From contig CALMZQ010000189.1 of NCBI GenBank assembly GCA_937870915.1, forward strand, positions 1-52,803: a stretch of 52,803 nt of DNA. Direction: 5' to 3'. A model generated the notes under the pieces. That model was given only the letters and a program-made list of their open reading frames with translations. It searched no databases and was not told where the DNA came from. Positions 1 through 52,803 of the stretch are shown one piece after another. The translations under genes were made by a program, and so were the position numbers. Within the stretch, counting starts at the first letter, position 1; every line of letters begins with the position of its first letter. Source of the stretch: an uncultured Ignavibacteria bacterium. Lineage in GTDB: Bacteria > Bacteroidota > Ignavibacteria > Kapaibacteriales > Kapaibacteriaceae.

Positions 1-1
1 C

Positions 2-87
2 GGTGCTAGATTGTTAGATTGTTAGAATGCTAGATTCCTTTACTAGCACTCTAGCACTCTAGCACTCTAGCACTCTAACACTCTAAC
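2..87. repeat. 8-bp tandem array in inverted arrangement, abutting deoC
   Basis: From 43 to 87 the unit CTAGCACT is repeated four times, followed by CTAACACT and a partial CTAAC that runs directly into the deoC start codon. From 2 to 33 there are four 8-bp units ending in GCTAG or GTTAG, which are imperfect reverse complements of the right-hand units, with a spacer at 34-42. The whole segment can therefore fold as a long imperfect hairpin. It could serve as a terminator for a gene left of the window or as a leader of deoC. No coding potential was seen. The left limit is set by the window edge. Confidence 0.85.
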
Positions 88-735
88 ATGAACATCTCCT
101 CCTACATAGACCACACTATCTTGAAGCCTGACTCAACGGCACAGGCTGTTGATATTGTTTGTGCTGAAGCGATGCAGTTTGGATTTGCGTCAGTGTGCAT
201 TCTTCCATGGCACGTTGGTAGGGCAGCAGCCATTCTACGTGATAGCCCCGTTGCCGTGTGTACGGTGGTGGGATTTCCGCTAGGGGCGTCAACAACGAAG
301 ACGAAGACCGCGGAGATACTTGATGCCATAGAACGGGGCGCAAGAGAGATTGATGTTGTTGCATCAATCACAGCGCTGAAAAGTGGGATGTACGATAGCG
401 TGCTTGAAGATCTGCGTTCCGTATGTGATGTGGCACACGATCGTGGAGCCATTGTAAAGGTGATCATCGAATCGTGCCTTCTTACCGACGACGAGAAGAA
501 ACGCATGTGTTCCATTGTTACGCAGTCCGGAGCGGAGTTCATCAAGACGTCAACGGGGTTCTCCGCCGGTGGGGCAACGCTGGATGACGTGAAGCTCCTT
601 CGTGAGCATGTAGGGCCACACGTCTTGGTGAAGGCAAGCGGCGGAATACGAGACCGCGTAACAGCCTTGGCAATGATTGGTGCTGGTGCCGCCCGACTTG
701 GCACCTCCTCCGGTGTTCAGATCGTACAAGAATAA
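88..735 (+). CDS. deoC: Deoxyribose-phosphate aldolase DeoC
   Basis: DeoC cleaves 2-deoxyribose 5-phosphate to glyceraldehyde 3-phosphate and acetaldehyde in deoxynucleoside catabolism; it is cytosolic. The 215-residue protein has the usual length of the short bacterial family. The Schiff-base lysine is K153 in KTSTGF, the second active-site lysine is K182 in VKASGGIR, and the catalytic aspartate region is EIDVV (D89). The ATG at 88 is the first in frame and fits the family N-terminus, but no Shine-Dalgarno sequence precedes it: the 8-bp tandem array reaches the start codon itself. The stop codon overlaps an AGCCCCTT site. No other deo genes lie nearby, so it appears monocistronic or last in an operon entering from the left. 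Identification is firm. Confidence 0.95.
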   Translation: MNISSYIDHTILKPDSTAQAVDIVCAEAMQFGFASVCILPWHVGRAAAILRDSPVAVCTVVGFPLGASTTKTKTAEILDAIERGAREIDVVASITALKSGMYDSVLEDLRSVCDVAHDRGAIVKVIIESCLLTDDEKKRMCSIVTQSGAEFIKTSTGFSAGGATLDDVKLLREHVGPHVLVKASGGIRDRVTALAMIGAGAARLGTSSGVQIVQE

Positions 736-789
736 GCCCCTTATATATCTGCTGGTTAGCAGTTAATGCAGAGAGAAAAAGAATATATA

Positions 790-822
790 TTTGCATGATA
801 TGTGTTGCAACACATATATTTG
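790..822 (+). promoter_or_regulatory. Bacteroidota-type promoter of yceI-pirin
   Basis: TTTG at 790-793 and TATATTTG at 815-822 are separated by 21 bases and match the known Bacteroidota consensus TTTG-N19-21-TAnnTTTG. A conventional reading (TTGCAT at 791, TATATT at 815, 18-base spacer) overlaps the same bases. Transcription would start near 826, giving a leader of about 35 nt before the yceI start. The spacer is occupied by a perfect palindrome, so repression by a dimeric regulator is likely. Confidence 0.65.
798..817. promoter_or_regulatory. Operator-like perfect 20-bp palindrome
   Basis: The 20 bases 798-817, centred on GTTGCAAC, form a perfect palindrome lying between the -33 and -7 elements and overlapping the latter. 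A dimeric repressor bound here would block RNA polymerase. MarR-family regulators often control yceI/pirin genes, but no regulator of that kind lies in this window, so the identity of the binding protein is a guess. Confidence 0.65.
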
Positions 823-834
823 TGTTGTAACACG
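821..834. promoter_or_regulatory. Second operator-like half-conserved palindrome
   Basis: GTGTTGTAACAC at 822-833 repeats the first palindrome (GTGTTGCAACAC) with one changed base next to the centre. Its centre lies 20 bp from that of the first, about two helical turns, so two dimers could bind the same DNA face. It covers the predicted transcription start. Confidence 0.55.
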
Positions 835-861
835 TTAATCATACCACTTGGGAGTACGGCA

Positions 862-1407
862 ATGGCAAAATGGACAGTCGACACGTCGCACACGGACGTG
901 CAATTCAAGGTCAAGCACCTCATGATCAACACGGTGACTGGTGAATTCACCTCGTATCGTGTTGACGTAGATGCGCCAGGGGACGACTTTGCAGATGCTA
1001 TGTTCTCATTCGAAGCGGATGTAGCAAGTATCTCCACAAAGAACGAGATGCGCGATAATCACCTCAAGAGCGATGACTTCTTCAACGCGGAAAAATTCCC
1101 CGTGATGAAGTTCACTGGGAAGGGGCTCACCAAGACATCGGAGAATGAGTTTGTTCTTCATGGAGATCTCACGATCCGGGACGTTACAAAGCCAGTAACG
1201 TTGAATGCCGAGTATGGCGGACAGATGGTTGACTTCTATGGAAACGTGAAGGCAGGATTCGAACTCACAGGCTCACTAAACCGCAAAGATTTCGGTCTGT
1301 CCTGGAACGGTGTTACTGAAGCTGGTGGTATCGTTGTATCAGACAACGTGAAGCTCATTCTCAACGTTCAACTTCAAAAGCTTGTTGCAGAAAACATCGT
1401 CGCCTAA
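862..1407 (+). CDS. YceI-family lipid-binding protein
   Basis: YceI-like proteins are lipocalin-fold proteins that bind isoprenoid or other lipid chains; many are periplasmic and stress-induced. This 181-residue copy starts MAKWTVDTSHTDVQF, the typical N-terminus of the family, and shows the family motifs SFEADVASI, HLKSDDFF and FPVMKFTG. It has no signal peptide, so a cytoplasmic location is inferred. The ATG at 862 is chosen over an in-frame ATG at 802 because GGGAG lies eight bases upstream and because the upstream extension would translate the operator region. The pirin gene follows after 19 bp, so the two are almost certainly co-transcribed from the promoter at 790-822. Confidence 0.92.
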   Translation: MAKWTVDTSHTDVQFKVKHLMINTVTGEFTSYRVDVDAPGDDFADAMFSFEADVASISTKNEMRDNHLKSDDFFNAEKFPVMKFTGKGLTKTSENEFVLHGDLTIRDVTKPVTLNAEYGGQMVDFYGNVKAGFELTGSLNRKDFGLSWNGVTEAGGIVVSDNVKLILNVQLQKLVAENIVA

Positions 1408-1426
1408 CAACTACGGATCACACACC

Positions 1427-2287
1427 ATGAAACGCTCAGTCCGCCTCATCACGAACTCGCACATGACCGGCGTTGGCCCGCTGGTGGTGGCTCAACCACT
1501 TCCAACAGCTGCGCTGCGCATCGCGGATCCATTCTTGCTTCTTCACCACGCAGGACCGCAAACATTTGAGGCGGGCGCCACAGCGCATCGTATCGATCCG
1601 CATCCACATCGCGGATTTGAGCCCGTAACATTCGTCTACCGAGGGAGCGTGCTGCACCGCGACTCCCTCGGAAACGAGGGCACGATAGGTGCCGGTGAAG
1701 TGCAATGGATCACGAGCGGTAGCGGAATTGTCCATAGTGAAGGCCCTACAGCAGATCTCCAAGAGTCAGGGGGCGAACTAGAACTCATACAACTCTGGGT
1801 GAATCTCCCTGCTGCAAAGAAAATGATCGATCCAGCGTACCAAGAGCTGCATACAGAGGACATTCCTCGTGTAACGCTTCTCAATGGAGCGCTCACATTG
1901 AACGTTGTAGCAGGAGCATATGAGTCAGTGACTGGTCCAGCATCCACCCATAGCCCCCTTATCACGGCAATGGGTCACTTTTCCGCAGGTGCCAGCGGCT
2001 CTATCCCATCATCATCACACGAACAAGTCCTGCTGTATGTGCTCAATGGGTCGGTAAAGATCAATGGGGAACACACTGTAGAACGACATCACCTTGTTGC
2101 GTTCGGTAGCGAAGGGGACTCCATCGAGATTGAAACGATTACAGACGGCTCCCTGCTCTTCCTTGCAGGAGATCCGTTGAATGAACCTGTTGCCATGTAC
2201 GGTCCGTTTGTCATGAATACGGACGATGAGCTCCGCGCGGCCTTCAGAGATTATGCGGGTGGGAAGATGGGGACGTTGAGTGAATAG
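1427..2287 (+). CDS. Pirin family protein
   Basis: Pirins are bicupin proteins with a mononuclear iron centre; bacterial members include quercetin dioxygenases and redox-sensitive regulators. The 286-residue protein keeps the predicted metal ligands of the N-terminal cupin: H59 and H61 in HPHRGFE, H103 and E105 in IVHSE. The C-terminal cupin lacks such a set, as is usual. The ATG at 1427 is preferred over an in-frame ATG at 1382 that lies inside yceI. It forms an operon with yceI. Its final codon and stop (GAA TAG) are the first unit of the 7-bp tandem array at 2282-2372. The actual substrate cannot be told from sequence. Confidence 0.93.
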   Translation: MKRSVRLITNSHMTGVGPLVVAQPLPTAALRIADPFLLLHHAGPQTFEAGATAHRIDPHPHRGFEPVTFVYRGSVLHRDSLGNEGTIGAGEVQWITSGSGIVHSEGPTADLQESGGELELIQLWVNLPAAKKMIDPAYQELHTEDIPRVTLLNGALTLNVVAGAYESVTGPASTHSPLITAMGHFSAGASGSIPSSSHEQVLLYVLNGSVKINGEHTVERHHLVAFGSEGDSIEIETITDGSLLFLAGDPLNEPVAMYGPFVMNTDDELRAAFRDYAGGKMGTLSE

Positions 2288-2372
2288 CGAATAGCGAACA
2301 GCGAACAGCGAATAGCGAATAGCGAATAGCGAATAGCGAATAGCGAACAGAGAACAGCGAGTAGAGAATGTG
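2282..2372. repeat. 7-bp tandem array (GAATAGC)n after pirin
   Basis: About thirteen consecutive 7-bp units begin inside the last codon and stop of the pirin gene. Seven of the first nine are exactly GAATAGC and two are GAACAGC; the last four (GAACAGA, GAACAGC, GAGTAGA, GAATGTG) decay progressively. Because TAG recurs every seven bases, the array carries stops in all three forward frames. Runs of identical variants suggest growth by slippage or unequal exchange. Confidence 0.9.
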
Positions 2373-2378
2373 GAGTAG

Positions 2379-2397
2379 CCCACGACGTAGTCGTGGG
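2379..2397. terminator. Hairpin between convergent pirin and T9SS gene
   Basis: CCCACGAC and GTCGTGGG pair perfectly over eight bases around a three-base GTA loop. Outside this core, TAGCC (2376-2380) can alternatively pair with GGCTA (2401-2405). It sits in the 128-bp gap between the converging pirin gene and the minus-strand surface protein gene, so a bidirectional terminator is the natural reading, although neither strand has a clear run of T after the stem. Confidence 0.5.
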
Positions 2398-2415
2398 TGG
2401 GGCTATAAAAGCGTC

Positions 2416-5400
2416 TCAGTGAATGAGCAATGGCATAGTACGTTCTACGGTGCCGATTAGGGCACGCAGGATGTACGAACCGGGCGCGAGATGGTGGACA
2501 TCGATTGTACACTCACGATCGATGGTGGTGGTGGCAGTGAGAATAGACTGCCCCATAACATTGTAGATCTCGATGGTTGTGATGTGCGAGCGACTGTCAT
2601 CGAGACGGAGGGTGAGAAATTCACTAGCAGGATGTGGTGTAACAGTAAGAGCGCCGATCCCATTGAATACAACGGAGCGGATGTTGCGAGTAGCGCATAC
2701 ATCGTCGATCGTAAGTGAGCCGTCGTCGTACTCCACAAGGCTTTCCTGACCTGTCCAGATAAAGCCGGGTGTGCGGCTAAAGAGGAGATCCGTGCGGGTA
2801 GACTGAGAGAGTAGTGTTGTGACGGGGATCAACGCAAGTGTATCAGAACCATCCCAGCGCCCAACGATGTTTGTAACTGCTTGGTCGTTTACGTATTGTA
2901 CATCCCACGAAGCTCGCGCATCTTGTCCTGAGGAAACGGCAAGATCTTTTGCGTTCCATGAAATGGAAATGCGAAACTCATCTAAGAGTATGCTGTCGAT
3001 CTGTGGACGCCGTACAAGCAGGACGGGAACCGTGTCCAGAACGCCAATGCCAGATGTGATATCTGGCATCGCAATTCCAGTGATTGCTGTTGCTTCGGCC
3101 TGTAACACCGTAGTAAGTGTGCCAAGACACGGAGCATCAACAGTTACGACCACACTATCCATATGTGTCCCATACTTCTGCAGTACCTCTACATCAACGA
3201 GGAGTTGTTGTCCGGGCATGAGTGTACACGGAACTGGAGGAACGATTGCTAGGATTGTAAAGGGGGCTTGCGGTGCTGCAACCGAACTAATATGTATGTC
3301 GGTTGTTCCTGTATTGCTATAGACGGACCTCATGGTCTGGCGCCGGCCGATGGTTCCTTCGGTAAAGGCAAGCATAGGTGTGCCGTCCGCCGAGACATTT
3401 ACAGCATTGCCACGAATACGAATGACCACACTGGTATCACATGGTTGGAGTCGAATCGTCAACACGATCTCATAAGGACCCACTTGAGTTGGCGTTACGT
3501 TGACGCGAATTGTTCTGCGCCCAACGAATTGTGTGCCCGGTGTAATATCTGTTGTTGCCGAACCGGTGACCGACACGCCTGATATTTCCCACGTTGTGGT
3601 GTCTGCAGACGTAAGCTCAACGTCAACTTCCGCTCGAGAATTCTGACAAAGGATCAACGTGTTCACATCGACAAATGGTGTTGCGGAAATCCGAGGAGAA
3701 CTGATCTTTCCTTCAATCTCTATCCATTGTGTGTCTATGCAAGCCCCATCCTGCAGTACAAATCCCAATCGTCCTACTGAGGTTGTTGATGATGGGATCC
3801 ACTGAATTGGGATCATGATGTCGATGTTTGGTCTGGTTGCGAATTGTTTCACGAAATTCAGCCGGACTGCACCTTGTTCAAGGATATCTGTTATCGCTAG
3901 CGGATCTGTGTTTGCCGATGCAAATCGAACAGAGATCGTTGTGTCCATAGGCACAAAAGAACATCCCGTCTGTTCCGGCATGTCGATCTGCTGAGGCGTC
4001 ATTGTGATGATCCGATCATTGCGCTCCACAACGATGAATGCTGTGATAGCGGTGTCGCATGGAGTTATCCCAACATCGATACGGACAGCAGTAACCGGAC
4101 TGTTTGTAGGGAGATTCACCGCAACAGGGATCCGATATCTTTCGCCCGGTTTGAGTACTACCATTCCCGGAAAGGTTATGGTAGCATTTGAGGACGGTGA
4201 GGTAATGGACCGAATGGTGGCGTCGGTATTGGAATTATTGAAGAGCCACAGAGCCGTGTCCATCATGGACGTACAGGACGGTGCCGTAAGGGTCACGTCA
4301 GGGAAGCCGAATTTCCATCCCGTTGATACCGACACAACAACGGTATCGAATTCTACGCATCCAAGATCATTACGAACGGAAACGATGTAGGACTCAGTTA
4401 CAGTAGCAACAATTGAGAGCACTGCTTGTGTGCTAAGTAATATCCCACCTTTTGTTCTCCACTCAAGTCGAGTTGGAGTTCCAGTTACCACGGCCGTAAA
4501 CGTCAATGGCGTACCAGGACACACAACGGTGTCGCGCGGTGCCTGCACATCCAGAGGAGGTACTGAACCGATGTTCTCCGGAACACTATACCCAAATGCA
4601 CTCTGACCATCATCTCCAGGAAGTGCCAAGTACGATTGATTTGCCTGACTTGTCTGGTTGACATTCCTGCCATTGGTCCCTGCCGTAAGTGAAAAGGCAA
4701 GTCCGGCTACTGGACTGGGTGCGGAAAAAATGAAGGTGCCAGCTCCTCCTCCTCCTCCAGGCCCATGCATGGCAGAAGTACGGACATTACCTCCAGCACC
4801 GCCATTCGCATCAACGAACACACCACCAACAATGGTTGCGGCAGCGAGGATGACTGTTCCGCCTGCTCCACCACCTCCGGCACCATCATTGGCTGCGTCT
4901 GTTGTTGGACGCAATCCATTAGCGGTTATGCGACGGGCATTTCCGGCAAGTGTAGCACATCTGATGATAATGATGCCGCCGCCATTGGCACCGGCCGTGC
5001 CAAGATTGTCGTTGATCTGTCCCGCGCCACCGCCACCGCCGCATCGTGCTCGCGGTGTTGCATTGATGATAACCTGAGAAGTGATGCCTCCCATTCCTCC
5101 GTTATCAAAGAAACGTGTGCAGCCTTCCCACTGCGCCCCACCACGTCCGCCAGCTCCTCCGTTACCACCGCCGCCGCCGCCGGAATTATGGGCCACGCCA
5201 CCGCCACCGCCACTATAAAGCTCTTGACGTCCGGATACATTTGTTGCGAGTGGATCAACAAACGACTCGCCCTTCATCGCTGCTGTCTGGCTGTTGATCA
5301 CATCATTCGCCGTTGTAACAGCACACGTTCCGATGCCTCGCCAGCGCGATCCTCCGCGAAAGCCAATACCATCAGCTACAATGTTGGCATTGAGTCGAAG

Positions 5401-5853
5401 AGTGCCACGTACATCTAGAGCTACAACACCACCTGTTGAACCATCCCATGGGGCTCCTGTCAATGGCATATTCACGTCTGCATCTGCAAGGATGGGTACA
5501 CGAACGAGCTGGACTCGTCCGGTAACATCGTACGTATTCAGGAGAGCATGTTTGAGAATGAATGTTTGTCCGGCTATCGAATCAATCGTAGCAAACTCGT
5601 AGAGTCCAACTGATCGTGTGTTGTATTGACCGCTTTGATACGCCCCCTTCATTTGAATGATGAGGACAAGATCCTTCTTAGCAAAGGGGGCAGGAGAAGT
5701 AACGTCGATCTTGGATGTACAGTCTTCTGTGCGGATGACTGTTACCACCGAGTATGCGTTGATAACGCCACCGATCGGCGTTTGAGCATACAGGGACTCC
5801 ATTGTCCATAAGACAACGATGAGCATCACGATCCGAGACATCCAAAACTTCAT
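2416..5853 (-). CDS. Glycine-rich secreted protein with T9SS type A sorting domain
   Basis: The 1145-residue product starts with a signal peptide (about residues 1-23, ending ESLYAQ). An N-terminal beta-rich domain follows. Residues about 200-390 are extremely glycine-rich, with several runs of five or six glycines. Next come an Ig-like domain and a series of Hydin/choice-of-anchor-D-like beta-sandwich repeats to about residue 1000. The last 80 residues form a T9SS type A sorting domain with the PHPASEFLTLRL and LAPGSYILRA signatures. It is therefore predicted to cross the outer membrane by T9SS and be displayed or released. It lies 12 bp behind prfC and is the last gene of a four-gene minus-strand unit. 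No enzymatic motif was recognised; a structural or adhesive role is inferred. Confidence 0.85.
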   Translation of the reverse strand: MKFWMSRIVMLIVVLWTMESLYAQTPIGGVINAYSVVTVIRTEDCTSKIDVTSPAPFAKKDLVLIIQMKGAYQSGQYNTRSVGLYEFATIDSIAGQTFILKHALLNTYDVTGRVQLVRVPILADADVNMPLTGAPWDGSTGGVVALDVRGTLRLNANIVADGIGFRGGSRWRGIGTCAVTTANDVINSQTAAMKGESFVDPLATNVSGRQELYSGGGGGVAHNSGGGGGGNGGAGGRGGAQWEGCTRFFDNGGMGGITSQVIINATPRARCGGGGGAGQINDNLGTAGANGGGIIIIRCATLAGNARRITANGLRPTTDAANDGAGGGGAGGTVILAAATIVGGVFVDANGGAGGNVRTSAMHGPGGGGGAGTFIFSAPSPVAGLAFSLTAGTNGRNVNQTSQANQSYLALPGDDGQSAFGYSVPENIGSVPPLDVQAPRDTVVCPGTPLTFTAVVTGTPTRLEWRTKGGILLSTQAVLSIVATVTESYIVSVRNDLGCVEFDTVVVSVSTGWKFGFPDVTLTAPSCTSMMDTALWLFNNSNTDATIRSITSPSSNATITFPGMVVLKPGERYRIPVAVNLPTNSPVTAVRIDVGITPCDTAITAFIVVERNDRIITMTPQQIDMPEQTGCSFVPMDTTISVRFASANTDPLAITDILEQGAVRLNFVKQFATRPNIDIMIPIQWIPSSTTSVGRLGFVLQDGACIDTQWIEIEGKISSPRISATPFVDVNTLILCQNSRAEVDVELTSADTTTWEISGVSVTGSATTDITPGTQFVGRRTIRVNVTPTQVGPYEIVLTIRLQPCDTSVVIRIRGNAVNVSADGTPMLAFTEGTIGRRQTMRSVYSNTGTTDIHISSVAAPQAPFTILAIVPPVPCTLMPGQQLLVDVEVLQKYGTHMDSVVVTVDAPCLGTLTTVLQAEATAITGIAMPDITSGIGVLDTVPVLLVRRPQIDSILLDEFRISISWNAKDLAVSSGQDARASWDVQYVNDQAVTNIVGRWDGSDTLALIPVTTLLSQSTRTDLLFSRTPGFIWTGQESLVEYDDGSLTIDDVCATRNIRSVVFNGIGALTVTPHPASEFLTLRLDDSRSHITTIEIYNVMGQSILTATTTIDRECTIDVHHLAPGSYILRALIGTVERTMPLLIH

Positions 5854-5865
5854 ACAGGAACCCCC

Positions 5866-7434
5866 TTAGCCATCAACAGGAGGTTTCTCAGAAAGTTCCA
5901 AACCTTCAGTACGTTGTTTGACGTAGTCGATCTCCCAGTCGCTTTTAAAGAGCACAACGGTTCTGCCATTCTCATCCTTCATTAAAGGGGCTGCAGTTGC
6001 CGGCTTCACATCAGTAAGAAGCCATCGAGTGCGGGTGTAGGGCAGACGTTCGAGTTTTACCTTTTCATTGTATTCGTTTTCCATGCGCCAAGCAAAGAGC
6101 TCAAGTTGGAGTTCACCAACCACACCAACAAGTGGCACGGGGCTCCCATCGGCCTCTGTAAAGATCTGGATGACACCTTCTTCGCGTAACTGATCGATGC
6201 CCTTGCGGAAGGACTTTGAAAACGATCCGGTGGCGGGCCAAACCTTGGCGTAGATCTCCGGAGCAAAACGAGGGAAGGAAGCGATGGTGGCGGGCGAACG
6301 TTCAGTGATGGTGTCACCCACTTGGAAGAGACCCGGGTTGGTAAGTCCGATCACATCTCCAGGGAATGCCTCATCAATGATCTTTCTATCTCGACCAAAG
6401 ATTTCAAACGGATAGGTGAGTTTGGCCTCACGTCCGGTGCGAGGATGGAAGGCAGACATGCCACGCTCAAACTTTCCACTCACAATTCGAAGGAAGGAAA
6501 TCCTGTCTCGGTGAGCCTTATTCATGTTGGCCTGCACCTTGTAAACAAACCCCACAAATTCCTTGCTGTTGGGTTCGATGGTGCCGGTAGACATCTCAAA
6601 GGGCTGGGGAGGGGGCGCCAGGGTAAGAATGGAGCGCAGAAAGTGCTCAATCCCAAAGTTGGTGATGGCCGACCCCCAAAAGACGGGCGTGCAACGCTCG
6701 TTGAGATAGGCATTGCGGTCAAATGCCGGGATCACATGATCAACAAACTCCAAGTCCTCGAGGAGTTTGTCATGTGCAAGTTCTCCGATGGCCGAACGAA
6801 GTTCAGCTCCACGTATATCGCCAACAGTTACCGGAGCCTTATATCGATTGCCAACCGTACGTTCAAATTGATACAGCTCGTTGTCAGCTCTGTCAAAGAT
6901 CCCGCGGAAATCCGGTCCATCTCCAATAGGCCATGTGCGAGGGATGGCAGAGATGCCTAACACCTGTTCTACTTCATCGAGCAATTCAAGTGGAGTGCGT
7001 GCCGGACGGTCCATCTTGTTCATAAAGGTGATGATAGGGATACCTCGATCTCTACAGACCTTAAAGAGCTTGATGGTCTGCTCCTGAACACCACGTCCGG
7101 CATCGAGAAGCATGATGGCGGAATCAACAGCCATCAGCGTACGATAGGTGTCTTCAGAGAAATCTTGGTGACCCGGCGTATCGAGAATGTTCAGCAGAAG
7201 ACCGTCGTACTCAACGCGCATGGCACTGGACGAAACGGAGATACCGCGCTGTTGCTCGATCTCCATCCAGTCCGACGTGGTAGACGTATGCTTGCCCCCA
7301 GTTACAGCGCCAGCCTTATGGATAGCACCAGAATAAAGCAGGAGCTTTTCGGTGAGCGTTGTCTTGCCCGCATCGGGGTGACTGATAATGGCGACGGTAC
7401 GCCGGCGCGTGATTTCTGCTGGGAGGTCGGACAT
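5866..7434 (-). CDS. prfC: Peptide chain release factor 3 (RF3)
   Basis: RF3 is the GTPase that recycles RF1 and RF2 from the ribosome after peptide release. The 522-residue protein has the G1 loop HPDAGKTT (residues 19-26), the G3 motif DTPGH, the G4 motif NKMD and the long RF3 C-terminal region (family usually about 525-530 residues). The ATG at 7434 is chosen; an in-frame TTG two codons upstream is possible, and neither has a clear Shine-Dalgarno. It lies between an outer-membrane barrel gene (11 bp upstream) and a T9SS surface protein gene (12 bp downstream), an unexpected setting for a translation factor. An AAGGGGCT site lies in the gene at 5985. Confidence 0.95.
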   Translation of the reverse strand: MSDLPAEITRRRTVAIISHPDAGKTTLTEKLLLYSGAIHKAGAVTGGKHTSTTSDWMEIEQQRGISVSSSAMRVEYDGLLLNILDTPGHQDFSEDTYRTLMAVDSAIMLLDAGRGVQEQTIKLFKVCRDRGIPIITFMNKMDRPARTPLELLDEVEQVLGISAIPRTWPIGDGPDFRGIFDRADNELYQFERTVGNRYKAPVTVGDIRGAELRSAIGELAHDKLLEDLEFVDHVIPAFDRNAYLNERCTPVFWGSAITNFGIEHFLRSILTLAPPPQPFEMSTGTIEPNSKEFVGFVYKVQANMNKAHRDRISFLRIVSGKFERGMSAFHPRTGREAKLTYPFEIFGRDRKIIDEAFPGDVIGLTNPGLFQVGDTITERSPATIASFPRFAPEIYAKVWPATGSFSKSFRKGIDQLREEGVIQIFTEADGSPVPLVGVVGELQLELFAWRMENEYNEKVKLERLPYTRTRWLLTDVKPATAAPLMKDENGRTVVLFKSDWEIDYVKQRTEGLELSEKPPVDG

Positions 7435-7445
7435 ATCCAACGAAG

Positions 7446-8279
7446 TTACGGTTTCAACGGAGAAGCCTCACGTTGAACGCTCATAACATCGAGGAGGATA
7501 GACAATCCGATCCGTATAGGTGATACTGTCCAAGAAGCGTCCGTAACCACATTTGTGAACATCGGCGAGAAGCTCACTTCAGGAACCAGAGAAAGTGTAC
7601 CGGCTGAATTCATCGGCAAACGGTACCGGGCACCGAAGACAAGTCCCATCTGGAATCCGCTCATGTTGGGAATATCACCGGAACTGGCATTCCGTACAGC
7701 TTTCCCTTCTGTATAGTCGTAGGGAAGTGATGGGTCAGCAAATGCTTCTTGTTCGTCGTACGTGCCTGACATCGAGGTTCCGAGACGCACACCGCCAAAG
7801 AGTGACAAGCCCCCTTCACCAAACCGATAATCGAGCATCGGTTCAAGCATCAAGAACGAGACAGATGTCTCGAGTGTATGCCGGAAGGCTGTCTCTACTG
7901 CTTCGTTGCCAATGCGAATTGTGGTGGTCTCATCTGCTGTGAAGGTTGCCGACGACGACTGATACACCAAACGCCCAACGAGGTCAAGGTTCGATGAAAG
8001 GGGCAGATCAAACTCGGCACCACCGATGAATCCGCCGCTGGTGGTAGAAGAATACCCCGGACAACACGTTGGAACAGTGGGGATCGAGAACTGATCAGCG
8101 CCATTGAGCATTATAGCGTAGGCGCCGGTTAATCCATAGGAGAACGATCTGACCACTGTTTCAGGTGGCGGCGGCGGTACAGGCTTTGGTGCTTCTTGTG
8201 AGATGATCTCCTGAGCAAGGGCAGAACCCATTGGCAGGATCAGGAATACAGCGAGGAGCGTGATAGTGCGAAGTGTCAT
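7446..8279 (-). CDS. Outer-membrane beta-barrel protein
   Basis: The 277-residue product begins with a signal peptide (MTLRTITLLAVFLILPMG, cleaved near ALAQ), then a short proline-rich linker with a run of prolines, then alternating amphipathic strands typical of an 8-10-stranded outer-membrane barrel. No specific family could be named. The ATG at 8279 is preferred because AAGGAA precedes it at good spacing. An in-frame ATG at 8297 would overlap the stop of the upstream giant gene as ATGA and would add six residues. Its position directly behind a T9SS substrate gene suggests a linked surface function, as with PorP/SprF partners in other Bacteroidota, but similarity to those was not seen. Confidence 0.7.
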   Translation of the reverse strand: MTLRTITLLAVFLILPMGSALAQEIISQEAPKPVPPPPPETVVRSFSYGLTGAYAIMLNGADQFSIPTVPTCCPGYSSTTSGGFIGGAEFDLPLSSNLDLVGRLVYQSSSATFTADETTTIRIGNEAVETAFRHTLETSVSFLMLEPMLDYRFGEGGLSLFGGVRLGTSMSGTYDEQEAFADPSLPYDYTEGKAVRNASSGDIPNMSGFQMGLVFGARYRLPMNSAGTLSLVPEVSFSPMFTNVVTDASWTVSPIRIGLSILLDVMSVQREASPLKP

Positions 8280-8293
8280 TGAATATTCCTTGA

Positions 8294-11200
8294 TCATCGT
8301 TGAATGAGCACGGTGTTCCGGTACGTGGTACCGCGTGCATCTATGGTGAGGAGATACAGACCTGCACCCAAGGAGCTCACGTCAACAACCGCTTGTCCGG
8401 TTCCGGAGGCATCGGGCGTGATCGTACCGCTGGCCACCTCGAGGCCTACGTAGTTCGCAAGTGACCACGGGATAGGTGTGGTGCCAGCGCCCTTGACAAG
8501 GATTGTAAGATCGGTTGACGCCGGTGTAGGGAAGACGGTGATGGAAAACCCTTCAAGCTTTGGTTCCAAGTACCGGTCTCCGCCCTCACGGCAGATGTCG
8601 GTGATGATGATTTTACCATCGGTTGTAGTGACTTCCACGGGGGTGTTCCCGGTCCATGCAAAGTTCGACAACGTGAGCATGGTGATGTCTGTTGTACCAA
8701 GTACGGCTGTAAAGGCAAGCTCACCAATCTGGCCCACGGTGTCGGTGCCCCGAGTGCCGTTGATCGTGATGGTGCATGGAGTGAACTGTCCCTCCACAAA
8801 ACAATCAGGCGTGGAGCCGCCTGCTCCTACCACCACCATCGGGTTGTACGTTACATTAGCCGTCCATGCACGGAGGTTGTTGGCGTTGAGGCCCTGAGAT
8901 GATGTGATGCGAATAGGGACGGAGAAGCGGTCTCCGATCTTCACAGCAGCCGTGTCGATTGCGATGTGACTTTTGGCAGCAGTCTGTGTGATGCTGCACG
9001 TGCCGGTGAAGGACGTAAAGACTGGGAGGGCACATGCCACGGGAATGGACGCTTCAATGGAATCGAGCACGGTTTGGCTTGAAGCACACGTGACTCGATA
9101 ATCCACTTCGATCATGGCACCCGGCAAGATCGCGGACAGATTGGCAGGACGAGTGCCAACAACAACGGTGGACGGAGACCGCGAAGTAACTACAACACTT
9201 ACTGTGTCTGTTCCGCTATTGGTGAAACTTATCGTGCCTGTAGAGAAGCCGGTAATTACACCAAGTGGCACTGAAGTGACATTGGCCGTGAGCCGTGGAC
9301 TTGTACGCATACCGCTGATGCGAATCACTCGGCGTACGCTGCATGGTTCAAAGACAATCACGATAGAATCAACCAATGGTCCATCTAGCGCAGGGGTCCA
9401 GACAACATTGAAGGTAACAGGCTGTCCGGACGTGAGTACCTGACCGGCAACAAGCGTTGTGCTCAAAGTTGGACCCGTAGTAACGCTGGCAATGGAGGCT
9501 GAGCCTGTGCCATCAAAGGAGAGCTGAGTTGTCCGCGATGTGGATGGGAATGACTCACATACCGAGAACTCTCCAAAATCCACCGATGGAGGTGTGGTAA
9601 AGGCGATGCCATTCTTCTGCGCTGTAAACGTTACCGGCATGTTCACCGTGCATGGCTCAGCAACAAGAGTAGAGGTCTGGGAGAAGGCGCCTGCTACTGA
9701 CGGTCTTACGGTTACCCGAACGTCCTGCGACGAGCGCGCGGCAATCGTGATCGGTCCGGCTGGGCTGAAGACAACTTCTGCCGTGCTCGGCAGTGTTACC
9801 GTTACCGCAACCGTAGAGGTGTTGTTGATCGTGACGGTAGTGTCTCGTTCGTTTTCACAACCAGAGAGAATGCCAACATCTATTGATGATGGTGACGTTG
9901 TTACGGTTACCTCTGACGTGAGAGCGTTGAGATTTGCTCGCAACGTATCTGCACACGCACCTGCTGTATAGGCAAACTTTGCAACAGCAGAGAACGTACC
10001 TGCCGCACCTGGAGTATACCGAAAATAGATGCGCTGTTCCTTGCCGGGGTCTATGCTAACAGGAGTGGTTGGCGAGACAATGCTGAATGGAGCCGCTACG
10101 ATTCCCGGCTCCAATACCAACACATCCTGGCTGCCATTTCTAACCGTTGTGGAGTCTGTTGTTTCAGCTTGATCACACTTCACACCAGCTCCAAAATTCA
10201 CTGTGCCCGGAATGATCGTAGCCGTGAGTTGCTGCTTAAAGGCCTTGTACTGGAAGTTCACCTTCCACGCACATGGAGAGCCGGACAGCGTGAACGTCCC
10301 GTTCGTTGTGCCGGGAGCTGTTGGTGCTATTCGCACAAACAACGATGCAACACCACCAGGAGCGACAATGATCGGGGTTGCTATTGGTGTTACAAGACTG
10401 ATGTTCGCGTTGTCCGGTGTGAACGTTTCAATGCGGATCTCATACGTGTGCGGATTGCCGATCGATATCTCTTGCAGTACGTCGGGAGTGCATGCGTCGA
10501 TGTTGCCTACGTCAATGATCGCAGGTGAAAAGTTCGGGCGCGGGTCCACAACAGTTACAAGAACTGTGTCTTTGGCAAGGCAACCGGCAGAATCGGTAGC
10601 AGTAACCTCATAGCGCGAAGTAGTGCCGGGACTTGCGTTAGGGTTTTGCGTTGTGTCGCTGTCCAGAAACTCCGGACCCAATTCAATTCGATTCCATTTG
10701 AATTTGAACGGAGCTGTTCCACCGCTTGGCGTCGCAAAAAGAGTTGCAATGCCATTCTTACACATCGTGGTATCTCTGCCTGCAGATACGGATGGCTTGG
10801 GATTGCGTGCCATGTACAATGTATCCCGATATCGACATCCATCAACCGTTGTGCAAAGAACAGAGTAGCTACCGGTGTCGGTAACAACGATTGCCCGAGT
10901 TGTAGCACCAGTCGACCAGAGGTACCTATCAAAACCTGCAGGTGCCAAGAGTTGACGTGAGTCAACATCACACAGCGTGGACGGTCCGTTAGGTACGATA
11001 GCGATCACGGAGTCCTTGCAATCGCTAAAGTGGGATACAAACGTATGCGACCACAGTGTGTCCTTGGGTAGGTCAGAAGAATCTTGATATGCACCGGCTG
11101 TTGTATCCATTCGATACGACGAAAGCGATGCAACTACGGTAACGTAGGCGTTGCCATCAACTACGATATCTGCAATAATGTCATTACCGTTGTCTGCATT

Positions 11201-13237
11201 TGGAGGAGTTGGTGGCGGTGGAAACGGTGGTAGTGGATTCTGAGATGGGGCTCCGTGGTGTGAGCCATAGAGCACGGTAGACCCGTTCGCATTGATCTTG
11301 GCAAAGTATCCGTCAAAACCGGCGATACCATTCGGCGTTGTTTGAAAGGCATCCGTTGTGATGGGCACATCCGTTGCCCTATTAGTGAAGCCGGCTACCC
11401 AAACATTGTTCGACTTGTCAAAACCAACACCGTAGAGTCCGTCGAGTTCGCCGCTACCGTAGTAGGTTGACCATTGTGTTGCACCATTGGCCGCGATCTT
11501 ACGAATAAAGCCGTCTGTACTGCCACCGATGGTGCCCTTGATGGGTGCCAGGGTTGGGAAGTTGTTGCCATACGTTAGGCCAACGGCACACACAGAACCG
11601 GTTGCGTCTACAGCGAGGTCTCCAAAATTTTCCATGCCAATGCTACCGAACATTGTTGCCCATTCGCGAACTGGTGTTGGTCCGAACTTGACAACAACGA
11701 TGTCCTCCAGACTCTTATACACCGTGGCATCTGTGACCGGGAAATTCGGCGAATATGTGATGCCCCCAAAGATCACATTGCCATCCTTGTCTATCACAAT
11801 CTTACCGCCGATATCATCAACTCCGCCACCGTAGAAGATCAAGTAGTTGTGGGACCATAAAGCGGCGTTTGTTGGTTTGGGTTTTACTACACTCACAAAG
11901 ATGTCTGTATTGCGATAATTGTTCGTAGAATCCTTGCGATACGGCATGTCTCCAAACACATTGCCAAGTTTTGGGCTGCGTGTATACCCAACGATTGCAA
12001 CAGCATTGTCACTCACCGCTATGCCGGTTGCAACATCGCTCTCTCTGCCATAGACCTGCCAGCTGTCTCCCCACGAACCGTTCGGGAGTAGCTTGAGCAC
12101 CATAGCCTCTGCTAATTGGACTGAGTCCCAATCACCGTATGGCCCACTCCCTACCTGAAGATTTGGAAGATCGGGTGAGTCCGTTTGCCCACATGCCCAA
12201 ACGTTTCCTTTCGAGTCGCAAGTGATGTCTCGAATTCGGTCATTCTTCGACCCGCCATAATAGGTGTGCCATACAAAGGCGCCGGTCTCAGTGAACTTGG
12301 TAACAAAACCGTCAACTCCGGCCTTAAATCTCCGTTGCAATACACCGGGGATGTTTGGCATGTTCGTAGCTGTTGTAGAACCGGAAATGAAGATGTTTCC
12401 AAACGGATCGGCGGCGATACGTGCTGTTTCAATGTTGTTGTTCCAACCGTAGTAGGTACCCCATACGCGCTGAGGGTCAACAACCAGTGACAAGGTTCGG
12501 TTATAGTCTTCAATACGGAATCGTACAGATGATCCGTCAACAAGGAACCGTGCGCCTACATTTTTACCGCGCACACCATTGGCGTGACTCTCAAACACAA
12601 CGGGAGCATGCTCTCCAATCGTTCCCAGCGGAGTTGTAAGAGTTAGGTCGCCGTTTGGCCGAAGAGTTGGTGCAGAGCCCCCTACATACCGAAACGCTAT
12701 CTGTTGTGCATCTGCACCGGGGTGAACAATAAAGTCGTATTTCACTCCAAGGGAATTGACGTACATCCGCAGGTCGATTCCCGGCCACACCTCATGATAC
12801 ACGATGGCATTGTAACGATCGGCCACAAACCCATCCTTACCACCACCTGGGAGGATGTGCCGAATGATGCCGGGGGCCTTCTGTTGAAATTCGATACGGG
12901 GCGAAGGGTTGCTGGCAATGAGTTCCATGTCTACTCGGTATGCGGCAACGTCAAATTCCACTTCATGTTTTGTAGATCCTTCTGTAGGCGTAATACTGGT
13001 CTGCATCAAGTGCAGGCCGCCACGGTGGACGTAGGCCATAGTTCCGTTGACGCGGATAACTGCATCAATGTAGGATGTGTTCGACCCATCGCTGAACTTC
13101 ACCTGCCCAACATTGGTCTCAAAAGCAGGCGGCAGAGTGCGTGATGAACGTGGTGATGGCGATGTGCTGGCTGCAAAGGCTGAGACCGAGGCGGCGAGGA
13201 CTGCGAGAATGATCGAAAAGCGACAACAGATATGCAT
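8294..13237 (-). CDS. Giant SBBP-type beta-propeller protein with T9SS sorting domain
   Basis: The predicted 1647-residue protein has a signal peptide (about 1-23). An N-terminal domain of the DUF7948 kind follows, found ahead of SBBP repeats (FETNVGQVKF). Residues about 260-750 hold tandem SBBP propeller blades of the type TYYGGSKNDRIRDI. Next are Ig/PKD-like domains (about 770-900), several Hydin-like beta-sandwiches (about 920-1410) and a cohesin-like domain (about 1420-1545). A T9SS type A sorting domain ends it (FPTPASTDLTILV, LGAGLYLLTI). The start at 13237 is chosen because GGAG precedes it closely and the signal peptide begins there; a longer in-frame start at 13306 exists. It heads the four-gene minus-strand unit. 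Predicted to be exported and surface-exposed; its ligand is unknown. Confidence 0.85.
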   Translation of the reverse strand: MHICCRFSIILAVLAASVSAFAASTSPSPRSSRTLPPAFETNVGQVKFSDGSNTSYIDAVIRVNGTMAYVHRGGLHLMQTSITPTEGSTKHEVEFDVAAYRVDMELIASNPSPRIEFQQKAPGIIRHILPGGGKDGFVADRYNAIVYHEVWPGIDLRMYVNSLGVKYDFIVHPGADAQQIAFRYVGGSAPTLRPNGDLTLTTPLGTIGEHAPVVFESHANGVRGKNVGARFLVDGSSVRFRIEDYNRTLSLVVDPQRVWGTYYGWNNNIETARIAADPFGNIFISGSTTATNMPNIPGVLQRRFKAGVDGFVTKFTETGAFVWHTYYGGSKNDRIRDITCDSKGNVWACGQTDSPDLPNLQVGSGPYGDWDSVQLAEAMVLKLLPNGSWGDSWQVYGRESDVATGIAVSDNAVAIVGYTRSPKLGNVFGDMPYRKDSTNNYRNTDIFVSVVKPKPTNAALWSHNYLIFYGGGVDDIGGKIVIDKDGNVIFGGITYSPNFPVTDATVYKSLEDIVVVKFGPTPVREWATMFGSIGMENFGDLAVDATGSVCAVGLTYGNNFPTLAPIKGTIGGSTDGFIRKIAANGATQWSTYYGSGELDGLYGVGFDKSNNVWVAGFTNRATDVPITTDAFQTTPNGIAGFDGYFAKINANGSTVLYGSHHGAPSQNPLPPFPPPPTPPNADNGNDIIADIVVDGNAYVTVVASLSSYRMDTTAGAYQDSSDLPKDTLWSHTFVSHFSDCKDSVIAIVPNGPSTLCDVDSRQLLAPAGFDRYLWSTGATTRAIVVTDTGSYSVLCTTVDGCRYRDTLYMARNPKPSVSAGRDTTMCKNGIATLFATPSGGTAPFKFKWNRIELGPEFLDSDTTQNPNASPGTTSRYEVTATDSAGCLAKDTVLVTVVDPRPNFSPAIIDVGNIDACTPDVLQEISIGNPHTYEIRIETFTPDNANISLVTPIATPIIVAPGGVASLFVRIAPTAPGTTNGTFTLSGSPCAWKVNFQYKAFKQQLTATIIPGTVNFGAGVKCDQAETTDSTTVRNGSQDVLVLEPGIVAAPFSIVSPTTPVSIDPGKEQRIYFRYTPGAAGTFSAVAKFAYTAGACADTLRANLNALTSEVTVTTSPSSIDVGILSGCENERDTTVTINNTSTVAVTVTLPSTAEVVFSPAGPITIAARSSQDVRVTVRPSVAGAFSQTSTLVAEPCTVNMPVTFTAQKNGIAFTTPPSVDFGEFSVCESFPSTSRTTQLSFDGTGSASIASVTTGPTLSTTLVAGQVLTSGQPVTFNVVWTPALDGPLVDSIVIVFEPCSVRRVIRISGMRTSPRLTANVTSVPLGVITGFSTGTISFTNSGTDTVSVVVTSRSPSTVVVGTRPANLSAILPGAMIEVDYRVTCASSQTVLDSIEASIPVACALPVFTSFTGTCSITQTAAKSHIAIDTAAVKIGDRFSVPIRITSSQGLNANNLRAWTANVTYNPMVVVGAGGSTPDCFVEGQFTPCTITINGTRGTDTVGQIGELAFTAVLGTTDITMLTLSNFAWTGNTPVEVTTTDGKIIITDICREGGDRYLEPKLEGFSITVFPTPASTDLTILVKGAGTTPIPWSLANYVGLEVASGTITPDASGTGQAVVDVSSLGAGLYLLTIDARGTTYRNTVLIQR

Positions 13238-13351
13238 GGGTACTCCATGTGGCGGAACGGACAACGAGAATACGGCAGAACATGGTGACTGCAAAGACAC
13301 TCTCAATATTCCGTATCATTGACAATTGATCGCTATGGACGTTCCAACTGC

Positions 13352-14176
13352 ATGACAACCATTGAGACGCTGTCGAGTGTACACGGCCGTGCACTCCTGC
13401 GAGACATCTACCGAGAGCTCAGATTTGAGCGTCAGGTCAGTGCCTTGGTGGTTCTGACCACGATGTGGCGTATCTGCTCCACCGAACGCGAACTCATCCG
13501 CATGACCAAGCGCGATGTGGTGGTATTGCATCCCCTTGGAGTATGGTCCGGCTCGGCTTTGTGGATGCAGGAAGTGGTCAATCGGTTCTTCTACTCCGCT
13601 ATCAATGCCTTTGTCTATTTCGGAGCTGCTCTGCTCTTGGTTGCCGTTGGCCTCAACCGCACGAGGGTGATCGAAACGCCGGGGCTGGTGGTAGCGGGGG
13701 TAATCCTCGAAGCCCTCCTCCTCATCCTGCTCTTTGTGGTGATGTTCTTCACACCTCCCGAGGAAATGGAGCAAACCTCGTCGGCCAACGGTCAGTCTGC
13801 CGCAACAGAGGAACTTCTTCGCGAACTTGGTGAGATCGGTCGAGACTATGCAGCCATGGCCGTTCAGTTAGAAACTATTGCTGGTACGCTCAGTGACCTA
13901 GTTGAGCGCCAAGACACCATGATCGTGCAGATGCGAGATGGCGTTGAGGCTGCCGTAAGTGCCGTTGCACCGAATCCCGATCTGATGAACGCTATGAGGT
14001 CCACCACCACCTCTCTTGAACGATTTACTGACGGTGTGGACGCACTTGGAGAGCGCCTCAAGGCCGTGGAACGTCAGGAAGTGGAACGCCTTGTACGTAC
14101 TGAGATCGAACGTATCCTCTCTCGCCATATTCTGGATCGCGATGAACGATCGTCATCGTCCACGCAGGCGGGTTGA
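13352..14176 (+). CDS. Candidate GldL/PorL-like T9SS motor protein
   Basis: The 274-residue protein has an N-terminal cytoplasmic region, two membrane helices (about 82-101 and 111-133) and a long C-terminal coiled-coil-like cytoplasmic part. Helix 2 carries a buried glutamate, E120, in GVILEALLL, matching the GldL pattern GLVTEALIF in which this charged residue belongs to the proton-driven motor. Helix 1 contains VYFGAALLLVAVG, like the first GldL helix. The next gene overlaps it by 35 bp and resembles GldM. GldL usually has its helices at the very N-terminus; here about 80 residues precede them, so the assignment is an inference. The ATG at 13352 is preferred over a TTG at 13319. No clear Shine-Dalgarno is seen. 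Confidence 0.6.
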   Translation: MTTIETLSSVHGRALLRDIYRELRFERQVSALVVLTTMWRICSTERELIRMTKRDVVVLHPLGVWSGSALWMQEVVNRFFYSAINAFVYFGAALLLVAVGLNRTRVIETPGLVVAGVILEALLLILLFVVMFFTPPEEMEQTSSANGQSAATEELLRELGEIGRDYAAMAVQLETIAGTLSDLVERQDTMIVQMRDGVEAAVSAVAPNPDLMNAMRSTTTSLERFTDGVDALGERLKAVERQEVERLVRTEIERILSRHILDRDERSSSSTQAG

Positions 14177-15626
14177 GATCTATTTCGTTCTCTATCTAGT
14201 GGCCCTTGTCCTGCTCATGCCGGACAAAAGCGACCTGGTAGAAACGAAGGATGATGCGGCCGCCCTTGCTCATGCCCGTTTGGAGCTTACACCAGACCGA
14301 ATGCGTCTGTTGTGTGAACTCACGCGTGATAGCACAGGGGGCGCACGTATCACGGCACTCGACTCATTCAACGTGATTCGCTATTCGGGCACTGTTGCTG
14401 ATATGCGCGTTAGTGCACGTATCGAAGAAGTGGAAACTGGTCAGATCCTCACGATAGAACCGGGCGAATCTTCTACGCCGATGTTCTCTTTGGAACATCA
14501 GCCACAAAGAAATGCCGTTGTCTTTCATTGGCACCCGGACTTGGTGAATGCCATGACGCGCACGTTTCGCGTTACCATTATGGGTAGCGGTGCACCCGTA
14601 GGCTCGCTTGGCGCAAACGGGGTTGATGGGGATGATCTTCCGGCGGGACTTCGCATGACGGGTTCAACACAGTTTGTGCTCTCAACATTGGTAGACAATG
14701 AGCAACCCAATACGATCATCACGCTACCAGGTGGACGAGACACGGTAATCGTACGCGACACCTCAGGCGGGAACGGTGGTATTGCTTCCATGGGCGAGTT
14801 CTGGATAGATCCGGCCCGCGATAAGATTACCACCATCTCGTCTCGAGAATGGACAAATAGGATTAGCGTTGGGGGAGCAGATCCGGCACGTGACCTTGTT
14901 GGACTGCCAAGGATCCGTGTTATCGGTGAAAACATTGGCGAAATACAACGCTACACAGATCAACGGACCATCATCGTAAAGGGGCGAGCCCCTCGCAGTG
15001 GTTCGGTCACCATTGAGGTAAGTGCTCAACGACGCGATGGACAAACACGTACTACCACCTTTATCGTGAGTGCTCAGCCCCTTGCTATAGTTGATGTACC
15101 GGATGTGATGTATCCCAATGCCGACTATGTTGTTGACCCACGCCTTCCGGCAGTAGAAAACACGCGGGCAGTTGTGCGCGATGGGGACAGGGAGATAGCC
15201 TCAACCAATGAGGGTACCATGCGCATACGTCCGCAGCTGCGAGACACCGGGCACACTCTCGTCTTTGAACGTTATGTGGATGGCAACAAAGAAGGGGCCT
15301 CGCAACAGATCCAGGTACGGAACTACCCGGCTCCCGTTATTCGTGATGTGAAACGAGATGTAGATCAACGCAAGAAGACCGTGGTAGTCCAATTCTTCTC
15401 AAGCGATCGAAGTGTTAATCGTCCAACGCTGCGAGTGTTGGACGGTAATGCCCAAGAACCCCGCAAACTATCGGGCTATTTGAGAGCAGCAGACGGTCAG
15501 TCTCCAACAACGTCTTGGCTTGAGGTGTTTGAAGTAACCATTCGGGATCCGCAACGGCCGTTCACCTTCCGCATTCAAGCGTTTGATGATAAGGGGCGAG
15601 CCAGCCCCGTGTGGGTCGAAGACTAA
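14142..15626 (+). CDS. Candidate GldM/PorM-like T9SS motor protein
   Basis: The 494-residue protein has one N-terminal membrane helix preceded by arginines (PRRRVEIYFVLYLVALVLL) and a large extracytoplasmic part of successive beta-sandwich domains. GldM has the same topology, a similar length (about 510-520 residues) and a comparable start (PRQKMINLMYLV) with a functional arginine before the helix. The start at 14142 overlaps the end of the GldL-like gene by 35 bp, implying coupled translation. The in-frame upstream extension to 14016 is rejected because it only translates the overlap. GldL and GldM together convert proton-motive force to rotation powering T9SS, which the sorting-domain proteins in this window need. 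gldK and gldN are not adjacent. Its stop overlaps the mltG stop on the other strand. Confidence 0.6.
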   Translation: MNDRHRPRRRVEIYFVLYLVALVLLMPDKSDLVETKDDAAALAHARLELTPDRMRLLCELTRDSTGGARITALDSFNVIRYSGTVADMRVSARIEEVETGQILTIEPGESSTPMFSLEHQPQRNAVVFHWHPDLVNAMTRTFRVTIMGSGAPVGSLGANGVDGDDLPAGLRMTGSTQFVLSTLVDNEQPNTIITLPGGRDTVIVRDTSGGNGGIASMGEFWIDPARDKITTISSREWTNRISVGGADPARDLVGLPRIRVIGENIGEIQRYTDQRTIIVKGRAPRSGSVTIEVSAQRRDGQTRTTTFIVSAQPLAIVDVPDVMYPNADYVVDPRLPAVENTRAVVRDGDREIASTNEGTMRIRPQLRDTGHTLVFERYVDGNKEGASQQIQVRNYPAPVIRDVKRDVDQRKKTVVVQFFSSDRSVNRPTLRVLDGNAQEPRKLSGYLRAADGQSPTTSWLEVFEVTIRDPQRPFTFRIQAFDDKGRASPVWVED

Positions 15627-16612
15627 CGACGCGACCTTCGATAGAGGCGCACATTCTCCATATGTTCAGCACCTGTTCGAGCAAAGCGGTGGAGTCCGGT
15701 ACTATCTCCTCGCGCTACGAAATAGATGTAGGAGTGCTTCTCCGGTTGTAAGGCGGCCCTTATTGCATCCGTACCCGGATTACCGATCGGTCCTGGCGGG
15801 AGTCCGGTATGTAGATACGTGTTGTACGCATGTGCGTCATCTAGATCCCGGTACATCACCCGGCGTTTCATGCCGATGCCGTATTGCACTGTTGGGTCCG
15901 CTTCGAGTTTCATTCCCCGTTTCAATCTATTCGCATATACGCCGGCGATCTTCGGCATCTCGCTCACGGTAGCTGCTTCTGCTTGAACGATCGATGCAAG
16001 GGTAAGAATCTCTTTGCGAGAACGTTCGGTATCCAAGGAGCCCCATACCGTCTGCAATTCCGTTGCCAATCGCTCACCGATAGCGCCTGCTTCGTCTCGC
16101 CACAACACGTCGTATGTATTTGGGCTGAGGTACCCTTCCATTGATGGTGCATCGTGGGTGTATTTCTTCACCACCGAGTCATTTTCACACCAGGCCACGA
16201 ATGCAGATGAATCAATCTCGGCTTTTTGGCTGAGGATGCCTGCGATCTCGCGATAGGTTAGACCCTCTGGTATAGTTACGCGAATGGCCGGACGATGTCT
16301 GCCGCTCAGGACTGCCATCACCACGTCCCATTGTGTGTCCGTTGCTGTAAACACATACCAACCATGTTGCACCGGACGTTGGGTGATCCTAGCCATCAAT
16401 CGCGCAGTAACACGAACGAGGCTGGGTGTGGGCAGTGTACATTGCGCATCGATGCTATCAATTGCACCAGCAATCGTTGTCCGTCTGGCAATATGGACCG
16501 TACGCTCACCGTTGATAGGGAGGGGGCGTTGGAGAGACCATACAATGCCTACAATACAGGCAGTTGCAGCAAGCGCAAAAAGGAGAATGATGGTACGGAA
16601 AGGACGTTTCAT
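15623..16612 (-). CDS. mltG: Endolytic murein transglycosylase MltG
   Basis: MltG is an inner-membrane lytic transglycosylase that cuts nascent peptidoglycan and ends glycan chain growth. The 329-residue product has an N-terminal membrane helix (FRTIILLFALAATACIVGIV), a LysM-like region and the YceG catalytic domain. Its key segment is LASIVQAEAATVSEMPKIAG, followed by ANRLKRGMKLEADPTVQYG and YNTYLHTGLPPGPIGNPG. The glutamate aligned with the catalytic residue of E. coli MltG is kept; the glutamate two positions earlier is replaced by Q. The start is uncertain: ATG codons at 16612, 16618, 16645 and 16648 are all in frame without a good Shine-Dalgarno, and each overlaps the divergent gene at 16611. 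Confidence 0.92.
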   Translation of the reverse strand: MKRPFRTIILLFALAATACIVGIVWSLQRPLPINGERTVHIARRTTIAGAIDSIDAQCTLPTPSLVRVTARLMARITQRPVQHGWYVFTATDTQWDVVMAVLSGRHRPAIRVTIPEGLTYREIAGILSQKAEIDSSAFVAWCENDSVVKKYTHDAPSMEGYLSPNTYDVLWRDEAGAIGERLATELQTVWGSLDTERSRKEILTLASIVQAEAATVSEMPKIAGVYANRLKRGMKLEADPTVQYGIGMKRRVMYRDLDDAHAYNTYLHTGLPPGPIGNPGTDAIRAALQPEKHSYIYFVARGDSTGLHRFARTGAEHMENVRLYRRSRR

Positions 16613-17168
16613 GGGCATGGAGGTGTCGGGAAAGATAGGTCTCATCATTGTGATCTTGTTGCTGTGTGGTCAGCGAGCCAATGCAGCACCACTCTCCGAG
16701 CCCGAGATCTTTTTCGGTCCGGCATTTACCAGCCTAGATACCGACGTAGAGATTGGATTTGGATTCGGCGGTGGACTCAACGTAGGTCTGCTCCCATTTG
16801 CCGGAGGAATGATCGAATTGCGGGGCAGTTTAATGCCAGTGTTTGCAGTAGACTCTGTAGTGGGTTTTACTATGACGCAGGCTCATATTCCACTGACTGT
16901 TGCCATTGCATTCCTCGAGCGTCCGGAACACGAAGATAGACTTGGATTAGGGGGCTCGATTGGTTTTGGTTTGATGAGCACACTTGGAAAGCACTCACCA
17001 TCGGCCATCGATGTTCGGCCGTGTTTCACGATTGATCTTACGTTTGGGATCTTTGAACGCGGTGCGCTAAAGTTCCGCTATACAACGGTAGTTGGAAATA
17101 AGGAATCGGCTGATGGGCGAAGCTTGAGCTACCAAACGTTAACGATCGTAGGGTCTACTGCGTGGTAA
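16611..17168 (+). CDS. Small secreted outer-membrane-barrel-like protein
   Basis: The 185-residue product has a signal peptide (GKIGLIIVILLLCGQRANA) followed by glycine-rich amphipathic strands and ends in an aromatic residue (TIVGSTAW), as outer-membrane barrels often do. No family was recognised. The ATG at 16611 has AAGGA seven bases upstream and is preferred to longer readings that run antisense through mltG. Its start codon shares CATG with the minus-strand ATG of mltG. Its 3' end overlaps the convergent ABC ATPase gene by 14 bp. Confidence 0.65.
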   Translation: MGMEVSGKIGLIIVILLLCGQRANAAPLSEPEIFFGPAFTSLDTDVEIGFGFGGGLNVGLLPFAGGMIELRGSLMPVFAVDSVVGFTMTQAHIPLTVAIAFLERPEHEDRLGLGGSIGFGLMSTLGKHSPSAIDVRPCFTIDLTFGIFERGALKFRYTTVVGNKESADGRSLSYQTLTIVGSTAW

Positions 17169-18060
17169 CGGATTCTTTCACCGTCTGCACAAAGATGTCG
17201 TGCAGAGAAGGTTCCGCCACTTCGAACCTCGTGATTTCAACATGACTCAGGGCAGAACGAAGGATGTCGGTTGGGTGAACAGATGGATCGACGAGCCGAA
17301 GTTCAACCCTGCCGGCAGCTGAATCCACTACGGCTGTGCCGGGAATGTTTCGCATTGGTTCGTCTTGGCCATGATAGTCGAGATAGATACGATCACTACG
17401 GAAACCTGCACGAACGTCGCGAACAGATCCGTTAAGAACCACACGCCCCTTATTGATCAGCGCGATATCATCACAGAGCCGTTCCACCTGATCCATTTGG
17501 TGAGTGGAGAGGATGATAGTGGTCCCACGTTGTTGTAGCTCCTTGATTACACCGATAAGAATGTCTGAGTTTACGGGGTCGAGTCCACTAAATGGTTCAT
17601 CAAGGATAACAAGCTTAGGTTCGTGAAGAACAGTAGAAATGAACTGCACCTTCTGTTGCATACCCTTTGAGAGTTCCTGAACTTTTTTTGATTCCCAGCC
17701 TGAGGCATCCATACGGGCCAGCCACCATGAGCCGCGTTTCAGAGCCTCGCGTCCATCTAGCCCCTTGAGCTGTCCGAAGTACGTGAGCTGTTCGGCTACT
17801 GTGAGTTTTTTATAGAGTCCACGCTCTTCGGGCAGGTATCCAATAGAATTCTGTTCAATGGCCGAAACCATGCTGCCGTCGAGCAAGATTTCACCTTCAT
17901 CAGGCATGATGATGTTGGTGATCATGCGGATGAGTGTTGTCTTCCCCGCGCCGTTTGGACCTAACAGTCCGTAGATGTGTCCGGCCGCTACATTCAATGA
18001 AATGTTGTCGTTTGCAAGTTGGGCGCCAAAGCGCTTTGTGATGTTCTTTATGGTGAGCAT
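17155..18060 (-). CDS. ABC transporter ATP-binding protein (NatA/ABC-2 type)
   Basis: The 301-residue ATPase has Walker A GPNGAGKT (34-41), the signature LSKGMQQKVQ, Walker B LVILDEPFSGLDP and the H-loop STHQ. A C-terminal extension of the kind seen in NatA-like exporters (DUF4162) ends in EPSLHDIFVQTV. It would energise an ABC-2 type exporter for an ion, lipid or polysaccharide; the substrate cannot be told. No permease gene is adjacent, so it is an orphan here. The ATG at 18060 fits the family N-terminus (MLTIKNITKRFG), and the longer in-frame extension is unlikely. It is transcribed divergently from sdhC across a 131-bp gap. Confidence 0.9.
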   Translation of the reverse strand: MLTIKNITKRFGAQLANDNISLNVAAGHIYGLLGPNGAGKTTLIRMITNIIMPDEGEILLDGSMVSAIEQNSIGYLPEERGLYKKLTVAEQLTYFGQLKGLDGREALKRGSWWLARMDASGWESKKVQELSKGMQQKVQFISTVLHEPKLVILDEPFSGLDPVNSDILIGVIKELQQRGTTIILSTHQMDQVERLCDDIALINKGRVVLNGSVRDVRAGFRSDRIYLDYHGQDEPMRNIPGTAVVDSAAGRVELRLVDPSVHPTDILRSALSHVEITRFEVAEPSLHDIFVQTVKESVTTQ

Positions 18061-18119
18061 GACGCGAAGGTACGGCCTGATGTGGAAAAGGGTTGCACCT
18101 GCTGGTTGCCGCACATTCG

Positions 18120-18127
18120 TAACTTTG
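18120..18127 (+). promoter_or_regulatory. Possible -7 element upstream of sdhC
   Basis: TAACTTTG matches the Bacteroidota -7 consensus TAnnTTTG and lies 64 bp before the sdhC start in the divergent gap. No TTTG at 19-21 bases upstream was found; the nearest is GTTG at 18092-18095, 24 bases away. The call rests on the -7 box only. Confidence 0.25.
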
Positions 18128-18191
18128 AGGCACTTTTTGAATGGACTTGCTGTTACAGAGGCCATTCCGATCAACTTCGACGGGGAAAAAC

Positions 18192-18899
18192 ATGAGAGCG
18201 TTCGGCGAAGTATGGCGTTCGAACATATTCCAGAAGTGGGTGATGGCCATCACGGGTCTCCTTCTGTTCCTCTTTCTCATTGGCCACTTATCAGGTAACC
18301 TCCTGATCTTCCTGGGGCCTGAGCATATGAACGAGTATGGTCACAGCCTACGCACAATGGTGCATGGGGCAGCGATCTGGTTGGTAAGGGGCGGTCTGCT
18401 GCTAGTCTTTGTGCTGCATGTATGGTCGGCGATCAGGCTTTCACAGCGTAACCGCTCTGCTCGGCCCGAGAGATATGCAAAGGTGGACAGTCGGACGTCC
18501 ACAATAGCTTCTCGCAGCATGGCATTGTCCGGACTTCTCATGTTGGTCTATGCGATCTACCATTTGGCCCACTTTACATGGGGGACTGCGCACGCACAGT
18601 TCTACGCCGGCCAAAAGGGCTGGGAGTATACACTTGCCGACGGCATCGTGGTTCCGGATGTATATCGAATGGTGATAGCCAGTTTCCATGAGCCCCTTAT
18701 CACAGCTGTGTACATACTGGCAATGATTCTCTTGGGATTGCACCTCAATCACGCAATTGCCAGTGCATTCCAGACCCTTGGCGTTACGAACAAACGTATT
18801 GTCCCGGTCATTCGGCTCGTAGGTCCTCTTCTCGGCATCGGCGTTGCCATTGGCTTCTGCAGCGTGCCGCTTTCGATCATTGCCGGCCTTGTGCACTAA
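18192..18899 (+). CDS. sdhC: Succinate dehydrogenase/fumarate reductase cytochrome b subunit
   Basis: This 235-residue membrane anchor has five predicted helices with histidines placed as in the single-subunit di-heme cytochrome b558 family: GHLSGN, LHVWSAIRL, YHLAHFTWG and HLNHAIASAFQTLG. It binds heme and passes electrons between SdhB and menaquinone in the cytoplasmic membrane. The ATG at 18192 follows a GGGGAAAAA stretch and gives the usual N-terminal cytoplasmic segment; an in-frame ATG at 18141 is upstream. sdhA follows after 24 bp. The order C-A-B with one anchor gene is that of Bacteroidota and Bacillus-type complexes. Confidence 0.93.
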   Translation: MRAFGEVWRSNIFQKWVMAITGLLLFLFLIGHLSGNLLIFLGPEHMNEYGHSLRTMVHGAAIWLVRGGLLLVFVLHVWSAIRLSQRNRSARPERYAKVDSRTSTIASRSMALSGLLMLVYAIYHLAHFTWGTAHAQFYAGQKGWEYTLADGIVVPDVYRMVIASFHEPLITAVYILAMILLGLHLNHAIASAFQTLGVTNKRIVPVIRLVGPLLGIGVAIGFCSVPLSIIAGLVH

Positions 18900-18923
18900 A
18901 AGAACGAAGGAACCCCACGCACT

Positions 18924-20837
18924 ATGGAACTCAACAGCAATATTCCGGGCGGTCCACTCCAACAAAAGTGGGATCAGCATCGCGCCGATCTGAAACTTGT
19001 GAACCCGGCCAATAAACGGAAATACAGCGTTATCGTTGTTGGTACTGGGCTTGCCGGTGCCTCGGCAGCCGCAACTCTTGCCGAACTCGGATACAACGTA
19101 TCGGCGTTCACGTATCACGACTCAGCGCGTAGAGCACACTCTATCGCAGCACAGGGTGGAATTAACGCAGCAAAGAACTATCAGAACGATGGAGACTCGG
19201 TTTGGCGTCTCTTCTATGACACGGTTAAGGGTGGCGACTTTCGTGCTCGCGAGGCAAATGTTTACCGTCTGGCCCAGGTCTCAACCAGTATCATCGATCA
19301 ATGTGTTGCCCAGGGCGTTCCATTCGCTCGCGAGTATGGAGGATACTTGAGCAACCGTTCATTCGGTGGCGCGCAGGTATCTCGCACGTTCTATGCACGG
19401 GGTCAAACGGGCCAGCAGCTCCTCATCGGTGCCTATCAGGCAATGATGCGTCAAGTTGGACTTGGCAAGGTAAAGCTCTACAACAAGCAGGAGATGATGG
19501 ATCTTATCGTTGTTGATGGGCGGGCCCGAGGCATTGTCTCACGCGATATGGTAACTGGGAAGATCGAGTCATACATGGCAGATGCCGTGATCCTTGCAAC
19601 AGGTGGGTATGGCAACGTCTTCTACCTCAGCACGAATGCAAAGGCCTGCAACGTAACGGCCACATATCGAGCTCATAAGCGCGGCGCATTGTTCGCTAAT
19701 CCATGTTATACACAGATTCACCCAACCTGTATCCCGCAAAGTGGAGACTACCAATCAAAGCTTACGCTGATGTCCGAGTCCTTGCGCAACGATGGCCGCA
19801 TCTGGGTTCCAAAGGCAAAGGGTGACACACGTTCGCCGGACCAGATACCTGAATCAGAGCGCGACTATTATCTCGAGCGTAAGTACCCGTCGTTCGGAAA
19901 CCTCTCTCCTCGCGACATCGCATCTCGTGCTGCAAAAGAGGCCTGCGATGATGGGCGTGGCGTTGGACCGGGCGGACTTGGCGTGTACCTCGATTTTGCC
20001 GATGCCATCAAGAGGCTCGGTCAAGAAGTGATTGCCGACCGTTACGGCAACTTGTTCGAAATGTACGAGAGAATCACTGGCGAGGACCCGTATAAGGTGC
20101 CAATGCGCATCTACCCGGCCGTTCACTACACAATGGGTGGGCTTTGGGTGGACTACGATTTGATGTCCAACGTGCCCGGACTCTTTGTACTTGGCGAAGC
20201 CAACTTCTCCGATCACGGAGCAAACAGACTCGGTGCATCTGCGTTGATGCAGGGACTTGCCGATGGATATTTTGTGATACCGTATACCTTGGGCGGATAT
20301 TTCGCGAAGGGTGGATTCAGCACTGTGTCGAACGATGCCCCCGAAGCCCGAGCTGCCGTTACCGAGGCGCAAAACAAGGTCAGCACACTTCTTTCGATCA
20401 ACGGTAAACGTTCGCCAACGTCATTCCACAGAGAACTCGGTTCGTTGATGTGGGATAAATGCGGTATGGCCCGGAATGAAAAGGGGCTCACTGAAGCATT
20501 GAAGCGCATACCTGAATTGCGCGATGAGTTCTGGAAGAACCTCACGATTCCCGGAACCGGCACGGAGTTGAACCAGTCGCTAGAGCTTGGACTGCGTGTT
20601 GCAGACTTCTTGGAGTTTGCTGAACTCATGTGTACTGACGCCCTCCATCGTAACGAATCATGCGGCGGTCACTTCCGTGAAGAATACCAGACGGAAGATG
20701 GCGAAGCAAAACGCAATGATGACGAGTTCTGTTATGCTGCCGCGTGGGAGTATACTGGTGTTGGCTCTAAGCCAACGCTCCACAAGGAGCCCCTTGTCTT
20801 TGAAAATGTGCACCTCGCAACACGGAGCTACAAGTAA
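18924..20837 (+). CDS. sdhA: Succinate dehydrogenase/fumarate reductase flavoprotein subunit
   Basis: The 637-residue flavoprotein oxidises succinate to fumarate, or does the reverse. It has the dinucleotide fold [18 protein letters not shown], the [15 protein letters not shown] segment whose histidine carries covalent FAD in the family, and the substrate-site region [13 protein letters not shown] with [16 protein letters not shown] precedes the ATG at 18924. The stop overlaps the sdhB start by one base (TAATG). AAGGGGCT-family sites lie at 20481 and 20788. Confidence 0.96.
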
Positions 20838-21586
20838 TGAACCTTCGACTCCATATTTGGCGTCAGGCTGGTCCAGACGCCACCGGCATGCTCAAAACGT
20901 ATGACGTAGCAAACGTGAGTGAGCACATGAGCTTTCTTGAAATGCTCGATGTTCTCAATGAGGATCTGATCTCAAAGGGCGAGATCCCTGTTGCATTTGA
21001 TCATGATTGCCGAGAAGGCATCTGTGGTACGTGCGGCATGGTGATCAATGGTCGCCCGCATGGTCCGGTAGCAAAAACTACAGTCTGCCAATTGCACATG
21101 CGAACATTCAAGGATGGTGACGAGATCTATATCGAGCCGTGGCGTGCACGAGCCTTCCCTGTGATGCGAGATCTTGTTGTAGACCGCGGTTCTCTCGATC
21201 GGATCATCCAAAAGGGTGGTTTCGTGAGTGTGAATACCGGAAACGCTCAGGACGGCAATACGATTCCGATTTCGAAGCTCGATGCAGACCGTGCGATGGA
21301 CGCAGCTGCATGTATTGGGTGTGGTGCCTGCGTTGCAGCGTGTCCAAATGCATCCGCTATGCTCTTTACCGCCGCAAAGGTTGGCCATCTTGCATCTCTT
21401 CCGCAAGGCCAGGCCGAACGTTCTACACGTGCCCTGCACATGGTATTGCAGATGGACGCAGAAGGTTTTGGCGCTTGCACAAATCACTTGGAATGTGAAG
21501 CAGCCTGCCCGAAGGGGATCAGTGTTGAGTTCATCGCGCAGATGAACCGAGACTACCTGGCCAGCGCAATTGGCGGACGAGACTAG
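20837..21586 (+). CDS. sdhB: Succinate dehydrogenase/fumarate reductase iron-sulfur subunit
   Basis: The 249-residue protein carries the electron relay of complex II. A plant-type [2Fe-2S] site lies in [12 protein letters not shown] bacterial ferredoxin-type region has [15 protein letters not shown] and a later cysteine set [14 protein letters not shown]. It depends on iron-sulfur assembly, presumably by the SUF operon at 31.4 kb. Its stop codon (TAG, 21584-21586) overlaps the pdxJ stop on the opposite strand within CTAG. Confidence 0.96.
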
Positions 21587-22293
21587 GACACGGCAGCTAC
21601 GTATTCGCGTACGGCCTGCTCAAAACCAACAAAGAGGGCTCGACTCACGAGTGCGTGCCCTATGGAAACCTCTTCGATCTCAGGGATCCGGCAAATGGCC
21701 TCAAGATTCCTGAGATCGAGGCCGTGTCCGGCCGTAACCACAAGCTCTGCGTTGGCAGCATACATTGCCGCCGCACGGATTCGCTCAAACTGGATCTTCA
21801 CCCCGGCTCGGCTGCGAGCATTGGCATAGGTTCCTGTGTGGAGCTCGATGATGTCAACACCGCATTGAACAGCTGCATCTATTTGCATTGGCTCTGGTTC
21901 AATAAACAGGCTTACCAGGATGCCCCTCTCGTGGAACGCCTTGGTCACCTCCGAGAGGTAGTCCTCGTTGCCATGAACTGCTAAGCCCCCTTCTGTTGTG
22001 AGTTCTTCGCGCTTTTCCGGAACCAGAGTTACGAGGTCAGGTACGATCTCGAGGGCAATGGCAATAATCTCTGGGGTAGCTGCCATCTCAAGATCAAGCT
22101 TCGTAGTCAGCACGTCTCGCAGGACCCGTACATCCCGGTCATTTACGTGTCTGCGGTCCTCACGGAGGTGACAGACGATACCTGATGCGCCGGCCAATTC
22201 AGCTAGAACAGCTGCGTGGACTGGGTCGGGCTCCATGCCACCTCGTGCTTCTCGTAGGGTGGCCACATGGTCGATGTTGACGGCAAGGTTCAT
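21583..22293 (-). CDS. pdxJ: Pyridoxine 5'-phosphate synthase
   Basis: PdxJ condenses 1-deoxyxylulose 5-phosphate with 3-amino-2-oxopropyl phosphate to make pyridoxine 5'-phosphate, the last ring-forming step of the DXP-dependent vitamin B6 route. The 236-residue protein has the family landmarks [48 protein letters not shown] and [14 protein letters not shown]. The product supplies PLP for SufS among others. It is transcribed alone on the minus strand and diverges from the surface protein gene at 22434 across 140 bp. Confidence 0.96.
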
Positions 22294-22433
22294 GGCAGTG
22301 GGGGGAGAATGGCCGGTTGAAAACGAGGTAAAAAAATGCTGTTCGGCGTTTCAAAATACCGTAACAATTTCACTTCTTGATTGTTGTTATGGGTTGGGGT
22401 CATTGAGAACGTTCACTTGGTTGGGAGCCAGTT

Positions 22434-25400
22434 TTGAATCTTGCCACGCCCTTCACAACGCGTTTGTGTGGTCTCGTGTCCCTATTCGTCATGCTTGGAA
22501 CGGTCGGAATGTCCGGACAAGGGCAGAAGACGTCTATGAAGGGATTTATCGCAAACGTTGGACAATGGCCGTCAAATGTCCTTTTTGCCTATCGAGACGG
22601 AAACCTCGACACGTGGATTACAACCACCGGGATCGTCTTCGACCAATTTGAGATCCAGCGGTCCAAAGGTGTTCGCGACGGCCAGGTAGTTCGGCTCAAC
22701 TTCATACATTCAAAAGGGGGCTCGCCGGTAGGTGAGGTCCAAACGTCTGCACGCGTCAACTATTTTATCGGGCGCGACCCGTCGAAATGGTTCACCGATG
22801 TTCCCGTCTATAGCTCTGTTCGCGTCCGGAATGTCTACGATGGCATAGACGTGATCTATTATTTCGACCAAGGAAAAGTTCGCTACGATCTTGACGTGCG
22901 AACCGGTGCAGATCTGGCCCATATGGGAATGAAGATCGACGGAAATAGTGACCTGAAGATCGACCCGGAGACGATCACGATCTCCACGGCTAAGGGGCAG
23001 ATCATTATGACAGACCTACTAGCCTATTTCCTGCAGGGGAAGAAGTTGCGCACGCCGGCGGCATTTGAAGCTCGCGGGAATGGTTTCACTATTGATGTAC
23101 CTGAGCACACATCGGACAAGCCCCTTCTCATCGATCCACTAGTCTACGGGACCTACGTAGGCGGCGATGCGTATGACAACACTGTCGGTGTGGAGCATGT
23201 TGCGGACGGAGTGTTGGTTGGAGGAACTACGCAAGGCATGACCTTCCCTACCGGTACGGGCGGATATCAGTCGGCCTTTGCAAGTGGTAACGATGCTTAC
23301 GTAGCCTTGTTCACTAAGGACCTCAGTGCGATCATCAAATATTCGTACTACGGAGGTTCGGGACTGGACAAGATGAAGTCCATGACGACAGACGAATCGG
23401 GTAGCGTGTTTTTTGTAGGTGAAACTACATCGCCAGATCTGCCGATCTCAGTTGGTGCCGCCGGACAGATCTATCGATCACAGATTGATGGATTTGTTGT
23501 GAAACTCGATAAGGCACTCACCAAGATTGAAATCAGCACGTACATTGGCGGCAACAAAGATGACATGCCTGAAGCTGTTGCTGTAGATATCTCAGGTAAC
23601 GTTTTTGTGTGTGGTGGTACCACATCTACCGCTGACTTCCCAACAGCTCTTGGGCATCAAAAAACTCTCGGAGGTCAGGTAGACGGCTTCCTCTGCAGAC
23701 TTTCCCCAAATGGGTCTACATATGGTTTCTCTACGTATTTCGGGAAAGAAGGCATCGAGACATTCACAGCGCTGGCCGTGAATTCCGGTGGCGAGCCATT
23801 TGTGACCGGAACAACGAACTCTGCAAATTTTGAGACTGCTCCAACCCCAGGGCGTTGGTCATCCGGACGCCTTCCGTATGACAGAACATTTAATGGCGGA
23901 AACACAGACGCCTTTGTAATCAAGTTCTTCTCCGATGGCACATTGTCCAAGCGTGATGACGGAACCTACTCCACCTATTTCGGTGGTAATGGTGATGATG
24001 TTGGACGTGGGATCTTTGTAGATCAATCGGGTCGGGCTGTGGTTGTTGGTACTACTACCTCCACAAATCTCCCCACACTAAGCTCCTACGCCTCTCAGCC
24101 GATTGGCAGAAGAGACATTTTTATGGCTGTTCTCGCTGATGACGGACGTGCTCTTGCAAGCTGCACGTATTTCGGTGGAACGGGCGATGATGATGTGTTG
24201 GGTGTAGACAATCTCAATCAAACGGCTACCGGCGTCATCTACGGTACCACTACATCGAACGATCTACCAATCTTTGGTGCCGGCGCAGTTGCAGATCGTA
24301 TCGGAGAAACAGATGGATTCGTCACGATTCTGAATACAGCATCGCTGATTCATTCTACGCTTGTTGGTGGAGCGTTAGGAGACTCGGTAAATGCTGTGTC
24401 GCTTGATGTGAACGGTGATGTCTATTACAGTCTCGCATCGCAATCTGCAGACCTGTACACCAACGGAGTGTCGTATGCTTCAGCAAAAGCAGGCGGTGCA
24501 GATGGCTACGTTGGAAAGTATGCTTTCGGAGTATTGGGCATTCAATCACCTAGTGGTGGTGAAGCACTATGTGTTGGCGTGAACAACTCCATCACGTGGA
24601 GTGCCGAAGAAATGCTTGTGGATGAGAAGTATCGTGTAGAACTCTCAACGGATGCCGGTCTAACGTGGTCGTTGCTTGCTAAGGACCTTGTTGGTCGTTC
24701 CTATGTTTGGAAACCGGCTGCAACATTGACGCAAGGAAGCGGATACCGCGTTCGTGTCCTTACTGGCCGTGGGCATGTCTCGTCTAGCTTGAACTTTACG
24801 TTGAATCTCGGTCCAGCCATCACAACGCAACCTGTAGATCGTACTGCATGTGCTGATGCTGCTGTCGATCTGAACGTGGTTGCCAACGGAACAAACCTCA
24901 AGTATCAATGGCGTAAGAATGGCGTCAACATTAGCGGTGCTACAGCACAGACGTATAGAATACCTGCAGTGAATGGTTCATCAGCAGGCAAGTATGATGT
25001 TGTGGTGAGTGGTGCCTGCAATCCAACGGCAACTTCAAGGGCAGCAACTGTCAGCGTTGCTCTTGGCACGTCCATCACATCACAACCGGCTGGAGTTACG
25101 GTTGAGCAATCACGACCATTCGTGCTCTCCGTTGCAGCAGCTGGGAGTACCCTAACGTATCAATGGGTAAAGGACGGTACACCAATCACAGGTGCAACGT
25201 CCAATGAATACCGGATCTCGTCATCTGCACTTACCGACGCCGGATCCTATACCTGTGAGGTAGGGGGCGGTTGTGGCACTGTTACGTCTGCGCCAGCAGT
25301 TGTAGTTGTAACACCGTCTACCTCAGTTGATGAAGAACGACGAGCTACCGACCAATGGCTGCGACTGATTGGTCCAACTCCAGCTTCAGATGAGGTGGTC

Positions 25401-25610
25401 ATTAACGTCCGCTCAAATGGCTCATCCACGATGCTTGCTCGCATTATCGACGAGCAGGGTAGGATCGTTGCCACGTTCAGCTTGCCACCGTCCTCAACAA
25501 ACGGCACGGAAGTTCGAATTCCGGTTGCCGAATACGCTAACGGCGTCTATGGGATCGAAGTTGTCACTGACTCCCAAGTCGGACATCTCCGCATTCTCGT
25601 CAGCAGATAA
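22434..25610 (+). CDS. SBBP beta-propeller, Ig-like, T9SS-sorted surface protein (paralog 1)
   Basis: The 1058-residue product has a signal peptide (1 to about 32), a DUF7948-like N-terminal domain opening with GFIANVGQWPSNVLF (to about 240) and SBBP propeller blades (about 245-705; for example YSYYGGSGLDKMKSM). A beta-sandwich starting SPSGGEALCVG and two Ig-like domains (YQWRKNG, YQWVKDG) follow, then a T9SS type A sorting domain (GPTPASDEVV, NGVYGIEV). The start is a TTG: GGGAG lies six bases upstream and the next ATG falls inside the signal peptide. It is the first of three tandem paralogs. Predicted to be anchored or released at the cell surface; its binding partner is unknown. Confidence 0.87.
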   Translation: MNLATPFTTRLCGLVSLFVMLGTVGMSGQGQKTSMKGFIANVGQWPSNVLFAYRDGNLDTWITTTGIVFDQFEIQRSKGVRDGQVVRLNFIHSKGGSPVGEVQTSARVNYFIGRDPSKWFTDVPVYSSVRVRNVYDGIDVIYYFDQGKVRYDLDVRTGADLAHMGMKIDGNSDLKIDPETITISTAKGQIIMTDLLAYFLQGKKLRTPAAFEARGNGFTIDVPEHTSDKPLLIDPLVYGTYVGGDAYDNTVGVEHVADGVLVGGTTQGMTFPTGTGGYQSAFASGNDAYVALFTKDLSAIIKYSYYGGSGLDKMKSMTTDESGSVFFVGETTSPDLPISVGAAGQIYRSQIDGFVVKLDKALTKIEISTYIGGNKDDMPEAVAVDISGNVFVCGGTTSTADFPTALGHQKTLGGQVDGFLCRLSPNGSTYGFSTYFGKEGIETFTALAVNSGGEPFVTGTTNSANFETAPTPGRWSSGRLPYDRTFNGGNTDAFVIKFFSDGTLSKRDDGTYSTYFGGNGDDVGRGIFVDQSGRAVVVGTTTSTNLPTLSSYASQPIGRRDIFMAVLADDGRALASCTYFGGTGDDDVLGVDNLNQTATGVIYGTTTSNDLPIFGAGAVADRIGETDGFVTILNTASLIHSTLVGGALGDSVNAVSLDVNGDVYYSLASQSADLYTNGVSYASAKAGGADGYVGKYAFGVLGIQSPSGGEALCVGVNNSITWSAEEMLVDEKYRVELSTDAGLTWSLLAKDLVGRSYVWKPAATLTQGSGYRVRVLTGRGHVSSSLNFTLNLGPAITTQPVDRTACADAAVDLNVVANGTNLKYQWRKNGVNISGATAQTYRIPAVNGSSAGKYDVVVSGACNPTATSRAATVSVALGTSITSQPAGVTVEQSRPFVLSVAAAGSTLTYQWVKDGTPITGATSNEYRISSSALTDAGSYTCEVGGGCGTVTSAPAVVVVTPSTSVDEERRATDQWLRLIGPTPASDEVVINVRSNGSSTMLARIIDEQGRIVATFSLPPSSTNGTEVRIPVAEYANGVYGIEVVTDSQVGHLRILVSR

Positions 25611-25693
25611 GTCTCCGATTCAACGTAACGAACTGTGTCGTGATGGTATGTCAATACTTCACGGCATAAACCCATGACATCCAGGAGTTGGTT

Positions 25694-28600
25694 TTGAACC
25701 TCACAGACACCCTTGCAAAGTACCTCACTGCGGTCGCCCTAACGATCGCTCTTGCAGCGCCAATATGTCTTACGGCTGGTACCAGCCCAATGACTGCCGT
25801 TGATGGTTTTATTGCCAATGTTGGGCAGTGGCCGTCTGAAGTACTCTTTCTAGCCCGACAGAATGGTGCCAATGTTTGGATAACTCGGACGGGCGTTGTT
25901 GTGGATGAATTCACAATACATGCAAACGATGGGACGCGTTCTGGTTTCGTTGTTCGTGAAGCCTTCCGGAATATCAATTTTCGTTCACAAGGATCCACCG
26001 GCCCAGAGGTTTCGCGTGTGACCTTTATCAAAGGAAACGTTCAGAGCAGCTGGTATAGCGCACCTGTTCACGCCTATGTGGCAATGTTGGATCTGTATCC
26101 GGGTGTTTCCTTCTCATATCGATTTAACGATGACGGCAGAGTGGTTCGTACGATGATCGCGCAAGAAGGGGCAGATCTTACGCAGATCTCCCGAGAACTG
26201 CTGGGATCAACGTCACCTGTTACCGCGGATATCACTCCAATCTCGTCTACCGTATACGGCACGTATATGGGCGGACCTAGCACCGATGTGGTGACGGGAA
26301 TTGAATACCTAACCAACGGAGACATCGTTGCCGCCGGTACTACGCCGGAGCTAGAATTCCCCGGAGTGGTAGGTGGGTACGTTACTACTGTGAAAGGGCC
26401 GAACGATGGCTTCCTCGTGCGATTCGACCCACGTCTGCAAAAGGTACGTGCGTTCTCGTTTATTGGTGGAGCAGGAGACGACCGGATTCGTGCCGTTACG
26501 AAGGATGCGCAAAACAACCTCTATGTAACAGGAGAAACGAACTCGGCTGACTTCCCAACCACATCTGGTGTCTCAGGTAAACTGTACAAGGCCGGAATGG
26601 ACGCCTTTGTAGCCAAACTCGATTCGATGTTGTCAAAGTTGATCGTTGGTTTCTACCACGGTGGCAATAAGGAAGATGTCGGTCGCGCAATTGCTGTTGA
26701 TCAGAATGGCCTTATCTACGTTGCCGGCAATACCACATCTACCACAAACTTCCCGGTCACATTCCCCGTCACCATTCGCGTCACAATTCCGGGACGTTTT
26801 GGCCAACCACCAACGTACCGCGACGAACCGGGTGGAGGGGCGAACATGGGCCAGACCGACGGCTTCATCGCCTCATATTCATCGAATGGATCCGTCCAGC
26901 AGTCTCGCTTCTTTGGCCGTGAGGGAATTGATCAGTTCACTTCAATGGCCATCGACCAATCGAATAGCGTTTATCTCACGGGCAGCACCACATCTGCAAA
27001 CTTTGAAACAGCGCCTACGTCCGATCGGTTCTCATCTGGACGTGTACCCTATGATCGCACGTTTAATGGTGGCAATACCGATGCCTTTGTCGCAAAGCTT
27101 AATAATGAGCTTGCTCTTGCAAAGACAGACGATGGAACCTACTCTACCTTCTTTGGCGGAAACGGCGAAGAAGAAGGCCGTGGAATCTTTGTTGATGATT
27201 TGGGCCGTGCCTCAGTTGTTGGTGTTACTACGTCGACCAATCTTGAGACGATTGGCTCAATGTTTTCACAAGCATTCGGTCAGCAAGACATATTCATGGC
27301 TGTCTTGGCCAATGACGGACGCGACCTCGTAAGCGCTACATATTTCGGCGGAGTAATGCGCGATGAAGTCATCGGTGTTCGTCAACATCTCCACACGTCA
27401 ACAGCTGTTGTTTACGGATCTACCGTTTCTACTGATCTTCCTATCGAAGGTGTAGGAGCCATTGCAAATCGTTCCGGGAGTACGGATGGATTCATTGCAC
27501 TGATCAATACGTCCACGAATAAGTTTACAACACTAGTTGCCGGCAATGGTGAGGATACTGTACGAGCCGTTGCGGTTGACCCGATCGGCGATCTTTACTT
27601 TGCAGCGTCGACGTCATCAACGGACCTACGTACTCTCGATTCTTCCTACGCGCAAAGTGGTCCCGGCCTTGAGGTCTATGTTGGAAAGTTTGCCTTTGGT
27701 CTGTTGGAAATGACGTCGCCCGGTAGTGGAGACACCTGGTGTGTGGGTTCGAACCGTACCATTTCGTGGTCGTCACTTGGTTTCCCTGACACATCGAAGT
27801 TCGATATTCAGATCGCTCCGGAAGGCTCTAACACGTGGACAGACGTGAAGCGTGCCGCTCCGGGCCGCAACTATCAGTGGAAGGTCCCTGTAATGCCAAC
27901 GGGGAGATACATCGTTCGCGTTATGTCTTCACGCGGACATGTTAGCCAATTGATCACTCCGTTTACCATCTCCAACCCACCAACAATCGAAACTCAACCG
28001 CGCAATGCGAGTGCATGTGCCGGACAATCAACGTCGATCAGTGTTTCCGCAGTTGGTGCACAACTGAGATATCAATGGCGGAAGGGCATGGTAGACATCC
28101 CAAATGCCACATCAGCTGTATTGGAGATTCCGGTAGTTGATGCCGCCACCATCGGCCAATATTCCTGCGTAGTCAGTGGTGCATGTACTCCAAGTGTTAC
28201 CACGCAGACCGTTACGGTTTCCGTTGCTCAAGCAACGGTGCTAACGGTACAACCGGCTCCAGCCACCGTGGAACAATCAAAGCCATTTACCCTGTCAGTT
28301 AAAGCTACCGGCACAGACCTCACGTATCAGTGGAGCAAGGATGGCACACCAATTACAGGCGCTACGTCGGCTGACTATCGTGTGACATCTTCAGCGCTAA
28401 CAGATGCCGGTTCCTATACCTGCGAGGTTGGAGGAGGATGTGGAAAGGTTACATCCAATTCTGTAGTAGTGACCATAACCCCGACCACATCCGTAGATCA
28501 CGACGTTGCATCAAATCAATCGTGGCTACGTTTGCTTGGTCCAACGCCGGCTACGGAAGCAGCGCATGTCCGAATCAATAACCAAGCCTCGACTCATGCA

Positions 28601-28777
28601 CACGCGCGTATCATGGACGCACAGGGACGCGTTGTTGGGAGTGTTGATCTAGGCACATTGGCAACAGACGAGGCCGATGTACGCATTCCAGTTGCCACGC
28701 TATCTACAGGTGTCTACCTCGTAGAGATTCAAACCGGTACGCAACTTGGGCATGTGCGAGTGGTCATTCGTCGTTAA
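25694..28777 (+). CDS. SBBP beta-propeller, Ig-like, T9SS-sorted surface protein (paralog 2)
   Basis: At 1027 residues it has the same architecture as its upstream neighbour: signal peptide, N-terminal domain (GFIANVGQWPSEVLF), propeller blades, SPGSGDTWCVG beta-sandwich, two Ig-like domains and a T9SS type A sorting domain (GPTPATEAAHV, STGVYLVEI). The N-terminal domain is about 50 residues shorter, lacking the last part seen in paralog 1. A TTG at 25694 is the start: AGGAG lies six bases upstream, and the first in-frame ATG lies beyond the signal peptide. An in-frame TTG at 25688 touches the Shine-Dalgarno and is rejected. The gap to paralog 1 is 83 bp. Confidence 0.87.
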   Translation: MNLTDTLAKYLTAVALTIALAAPICLTAGTSPMTAVDGFIANVGQWPSEVLFLARQNGANVWITRTGVVVDEFTIHANDGTRSGFVVREAFRNINFRSQGSTGPEVSRVTFIKGNVQSSWYSAPVHAYVAMLDLYPGVSFSYRFNDDGRVVRTMIAQEGADLTQISRELLGSTSPVTADITPISSTVYGTYMGGPSTDVVTGIEYLTNGDIVAAGTTPELEFPGVVGGYVTTVKGPNDGFLVRFDPRLQKVRAFSFIGGAGDDRIRAVTKDAQNNLYVTGETNSADFPTTSGVSGKLYKAGMDAFVAKLDSMLSKLIVGFYHGGNKEDVGRAIAVDQNGLIYVAGNTTSTTNFPVTFPVTIRVTIPGRFGQPPTYRDEPGGGANMGQTDGFIASYSSNGSVQQSRFFGREGIDQFTSMAIDQSNSVYLTGSTTSANFETAPTSDRFSSGRVPYDRTFNGGNTDAFVAKLNNELALAKTDDGTYSTFFGGNGEEEGRGIFVDDLGRASVVGVTTSTNLETIGSMFSQAFGQQDIFMAVLANDGRDLVSATYFGGVMRDEVIGVRQHLHTSTAVVYGSTVSTDLPIEGVGAIANRSGSTDGFIALINTSTNKFTTLVAGNGEDTVRAVAVDPIGDLYFAASTSSTDLRTLDSSYAQSGPGLEVYVGKFAFGLLEMTSPGSGDTWCVGSNRTISWSSLGFPDTSKFDIQIAPEGSNTWTDVKRAAPGRNYQWKVPVMPTGRYIVRVMSSRGHVSQLITPFTISNPPTIETQPRNASACAGQSTSISVSAVGAQLRYQWRKGMVDIPNATSAVLEIPVVDAATIGQYSCVVSGACTPSVTTQTVTVSVAQATVLTVQPAPATVEQSKPFTLSVKATGTDLTYQWSKDGTPITGATSADYRVTSSALTDAGSYTCEVGGGCGKVTSNSVVVTITPTTSVDHDVASNQSWLRLLGPTPATEAAHVRINNQASTHAHARIMDAQGRVVGSVDLGTLATDEADVRIPVATLSTGVYLVEIQTGTQLGHVRVVIRR

Positions 28778-28821
28778 GTTGTCAGATGTCACGTTTTTCC
28801 GTGGCAAACACACTTAAGAGT

Positions 28822-31344
28822 ATGAATACAGCATCTATCATCCGCCCCCTTCTCCTAACCCTTTTTCTGGTGACCATAGTTGCCGGGCTAAAGGCTGGTG
28901 AAGGGGGCGGACCGCTTGTATCCGGAGCTCTCTTTGGTGGAGCCGAGGGGGAACACGTCACGGGATCTGCCCGAATGGCAAATGGTGATGTGGTTGTGTG
29001 TGGTTGGACGGAGTCGTATGATATGCAGGTGGATGTGCCCGGCTTTAAAACGGTCTCATCCGGTGGGGCAGAGGCTTTCGTTGCTGTATTGTCGGCTGAC
29101 CTACAGTCGATAAAAGCATTCACCTTCTATGGTGATGAATACGAAGACAAGGCCACGTGTGTTGGGATCGACCCCAATGGCCGGATCGTGCTTGTTGGCG
29201 AGACAGAATCAATCAAGCTTGCTATGTCTACTGGCTCGATCAGTCAGGTGTATTCGAATGGCGTCGACGGATTCATTGCCGTATTCAATACATCGCTCAC
29301 GACCTTGCTGCGAGCCACGTACATCAATGGGATTGGAGACGAACATCCCATGGCAACTACGGTGGATGCATCCGGCAGTATCTACATCTGTGGTACAACA
29401 ACATCGAACTCCGGCTTCCCAACGAATAACGGTTACGATAGAACATTTAATGGCGGTGTGGATGGGTTTGTGATGCGTGTAGATGCCTCACTTTCAATCG
29501 TTCAATTCTCCACGTATTTCGGAAGTGAAAACGACGACGTTTTCACAGCACTCCACCTCACGCCGGACGGAGTGTTAGCCGTTACGGGATCAACAACATC
29601 TTCGAACTACGAAACCTTTCCCAAGGTTAACCCACAACAATGGTGGACCCAGAAGGACCGACCCTACGATTGGTCTTACAACGGAGGTACGAGCGACGCC
29701 ATACTTACGATGTTCACGCAGGATGGTGCTCAACTTGTGGTTTCAACATACTTCGGCGGCAGCGGATCGGAGATCGGGAGATCGGTCTTCAATGATTCTC
29801 GCGGGCGCATCATCGTAGTTGGAGAAAGTACGTCGTTGGACCTGCCGATCGTTAATGGACAACAAACATCACCTCGTGGCAATTCAGACGTTATGGCAGC
29901 GCTTTTTGCCGATAGGGGGCGCACGCTTGCCGGGTCTACATTCTTTGGCGGAACAGGCACGGAGACGGTATCTCGCGTTGCGGCAGAATCAGATGACATC
30001 TGGGTGGTTGTAGGCACAACCACATCGAGAGACCTACCGGCGATCGGCGCGGGCACATCATCGGAATTGCGCGGTGGTACCGACGGATTCATCGCGAAGA
30101 TCGGCATCTCAGTTACAACGTTCTCTACTACCCTTGGATGGTCATTAGATGAATCATTGAAGTCGTGCTTTCTTGATGATAAGGGCGATCTCATTGTTGC
30201 CGGATCATCCACCTCTCCGTACATATCCTTGGATCGAGAGGAATTGCAATCTTCCGGTGGCGCAGATGCAATGATCGTGAAGTGGGCCTTTGGGTCCCTC
30301 ACGTTAACATCGCCACGTGGAGGCGAAAGGCTATGTGTAGGTCAATCCATAAATGCAAACTGGAATACCATCGAAATGGGTCCACTCGAGCCGTTCTTCA
30401 TTGAACGTTCGGAAGATGGCCTCACCTGGACAACCATTGTTGAAGGTGTGAAGGGGCGATCCTATCAATGGCGCCCAACAATCAATGATACAAGTGTAGT
30501 TGGTTCCTATATCCGAATTCGGACGCAGCGTGGGCATATCTCTACGTCGTCCGACCGGATAACAATCGATCCACAGGTTGCCATTGAACCACTTCCAACA
30601 ACCATTGCCGCATGTTTGGGAGCCAGATTCTCGTTCTCACCAAAAGCAACCGGCCGAGACCTTCGGTATACGTGGCGCCGTAATGGCGTGGCCCTTATAC
30701 AACAAGGTCCGGCATTGATCCTCGACCCCGTCACAACTACATCGGCAGGCAGATATGAGTGCTTCGTAACAGGTGGTTGTGGGCAGACTGTTGCTTCATC
30801 CATCATGACCATCACCATAGCCAAAGCTCCTCAGTTCACCACGATGCCAACTTCGATCTCCACAACAGAAGGTGGGGTTGCGGAGTTTCGTGTGCAGGTA
30901 TCTGACGGAAGTGACCTTGTGTGGTTCCGCACGGGAGCTGATTCGGCCGTAGGAACCGGTCCGGTCTTGCAGTTCTCGCCTGTGGTCCGTTCGGATGAGG
31001 GTTGGTATTGGTGCCGCGCCAGCACCGCTTGTGACACCACGGCGTCGGACACGGTTGAGCTCCGTCTCGGACCACTATCCGTCTTTGAACAAGGCGCAGA
31101 AGCCCCTTCCCTCCAGATCAGTCCAAACCCGGCTACAGATAGGGTGCGATTCTCACTTGAACCTGGCGATAGGGGGCTCACCATATCCACTGTCCACGGC
31201 GAGATCGTCCGGACTCTCCATGTGATAGATGCAGCAACTTCCGCCGACGTAGAGGTTTCCGACCTCGCTGCAGGCTCATATCTGGTTGTGACCACGTCAA
31301 AATCTGGTCAACAACGTCACGGCAGGCTCTTGATCGTGCGTTAG
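28822..31344 (+). CDS. SBBP beta-propeller, Ig-like, T9SS-sorted surface protein (paralog 3, short)
   Basis: The 840-residue product lacks the DUF7948-like N-terminal domain of its two upstream paralogs. After the signal peptide (MNTASIIRPLLLTLFLVTIVAG) it goes straight into the propeller (GALFGGAEGEHVTGSARM). It then has the SPRGGERLCVG beta-sandwich, two Ig-like segments and a T9SS type A sorting domain (SPNPATDRVRF, LAAGSYLVV). The ATG at 28822 is chosen for the signal peptide fit and a preceding AAGAG; an in-frame ATG at 28786 would add 12 residues. It closes the surface gene trio, 36 bp before sufB. Confidence 0.85.
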   Translation: MNTASIIRPLLLTLFLVTIVAGLKAGEGGGPLVSGALFGGAEGEHVTGSARMANGDVVVCGWTESYDMQVDVPGFKTVSSGGAEAFVAVLSADLQSIKAFTFYGDEYEDKATCVGIDPNGRIVLVGETESIKLAMSTGSISQVYSNGVDGFIAVFNTSLTTLLRATYINGIGDEHPMATTVDASGSIYICGTTTSNSGFPTNNGYDRTFNGGVDGFVMRVDASLSIVQFSTYFGSENDDVFTALHLTPDGVLAVTGSTTSSNYETFPKVNPQQWWTQKDRPYDWSYNGGTSDAILTMFTQDGAQLVVSTYFGGSGSEIGRSVFNDSRGRIIVVGESTSLDLPIVNGQQTSPRGNSDVMAALFADRGRTLAGSTFFGGTGTETVSRVAAESDDIWVVVGTTTSRDLPAIGAGTSSELRGGTDGFIAKIGISVTTFSTTLGWSLDESLKSCFLDDKGDLIVAGSSTSPYISLDREELQSSGGADAMIVKWAFGSLTLTSPRGGERLCVGQSINANWNTIEMGPLEPFFIERSEDGLTWTTIVEGVKGRSYQWRPTINDTSVVGSYIRIRTQRGHISTSSDRITIDPQVAIEPLPTTIAACLGARFSFSPKATGRDLRYTWRRNGVALIQQGPALILDPVTTTSAGRYECFVTGGCGQTVASSIMTITIAKAPQFTTMPTSISTTEGGVAEFRVQVSDGSDLVWFRTGADSAVGTGPVLQFSPVVRSDEGWYWCRASTACDTTASDTVELRLGPLSVFEQGAEAPSLQISPNPATDRVRFSLEPGDRGLTISTVHGEIVRTLHVIDAATSADVEVSDLAAGSYLVVTTSKSGQQRHGRLLIVR

Positions 31345-31368
31345 GGGTAATCAGGACTAAAAGAGTCG

Positions 31369-31376
31369 TATATTTG
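31369..31376 (+). promoter_or_regulatory. -7 element immediately before sufB
   Basis: TATATTTG is an exact TAnnTTTG match and ends four bases before the sufB ATG. No TTTG lies 19-21 bases upstream, so only half of the consensus is present. If used, transcription would start at or next to the ATG, giving a leaderless mRNA. This agrees with the lack of a Shine-Dalgarno before sufB. Confidence 0.4.
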
Positions 31377-31380
31377 TGCC

Positions 31381-32826
31381 ATGGCACAAGAATCGGCGAT
31401 CCTTGATGAAGTGGTCCAGAGTGACTACAAGTATGGCTTCACTACGGACATCGAGCAAGACCTCCTTCCAAAGGGGCTTACTGCTGATGTGGTACGGTTC
31501 ATATCCGAAAAGAAGGAAGAACCCGAGTGGATGCTTGCGTGGCGGTTAAAGGCATACGAACAATGGCTTTCTATGAAGGAGCCAACGTGGCCTAACGTGA
31601 CATATCCCAAGATCGATTTTCAAGAGATCATCTATTGGGCGTCACCAAAGAAGAAGGAAGGCCCAGCCTCTCTTGATGAAGTGGATCCGGAACTGCTGGC
31701 AACGTTCGTGAAACTTGGTATTCCAATCGAAGAACAGAAGTTCCTTACCGGAGTGGCCGTGGATGTGGTGTTGGATAGCGTTAGCGTCAAGACCACGTTT
31801 CAGGACAAACTCGAAGAGCTCGGCATCATTTTTTGTCCAATGAGTGAAGCCATTCGTGAGCATCCTGAGCTCGTGAAAAAGTACATCGGGTCTGTTGTTC
31901 CAACGAACGACAACTTCTATGCAGCGTTAAACTCTGCCGTGTTCAGTGATGGGTCGTTTGTCTACATCCCCAAGGGAGTGCGCTGTCCTATCGAACTCAG
32001 CACGTACTTCCGTATCAACGCACGCAACACAGGTCAGTTCGAGCGCACACTTATCATTGCTGATGAAGGTAGCTATGTAAGCTATCTCGAGGGCTGTACT
32101 GCGCCACAACGCGATGAGAATCAACTGCATGCTGCTGTTGTTGAGCTTGTTGCTCATGCAGATGCAGAGATCAAATATTCCACCGTGCAGAATTGGTACC
32201 CCGGTGATAAAGAAGGCAAGGGAGGTATCTACAACTTCGTTACCAAGCGAGGGATCTGCGAAGGTGCACGAAGTAAGATCTCGTGGACGCAGGTAGAGAC
32301 TGGTTCTGCCATCACATGGAAGTATCCAAGTGTGATACTCAAGGGAGATCACTCTATTGGGGAGTTCTACTCTGTTGCCGTTACAAATCACATGCAACAA
32401 GCCGACACCGGCACCAAGATGATGCATATCGGCAAGCATACTCGTAGCCGTATCGTATCAAAGGGGATCTCGGCGGGATTGTCGCAGAACAGTTATCGTG
32501 GATTGGTGAAGGTTCTCAAGGTTGCCACTGGTGCAAGGAACTATTCGCAATGCGATTCGCTTCTCATCGGTGATCAGTGTGGCGCCCATACGTTCCCATA
32601 TCTCGAAGTGGCAAATAAGACGGCTACAGTAGAGCATGAAGCAACGACATCAAAGATTGGAGAGGACATCCTCTTCTACTGTAATCAGCGAGGAATAGAC
32701 ACCGAGTCGGCAGTTGCCCTCATCGTGAATGGCTATGCTCGCGAGGTACTTAATCAGCTGCCCATGGAATTTGCCGTGGAAGCTCAAAAACTCTTAGCAA
32801 TCTCACTCGAAGGAAGCGTAGGATGA
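31381..32826 (+). CDS. sufB: Fe-S cluster assembly scaffold SufB
   Basis: SufB is the main scaffold of the SufBC2D complex on which [Fe-S] clusters are built in the cytosol. The 481-residue protein shows the SufB core: [55 protein letters not shown] and the C-terminal [20 protein letters not shown]. It is the first gene of a nine-gene operon. Its stop overlaps the sufC start as ATGA. No Shine-Dalgarno is visible before the ATG. Confidence 0.97.
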
Positions 32827-33590
32827 CCCCAATTCTCCAGATAACGGATCTCACTGCAGGTATCGAAGAACGCGAGATCCTCAAAGGAATAACCCTAACG
32901 GTCAACCCCGGAGAAGTGCATGCGATCATGGGACCGAACGGCTCCGGGAAGTCAACGCTTGCCTCCGTACTTGCGGGCCGTGCAGACTACACGGTAACAG
33001 GTGGCACCGTGTCCTTCATGGGCAAAGACCTACTTGATATGGCTCCCGAAGAACGCGCACGCGAAGGTATGTTCCTCGCATTCCAGTATCCGGTGGAGAT
33101 CCCAGGTGTTTCAACAGCCAATTTCTTGAAGACGTCGGTGAATGAACTGCGCAAACATCGTGGACAGGAGCCCCTTGCACCTGCCGCTTTTTTGTCGCTG
33201 ATGCGCGAACGCATGAAACTCGTAGAAATGGATCAGTCATTCCTGAGTCGTTCGCTCAACGATGGCTTCTCCGGCGGCGAAAAGAAACGAAACGAGATTT
33301 TCCAAATGGCGATGCTCGAGCCAGTTCTTGCTGTGCTTGATGAAACGGACTCTGGACTCGATATCGATGCACTTCGCATCGTTGCCGGTGGAGTGAATGC
33401 CTTGCGTTCTTCATCTACTGCAACCATTGTGATCACACACTACCAACGATTGCTTGATTACATCGTACCTGATGTTGTTCACGTACTCTGGAACGGCCGA
33501 ATCGTACGCTCTGGTGGTAAGGAACTTGCCCTTGAACTCGAAAAACGTGGATATGATTGGATCAAGGCTGAGTCGGCGGTGGAGGCGTAA
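32823..33590 (+). CDS. sufC: Fe-S cluster assembly ATPase SufC
   Basis: SufC is the ABC-type ATPase that drives conformational change in SufBC2D. The 255-residue protein has Walker [10 protein letters not shown], the SufC-type signature [11 protein letters not shown], Walker [15 protein letters not shown] and the H-loop ITHYQR. It overlaps sufB by four bases (ATGA) and sufD by one (TAATG), so translation of B, C and D is likely coupled. Confidence 0.97.
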
Positions 33591-34945
33591 TGTCAACCGA
33601 CACATTCACAACGATTGTCCAAACAGCATTCGATGCCGTTGCTAAAGGCGTGAACGGGCAGGCCTCGGGCCCCATGCATTTGCAACGCGTGGCCGCACTC
33701 AATGCATTTACGAAGCAGGGCATCCCAACAACCCGACACGAAGAGTGGAAATACACCAACGTAATGCCATTCATCGGGTTGCCGTTCTCCTCTGAACGTC
33801 ACGAAGGAACAACAGATCCTCTTACGATAGATGACATTTCGCAGTCCTCCTCGGGCCTCCACGAGGCTCTTGAAGGGGGCTGGACGGTAGCCATCATCAA
33901 CGGCAGGTACGAACAGAATCTATCATCGGTGCCGCAGCATGTACCAGGTCTGACGATTGAAGCACTCACGGATGAGCTTGTTGCAACCGATAGTGCAGTA
34001 CGCACAGCACTCGGCTCACTTGCGCCAATTGATCTGCATCCCTTTGTTGCTGTTAACGCCGCTTTAACGCATCAAGGAGTTGTGATTCGTCTTGATGCCA
34101 ACATCACACTCGAACGCACGATCCACATTGCCATAGTTAACGATGTCCGCCAACAAGACACGTTGGCAACACCACGTATCCTTGTCCTCGCAGGTGCTCG
34201 TTCTTCAGTTGATATCGTTGAATCGCATCACACCATTGGATCGTTCACAGCGCTCGACATTAGCGTGGCTGAGTGCGTGCTTCGTCCGGAGTGTGCCGTT
34301 CGGTACACCAAGATCGTGGACGCTGTCCCGAATTCCACACTCAAGAATATTTCTTCGATCGCTGCCAGTGTTGAGCACGGATCTCGGTTTACGTCCTTCG
34401 CTGTTTCGCTCGGAGCATCATTTGTCCGAAATGATCTGCTTGTTCGTTTGATCGAACCTGCGAGTGAGACCTATCTCTATGGTGCCTCCGTACTCGGTGG
34501 ATCAGAATACGCAGACAATCACACAGTTGTAGATCACGCAGTACATCATTGCCATAGTGAGGAGCTCTATAAGGGGCTCTATGATGGTTCGTCAATAGGA
34601 GTGTTCAACGGAAAGATTTTTGTTCGACCACAAGCACAGAAAACCACTGCCTACCAATCGAATCACACAATTCTTCTCAGCGATAAGGCGCAAGTGAATG
34701 CAAAGCCCCAGCTTGAGATCTGGGCTGATGATGTAAAGTGTTCGCACGGAGCAACATCAGGTCAGCTCAACGAAGAGGCCATCTTCTATCTCCGTTCACG
34801 TGGTATCGATGCAGATAAAGCGCGCGCATTGATGACCTATGCCTTTGTTGCTGAAGTGCTGGAACACATGGATCACGATGCGCTCCGTCTTCACTGCGAG
34901 CAACGTATCGCCACGAAACTCGGGGCAGAGCCATTTGCACCGTGA
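33590..34945 (+). CDS. sufD: Fe-S cluster assembly protein SufD
   Basis: SufD is the SufB paralog that pairs with it in the scaffold complex and is needed for iron acquisition. The 451-residue protein has the N-terminal helix region with RHEEWKYTNV and the conserved beta-helix C-terminus with QKTTAYQSNHTILLSDKAQ, PQLEIWADDVKCSHGATSGQ and YLRSRGID. The start overlaps sufC by one base. The stop overlaps the GTG of sufS. Confidence 0.96.
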   Translation: MSTDTFTTIVQTAFDAVAKGVNGQASGPMHLQRVAALNAFTKQGIPTTRHEEWKYTNVMPFIGLPFSSERHEGTTDPLTIDDISQSSSGLHEALEGGWTVAIINGRYEQNLSSVPQHVPGLTIEALTDELVATDSAVRTALGSLAPIDLHPFVAVNAALTHQGVVIRLDANITLERTIHIAIVNDVRQQDTLATPRILVLAGARSSVDIVESHHTIGSFTALDISVAECVLRPECAVRYTKIVDAVPNSTLKNISSIAASVEHGSRFTSFAVSLGASFVRNDLLVRLIEPASETYLYGASVLGGSEYADNHTVVDHAVHHCHSEELYKGLYDGSSIGVFNGKIFVRPQAQKTTAYQSNHTILLSDKAQVNAKPQLEIWADDVKCSHGATSGQLNEEAIFYLRSRGIDADKARALMTYAFVAEVLEHMDHDALRLHCEQRIATKLGAEPFAP

Positions 34946-36195
34946 GTAGTACCTCCACCATATCATCAACGGCCTTCGACGTATATGCTGTTCGAGCAGA
35001 GTTCCCGATCCTCTCTCGGACCGTGCATGGGGATGTACCGCTTGTCTATCTCGACAACGCAGCAACGGCTCAGAAGCCTCAATGTGTGATCGATTCGATC
35101 TCGCGGTATTATCAATATTCAAACGCAAATGTTCATCGTGGAGGCCATGCACTCGGTGCTGAAGCAACAGCATTGTATGAAGATGCACGCGCTACAGTAG
35201 CCTCGTTCCTTGGAGCGGAGCCGAATGAGATCATCTTCACGCGAGGAACTACTGAAGGCATCAATCTCATTGCGGCATCCTGGTCGCAAATGGTTGGTGA
35301 TTCCCTCCGTGGGCGGAATATCGTGATCTCCGGTATGGAGCACCATGCCAACATCGTGCCGTGGCAGATGGTTTGCGAACGTACGGGTGCAGAACTACGT
35401 GTGATCGATGTTCGCGATGATGGGACGTTGGACCTCAACCATGCTCGAACGATCATCGACGAGGCAACAGCCTTTGTCTCCATCGTTCACGTATCCAATA
35501 CACTCGGGGTGACCAACGATGTGCGTGAGATATGTTCATTGGCACGCGCGGTAGGAGCCCGTTCACTCGTAGACGGAGCGCAGGCGGTGGTACACCACGC
35601 CACCGACATGCGTCACATTGGTTGCGACTTCTATGTGTTCTCCGGACACAAACTCTACGGCCCAACAGGGATAGGCGTTGTGTTCGGTAGGGCAGACGTG
35701 CTTGCTACGATGCCCCCATATCAAGGTGGTGGGGCTATGATCTCCACCGTGACATTTGAACGTTCCACCTATCTCGATGCACCGATGCGATTTGAGGCAG
35801 GCACGCCGAATATGGAAGGGGCTATCGGTCTGGCCGAGGCAATTCGATGGTTCAAGCGGATTGATCCTTCGGCATTGCGTGAGCACGAAGCATCGCTGGC
35901 AAAGCGGATGCATGCCGATCTCTCTTCCATCGATGGACTGCGCATTCTCGGACCAACAGAGTCACACGTTGGGATCGTGTCATTCGTCATCGACGGAATT
36001 CACGCCAATGATCTTGGAGTGTTGTTGGATGAACAAGGCGTTGCCATACGTGTTGGACATCATTGCACTATGCCGCTGATGAAGCGGTTCGGAGTATCCT
36101 CAACTGCCAGAGCTTCTACTGCGGCCTATACCACATCGGAAGATCTGGATGCTTTTTCTACGGCATTGTTTCGAGCCATCAAACTTCTTCGTTGA
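34942..36195 (+). CDS. sufS: Cysteine desulfurase SufS
   Basis: SufS takes sulfur from cysteine as an enzyme-bound persulfide using PLP. The 417-residue protein has the PLP lysine K237 in SGHKLYGPTG, the persulfide cysteine C375 in RVGHHCTMPLMKRFGV and the N-terminal DNAATAQKP segment of the group II desulfurases. It starts with GTG, overlapping the sufD stop as GTGA. sufE, its sulfur acceptor, follows after 10 bp. Confidence 0.96.
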   Translation: MSSTSTISSTAFDVYAVRAEFPILSRTVHGDVPLVYLDNAATAQKPQCVIDSISRYYQYSNANVHRGGHALGAEATALYEDARATVASFLGAEPNEIIFTRGTTEGINLIAASWSQMVGDSLRGRNIVISGMEHHANIVPWQMVCERTGAELRVIDVRDDGTLDLNHARTIIDEATAFVSIVHVSNTLGVTNDVREICSLARAVGARSLVDGAQAVVHHATDMRHIGCDFYVFSGHKLYGPTGIGVVFGRADVLATMPPYQGGGAMISTVTFERSTYLDAPMRFEAGTPNMEGAIGLAEAIRWFKRIDPSALREHEASLAKRMHADLSSIDGLRILGPTESHVGIVSFVIDGIHANDLGVLLDEQGVAIRVGHHCTMPLMKRFGVSSTARASTAAYTTSEDLDAFSTALFRAIKLLR

Positions 36196-36205
36196 TCAGC
36201 ACATC

Positions 36206-36631
36206 ATGACTATCGATCAGACCATTGGTGATCTGCAAAATGAATTCGCAAGCTTCCCGGATTGGGAAGAGCGGTATTCGCATATCATTTCGATGGGGAA
36301 GGGGCTAGCCCCCTACAACGAAGAGTACCGAAACGATGAGTTCAAGGTGAAGGGGTGTCAGTCTCAGGTATGGCTCCATCCGAGCATAACTGATGGCACA
36401 ATCCATTTTGAGGCGGATAGTGACGCCCTTATTGTAAAGGGGCTTGTGGCACTGTTGATGCGTGTGTACAACGAGCGAACGCCAACGGAAATTCTCAATG
36501 CACCGCCCGATCTGGTATCGCGTTTGGGATTGGATCAACACCTGTCTAACAACCGTGCCAATGGACTTGCAAGTATGCTGAAACAGATCAAGCTGTATGC
36601 CTTGGTCTATTCCATGACGAGGACAACATGA
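36206..36631 (+). CDS. sufE: Sulfur acceptor SufE
   Basis: SufE accepts the persulfide from SufS and hands it to SufB. The 141-residue protein has the acceptor cysteine C51 in VKGCQSQVWL and the family C-terminus NRANGLASML. The ATG at 36206 is chosen over one at 36149 that lies inside sufS. The stop overlaps the next start as ATGA. The gene holds two AAGGGGCT sites (36299 and 36437), the first being one arm of a near-perfect inverted pair. Confidence 0.95.
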   Translation: MTIDQTIGDLQNEFASFPDWEERYSHIISMGKGLAPYNEEYRNDEFKVKGCQSQVWLHPSITDGTIHFEADSDALIVKGLVALLMRVYNERTPTEILNAPPDLVSRLGLDQHLSNNRANGLASMLKQIKLYALVYSMTRTT

Positions 36632-36942
36632 ATGCAGAGATCAATCTTCGAGACCGAGTGATCGAAGCAATTCATACCATTTACGATCCCGAGATACCGA
36701 TCGATATCTACGAGCTGGGATTGATTTACGAAGTTCGTACTGCAGAGAACGGCGATGTTTTGGTTGTGATGACGCTTACAACACCTAATTGTCCGTCTGC
36801 ACAGTCCTTGCCGGCTGAAGTGAAGCGAACCGTGAAGGAACTAGAAGGTGTTGGCGATGTTGAAGTGCAGATCACATTCGATCCACCATGGGACAAGTCG
36901 ATGATGTCAGAGGCTGCTTTGTTTTCCATCGGAATGTTCTAA
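36628..36942 (+). CDS. SufT-like DUF59/MIP18 family protein
   Basis: This 104-residue protein is a single DUF59 domain with YDPEIPIDIYELGLIYEV and the cysteine-bearing TTPNCPSAQ motif. Proteins of this kind next to suf genes (SufT) take part in Fe-S maturation. A PaaD role is less likely because no phenylacetate genes are present. It overlaps sufE as ATGA and is followed by the reductase gene after 3 bp. Confidence 0.92.
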   Translation: MNAEINLRDRVIEAIHTIYDPEIPIDIYELGLIYEVRTAENGDVLVVMTLTTPNCPSAQSLPAEVKRTVKELEGVGDVEVQITFDPPWDKSMMSEAALFSIGMF

Positions 36943-36945
36943 TCC

Positions 36946-38037
36946 ATGGCCGTCCAATTCTATACACTCACGATCTCCAATGTCTGGCACGACACGCCGG
37001 ACACCGTGGCCATTTCGCTTGACGTTCCTGAGGAACTCAAGCCGGTGTTCTTGTATAAGGCCGGACAATACATCACCATCAAGACAGAGATAGATGGCGT
37101 AAGTCATCGTCGGAATTATTCGTTGTGTTCCAGTCCGGTTCTTGATGAGCCCCTTACCATTGCTGTAAAGCGTGTGAGTTCGGGTACGGTTTCTACATGG
37201 CTCAAGGATCATGTGAAGCCAGGACTCACGCTTGAGGTTTACCCACCAATGGGGAACTTCACAAAGGACCTACATCACGATAATGCACGGCACTATCTCC
37301 TCTTTGCAGGGGGCAGTGGGATCACACCGGTACTTTCGATCATGAAGAGCATTCTGCGTATTGAACCACGAAGCGCTGTGACTCTCTTCTATTCGAATCG
37401 TGACGAGGCATCGATCATCTTTGACCGTGAGGTTACGTCGATTGTAGAAGCCAATGGTGGGAGATGCAGGGTTGTTCACATTCTTGAAGAGGCAACAACC
37501 TCGGGACGCGCACACGTTGTAGGTAGACTAGATTCACCGATGTTCACCAGGCTGATGGCCCAATATGTGCCTACGCTAGAGACAGTGGACGCCTTTGTCT
37601 GTGGCCCGCAAGGCATGATGGATGGTGTTATCGCTGATCTCCACGCTATTGGGGTGGACGACAAACACATACACCGCGAATATTTCACACTGTCGAAGGA
37701 CACAATGGAAACGAATACTCAAGCGTCGGCCGGAGCGGAAGCAGCAAGTGATACGCTGGTGACCCGCAAGGTGCGCATTCGTTTGTATGGTAAGGAGCAT
37801 GAGTTTGACGTTGAGCCGGATGAGACGATCCTCTCTGCTGCACAACGCGCCGATCTCGATCCTCCCTATGCTTGTCAGATCGGTGCCTGCTGCACGTGCC
37901 GGGCAAAGTTGCTCAGCGGTACAGCCATCATGGACGAACGCGAAGCACTCTCAGATGACGAGATCTCAGATGGCTATGTACTGACATGTCAGACACACCC
38001 AACGTCAGACGGTGTGTTTGCGGACTACGATCAATAA
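36946..38037 (+). CDS. Flavin/[2Fe-2S] ferredoxin-NAD(P)H reductase inside the SUF operon
   Basis: The 363-residue protein has three modules. An FAD domain carries RNYS (56-59). A nucleotide-binding domain carries GGSGITP (122-128) and later CGPQGMM. A C-terminal plant-type [2Fe-2S] domain has C310, C315, C318 and C348 (CQIGACCTC and VLTCQ). This is the layout of PaaE and related reductases of multicomponent oxygenases. No oxygenase is encoded nearby. Its location between sufT and the regulator, with 3-bp and overlapping junctions, suggests it supplies electrons for cluster assembly, perhaps for persulfide or iron reduction; that role is inference. Confidence 0.93.
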   Translation: MAVQFYTLTISNVWHDTPDTVAISLDVPEELKPVFLYKAGQYITIKTEIDGVSHRRNYSLCSSPVLDEPLTIAVKRVSSGTVSTWLKDHVKPGLTLEVYPPMGNFTKDLHHDNARHYLLFAGGSGITPVLSIMKSILRIEPRSAVTLFYSNRDEASIIFDREVTSIVEANGGRCRVVHILEEATTSGRAHVVGRLDSPMFTRLMAQYVPTLETVDAFVCGPQGMMDGVIADLHAIGVDDKHIHREYFTLSKDTMETNTQASAGAEAASDTLVTRKVRIRLYGKEHEFDVEPDETILSAAQRADLDPPYACQIGACCTCRAKLLSGTAIMDEREALSDDEISDGYVLTCQTHPTSDGVFADYDQ

Positions 38038-38471
38038 TGCTGAAGCTTTCCAAACGCGTCGAATACGCCCTTCTTGCGATGCAAGACATGGCGCTGCGTC
38101 CGTCCGATATCGTATCGGCCAAGGACATCGCAGAAAAGTATTCGATTTCCCAGGCCCTCGTTGCCAAGGTGCTGCAGCAGCTTGTCCGCGATGGTGTGGT
38201 GCGTTCATATGCAGGAGTCAATGGAGGATATGCGCTTGCAGCTGAGCCGGCAGACATCAGTATCGAGCGTGTCATTAAGGCTATCGAAGGTCAAGCCAAT
38301 GGCTTGGTTGATTGTCAAGACTCGGCAGATCACGACTGTTCTGCTCACGGATCCTGCACGATCCGCGAGCCCCTTACCGTTCTTCACGAGCGGATCAAAG
38401 CTACGTTCCGGTCGATGACCGTGGCAGAGCTAGCATCACCACAACAACTCGTTCAATTGGAGGTATCATGA
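38037..38471 (+). CDS. Rrf2-family transcriptional regulator with three cysteines
   Basis: The 144-residue protein has the Rrf2 winged helix-turn-helix (LSKRVEYALLAMQDMA; VNGGYAL wing) and three cysteines, C93, C101 and C107, spaced CX7CX5C. IscR-type sensors bind [2Fe-2S] through a similar trio (CX5CX5C in E. coli), so it probably senses cluster status and controls this SUF operon. The start at 38037 overlaps the reductase stop (TAATG) and gives the standard N-terminus; the longer in-frame reading lies within the reductase gene. Being the eighth gene, it would be made in step with the machinery it senses, as a feedback loop. Confidence 0.9.
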   Translation: MLKLSKRVEYALLAMQDMALRPSDIVSAKDIAEKYSISQALVAKVLQQLVRDGVVRSYAGVNGGYALAAEPADISIERVIKAIEGQANGLVDCQDSADHDCSAHGSCTIREPLTVLHERIKATFRSMTVAELASPQQLVQLEVS

Positions 38472-38866
38472 GTGTAGCGATCATGGGAGCAGATGTACTT
38501 TCTGTTCCGACAGGTGTTCTCGGTACTGATGAATCCGATAACATTATCATCACCAACAAGGCCATTGCTGAGGTGAAGAAGATCAAGGCATCGAACAACA
38601 TTGCCGGTGACTTCGGTCTTCGTCTTGGAGTTAAGGGTGGGGGCTGCTCCGGTATGTCCTATACTCTTGGCTTTGATGCAGCATCGCGAGAAAACGATCT
38701 TGTTCTCGATGCCGAGGGCGTACGTGTGTTCATTGATTCCAAGAGCATGTTCTATCTCATGGGTATGACGTTGGACTTCAGTGATGGTCTCATGGGCAAG
38801 GGATTCACGTTTAACAACCCCAACGCAACAAAAACGTGCGGCTGCGGGTCATCATTTGCAGCGTAA
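38468..38866 (+). CDS. A-type Fe-S carrier (SufA/IscA/ErpA-like)
   Basis: The 132-residue HesB/IscA-family carrier receives clusters from the scaffold and delivers them to target proteins. It has the three family cysteines C60 (GGGCSGMSY), C124 and C126 (CGCGSSF). About 20 extra residues precede the usual N-terminus; an internal ATG at 38483 could be an alternative start. The ATG at 38468 overlaps the Rrf2 stop as ATGA. It is the last gene of the operon, and its stop codon is the first unit of the 8-bp array that follows. Confidence 0.94.
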   Translation: MSVAIMGADVLSVPTGVLGTDESDNIIITNKAIAEVKKIKASNNIAGDFGLRLGVKGGGCSGMSYTLGFDAASRENDLVLDAEGVRVFIDSKSMFYLMGMTLDFSDGLMGKGFTFNNPNATKTCGCGSSFAA

Positions 38867-38940
38867 CCCCGTAACCCCGTATCTCCGTATCTCCGTAACT
38901 CCGTAACCCCGTAACTCCGTAACTCTGTAACTCTGTAACT
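38863..38940. repeat. 8-bp tandem array (GTAACTCC)n after the SUF operon
   Basis: Nine complete 8-bp units and a partial one begin with the stop codon of the A-type carrier gene. In order: GTAACCCC twice, GTATCTCC twice, GTAACTCC, GTAACCCC, GTAACTCC, GTAACTCT twice, GTAACT. The array ends two bases before the sodB Shine-Dalgarno (AGGA). TAA recurs every eight bases, giving forward stops in all frames. It fills almost the entire space between the SUF operon and sodB. Confidence 0.9.
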
Positions 38941-38950
38941 AGGACCCCCC

Positions 38951-39577
38951 ATGGCATACGAATGGAAATTCAACCCACGTCCGTACTCGGATGATGAGGC
39001 AAAGGAGTTACTGAAGGACGTTGTTTCACCTGAAACGTCCGACTGGCACTACAACACCCACCACAAAGGGTATGTGACCTTCCTGAACAAGATCGAAACT
39101 GGTCTTGAGAATGCAGACAAAGCAGGTGCAAACGGCAACTGGAGCGACTTCGGTGAGCTCAAGCGTCGCCAAACATGGAATCATGGTGGCACGGTTCTGC
39201 ATGATGTGTACTGGGAAGTGCTTGGTGGAGACGGCGATCCTACAAAGGGTCCGGAAGTTGTAGCTGCCATCGAACGTGAATTCGGTTCTTTCGATGCGTG
39301 GAAGGCAGACTTCAAAGCAACTGCTACGGCGGCAAAACTCTCCGGTTGGGGCGTGTTGTGTATTGATCAGCTGTATTCCGGCAGACTTCTCAATGTACTC
39401 GTAGATGAACATCATTATGGCGCCATCTGGGGTGGTATTCCGCTGATCTCTTGTGATGTGTTTGAGCACGCGTATTATCACAAGGATGGTCCTGGACGCG
39501 TGAAATACATTGATGCCTTCTTGAACAATCTCCACTGGGGTCGCATCAACGAACGTTTCAAGAAGTTCTCTGCGTGA
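38951..39577 (+). CDS. Superoxide dismutase, Fe/Mn family
   Basis: This enzyme converts superoxide to oxygen and hydrogen peroxide. The 208-residue protein keeps the four metal ligands H33 (DWHYNTHH), H84 (VLHDVYW), D169 and H173 (DVFEHAYY). Several features resemble archaeal rather than common bacterial SODs: HYNTHHKGYV near the N-terminus and absence of the usual AQAWNHTFYW form. Metal preference cannot be assigned. AGGA precedes the ATG. The next gene starts with GTG overlapping the stop as GTGA. Confidence 0.93.
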   Translation: MAYEWKFNPRPYSDDEAKELLKDVVSPETSDWHYNTHHKGYVTFLNKIETGLENADKAGANGNWSDFGELKRRQTWNHGGTVLHDVYWEVLGGDGDPTKGPEVVAAIEREFGSFDAWKADFKATATAAKLSGWGVLCIDQLYSGRLLNVLVDEHHYGAIWGGIPLISCDVFEHAYYHKDGPGRVKYIDAFLNNLHWGRINERFKKFSA

Positions 39578-40197
39578 CCCTTGGACTTTTTCCATTGAAC
39601 TTGGTGCTGTTCCCGCATGTACGGGTTCCGCTTCACATCTTCGAGCCTCGCTACAAGGAACTCATGAATGAGTGTCTTGAGCGAGGTTTGGAGTTTGGAA
39701 TCAATCTCGTCGAAGAAGGGCACATGCATCCGATAGGTTGCGCTGCCCGTGTAGTGGAGGTAACACAGAGCTACCCAGACGGTCGTATGGATGTGATCGT
39801 AGAAGGAACTCGGCGCTTCCGCCTGCTACAACTGAAGAATGACGACCGTCCGTTTGCTACCGGCGAGATCGAAGGTCTTGTTGACGAAGAAATCAATGTA
39901 GACCAGCTCCTAGTTGATGGCTGCCTAGAGAAATACAACCTGATCGTTACACTTGTTTATGGAGCTACGGCACCGCTGCTCTCGCGCATAGATCTTGGAT
40001 TCTGCCCATCCTTTGACATGGCACCAAAGGCAGGCCTAGCCACAGAACAAAAACAACGACTCATTGAACTCACTTCTGAAAATGCCAGACTCGAACTCCT
40101 TCATGAGCACTTCTCGGACTTGCTTCCAATGATTCGCAAGGCAGAAGCTATTCAACGTGTTGTGCAGAGTGATGGATATCTTCGCGCCATCACGTGA
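39574..40197 (+). CDS. LON substrate-binding-domain protein
   Basis: The 207-residue protein matches the N-terminal domain of Lon protease as a stand-alone protein: LFPLNLVLFPHVRVPLHIFEPRYKELM and GTRRFRLL. No ATPase or protease domain is present. Stand-alone LON-domain proteins are widespread; their role is unclear. The start is a GTG overlapping the SOD stop, and the stop overlaps the next GTG, so the three genes form a coupled unit. Confidence 0.9.
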   Translation: MTLGLFPLNLVLFPHVRVPLHIFEPRYKELMNECLERGLEFGINLVEEGHMHPIGCAARVVEVTQSYPDGRMDVIVEGTRRFRLLQLKNDDRPFATGEIEGLVDEEINVDQLLVDGCLEKYNLIVTLVYGATAPLLSRIDLGFCPSFDMAPKAGLATEQKQRLIELTSENARLELLHEHFSDLLPMIRKAEAIQRVVQSDGYLRAIT

Positions 40198-41429
40198 AAA
40201 GTCAACTAGACCAACGGACCACCTACAAGATCATCGATAGGATCTTGTCACTCAGCTACGAAAGCCAACTGGAACTACTCTCGGCTCTCGTGCGAGACAT
40301 CGTAGACAACGATCGTTTTGTTATGACAGGCGGACGCGTATGGGAGTTCGATGAAAAGGAGTCGGTCTTTGTTCTCCGCTATCAATACGGGGAGACAGAA
40401 CTCCTCACGGTTGGAACACGCCGCACCTTGGAGGTAGATTCTCCATTCACGTTGCTCACCAAACAACACACCTTTGTCACCGTTGATGAAGGGGCTTCAG
40501 ACAGCCCGTCTCGCCGAGAATACACCCTTACCGGAGTTGGCGATGTACTTCGGAGGCCCGATGGGACCGTATTCAAATATGCACTGGCATTTACCGCCCA
40601 TGCCATTGCAGAAGAATTCCGCGACACATTGGTTGTTGTTGGTGCTGCTGCTACCACCGCGCTCCGCAATATGCAGGCCGCCGTGCGCGAAAGTCGAATG
40701 CGCAAGGATCTCGATCAAGCATGGCAGATCCAGCGAGGTCTCGTCCCCGATCATGCTCGTCGGTTCTTGGAGTTCGATCTATATGGTGTCTCGCTACCTG
40801 AGAGCATTGTTGGTGGCGACTATTTTGACTACCTCACAACAAATGAGCAGGACAGACTGGGCGTCGTTATCAGCGATGCAGCAAGTAAGGGGCTTCCTGC
40901 CGCCGTTCAAGCACTGTTCGTGAGCGGTGCGATGCGCATGGGGGTGAGCTTCGAAACGAAGATGTCCTCACTCATTTCTCGACTGAATACGCTCATTTAC
41001 GACACCTTCCCCCACGAGCGATTTGTGTCGTTGTGCTACTGTGAGCTCACGCATTCCTCAAACGGATTGGTTCTTTACGCAAATGCCGGTCACTGTCCGC
41101 CTGTTCACTACCGTGCAGCCTCGGCCACCGTCGAATTCCTTCAACCAACAGGAGGGATCCTCGGAATTATTGCCGACCAACAATTCCGCGTGGAGAATAT
41201 CAATATGGCCCATGGAGACGTGTTGGTGATGTTCACAGATGGAATCACCGAGGCACAAGACCGTACAGGTACGTTATACGGTGAAGATCGCTTGATCGAC
41301 ATAATACGTCTCAATGCTACTGCAACGTCGGAAGTGATCGCACAGGCGATTCTCGATGATGTACAGGTCTACTCGGCTGGCGCACGGTATGCCGACGATA
41401 AAACGCTGATTGTCATCAAGCGCGATTAA
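40194..41429 (+). CDS. PP2C-type SpoIIE-family protein phosphatase
   Basis: The 411-residue protein has an N-terminal sensor-like region with GAF-like features (about 1-165) and a C-terminal SpoIIE/RsbU phosphatase domain. The domain has QIQRGLVPD, the metal-binding aspartates in GGDYFDY and ISDAASKGLPAA, FTDGITEAQ and ADDKTLIVI. Such phosphatases act on anti-sigma-antagonist proteins in partner-switching pathways. No kinase or antagonist is encoded nearby. The GTG start overlaps the LON gene stop as GTGA. The 3' end overlaps pth on the other strand by 14 bp. Confidence 0.92.
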   Translation: MKSQLDQRTTYKIIDRILSLSYESQLELLSALVRDIVDNDRFVMTGGRVWEFDEKESVFVLRYQYGETELLTVGTRRTLEVDSPFTLLTKQHTFVTVDEGASDSPSRREYTLTGVGDVLRRPDGTVFKYALAFTAHAIAEEFRDTLVVVGAAATTALRNMQAAVRESRMRKDLDQAWQIQRGLVPDHARRFLEFDLYGVSLPESIVGGDYFDYLTTNEQDRLGVVISDAASKGLPAAVQALFVSGAMRMGVSFETKMSSLISRLNTLIYDTFPHERFVSLCYCELTHSSNGLVLYANAGHCPPVHYRAASATVEFLQPTGGILGIIADQQFRVENINMAHGDVLVMFTDGITEAQDRTGTLYGEDRLIDIIRLNATATSEVIAQAILDDVQVYSAGARYADDKTLIVIKRD

Positions 41430-41988
41430 TGTTTTGCATGGCCAGCTCCGGACCGGCCTTCGCTATCTCTTCGATGGCCTTTACGCCCCTTTCAATCATC
41501 TGAGATAGCAGCTCTTGCTCTTCGGCAGAAAAAGGGGCTAGGACGTATTCAACCAATTCACCCGGCCCAAATGCCCGATCAATGCCACATCGGAGCCTCC
41601 AGAAGCTGGCAGAGCCAAGTTTATCGATCAGGGAAGAAATGCCGTTGTGCCCACCGGAACTCCCCCCAAGACGTAAATGAACTTTTCCGGTAGGGAAGTT
41701 GTATTCATCTGTTATGGCCATCACACGGCTAGGTTGAAGGCCATTAGCAATGGCCAACGGGGCAACAGCCTCTCCCGATAGGTTCATGTACGTAAGTGGT
41801 TTAACAACAAGGAGTTCCGAACCACCAACACGCATTCGGGCGGTCTCGTAGCGGTCTTTGTGAACCACCCAAACTCCTTTGTGGCGTTCAACGAAGGCGT
41901 CAACCACCATAAAGCCAATGTTGTGACGAGTTGAAGCGTACCGGGTTCCTGGGTTTCCCAATCCTACGATCAAAAAATGGGTCTGCAT
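41416..41988 (-). CDS. pth: Peptidyl-tRNA hydrolase
   Basis: Pth frees tRNA from prematurely released peptidyl-tRNA. The 190-residue protein has N12 (GLGNPG), the catalytic H22 (TRHNIGF), N69 (YMNLSG), D94 (ITDEYNFP) and GGHNG. The ATG at 41988 is chosen; a TTG two codons upstream is in frame. An inverted repeat lies 15 bp before the start. An AAGGGGCT site lies at 41532. Confidence 0.96.
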   Translation of the reverse strand: MQTHFLIVGLGNPGTRYASTRHNIGFMVVDAFVERHKGVWVVHKDRYETARMRVGGSELLVVKPLTYMNLSGEAVAPLAIANGLQPSRVMAITDEYNFPTGKVHLRLGGSSGGHNGISSLIDKLGSASFWRLRCGIDRAFGPGELVEYVLAPFSAEEQELLSQMIERGVKAIEEIAKAGPELAMQNINRA

Positions 41989-42003
41989 GTTCAATGTGGA
42001 AAA

Positions 42004-42029
42004 ATAATCGCATTATGAATTGCGATTAT
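42004..42029. promoter_or_regulatory. Inverted repeat upstream of pth
   Basis: ATAATCGCA (42004-42012) and TGCGATTAT (42021-42029) are perfect inverted 9-bp arms around an 8-bp spacer, 15 bp before the minus-strand start of pth. A 10-bp palindrome, TACGTACGTA, follows at 42037-42046. This resembles an operator; a regulator is not known. Confidence 0.45.
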
Positions 42030-42176
42030 GTAGTTTTACGTACGTAGAAGTAATGAAGGCAAAGTCCGTGATTTCACCATCCTCGAAACTACTGAAGATC
42101 ACCAAAGTGTTGCAAGCCGTTGCTTTAAAAAGAGTAACGAGAAAGTACGTATGCAAACACGCATCATAATTCCCGA

Positions 42177-42209
42177 ACTTTGTATGTCGGGCAGCATACC
42201 GACCAAAGT
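42177..42209 (+). promoter_or_regulatory. Bulged hairpin upstream of the giant repeat protein
   Basis: ACTTTG (42177-42182) pairs with CAAAGT (42204-42209), and GTCGG (42186-42190) pairs with CCGAC (42199-42203), leaving a three-base bulge and an 8-base loop. It lies 60 bp before the start of the giant gene, in the 280-bp gap that otherwise shows no gene. It could be a leader RNA structure or an operator. No promoter box could be assigned with confidence in this gap. Confidence 0.35.
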
Positions 42210-42268
42210 GCAGCTGGTTCGGAAAAGAGGAAGTATTTGATCGCCTTTGCCCACCAAAATTGGTGCCT

Positions 42269-45200
42269 ATGACCATCGCTACTCTCCTTCGGTTGAGTTT
42301 TGCGATGCTCAGTCTGTCCGCAGTCTTTCTGGCTAGCGGCATTGGGGCGCATGCTCAATCTACCGACAACGTTGGTATCGGAACAGCTACGCCTGACAAT
42401 TCTGCACTTCTTGAGCTGAACAGCACAACCAAGGGCCTTCTTGTCCCCCGGATGAACCAAACGGAACGCGACGCACTCGTTCAGCCGTCCACGGGTTTGC
42501 TGATCTATAACACAACAACAGGATCCTTTCAGTACAACTTTGGTTCAAAGGTTGTTCCGAATTGGGTTACAGTGCTGTGGTTCCAAGGAAGCGATAATGG
42601 ATCGGCTAATCAGCTGTTCTGGTCTCTTGCCGGAAACGACTCTGTCAAGGCCAATCATTTCATTGGTACGATCAACGACGCCTCCCTGGTTCTGAAGTCG
42701 AACAACGTTACGCGAATGGTGTTCACGCCAACGGGCGAGATCAATGTAACAGGCGCAACCAATGTTGTTGGTTCCCTGAATCTGGACAGTGCAAACACCC
42801 CGCTCTTCGTTGATGGTCAGGCAGGGGCTCGTGGGGGTGTCTTCATTTCATCTGGCCCAACGCTCACGCCTCGATGGACATCGGACCTGATGGTCTCAGA
42901 TACGGGGCTCATCCTCGATGCCGTAACCACTATCAATCGGCCGTTGACCGTTCGCGACTCGTCGCGTTTCCTCATTCTTCCAAAGCTCCCCCTCCAATAT
43001 GGTCACCTCCTCATAGGCGATGCCGATAACCTTGCTGCTCCTTTTGCGCCGGGCGTCAATGGTTCACTGCTGCAGATCGTGGCAGGTCAGCCACAATGGG
43101 TTGATCCGGATAAAACTGAATATTGGACACTTACGGGCAATTCGGGCGTTTCGCCGTCTGCCTATGTAGGTACTCGTGATGCAAATGATCTGAGGTTTGC
43201 TACGGACAATACGTTCCGAATGACGATCACTGCGGGGACGGGCGAGGTAACCATCAATTCACTTGCTGGCACCGGCACATCCGTGCCACCGAATGCCGGC
43301 GAGGGGCTCGTTATGGTTGACGCTGCAGGAAAGCTCTTCAAGCGTGAAAACCAATCACTTCTGCAACTCCCTCAATATCACATGTATTTGGGGGATGGTA
43401 ATAACGTTGCACAGCCATTCGCGCCGGGAGCCGATTCATCATTCCTTGTTACGATGGCAGGAATACCGTCGTGGGTAGACGGATCGCGATTGTTGCGAGA
43501 TCTGCCGTGGATTATTGGAGGTAATGTTGACGTAGGTGCCTTCCCGATCCTTGGAAACATGTCGCTCACCGGTGTCCGCGATCTCGACATTTATGCGGGC
43601 GGACAATCTATGTTGTTCCTCAATGGAACCACGCCACAGATAGATGCTCGAGTGCCACTCAATCTTTCGGGAACCACAACGCCCCTTCTTCTCAATGGCA
43701 ATGCTGGCACCGATGGTATGGTTCTGATTTCACGTGGTGCCGGTGCTACTCCCGAGTACGTCGATAGTCTAACTCTTCGTTCACTCAGCGTGAGCAATAC
43801 GCTCACGGTGAGTGGACGCAGTGAATTCATCGATACAGCCACGTTCCGCGTTTTCCCCAAGCTTGCACTCCAGTATGGTCACATCATCGTTGGTGATGCC
43901 AATAACTGGTCGGCACCTGTAGCTCCTGGATTGAATGGCTCATTGCTCCAGATCGTTGCAGGAACACCACAATGGGTAGACCCGGACAAAACCGAATATT
44001 GGGCACTCAGTGGTAACACTGCCGTTCCGGCCTCGGCATTTGTGGGCACACGTGATGCAAACGATCTCCGATTCGGAACGGACAATACGTTCCGCATGAC
44101 TATTGCAGGCTCAACGGGTGAGATCACCGTGAATAACCTTGCCGGAATTGGGACCACGTCGCCAATCTCCCAAGGTGAAGGTTTTGTGATCGCTGACAAT
44201 GGTGGCAGACTCATTAAGCGCGATATCGGATCACTCCTGCGTTTGCCGGAGAACAATCTCTTTGTTGGTGACTCCAACGATGTTGCGTCACCCTTTGCAC
44301 CGGGAGCAGACTCTACGTTCCTTGGCGTCTTCAATGGCAAGCCAACATGGTATAATCTAGCCGGCGTTCTGAACACAAAGGCTTGGCTGGTTGGTGGTAA
44401 TACAGCGCCCCCTAATGAGTTGATGGGTAATCTCACCGGTGGTGTAGATCTCATCGCAGGGGGAACAACACGTTTGTATCTGCAGAGTGGTTCTGAAGTA
44501 GTTGATGTTCGCTCATCACTAAACCTCGACGGAACGAATCGCGAAATGCGTCTCAATGGTAATCCGGGAACGGACGGATTTGTATTCGTGTCGTTTGGCC
44601 CAGGCAAGACGCCGTATTACACAGACTCGCTTGTCCTGCGCAAACTCCGCGTAACAGACTCGCTCATCATCGACGGCGATTTTGATATCCCTCTTACCTA
44701 TGCGCATATGTTCGTTGGCGATGTGAACAACAAGGCATCGGAACTAGCACCGGGGATCAATGGCTCGCTTCTGCAGATCGTTGCAGGAGCACCACAGTGG
44801 GTAGATCCGGACAAGACAGAATATTGGGCACTCAGTGGTAACACTGCCGTTCCGGCCTCGGCATTTGTGGGCACACGTGATGCAAACGATCTCCGATTCG
44901 GAACGGACAATACGTTCCGCATGACTATTGCAGGCTCAACGGGTGAGATCACCGTGAATAACCTTGCCGGAATTGGGACCACGTCGCCAATCTCCCAAGG
45001 TGAAGGTTTTGTGATCGCTGACAATGGTGGCAGACTCATTAAGCGCGATATCGGATCACTCCTGCGTTTGCCGGAGAACAATCTCTTTGTTGGTGACTCC
45101 AACGATGTTGCGTCACCCTTTGCACCGGGAGCAGACTCTACGTTCCTTGGCGTCTTCAATGGCAAGCCAACATGGTATAATCTAGCCGGCGTTCTGAACA

Positions 45201-48200
45201 CAAAGGCTTGGCTGGTTGGTGGTAATACAGCGCCCCCTAATGAGTTGATGGGTAATCTCACCGGTGGTGTAGATCTCATCGCAGGGGGAACAACACGTTT
45301 GTATCTGCAGAGTGGTTCTGAAGTAGTTGATGTTCGCTCATCACTAAACCTCGACGGAACGAATCGCGAAATGCGTCTCAATGGTAATCCGGGAACGGAC
45401 GGATTTGTATTCGTGTCGTTTGGCCCAGGCAAGACGCCGTATTACACAGACTCGCTTGTCCTGCGCAAACTCCGCGTAACAGACTCGCTCATCATCGACG
45501 GCGATTTTGATATCCCTCTTACCTATGCGCATATGTTCGTTGGCGATGTGAACAACAAGGCATCGGAACTAGCACCGGGGATCAATGGCTCGCTTCTGCA
45601 GATCGTTGCAGGAGCACCACAGTGGGTAGACCCCGACAAAACAGAGTATTGGACGCTCAGCGGTAACACCGCGGTCCCGGCATCTGCATATGTAGGTACA
45701 CGCGATCTCAATGATCTTCGCCTTGGAACGAACAACACCTTCCGCATGTCCATTGCCGGTACTACCGGCGAAGTCACAATCAATAATCTTTCCGGTATCG
45801 GCATCGTTGCGCCACCGGCACTCGGCGAAGGATTTGTAGTTGCGGATAATAGTGGTCGACTCATCAAGCGTGATCTTGGATCATTCCTTCAACTCCCGGA
45901 GAACTACCTCTACGTTGGTGATACAAATGACATTGCACGTCCCTTTGCACCAGGCGCAGACTCCACAGTCCTAGGCATCCTTGGCGGCGCACCAACATGG
46001 ATCGACATATCGGGCCTCTTGCGCGACAGATCATGGATCCAAGGTGGTAACACGAATGTAGTGTCTCCGATTCTCGGCAACATGCAGACCACGGGTATCA
46101 CCGATGTAGATATCCGCGCCGGCGGGCAAACGCGCTTGTTCCTTCAAGGCGGAGCAGAGGTTGTGGACGTTCGTTCGTCGCTCAATCTTGATGGCACAAA
46201 CCGCGAACTGCGTCTCAACGGTAATCCTGGAACAGATGGCTTCGTCCTTGTATCGTGGGGTCCTGGTCGCACGCCGTATTACACTGATTCCTTGGTGCTG
46301 CGCAAACTCCGCGTAACAGACTCTCTCAAGCTCCCATTGAACTATGCCAACATCTATGTTGGTGATGCATCGAACAATGCTGCGCAAGTTCCACCGGGTG
46401 TTGAAGGTTCTCTGCTGCAAGTAGTAGGGGGCGTCCCAACTTGGCTTGATGGTTCATTGTCTGGCTTCTGGTCGCTCAAGGGAAATACGAACATCGCCGC
46501 ATCGGCATTCTTGGGTACTACCGATGCAAATGATTTGCGCATCAACACGAACAACGCGTTGCGCATGACGATTTCGGCCACGGGTCAGGTAACAGTAAAC
46601 GACCTCTCTGGCGCAACAGTAACAGGCGCACTCACGCCGAACGAGGGATTCGTAAGCGCAGACGCTACGGGTCGCCTCGTTAAGCGTGACCTCTCATCGA
46701 TCCTAGCCCTGCCACAATACAACCTCTATGTTGGTGATGCAACGAACACTGCAGCACCATTCGCACCGGGAGCTGACTCTACGGTCCTAGGCATCCTTGG
46801 CGGCGCTCCAACATGGATCGACATTTCCGGACTCTTGCGCGACAGATCGTGGATCCAAGGTGGTAACACGAATGTTGTGTCTCCGATTCTTGGCAACATG
46901 CAGACCACGGGTATCACCGATGTAGATATCCGCGCCGGCGGGCAAACACGCTTGTTCCTCCAAGGCGGAGCAGAAGTTGTGGACGTTCGTTCATCGCTCA
47001 ATCTCGATGGCACAAACCGCGAACTACGCCTCAACGGTAATCCCGGAACAGATGGCTTCGTCCTTGTATCATGGGGTCCGGGTCGCACGCCGTATTACAC
47101 TGATTCCTTGGTGCTGCGCAAACTCCGCGTAACAGACTCTCTCAAGCTCCCATTGAACTATGCCAACATCTATGTTGGTGATGCATCGAACAATGCTGCG
47201 CAAGTTCCACCGGGTGTTGAAGGTTCTCTGCTGCAAGTAGTAGGGGGCGTCCCAACGTGGCTTGATGGTTCATTGTCTGGCTTCTGGTCGCTCAAAGGAA
47301 ATACGAACATCGCCGCATCGGCATTCTTGGGTACCACCGATGCAAATGATTTGCGCATCAACACGAATAACGCGTTGCGCATGACGATCTCGGCCACGGG
47401 TCAGGTAACAGTGAACGACCTCTCGGGTGCAACTGTAACAGGCGCACTCACGCCGAACGAGGGTTTCGTAAGCGCAGACGCTACGGGTCGCCTCGTTAAG
47501 CGTGACCTCTCGTCGATCCTGGCCCTGCCGCAATACAACCTCTATGTTGGTGATGCAACGAACACTGCAGCACCATTCGCACCGGGAGCTGACTCTACGG
47601 TCCTAGGCATCCTTGGCGGCGCTCCAACATGGATCGACATTTCCGGACTCTTGCGCGACAGATCGTGGATCCAAGGTGGTAACACGAATGTAGTGTCTCC
47701 GATTCTCGGCAACATGCAGACCACGGGTATCACCGATGTAGATATCCGCGCCGGCGGGCAAACGCGCTTGTTCCTTCAAGGCGGAGCAGAGGTTGTAGAC
47801 GTTCGTTCATCGCTCAATCTCGATGGCACAAACCGCGAACTGCGTCTCAACGGTAATCCCGGAACAGATGGCTTCGTCCTTGTATCATGGGGTCCGGGTC
47901 GCACGCCGTATTACACCGACTCCCTGGTGTTGCGCAAACTCACCGTTACAGACTCGCTTGACCTTCCGTTGAATTTCAACCACATGTATGTGGGTGACGT
48001 CACGAATAAGGCGGCCCAACTTCCGCCGGGCGCGGATTCAACACTCTTGCTGATCGTTGGCGGCGCGCCAACATGGACAGACTATTCCAGCCTTCTCGAA
48101 GGTTCGGCGTGGGTGCAGGGTGGTAATACCACCATCACAAGTAACATCATCGGCAACATGCGAGCCACGGGCGACCGTGATCTCGACATCCGTGCCGGTG

Positions 48201-49039
48201 GTTCATCAATGATATTCCTCGATGCGGCAGCTAGCCGCATCAATGCTCGCGATGCGTTCAATCTTGACGGTACAGATGTACCGCTTCTGCTCAACGGTTC
48301 CGCCGGCACGGATGGCTTTGTCTTAGTGACAAGGGGCCCGGGCCTTACGCCATACTACACGGACTCTCTCGTTCTCCGTAAGCTTACGGTGACGGATTCG
48401 CTCGCGCTCCCGCTCAACTATGCGCATATCTATGTTGGTGACATCACCAATAATGCCGCTCAGCTTCCGCCAGGTATCAACGGTTCACTTCTGCAGATCT
48501 CTGCCGGTGAACCAAAATGGGTACAACCACAGGACGCCGCCTTCTGGTCCCTAACGGGAAATACAGGAGTAGGACCAACGGCCTTTGTTGGTACCCTCGA
48601 CGCAAACGACCTGAGACTCGCTACGAATGGCACACCACGTGTCACCGTAGCACAAGGCACGGGGAATGTCACCATGACGTCTCTCGCCGGTGTACCGAGC
48701 TCAACACCGGTAGGGGGTAATGACGGCGTTGTGGTGGCCGACGCGTCCGGCACACTCGAGAAGAAAGATCGTTCGATCATTCTCGGTCTGCTGGGGATCT
48801 ATGGAGGACGCTATACAAATGCAGGTGCTGCTCCCGAATTCAACGTGATCATCACGTTGCCTGTTGGTGCAACTCTTGATGCCCAAGCGTCGATCACTCT
48901 AACGCCCGAAGCCTCGACAAGTGTCTCTGCAACACCATTCATTGTGAGTGGTTCCCGAACAGCCAATACGTTCACGATCAATTTCCCCGGTGGACTTAAC
49001 CCGGGTGAAACGATCAATTGGCTGGTGAAGAACCCATGA
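42269..49039 (+). CDS. Giant secreted repeat protein, 2256 residues
   Basis: After a signal peptide (about 1-29, ending GIGAHAQ) comes the segment DNVGIGTATPDNSALLEL, common in Bacteroidota tail-fibre-like or surface proteins. The body consists of about eight repeats of roughly 272-290 residues, the last incomplete. Each opens with a YAHMFVGDVNNKA-like segment, continues through PGINGSLLQIVAG, YWALSGNTAVPASAF, VGTRDANDLRFG and FAPGADSTFLG, and ends with NGNPGTDGFV, TPYYTDSLVLRKL and VTDSL. It ends NPGETINWLVKNP; no T9SS sorting domain was seen. The ATG at 42269 starts the signal peptide; no Shine-Dalgarno is visible. Repeats 3 and 4 are identical at DNA level. Function unknown; an extracellular fibre is inferred. 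Confidence 0.85.
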   Translation: MTIATLLRLSFAMLSLSAVFLASGIGAHAQSTDNVGIGTATPDNSALLELNSTTKGLLVPRMNQTERDALVQPSTGLLIYNTTTGSFQYNFGSKVVPNWVTVLWFQGSDNGSANQLFWSLAGNDSVKANHFIGTINDASLVLKSNNVTRMVFTPTGEINVTGATNVVGSLNLDSANTPLFVDGQAGARGGVFISSGPTLTPRWTSDLMVSDTGLILDAVTTINRPLTVRDSSRFLILPKLPLQYGHLLIGDADNLAAPFAPGVNGSLLQIVAGQPQWVDPDKTEYWTLTGNSGVSPSAYVGTRDANDLRFATDNTFRMTITAGTGEVTINSLAGTGTSVPPNAGEGLVMVDAAGKLFKRENQSLLQLPQYHMYLGDGNNVAQPFAPGADSSFLVTMAGIPSWVDGSRLLRDLPWIIGGNVDVGAFPILGNMSLTGVRDLDIYAGGQSMLFLNGTTPQIDARVPLNLSGTTTPLLLNGNAGTDGMVLISRGAGATPEYVDSLTLRSLSVSNTLTVSGRSEFIDTATFRVFPKLALQYGHIIVGDANNWSAPVAPGLNGSLLQIVAGTPQWVDPDKTEYWALSGNTAVPASAFVGTRDANDLRFGTDNTFRMTIAGSTGEITVNNLAGIGTTSPISQGEGFVIADNGGRLIKRDIGSLLRLPENNLFVGDSNDVASPFAPGADSTFLGVFNGKPTWYNLAGVLNTKAWLVGGNTAPPNELMGNLTGGVDLIAGGTTRLYLQSGSEVVDVRSSLNLDGTNREMRLNGNPGTDGFVFVSFGPGKTPYYTDSLVLRKLRVTDSLIIDGDFDIPLTYAHMFVGDVNNKASELAPGINGSLLQIVAGAPQWVDPDKTEYWALSGNTAVPASAFVGTRDANDLRFGTDNTFRMTIAGSTGEITVNNLAGIGTTSPISQGEGFVIADNGGRLIKRDIGSLLRLPENNLFVGDSNDVASPFAPGADSTFLGVFNGKPTWYNLAGVLNTKAWLVGGNTAPPNELMGNLTGGVDLIAGGTTRLYLQSGSEVVDVRSSLNLDGTNREMRLNGNPGTDGFVFVSFGPGKTPYYTDSLVLRKLRVTDSLIIDGDFDIPLTYAHMFVGDVNNKASELAPGINGSLLQIVAGAPQWVDPDKTEYWTLSGNTAVPASAYVGTRDLNDLRLGTNNTFRMSIAGTTGEVTINNLSGIGIVAPPALGEGFVVADNSGRLIKRDLGSFLQLPENYLYVGDTNDIARPFAPGADSTVLGILGGAPTWIDISGLLRDRSWIQGGNTNVVSPILGNMQTTGITDVDIRAGGQTRLFLQGGAEVVDVRSSLNLDGTNRELRLNGNPGTDGFVLVSWGPGRTPYYTDSLVLRKLRVTDSLKLPLNYANIYVGDASNNAAQVPPGVEGSLLQVVGGVPTWLDGSLSGFWSLKGNTNIAASAFLGTTDANDLRINTNNALRMTISATGQVTVNDLSGATVTGALTPNEGFVSADATGRLVKRDLSSILALPQYNLYVGDATNTAAPFAPGADSTVLGILGGAPTWIDISGLLRDRSWIQGGNTNVVSPILGNMQTTGITDVDIRAGGQTRLFLQGGAEVVDVRSSLNLDGTNRELRLNGNPGTDGFVLVSWGPGRTPYYTDSLVLRKLRVTDSLKLPLNYANIYVGDASNNAAQVPPGVEGSLLQVVGGVPTWLDGSLSGFWSLKGNTNIAASAFLGTTDANDLRINTNNALRMTISATGQVTVNDLSGATVTGALTPNEGFVSADATGRLVKRDLSSILALPQYNLYVGDATNTAAPFAPGADSTVLGILGGAPTWIDISGLLRDRSWIQGGNTNVVSPILGNMQTTGITDVDIRAGGQTRLFLQGGAEVVDVRSSLNLDGTNRELRLNGNPGTDGFVLVSWGPGRTPYYTDSLVLRKLTVTDSLDLPLNFNHMYVGDVTNKAAQLPPGADSTLLLIVGGAPTWTDYSSLLEGSAWVQGGNTTITSNIIGNMRATGDRDLDIRAGGSSMIFLDAAASRINARDAFNLDGTDVPLLLNGSAGTDGFVLVTRGPGLTPYYTDSLVLRKLTVTDSLALPLNYAHIYVGDITNNAAQLPPGINGSLLQISAGEPKWVQPQDAAFWSLTGNTGVGPTAFVGTLDANDLRLATNGTPRVTVAQGTGNVTMTSLAGVPSSTPVGGNDGVVVADASGTLEKKDRSIILGLLGIYGGRYTNAGAAPEFNVIITLPVGATLDAQASITLTPEASTSVSATPFIVSGSRTANTFTINFPGGLNPGETINWLVKNP
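43994..45630 (+). repeat. Perfect 812-bp tandem duplication, period 825 bp
   Basis: Bases 43994-44805 appear identical to 44819-45630 on visual comparison, at a period of 825 bp (275 codons). Identity breaks at the edges, where the codons for WVDPDKTEYW differ between units. The lack of even silent changes means the duplication is recent or is kept identical by gene conversion. Confidence 0.88.
45940..47940 (+). repeat. Near-identical 816-bp repeats, about two and a half copies
   Basis: A second repeat type with a period of 816 bp (272 codons) is seen, for example, at 46325 and 47141 (CTCAAGCTCCC) and at 46770 and 47586. Differences between copies are few and mostly silent (for example ACTTGG against ACGTGG). 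It is an older or less homogenised expansion than the 825-bp pair. Confidence 0.85.
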
Positions 49040-49131
49040 TGAGCGTAGAGAGCAGTCTTCCCATCGAATGTCCAATTGACATGTCCAAAATGTATCACAT
49101 CCCGTTTACTCACTTTTTCTGGAGTACTTCA

Positions 49132-50010
49132 ATGAAGTTCTCTTCCATTTTGAAGGGGCTCATCCTTACAGCAGCCCTCTTCATGTTTGTATCGGAAGCT
49201 GCCGCACAGCTACCGGTCCGCACACGCGAGCTCCGCTTGCTTGGTGCGACGTCTGGTATCATCACTCAGAATACATCCTCAGCTACTGCCTCGTATACAG
49301 TGACTTGGCCGGCAACGGCAAGCATTGTTGCGCCAGATCACAAGGCGTTCCTATTTGCTGCAGAGGGAAGCACAGCCACACAGCAAAACCTTGACTGGTT
49401 CGATGTTAACGGCGATCTCGTTGACAACGACAATGGTTCAGGTCTTGCAGGGCAAGTAACCTACTGGGCAGATGATAACTCGGTAACGGGTGAGGCGGAC
49501 TTCTTGTGGGACGAAACCACAAACACGCTTACCATGGGTAGTGCAACTGTTTCAGGTGTTGTTGAGCTGATCTCTGGTGCCTTTACGGGAACTATCCAGA
49601 CAGCCGCACTAACAGCGAATAACACGTACCGACTACCAGCTGTGCCTGCGGGCACGTACGAAGTTCCAGTTTCAACCAATCTTCCGTCAACAACGGATGA
49701 AGACCAAATCCTTCTTTCCAATGTGAATGGAACGGCTACCTGGTCAACCAACCCGTTTGCAGGTGTTGAGCGCGGAACAGCTGATCCAGCTGATGGCGCC
49801 TTTACACATACGCAAGCCACAGTTGGCGCAATTGATGCATTTGCAACATTTAATGACTTGATCATTGTGTCATCGATTGACGTGAATGCTTCACCAACAG
49901 GCAACATCCTGTCAGTTACAGCAGTTGCGGCAAACTCGTTCACAGTAAGCTCATCAGGTCCTTTCGGTGCAACAGAGCGCATCTCTTGGCTCTTCATCCC
50001 GATCCCTTGA
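49132..50010 (+). CDS. Secreted protein with N-terminal QLPVRTR motif
   Basis: The 292-residue product has a signal peptide (MKFSSILKGLILTAALFMFV, cleaved near EAAAQ) followed at once by LPVRTRELRLLGATSG. This segment is shared with the next gene (QLPVRTRSLQLIS). The rest is a threonine- and serine-rich beta-structured region ending ERISWLFIPIP, which recalls the end of the giant protein upstream. No known domain was recognised. The ATG at 49132 is chosen for the signal peptide and GGAG upstream, over an in-frame ATG at 49036. It lies 92 bp after the giant gene and is followed by two strong hairpins. Confidence 0.75.
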   Translation: MKFSSILKGLILTAALFMFVSEAAAQLPVRTRELRLLGATSGIITQNTSSATASYTVTWPATASIVAPDHKAFLFAAEGSTATQQNLDWFDVNGDLVDNDNGSGLAGQVTYWADDNSVTGEADFLWDETTNTLTMGSATVSGVVELISGAFTGTIQTAALTANNTYRLPAVPAGTYEVPVSTNLPSTTDEDQILLSNVNGTATWSTNPFAGVERGTADPADGAFTHTQATVGAIDAFATFNDLIIVSSIDVNASPTGNILSVTAVAANSFTVSSSGPFGATERISWLFIPIP

Positions 50011-50027
50011 TCGGACTCTCTTGACCT

Positions 50028-50046
50028 CCGGGGGTGCGGCCCCCGG
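50028..50046 (+). terminator. GC-rich hairpin after the QLPVRTR gene
   Basis: CCGGGGG (50028-50034) and CCCCCGG (50040-50046) pair perfectly around the loop TGCGG. It begins 17 bp after the stop. It shares two bases with a larger hairpin that follows, so both cannot be fully formed at once. No T-run follows, so termination by the classical mechanism is uncertain. Confidence 0.5.
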
Positions 50047-50083
50047 ACGTCGGGGTGGTGCTGAGTGCACCACGCCGACGTCC
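50045..50083 (+). terminator. Large 39-nt hairpin before the next surface gene
   Basis: GGACGTCGG (50045-50053) pairs with CCGACGTCC (50075-50083). After one G-G mismatch, GTGGTGC (50055-50061) pairs with GCACCAC (50067-50073) around the five-base loop TGAGT. This gives 16 base pairs. It ends ten bases before the next ATG, so it could also mask the ribosome binding region of that gene or stabilise the upstream mRNA. Confidence 0.55.
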
Positions 50084-50093
50084 TAGAAACAAC

Positions 50094-52803
50094 ATGACGA
50101 AGCTGAAGAACCATAGAGCCCCTTACCAACACGCATTGATCTTGTGTGGAATACTACTGTGTGCATTTGCACTCGGTAGTATGAAAGCGCTTGCTCAATT
50201 GCCTGTGCGGACTCGTTCGTTGCAGCTTATTTCGAACAACAACACGAACCTCATAGAGCATCGTGCACCGGATGGAATCCTGTCGAACTTCACGTATACG
50301 TGGCCTTCGGCATATCCAACCAATCCAACAGACAACTTCCTTACAAGTACACCAACAGGTACACTTGCATGGGCCAACTATGATGGACTGTTCTGGAGAC
50401 TCGATGGAAATGCACCGGCAACAGCAGCGAGTTTCCTAGGACCAACATCTGCCGGCGTACCACTGAATCTCTCAACATCCAACGCTGTTCCGGGAAGTAT
50501 TGACTTCTATATCGGACCGGTTGCTCCTGCTAACAGACGGATCACTCTCGACAATACATCCTTCAATGTTGGGACGATTGCTGACCCTGTTGCAACGAAT
50601 CTCAACGGTACGCTTTCGGCTGAAGGCACAGCACTTATCAATACGGTTGGCACAGCAAATACCACAATTGGAAATGTTGGTGTAGGGGGCTCTACAGTAA
50701 CGCTCAATGCAGGAACAACCGGTAACATCATCCTTGGTGGTGTTGCTACGGATGCAACTCCAACGGAACTTCTCACGATCACGGCCGGCGGTCAAGTACG
50801 TCGTTCCACAATGTCGGGTACGGCGCAAGAAGGTCTTGTCTATACGAGCGGTGCATACCGTCTGGGTGGTTCTGCAAATACAGATAGTCCATTCTTAACC
50901 GACCGCTTTGTGAATGTTGATGGTTCTGATCTGACGTTCACAGCCAATGTTGGTGCGGAAACGCCGCTTACTATCGTTGGTGGCGTCAATAGTGGTGTTG
51001 TGCTTGCAGCCAGTGCCGGTGGTGACATTGTGATGACCGGTGTTGATGTGGATGTAGCATCTACCGACTTCCTTACTCTTGATGGATCGAATCGTGTCCG
51101 CCGCGCACCTGTTGCAGGTACGGCACAAGAAGGTATTACGTATTCAGCAAACGCCTACCGTTTGGGTGGTCCGCTTGTAACAGACAGTCCATTCCTCACA
51201 AATCGGTTCGTGAATATCGACGGCTCGAACCTGACGATCACATCGAATGGTGGTGCTAACACGCCATTCGTTGTAACAGGGACGGCTAACAGTGGCGTAG
51301 CACTCAATGCTGATGGCCTTGGCACACTCGAGCTCACGGGCTCTACAAACATCAATGTCTCGGGTACTGCTAACACAACGATCGGTAATACGGGCGTGGG
51401 TGCAACAACGGTCACCCTCAACGCAGGCACAACCGGGAACATCGTTCTTGGTGGAGTTGTTACCGATGCCACACCAACAGAGATCCTAACGATCACTGCC
51501 ACGAATGAAGTGCGCCGTTCAACACTTAGTGGTACAGCACAGGAAGGTATCGTCTTTACATCGGGCGCATACCGACTCGGTGGTTCAGCGAACACAGACA
51601 ACCCGTTCCTTACAAATCGTTTTGTGAACATCGACGCATCTAACCTCTCGTTCACATCTGATGGTGGAGCAAGTACAACTATGCTCCTCACTGGTGGTGT
51701 AAACAGCGGGGTTGCGATGACAACCGCTGGAACGGGCACGATCGCAATGTCCGGTCCAACTGACGTAACAGGCGTAACAACGATCAATACTACAGGCGCG
51801 GCCAACACAACCATCGGCAATACGGTTGGTGGCGGTGCAGTATCAGTCAACTCTAGTGGTGTCAATCCGATCACGATCGATGTTGGCGTTAACACCAACA
51901 ACCTCGTATTGAACAACATCGCAACAGATGCAACACCTACGGAGTTGCTGACGATCACGGCTGGTGGACAAGTACGCCGCTCAACTATGTCTGGCACAGC
52001 ACAAGAAGGTGTTGTCTACACAGCAGGAGCCTATCGTCTTGGCGGAGCCGCTGTTACAGACAACCCGTTCCTAACCGACCGTTATGTAAACGTTGACGGA
52101 TCGGACCTCACATTCACATCAAATGGTGGAGCGAATACTCCACTCGTTGTCACAGGTGGTTCTGCAAGTGGCGTGGTCTTATCCGCCTCTCCTACAGGCA
52201 ACATCATAATGAATGGTGTAGCTACCGATCTACTCCCAACAGACTGGGTCACGATCGATGCATCGAATCAGGTTCGCAGAACACCGATAGCCGCGTCTGC
52301 ATTGGAAGGTATCACCTATTCCGGCATATCATATCGACTTGGTGGCACGGCGGTCACCGACAATCCGTTCCTTGCCAACCGATTTGTCAATATCGATGCG
52401 TTCAATTTCACTGTCACGTCTGATGCGGGAGCCAATCAGCCCCTTGCAATTACAGGTGGCGCGAATAGTGGTGTAGCGTTATCGGCAAATGGTACCGGTG
52501 ACATTGTCTTGAACGGTGTGATCGTAGACCCGACGCCAACAGAGATCCTCACGATCACTGCTACCAACGAAGTCCGTAGATGGGTTATCGCGAACTCTGC
52601 GCTTGAAGGTGTGTATTATTCTGGTGGTGCCTATCGTCTTGGTGGTCCTGCCAACACAGACAATCCGTTCCTCACAAATCGTTTTGTGAATATCGACGCA
52701 TCGAATCTCTCGTTCACATCCGATGGTGGAGCCAGCACAACGATGCTTCTCACTGGCGGCGCGAACAGCGGCGTAGCGATGACAACGGCCGGTACGGGTA
52801 CGT
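50094..52803 (+). CDS. Repetitive secreted protein, cut by the window edge
   Basis: The frame is open from the ATG at 50094 to the right edge (903 codons, no stop). It starts with a signal peptide (about 1-35, LILCGILLCAFALG, ending KALAQ) followed by LPVRTRSLQLIS, the motif it shares with the preceding gene. At least six repeats follow, each with AQEGLVYTSGAYRLGG, TDSPFLTDRFVNVDGSDL and GGVNSGVVL-like segments, at spacings of about 300-460 bp (near 50.83, 51.13, 51.54, 52.00, 52.30 and 52.60 kb). A fibrous extracellular protein is inferred. The C-terminus, and whether it has a sorting domain, cannot be seen. No Shine-Dalgarno precedes the start; a large hairpin does. Confidence 0.8.
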   Translation, partial: MTKLKNHRAPYQHALILCGILLCAFALGSMKALAQLPVRTRSLQLISNNNTNLIEHRAPDGILSNFTYTWPSAYPTNPTDNFLTSTPTGTLAWANYDGLFWRLDGNAPATAASFLGPTSAGVPLNLSTSNAVPGSIDFYIGPVAPANRRITLDNTSFNVGTIADPVATNLNGTLSAEGTALINTVGTANTTIGNVGVGGSTVTLNAGTTGNIILGGVATDATPTELLTITAGGQVRRSTMSGTAQEGLVYTSGAYRLGGSANTDSPFLTDRFVNVDGSDLTFTANVGAETPLTIVGGVNSGVVLAASAGGDIVMTGVDVDVASTDFLTLDGSNRVRRAPVAGTAQEGITYSANAYRLGGPLVTDSPFLTNRFVNIDGSNLTITSNGGANTPFVVTGTANSGVALNADGLGTLELTGSTNINVSGTANTTIGNTGVGATTVTLNAGTTGNIVLGGVVTDATPTEILTITATNEVRRSTLSGTAQEGIVFTSGAYRLGGSANTDNPFLTNRFVNIDASNLSFTSDGGASTTMLLTGGVNSGVAMTTAGTGTIAMSGPTDVTGVTTINTTGAANTTIGNTVGGGAVSVNSSGVNPITIDVGVNTNNLVLNNIATDATPTELLTITAGGQVRRSTMSGTAQEGVVYTAGAYRLGGAAVTDNPFLTDRYVNVDGSDLTFTSNGGANTPLVVTGGSASGVVLSASPTGNIIMNGVATDLLPTDWVTIDASNQVRRTPIAASALEGITYSGISYRLGGTAVTDNPFLANRFVNIDAFNFTVTSDAGANQPLAITGGANSGVALSANGTGDIVLNGVIVDPTPTEILTITATNEVRRWVIANSALEGVYYSGGAYRLGGPANTDNPFLTNRFVNIDASNLSFTSDGGASTTMLLTGGANSGVAMTTAGTGT

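Follow-up and report, generated by a model that had tools for sequence, protein, structure and literature searches.

What keeps the modules of a very long bacterial repeat protein alike, and what sets their number? Both questions are raised by a gene of an uncultured Ignavibacteria bacterium (family Kapaibacteriaceae), which we name fibA, calling the two genes that follow it fibB and fibC. The window that we analysed is an entire contig of 52,803 nucleotides (CALMZQ010000189.1) from a 3.32-Mb draft assembly (GCA_937870915.1; 233 contigs, 97.3% complete). The features discussed below are collected in Table 1.

Table 1. Features of the fibA locus, in window coordinates.
Feature	Coordinates	Strand	Remarks
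SpoIIE-type phosphatase	40194..41429	+	neighbour in 11 of 14 loci
Peptidyl-tRNA hydrolase (pth)	41416..41994	-	neighbour in 13 of 14 loci
fibA	42260..49039	+	repeat protein of 2259 aa; listed start TTG, an ATG in frame at 42269
Hydrophobic N-terminus, similar to a Sec signal peptide	42269..42358	+	residues 4-33, ends AHAQ; from hydropathy alone
N-terminal region alignable with Bacteroidota 'tail fiber domain-containing protein'	42359..42800	+	best pieces, residues 36-180
Seam version L	43981..43993	+	left of unit 1
275-codon unit 1	43994..44818	+	first 812 bp equal to unit 2
Seam version M	44806..44818	+	end of unit 1; distinct from L and R
275-codon unit 2	44819..45643	+	first 812 bp equal to unit 1
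Seam version R	45631..45643	+	end of unit 2
272-codon copy A	45941..46756	+	residues 1228-1499
272-codon copy B	46757..47572	+	residues 1500-1771; protein equal to copy A
Partial copy C	47573..47941	+	residues 1772-1894; protein-identical, silent sites a mosaic of A and B
End module and C-terminal domain	48500..49036	+	residues 2081-2259; kept in orthologues (alignment of last 205 residues)
fibB	49018..50010	+	homologue after fibA in 12 of 14 loci; in the other 2 the contig ends first
fibC	50034..52802	+	third repeat gene; truncated by the contig end

A repeat protein that is probably secreted

Two module types, of about 125 and 147 aa, alternate in the fibA product. Counted over the protein by a W..GN motif, which was defined by us together with the division into types A and B, there are 15 modules in the order AABABABABABABBA. 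The N-terminus is signal-like by hydropathy, and the protein is probably secreted. A Pfam scan found neither an anchor nor a Por_Secre_tail domain in fibA; two other proteins of the window pass the Por_Secre_tail cut-off, and other sorting domains were covered as far as Pfam and NCBIfam scans reach. No model of these two collections matched fibA at its cut-off, and PDB sequence searches (E up to 1 and E up to 5) returned no match. Structure prediction gave a pLDDT of 33.0 for one 272-aa unit (9 rows, of which 5 came from the window, 3 from its family relative UBA2333, also L029 and G013, and 1 from Lac Pavin Kapaibacterium of the same genus, also L030 and G003) and of 34.1 for the last 205 residues (2 rows). 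Values this low lend no support to a fibre shape. We infer secretion, fibre shape and adhesion alike, for a product that would be fibre- or adhesin-like.

The N-terminal region raised the possibility that fibA is a phage tail fibre or a prophage gene. Its pieces match Bacteroidota proteins labelled 'tail fiber domain-containing' (33-44% identity in two Hymenobacter matches), the same label stands on 3 of the 4 plasmid records matching this region, and 49 residues of one phage protein also match the N-terminal part. However, the tail fiber protein of Hymenobacter volaticus (WP_245127076.1) carries a Peptidase_S74 chaperone domain, whereas a Pfam scan found none in fibA at E up to 1, and fibA ends in a conserved domain of its own. 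Neither the C-terminal alignment nor the N-terminal region brought up a confirmed relative when viral contigs were scanned, and the best PHROG match (E 0.0014) was to a family of unknown function. Moreover, housekeeping genes flank the locus, and its conservation extends across genera. A phage origin thus appears very improbable.

One locus, arrays of very different length

With neighbours labelled by Pfam, the order SOD, Lon-like gene, SpoIIE, pth, fibA and fibB is kept in 14 of the 23 genomes of the family, our own included. A C-terminal query matched 18 of the 23 at E 0.001, and a clear fibA is present in 14. Upstream of fibA, SOD and the Lon-like gene are found in 13 of these 14 loci; the remaining contig is too short. 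When an inner stretch of fibA was searched across the order at E 1e-10, 15 of 123 genomes matched in all, and G040 (E 6e-11) was the sole further genome outside the family.

Complete fibA genes encode proteins of 280 aa (G004 and G007), 287 (G015), 544 (G016), 656 (G017), 677 (G011), 865 (G012), 1319 (G019), 1570 (G018), 2259 (window) and 2610 aa (UBA2333). The last figure is counted from the listed GTG start, which adds a stretch ahead of the likely signal peptide, so that about 2,500 aa is probably closer to the real length. G014 carries two fibA genes side by side (667 and 669 aa), and in G020 the gene is cut by the contig end at a length of at least 1286 aa. Array length, in whole modules, differs between species at this one locus, the comparison being made between species with one genome for each.

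In Lac Pavin Kapaibacterium, fibA is interrupted after about 634 codons. We considered that the contig breaks at the fibA repeat, and rejected this since the stretch after about position 5042 has 10 matches in that genome (itself counted), several of them at contig ends. The gene looks to have been interrupted by a mobile element. A 26-residue open frame of that stretch has no Pfam match; we take it to resemble the start of an IS3-type transposase.

An exact 812-bp tract between three different seams

The longest exact repeat within fibA is 812 bp long (43994-44805 is equal to 44819-45630, at a lag of 825 bp or 275 codons); a rough formula gives about 13 bp for the longest repeat expected by chance in random sequence of the length of fibA. 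The identity claimed for these adjacent units by the original prediction was borne out at all 812 bases, with no mismatch inside the tract and the nearest differences at 43993 leftwards and 44806 rightwards. At the protein level the pair is identical for 287 residues, and the 8 silent codon differences in this stretch all lie near its two ends.

If one 825-bp unit had recently undergone a clean tandem duplication without any conversion, and the seam differences were later mutations, this would account for a unit that is tandem, in frame and exact across nearly its full length. However, such an event would have to leave 825 bp or more without a difference, and the tract observed falls 13 bp short of the period. 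Moreover, 3 differences are packed into this 13-bp seam and none into the 812 bp; if changes are independent and uniform, the chance that all 3 fall in one 13-bp end is about 8e-6. Since the exact tract is shorter than the period and the three seams are distinct, conversion between existing units is favoured. We regard a clean duplication as quite unlikely, duplication with a later exchange at one edge being possible.

The seams also bear on the assembly itself. The unit count, or the perfect match of the units, might stem from an assembler that merged near-identical paths or mixed strains: the assembly is a draft in 233 contigs, an exact repeat of 812 bp exceeds the usual short read, and the contig stops within the repeat gene fibC. 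However, a single real copy gives two edges only, so that the presence of versions L, M and R makes at least two copies likely. Equal-length overlaps at contig ends, which would be a sign of the way of assembly, were looked for and none were found. The gene had been flagged as a likely site of assembly error, and this warning holds in part: hidden differences or extra copies may have been collapsed, in which case the identity of the units is overstated and their count understated, but an origin from a single copy is hard to reconcile with three seams. An artefact as the source of the repeat is in our judgement unlikely. We prefer to see the 812-bp tract as the most recent mark of modules overwriting each other, a process of a kind already known.

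Silent changes and a mosaic in the neighbouring copies

Copies A and B of the 272-codon unit (lag 816 bp) differ by 37 synonymous codon changes and by no replacement (dS 0.18), in agreement with the silent-only changes that had been noted for this pair. The protein-identical run at the same lag covers 395 residues, with 49 silent differences and 0 replacements, in a stretch selected for its protein identity. A segment of 435 codons chosen on DNA similarity includes about 19.5 replacements, and the dN/dS of window fibA is 0.093; a strong silent-only argument for this gene is weakened by both.

At their silent sites, the three 816-bp copies form a mosaic, in which 29 sites fall into 7 runs (p about 2e-5 by shuffling). 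Such a blockwise pattern points to exchange between copies, although it could instead come from strain mixing in the metagenome assembly.

Fixed ends and inner modules that resemble each other

We compared the 85-aa core after the motif of each module with all others, in 12 genes (omitting G020, G003 and the second gene of G014, G014b). Nine of these genes have at least three modules. Their first and last modules all find a better match in another genome than within the gene itself (18 of 18), and in 17 of these cases the partner is the same end; the last module of G014a, a split gene, is the exception. For inner modules, the best match lies within the same gene in 12 of 13 cases in the window, 15 of 15 in UBA2333 and 6 of 8 in G018, and in 1 of 5 in G019 and 0 of 7 in the five shorter genes. 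These matches indicate fixed ends, with concerted evolution of the inner region in the longest arrays; as 4 of 5 in G019 and all 7 in the short genes match other genomes, self-likeness is limited to the longest arrays.

Both marks by which concerted evolution is recognised are present. Repeats are closer within the gene than between species in the window, UBA2333 and G018, and traces of exchange between copies are seen in the 29 silent sites and their 7 runs. Inner modules of the window have about 41-60% of residues in common with their best matches in UBA2333 or G018.

Silent divergence in UBA2333

The nine 133-aa modules of UBA2333 differ by 1 replacement and at least 90 silent changes. Pairs of modules show 21-44 codon differences (mean dS 0.42, dN 0.0026) and are 89-95% identical, above the level of about 77-79% at which two random recodings of the module would stand; thus the silent sites are not saturated. 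Incompatibility between silent sites grows with distance (p 0.008), and the decay of r2 is borderline (p 0.054).

To assess how unusual these ratios are, 234 open frames from 33 loci were surveyed; internal repeats occurred in 20, of which 19 gave a usable dN/dS and 1 was without differences. Values ranged from 0.0064 to 0.26, with UBA2333 lowest at 0.0064, window fibC at 0.021 (54 codons only) and the others at 0.045-0.26. Window fibA is ordinary, in the middle of this range, and UBA2333 alone stands out. For the non-saturated pair of G004 and G007, dN/dS was 0.057 in fibA (3 replacement and 18 silent changes), 0.032 in SOD and 0.11 in fibB. Against the UBA2333 counts (1, 90), Fisher tests gave p 0.020 for fibA, 0.004 for SOD and 6e-9 for fibB, and fibA of this pair against the window core (0, 49) gave p 0.024, all unadjusted and computed on lower-bound counts.

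It is tempting to suppose that module sameness itself is kept by selection, a replacement in a single module being harmful as long as the others stay as they are, and the whole array changing together once one module is copied over the rest. This reading draws on the UBA2333 counts (at least 90 silent changes beside 1 replacement; dN/dS about 0.004) together with the change of about half of the residues between genera. We put it forward with considerable doubt: the contrast leans on one relative, whose assembly is a draft of about 100 contigs, and as arrays of DNA-identical modules may drop out of short-read assemblies, silently diverged arrays may be over-represented.

Proposed module exchange under selection on the protein

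We propose that the two module types alternate inside an array whose N-terminal and C-terminal modules are fixed, and that homologous exchange, by gene conversion and unequal crossing-over, would overwrite the inner modules. The same exchange among fibA modules would add or remove whole in-frame units, while selection would hold the protein sequence. The 812-bp tract would be the youngest event, most likely a conversion between two pre-existing units, whose direction and date we infer; the 272-codon copies would stem from an older event, silent changes having gathered since. Module exchange under protein-level selection, with conversion as the most likely source of the 812-bp tract, has in our estimate about three chances in four of being the explanation for fibA.

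The original prediction had proposed that recombination changes the protein length in frame. Units that are multiples of three, the silent-site mosaic and the great differences in length and module number among orthologues all speak for it, but the steps in length are seen between species only. A faster variant, in line with the rapid surface variation put forward by the original prediction, would make fibA a contingency locus, whose unit number flips often within a population and thereby varies the surface. The long perfect direct repeat and the in-frame units would suit such a locus, and the accessible part of the work on Periscope Proteins describes changes of repeat number between close strains (PMC8201768). 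However, the silent sites of the UBA2333 modules have diverged to a mean dS of 0.42, a level that gives no hint of frequent turnover in that gene, and a dS of 0.18 separates the 272-codon pair of the window. Fast switching within populations is, to us, a doubtful reading.

Periscope Proteins sit on the cell surface and carry long arrays of nearly identical repeats, in variable number (Whelan et al. 2021, PMC8201768; review PMC9704523, both as far as their available text goes). As they are described there, they share with fibA highly identical long arrays between distinct ends, probable secretion, and in-frame differences in repeat number for which recombination is the proposed cause. Long highly identical tandem repeats, by which such proteins are recognised, are present in fibA (the 812-bp exact pair and the 395-residue run). 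Unlike Periscope Proteins, fibA modules match no Pfam family, and in the portion available Periscope Proteins vary among strains, whereas the variation in fibA is seen between species and genera. The review, in the text at hand, excludes multimeric stalks, a Periscope Protein being one chain whose repeats fold individually into a rod; the fibA models that bear on this point had a pLDDT of 33.0 and 34.1. We therefore call fibA Periscope-like so far as its sequence tells, and claim no membership.

Whelan et al. argue, in the accessible text (PMC8201768), that the repeats are alike as proteins as a consequence of a need for identical DNA; UBA2333, in contrast, keeps its protein identity despite diverged DNA. 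Polyubiquitin genes offer what we see as the nearest evolutionary parallel. In the available portion of the source (PMC10457151), they undergo concerted evolution, with exchange, and diverge silently under protein identity. Like fibA-type arrays, they have protein-identical tandem repeats with silent differences, repeats closer within the gene than between species, and shared blocks of silent sites. The parallel has a limit, as ubiquitin is conserved between species whereas fibA modules have changed at about half of their residues from genus to genus. Narrow word searches of the literature found no paper on the fibA protein family. All together, fibA is best read as an uncharacterised, Periscope-like repeat protein with concerted evolution, from a family that itself is apparently undescribed.

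A perfect 812-bp repeat is, on its own, ordinary for such genes. What the locus offers is a natural series of one gene with 1 to 17 modules at a single conserved chromosomal position, in an environmental and hardly studied lineage. This series allows exchange events to be dated by their silent changes, selection on protein sameness to be parted from homogenisation of the DNA, and a test of whether length itself is a trait. If sameness selection is true, fibA-type fibres would parallel polyubiquitin in bacteria while changing fast from one species to the next, and the Periscope argument, in which protein likeness is a by-product of DNA identity, would be reversed.

Distribution of fibA and its SpoIIE neighbour

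In the same genus, a clear fibA was missing from seven genomes, and none of the seven had a match to the SpoIIE-type phosphatase gene (threshold, E 1e-60). SpoIIE was present and fibA absent in genome G021, and in two others (G014 and G019) fibA was present with no SpoIIE adjoining it.

Interrupted genes and short-unit arrays

In the Lac Pavin relative (L030), another sequence breaks into fibA about 634 codons along the gene. This sequence had 10 matches within that genome, its own copy included, several of them at contig ends; it is probably a mobile element. The stretch with the octanucleotide array (query, window 1-500) had 52 matches in its genome, self included.

The contig end cuts fibC. 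A fibC-like C-terminal part lies at the end of contig C137 (L108) and is perhaps its continuation; an overlap joining the two contigs was looked for, and none longer than 27 bases was found.

Coordinates of the features discussed
Feature	Sequence	Position
Octanucleotide array (CTAGCACT)	window	43-85
Further 7- and 8-base arrays	window	2282-2369 and 38862-38940
SpoIIE-type phosphatase gene	window	40194-41429
fibC, cut	window	50034-52802
Sequence interrupting fibA	L030	5042-5182
fibA, G007 and G004 comparison	L039 and L040	6150-6992 and 8533-9375

Divergence of fibA

Between G007 and G004, dS was 0.085 for fibA versus 0.21-0.69 for six neighbouring genes; because of this difference, these two species may have exchanged fibA recently.
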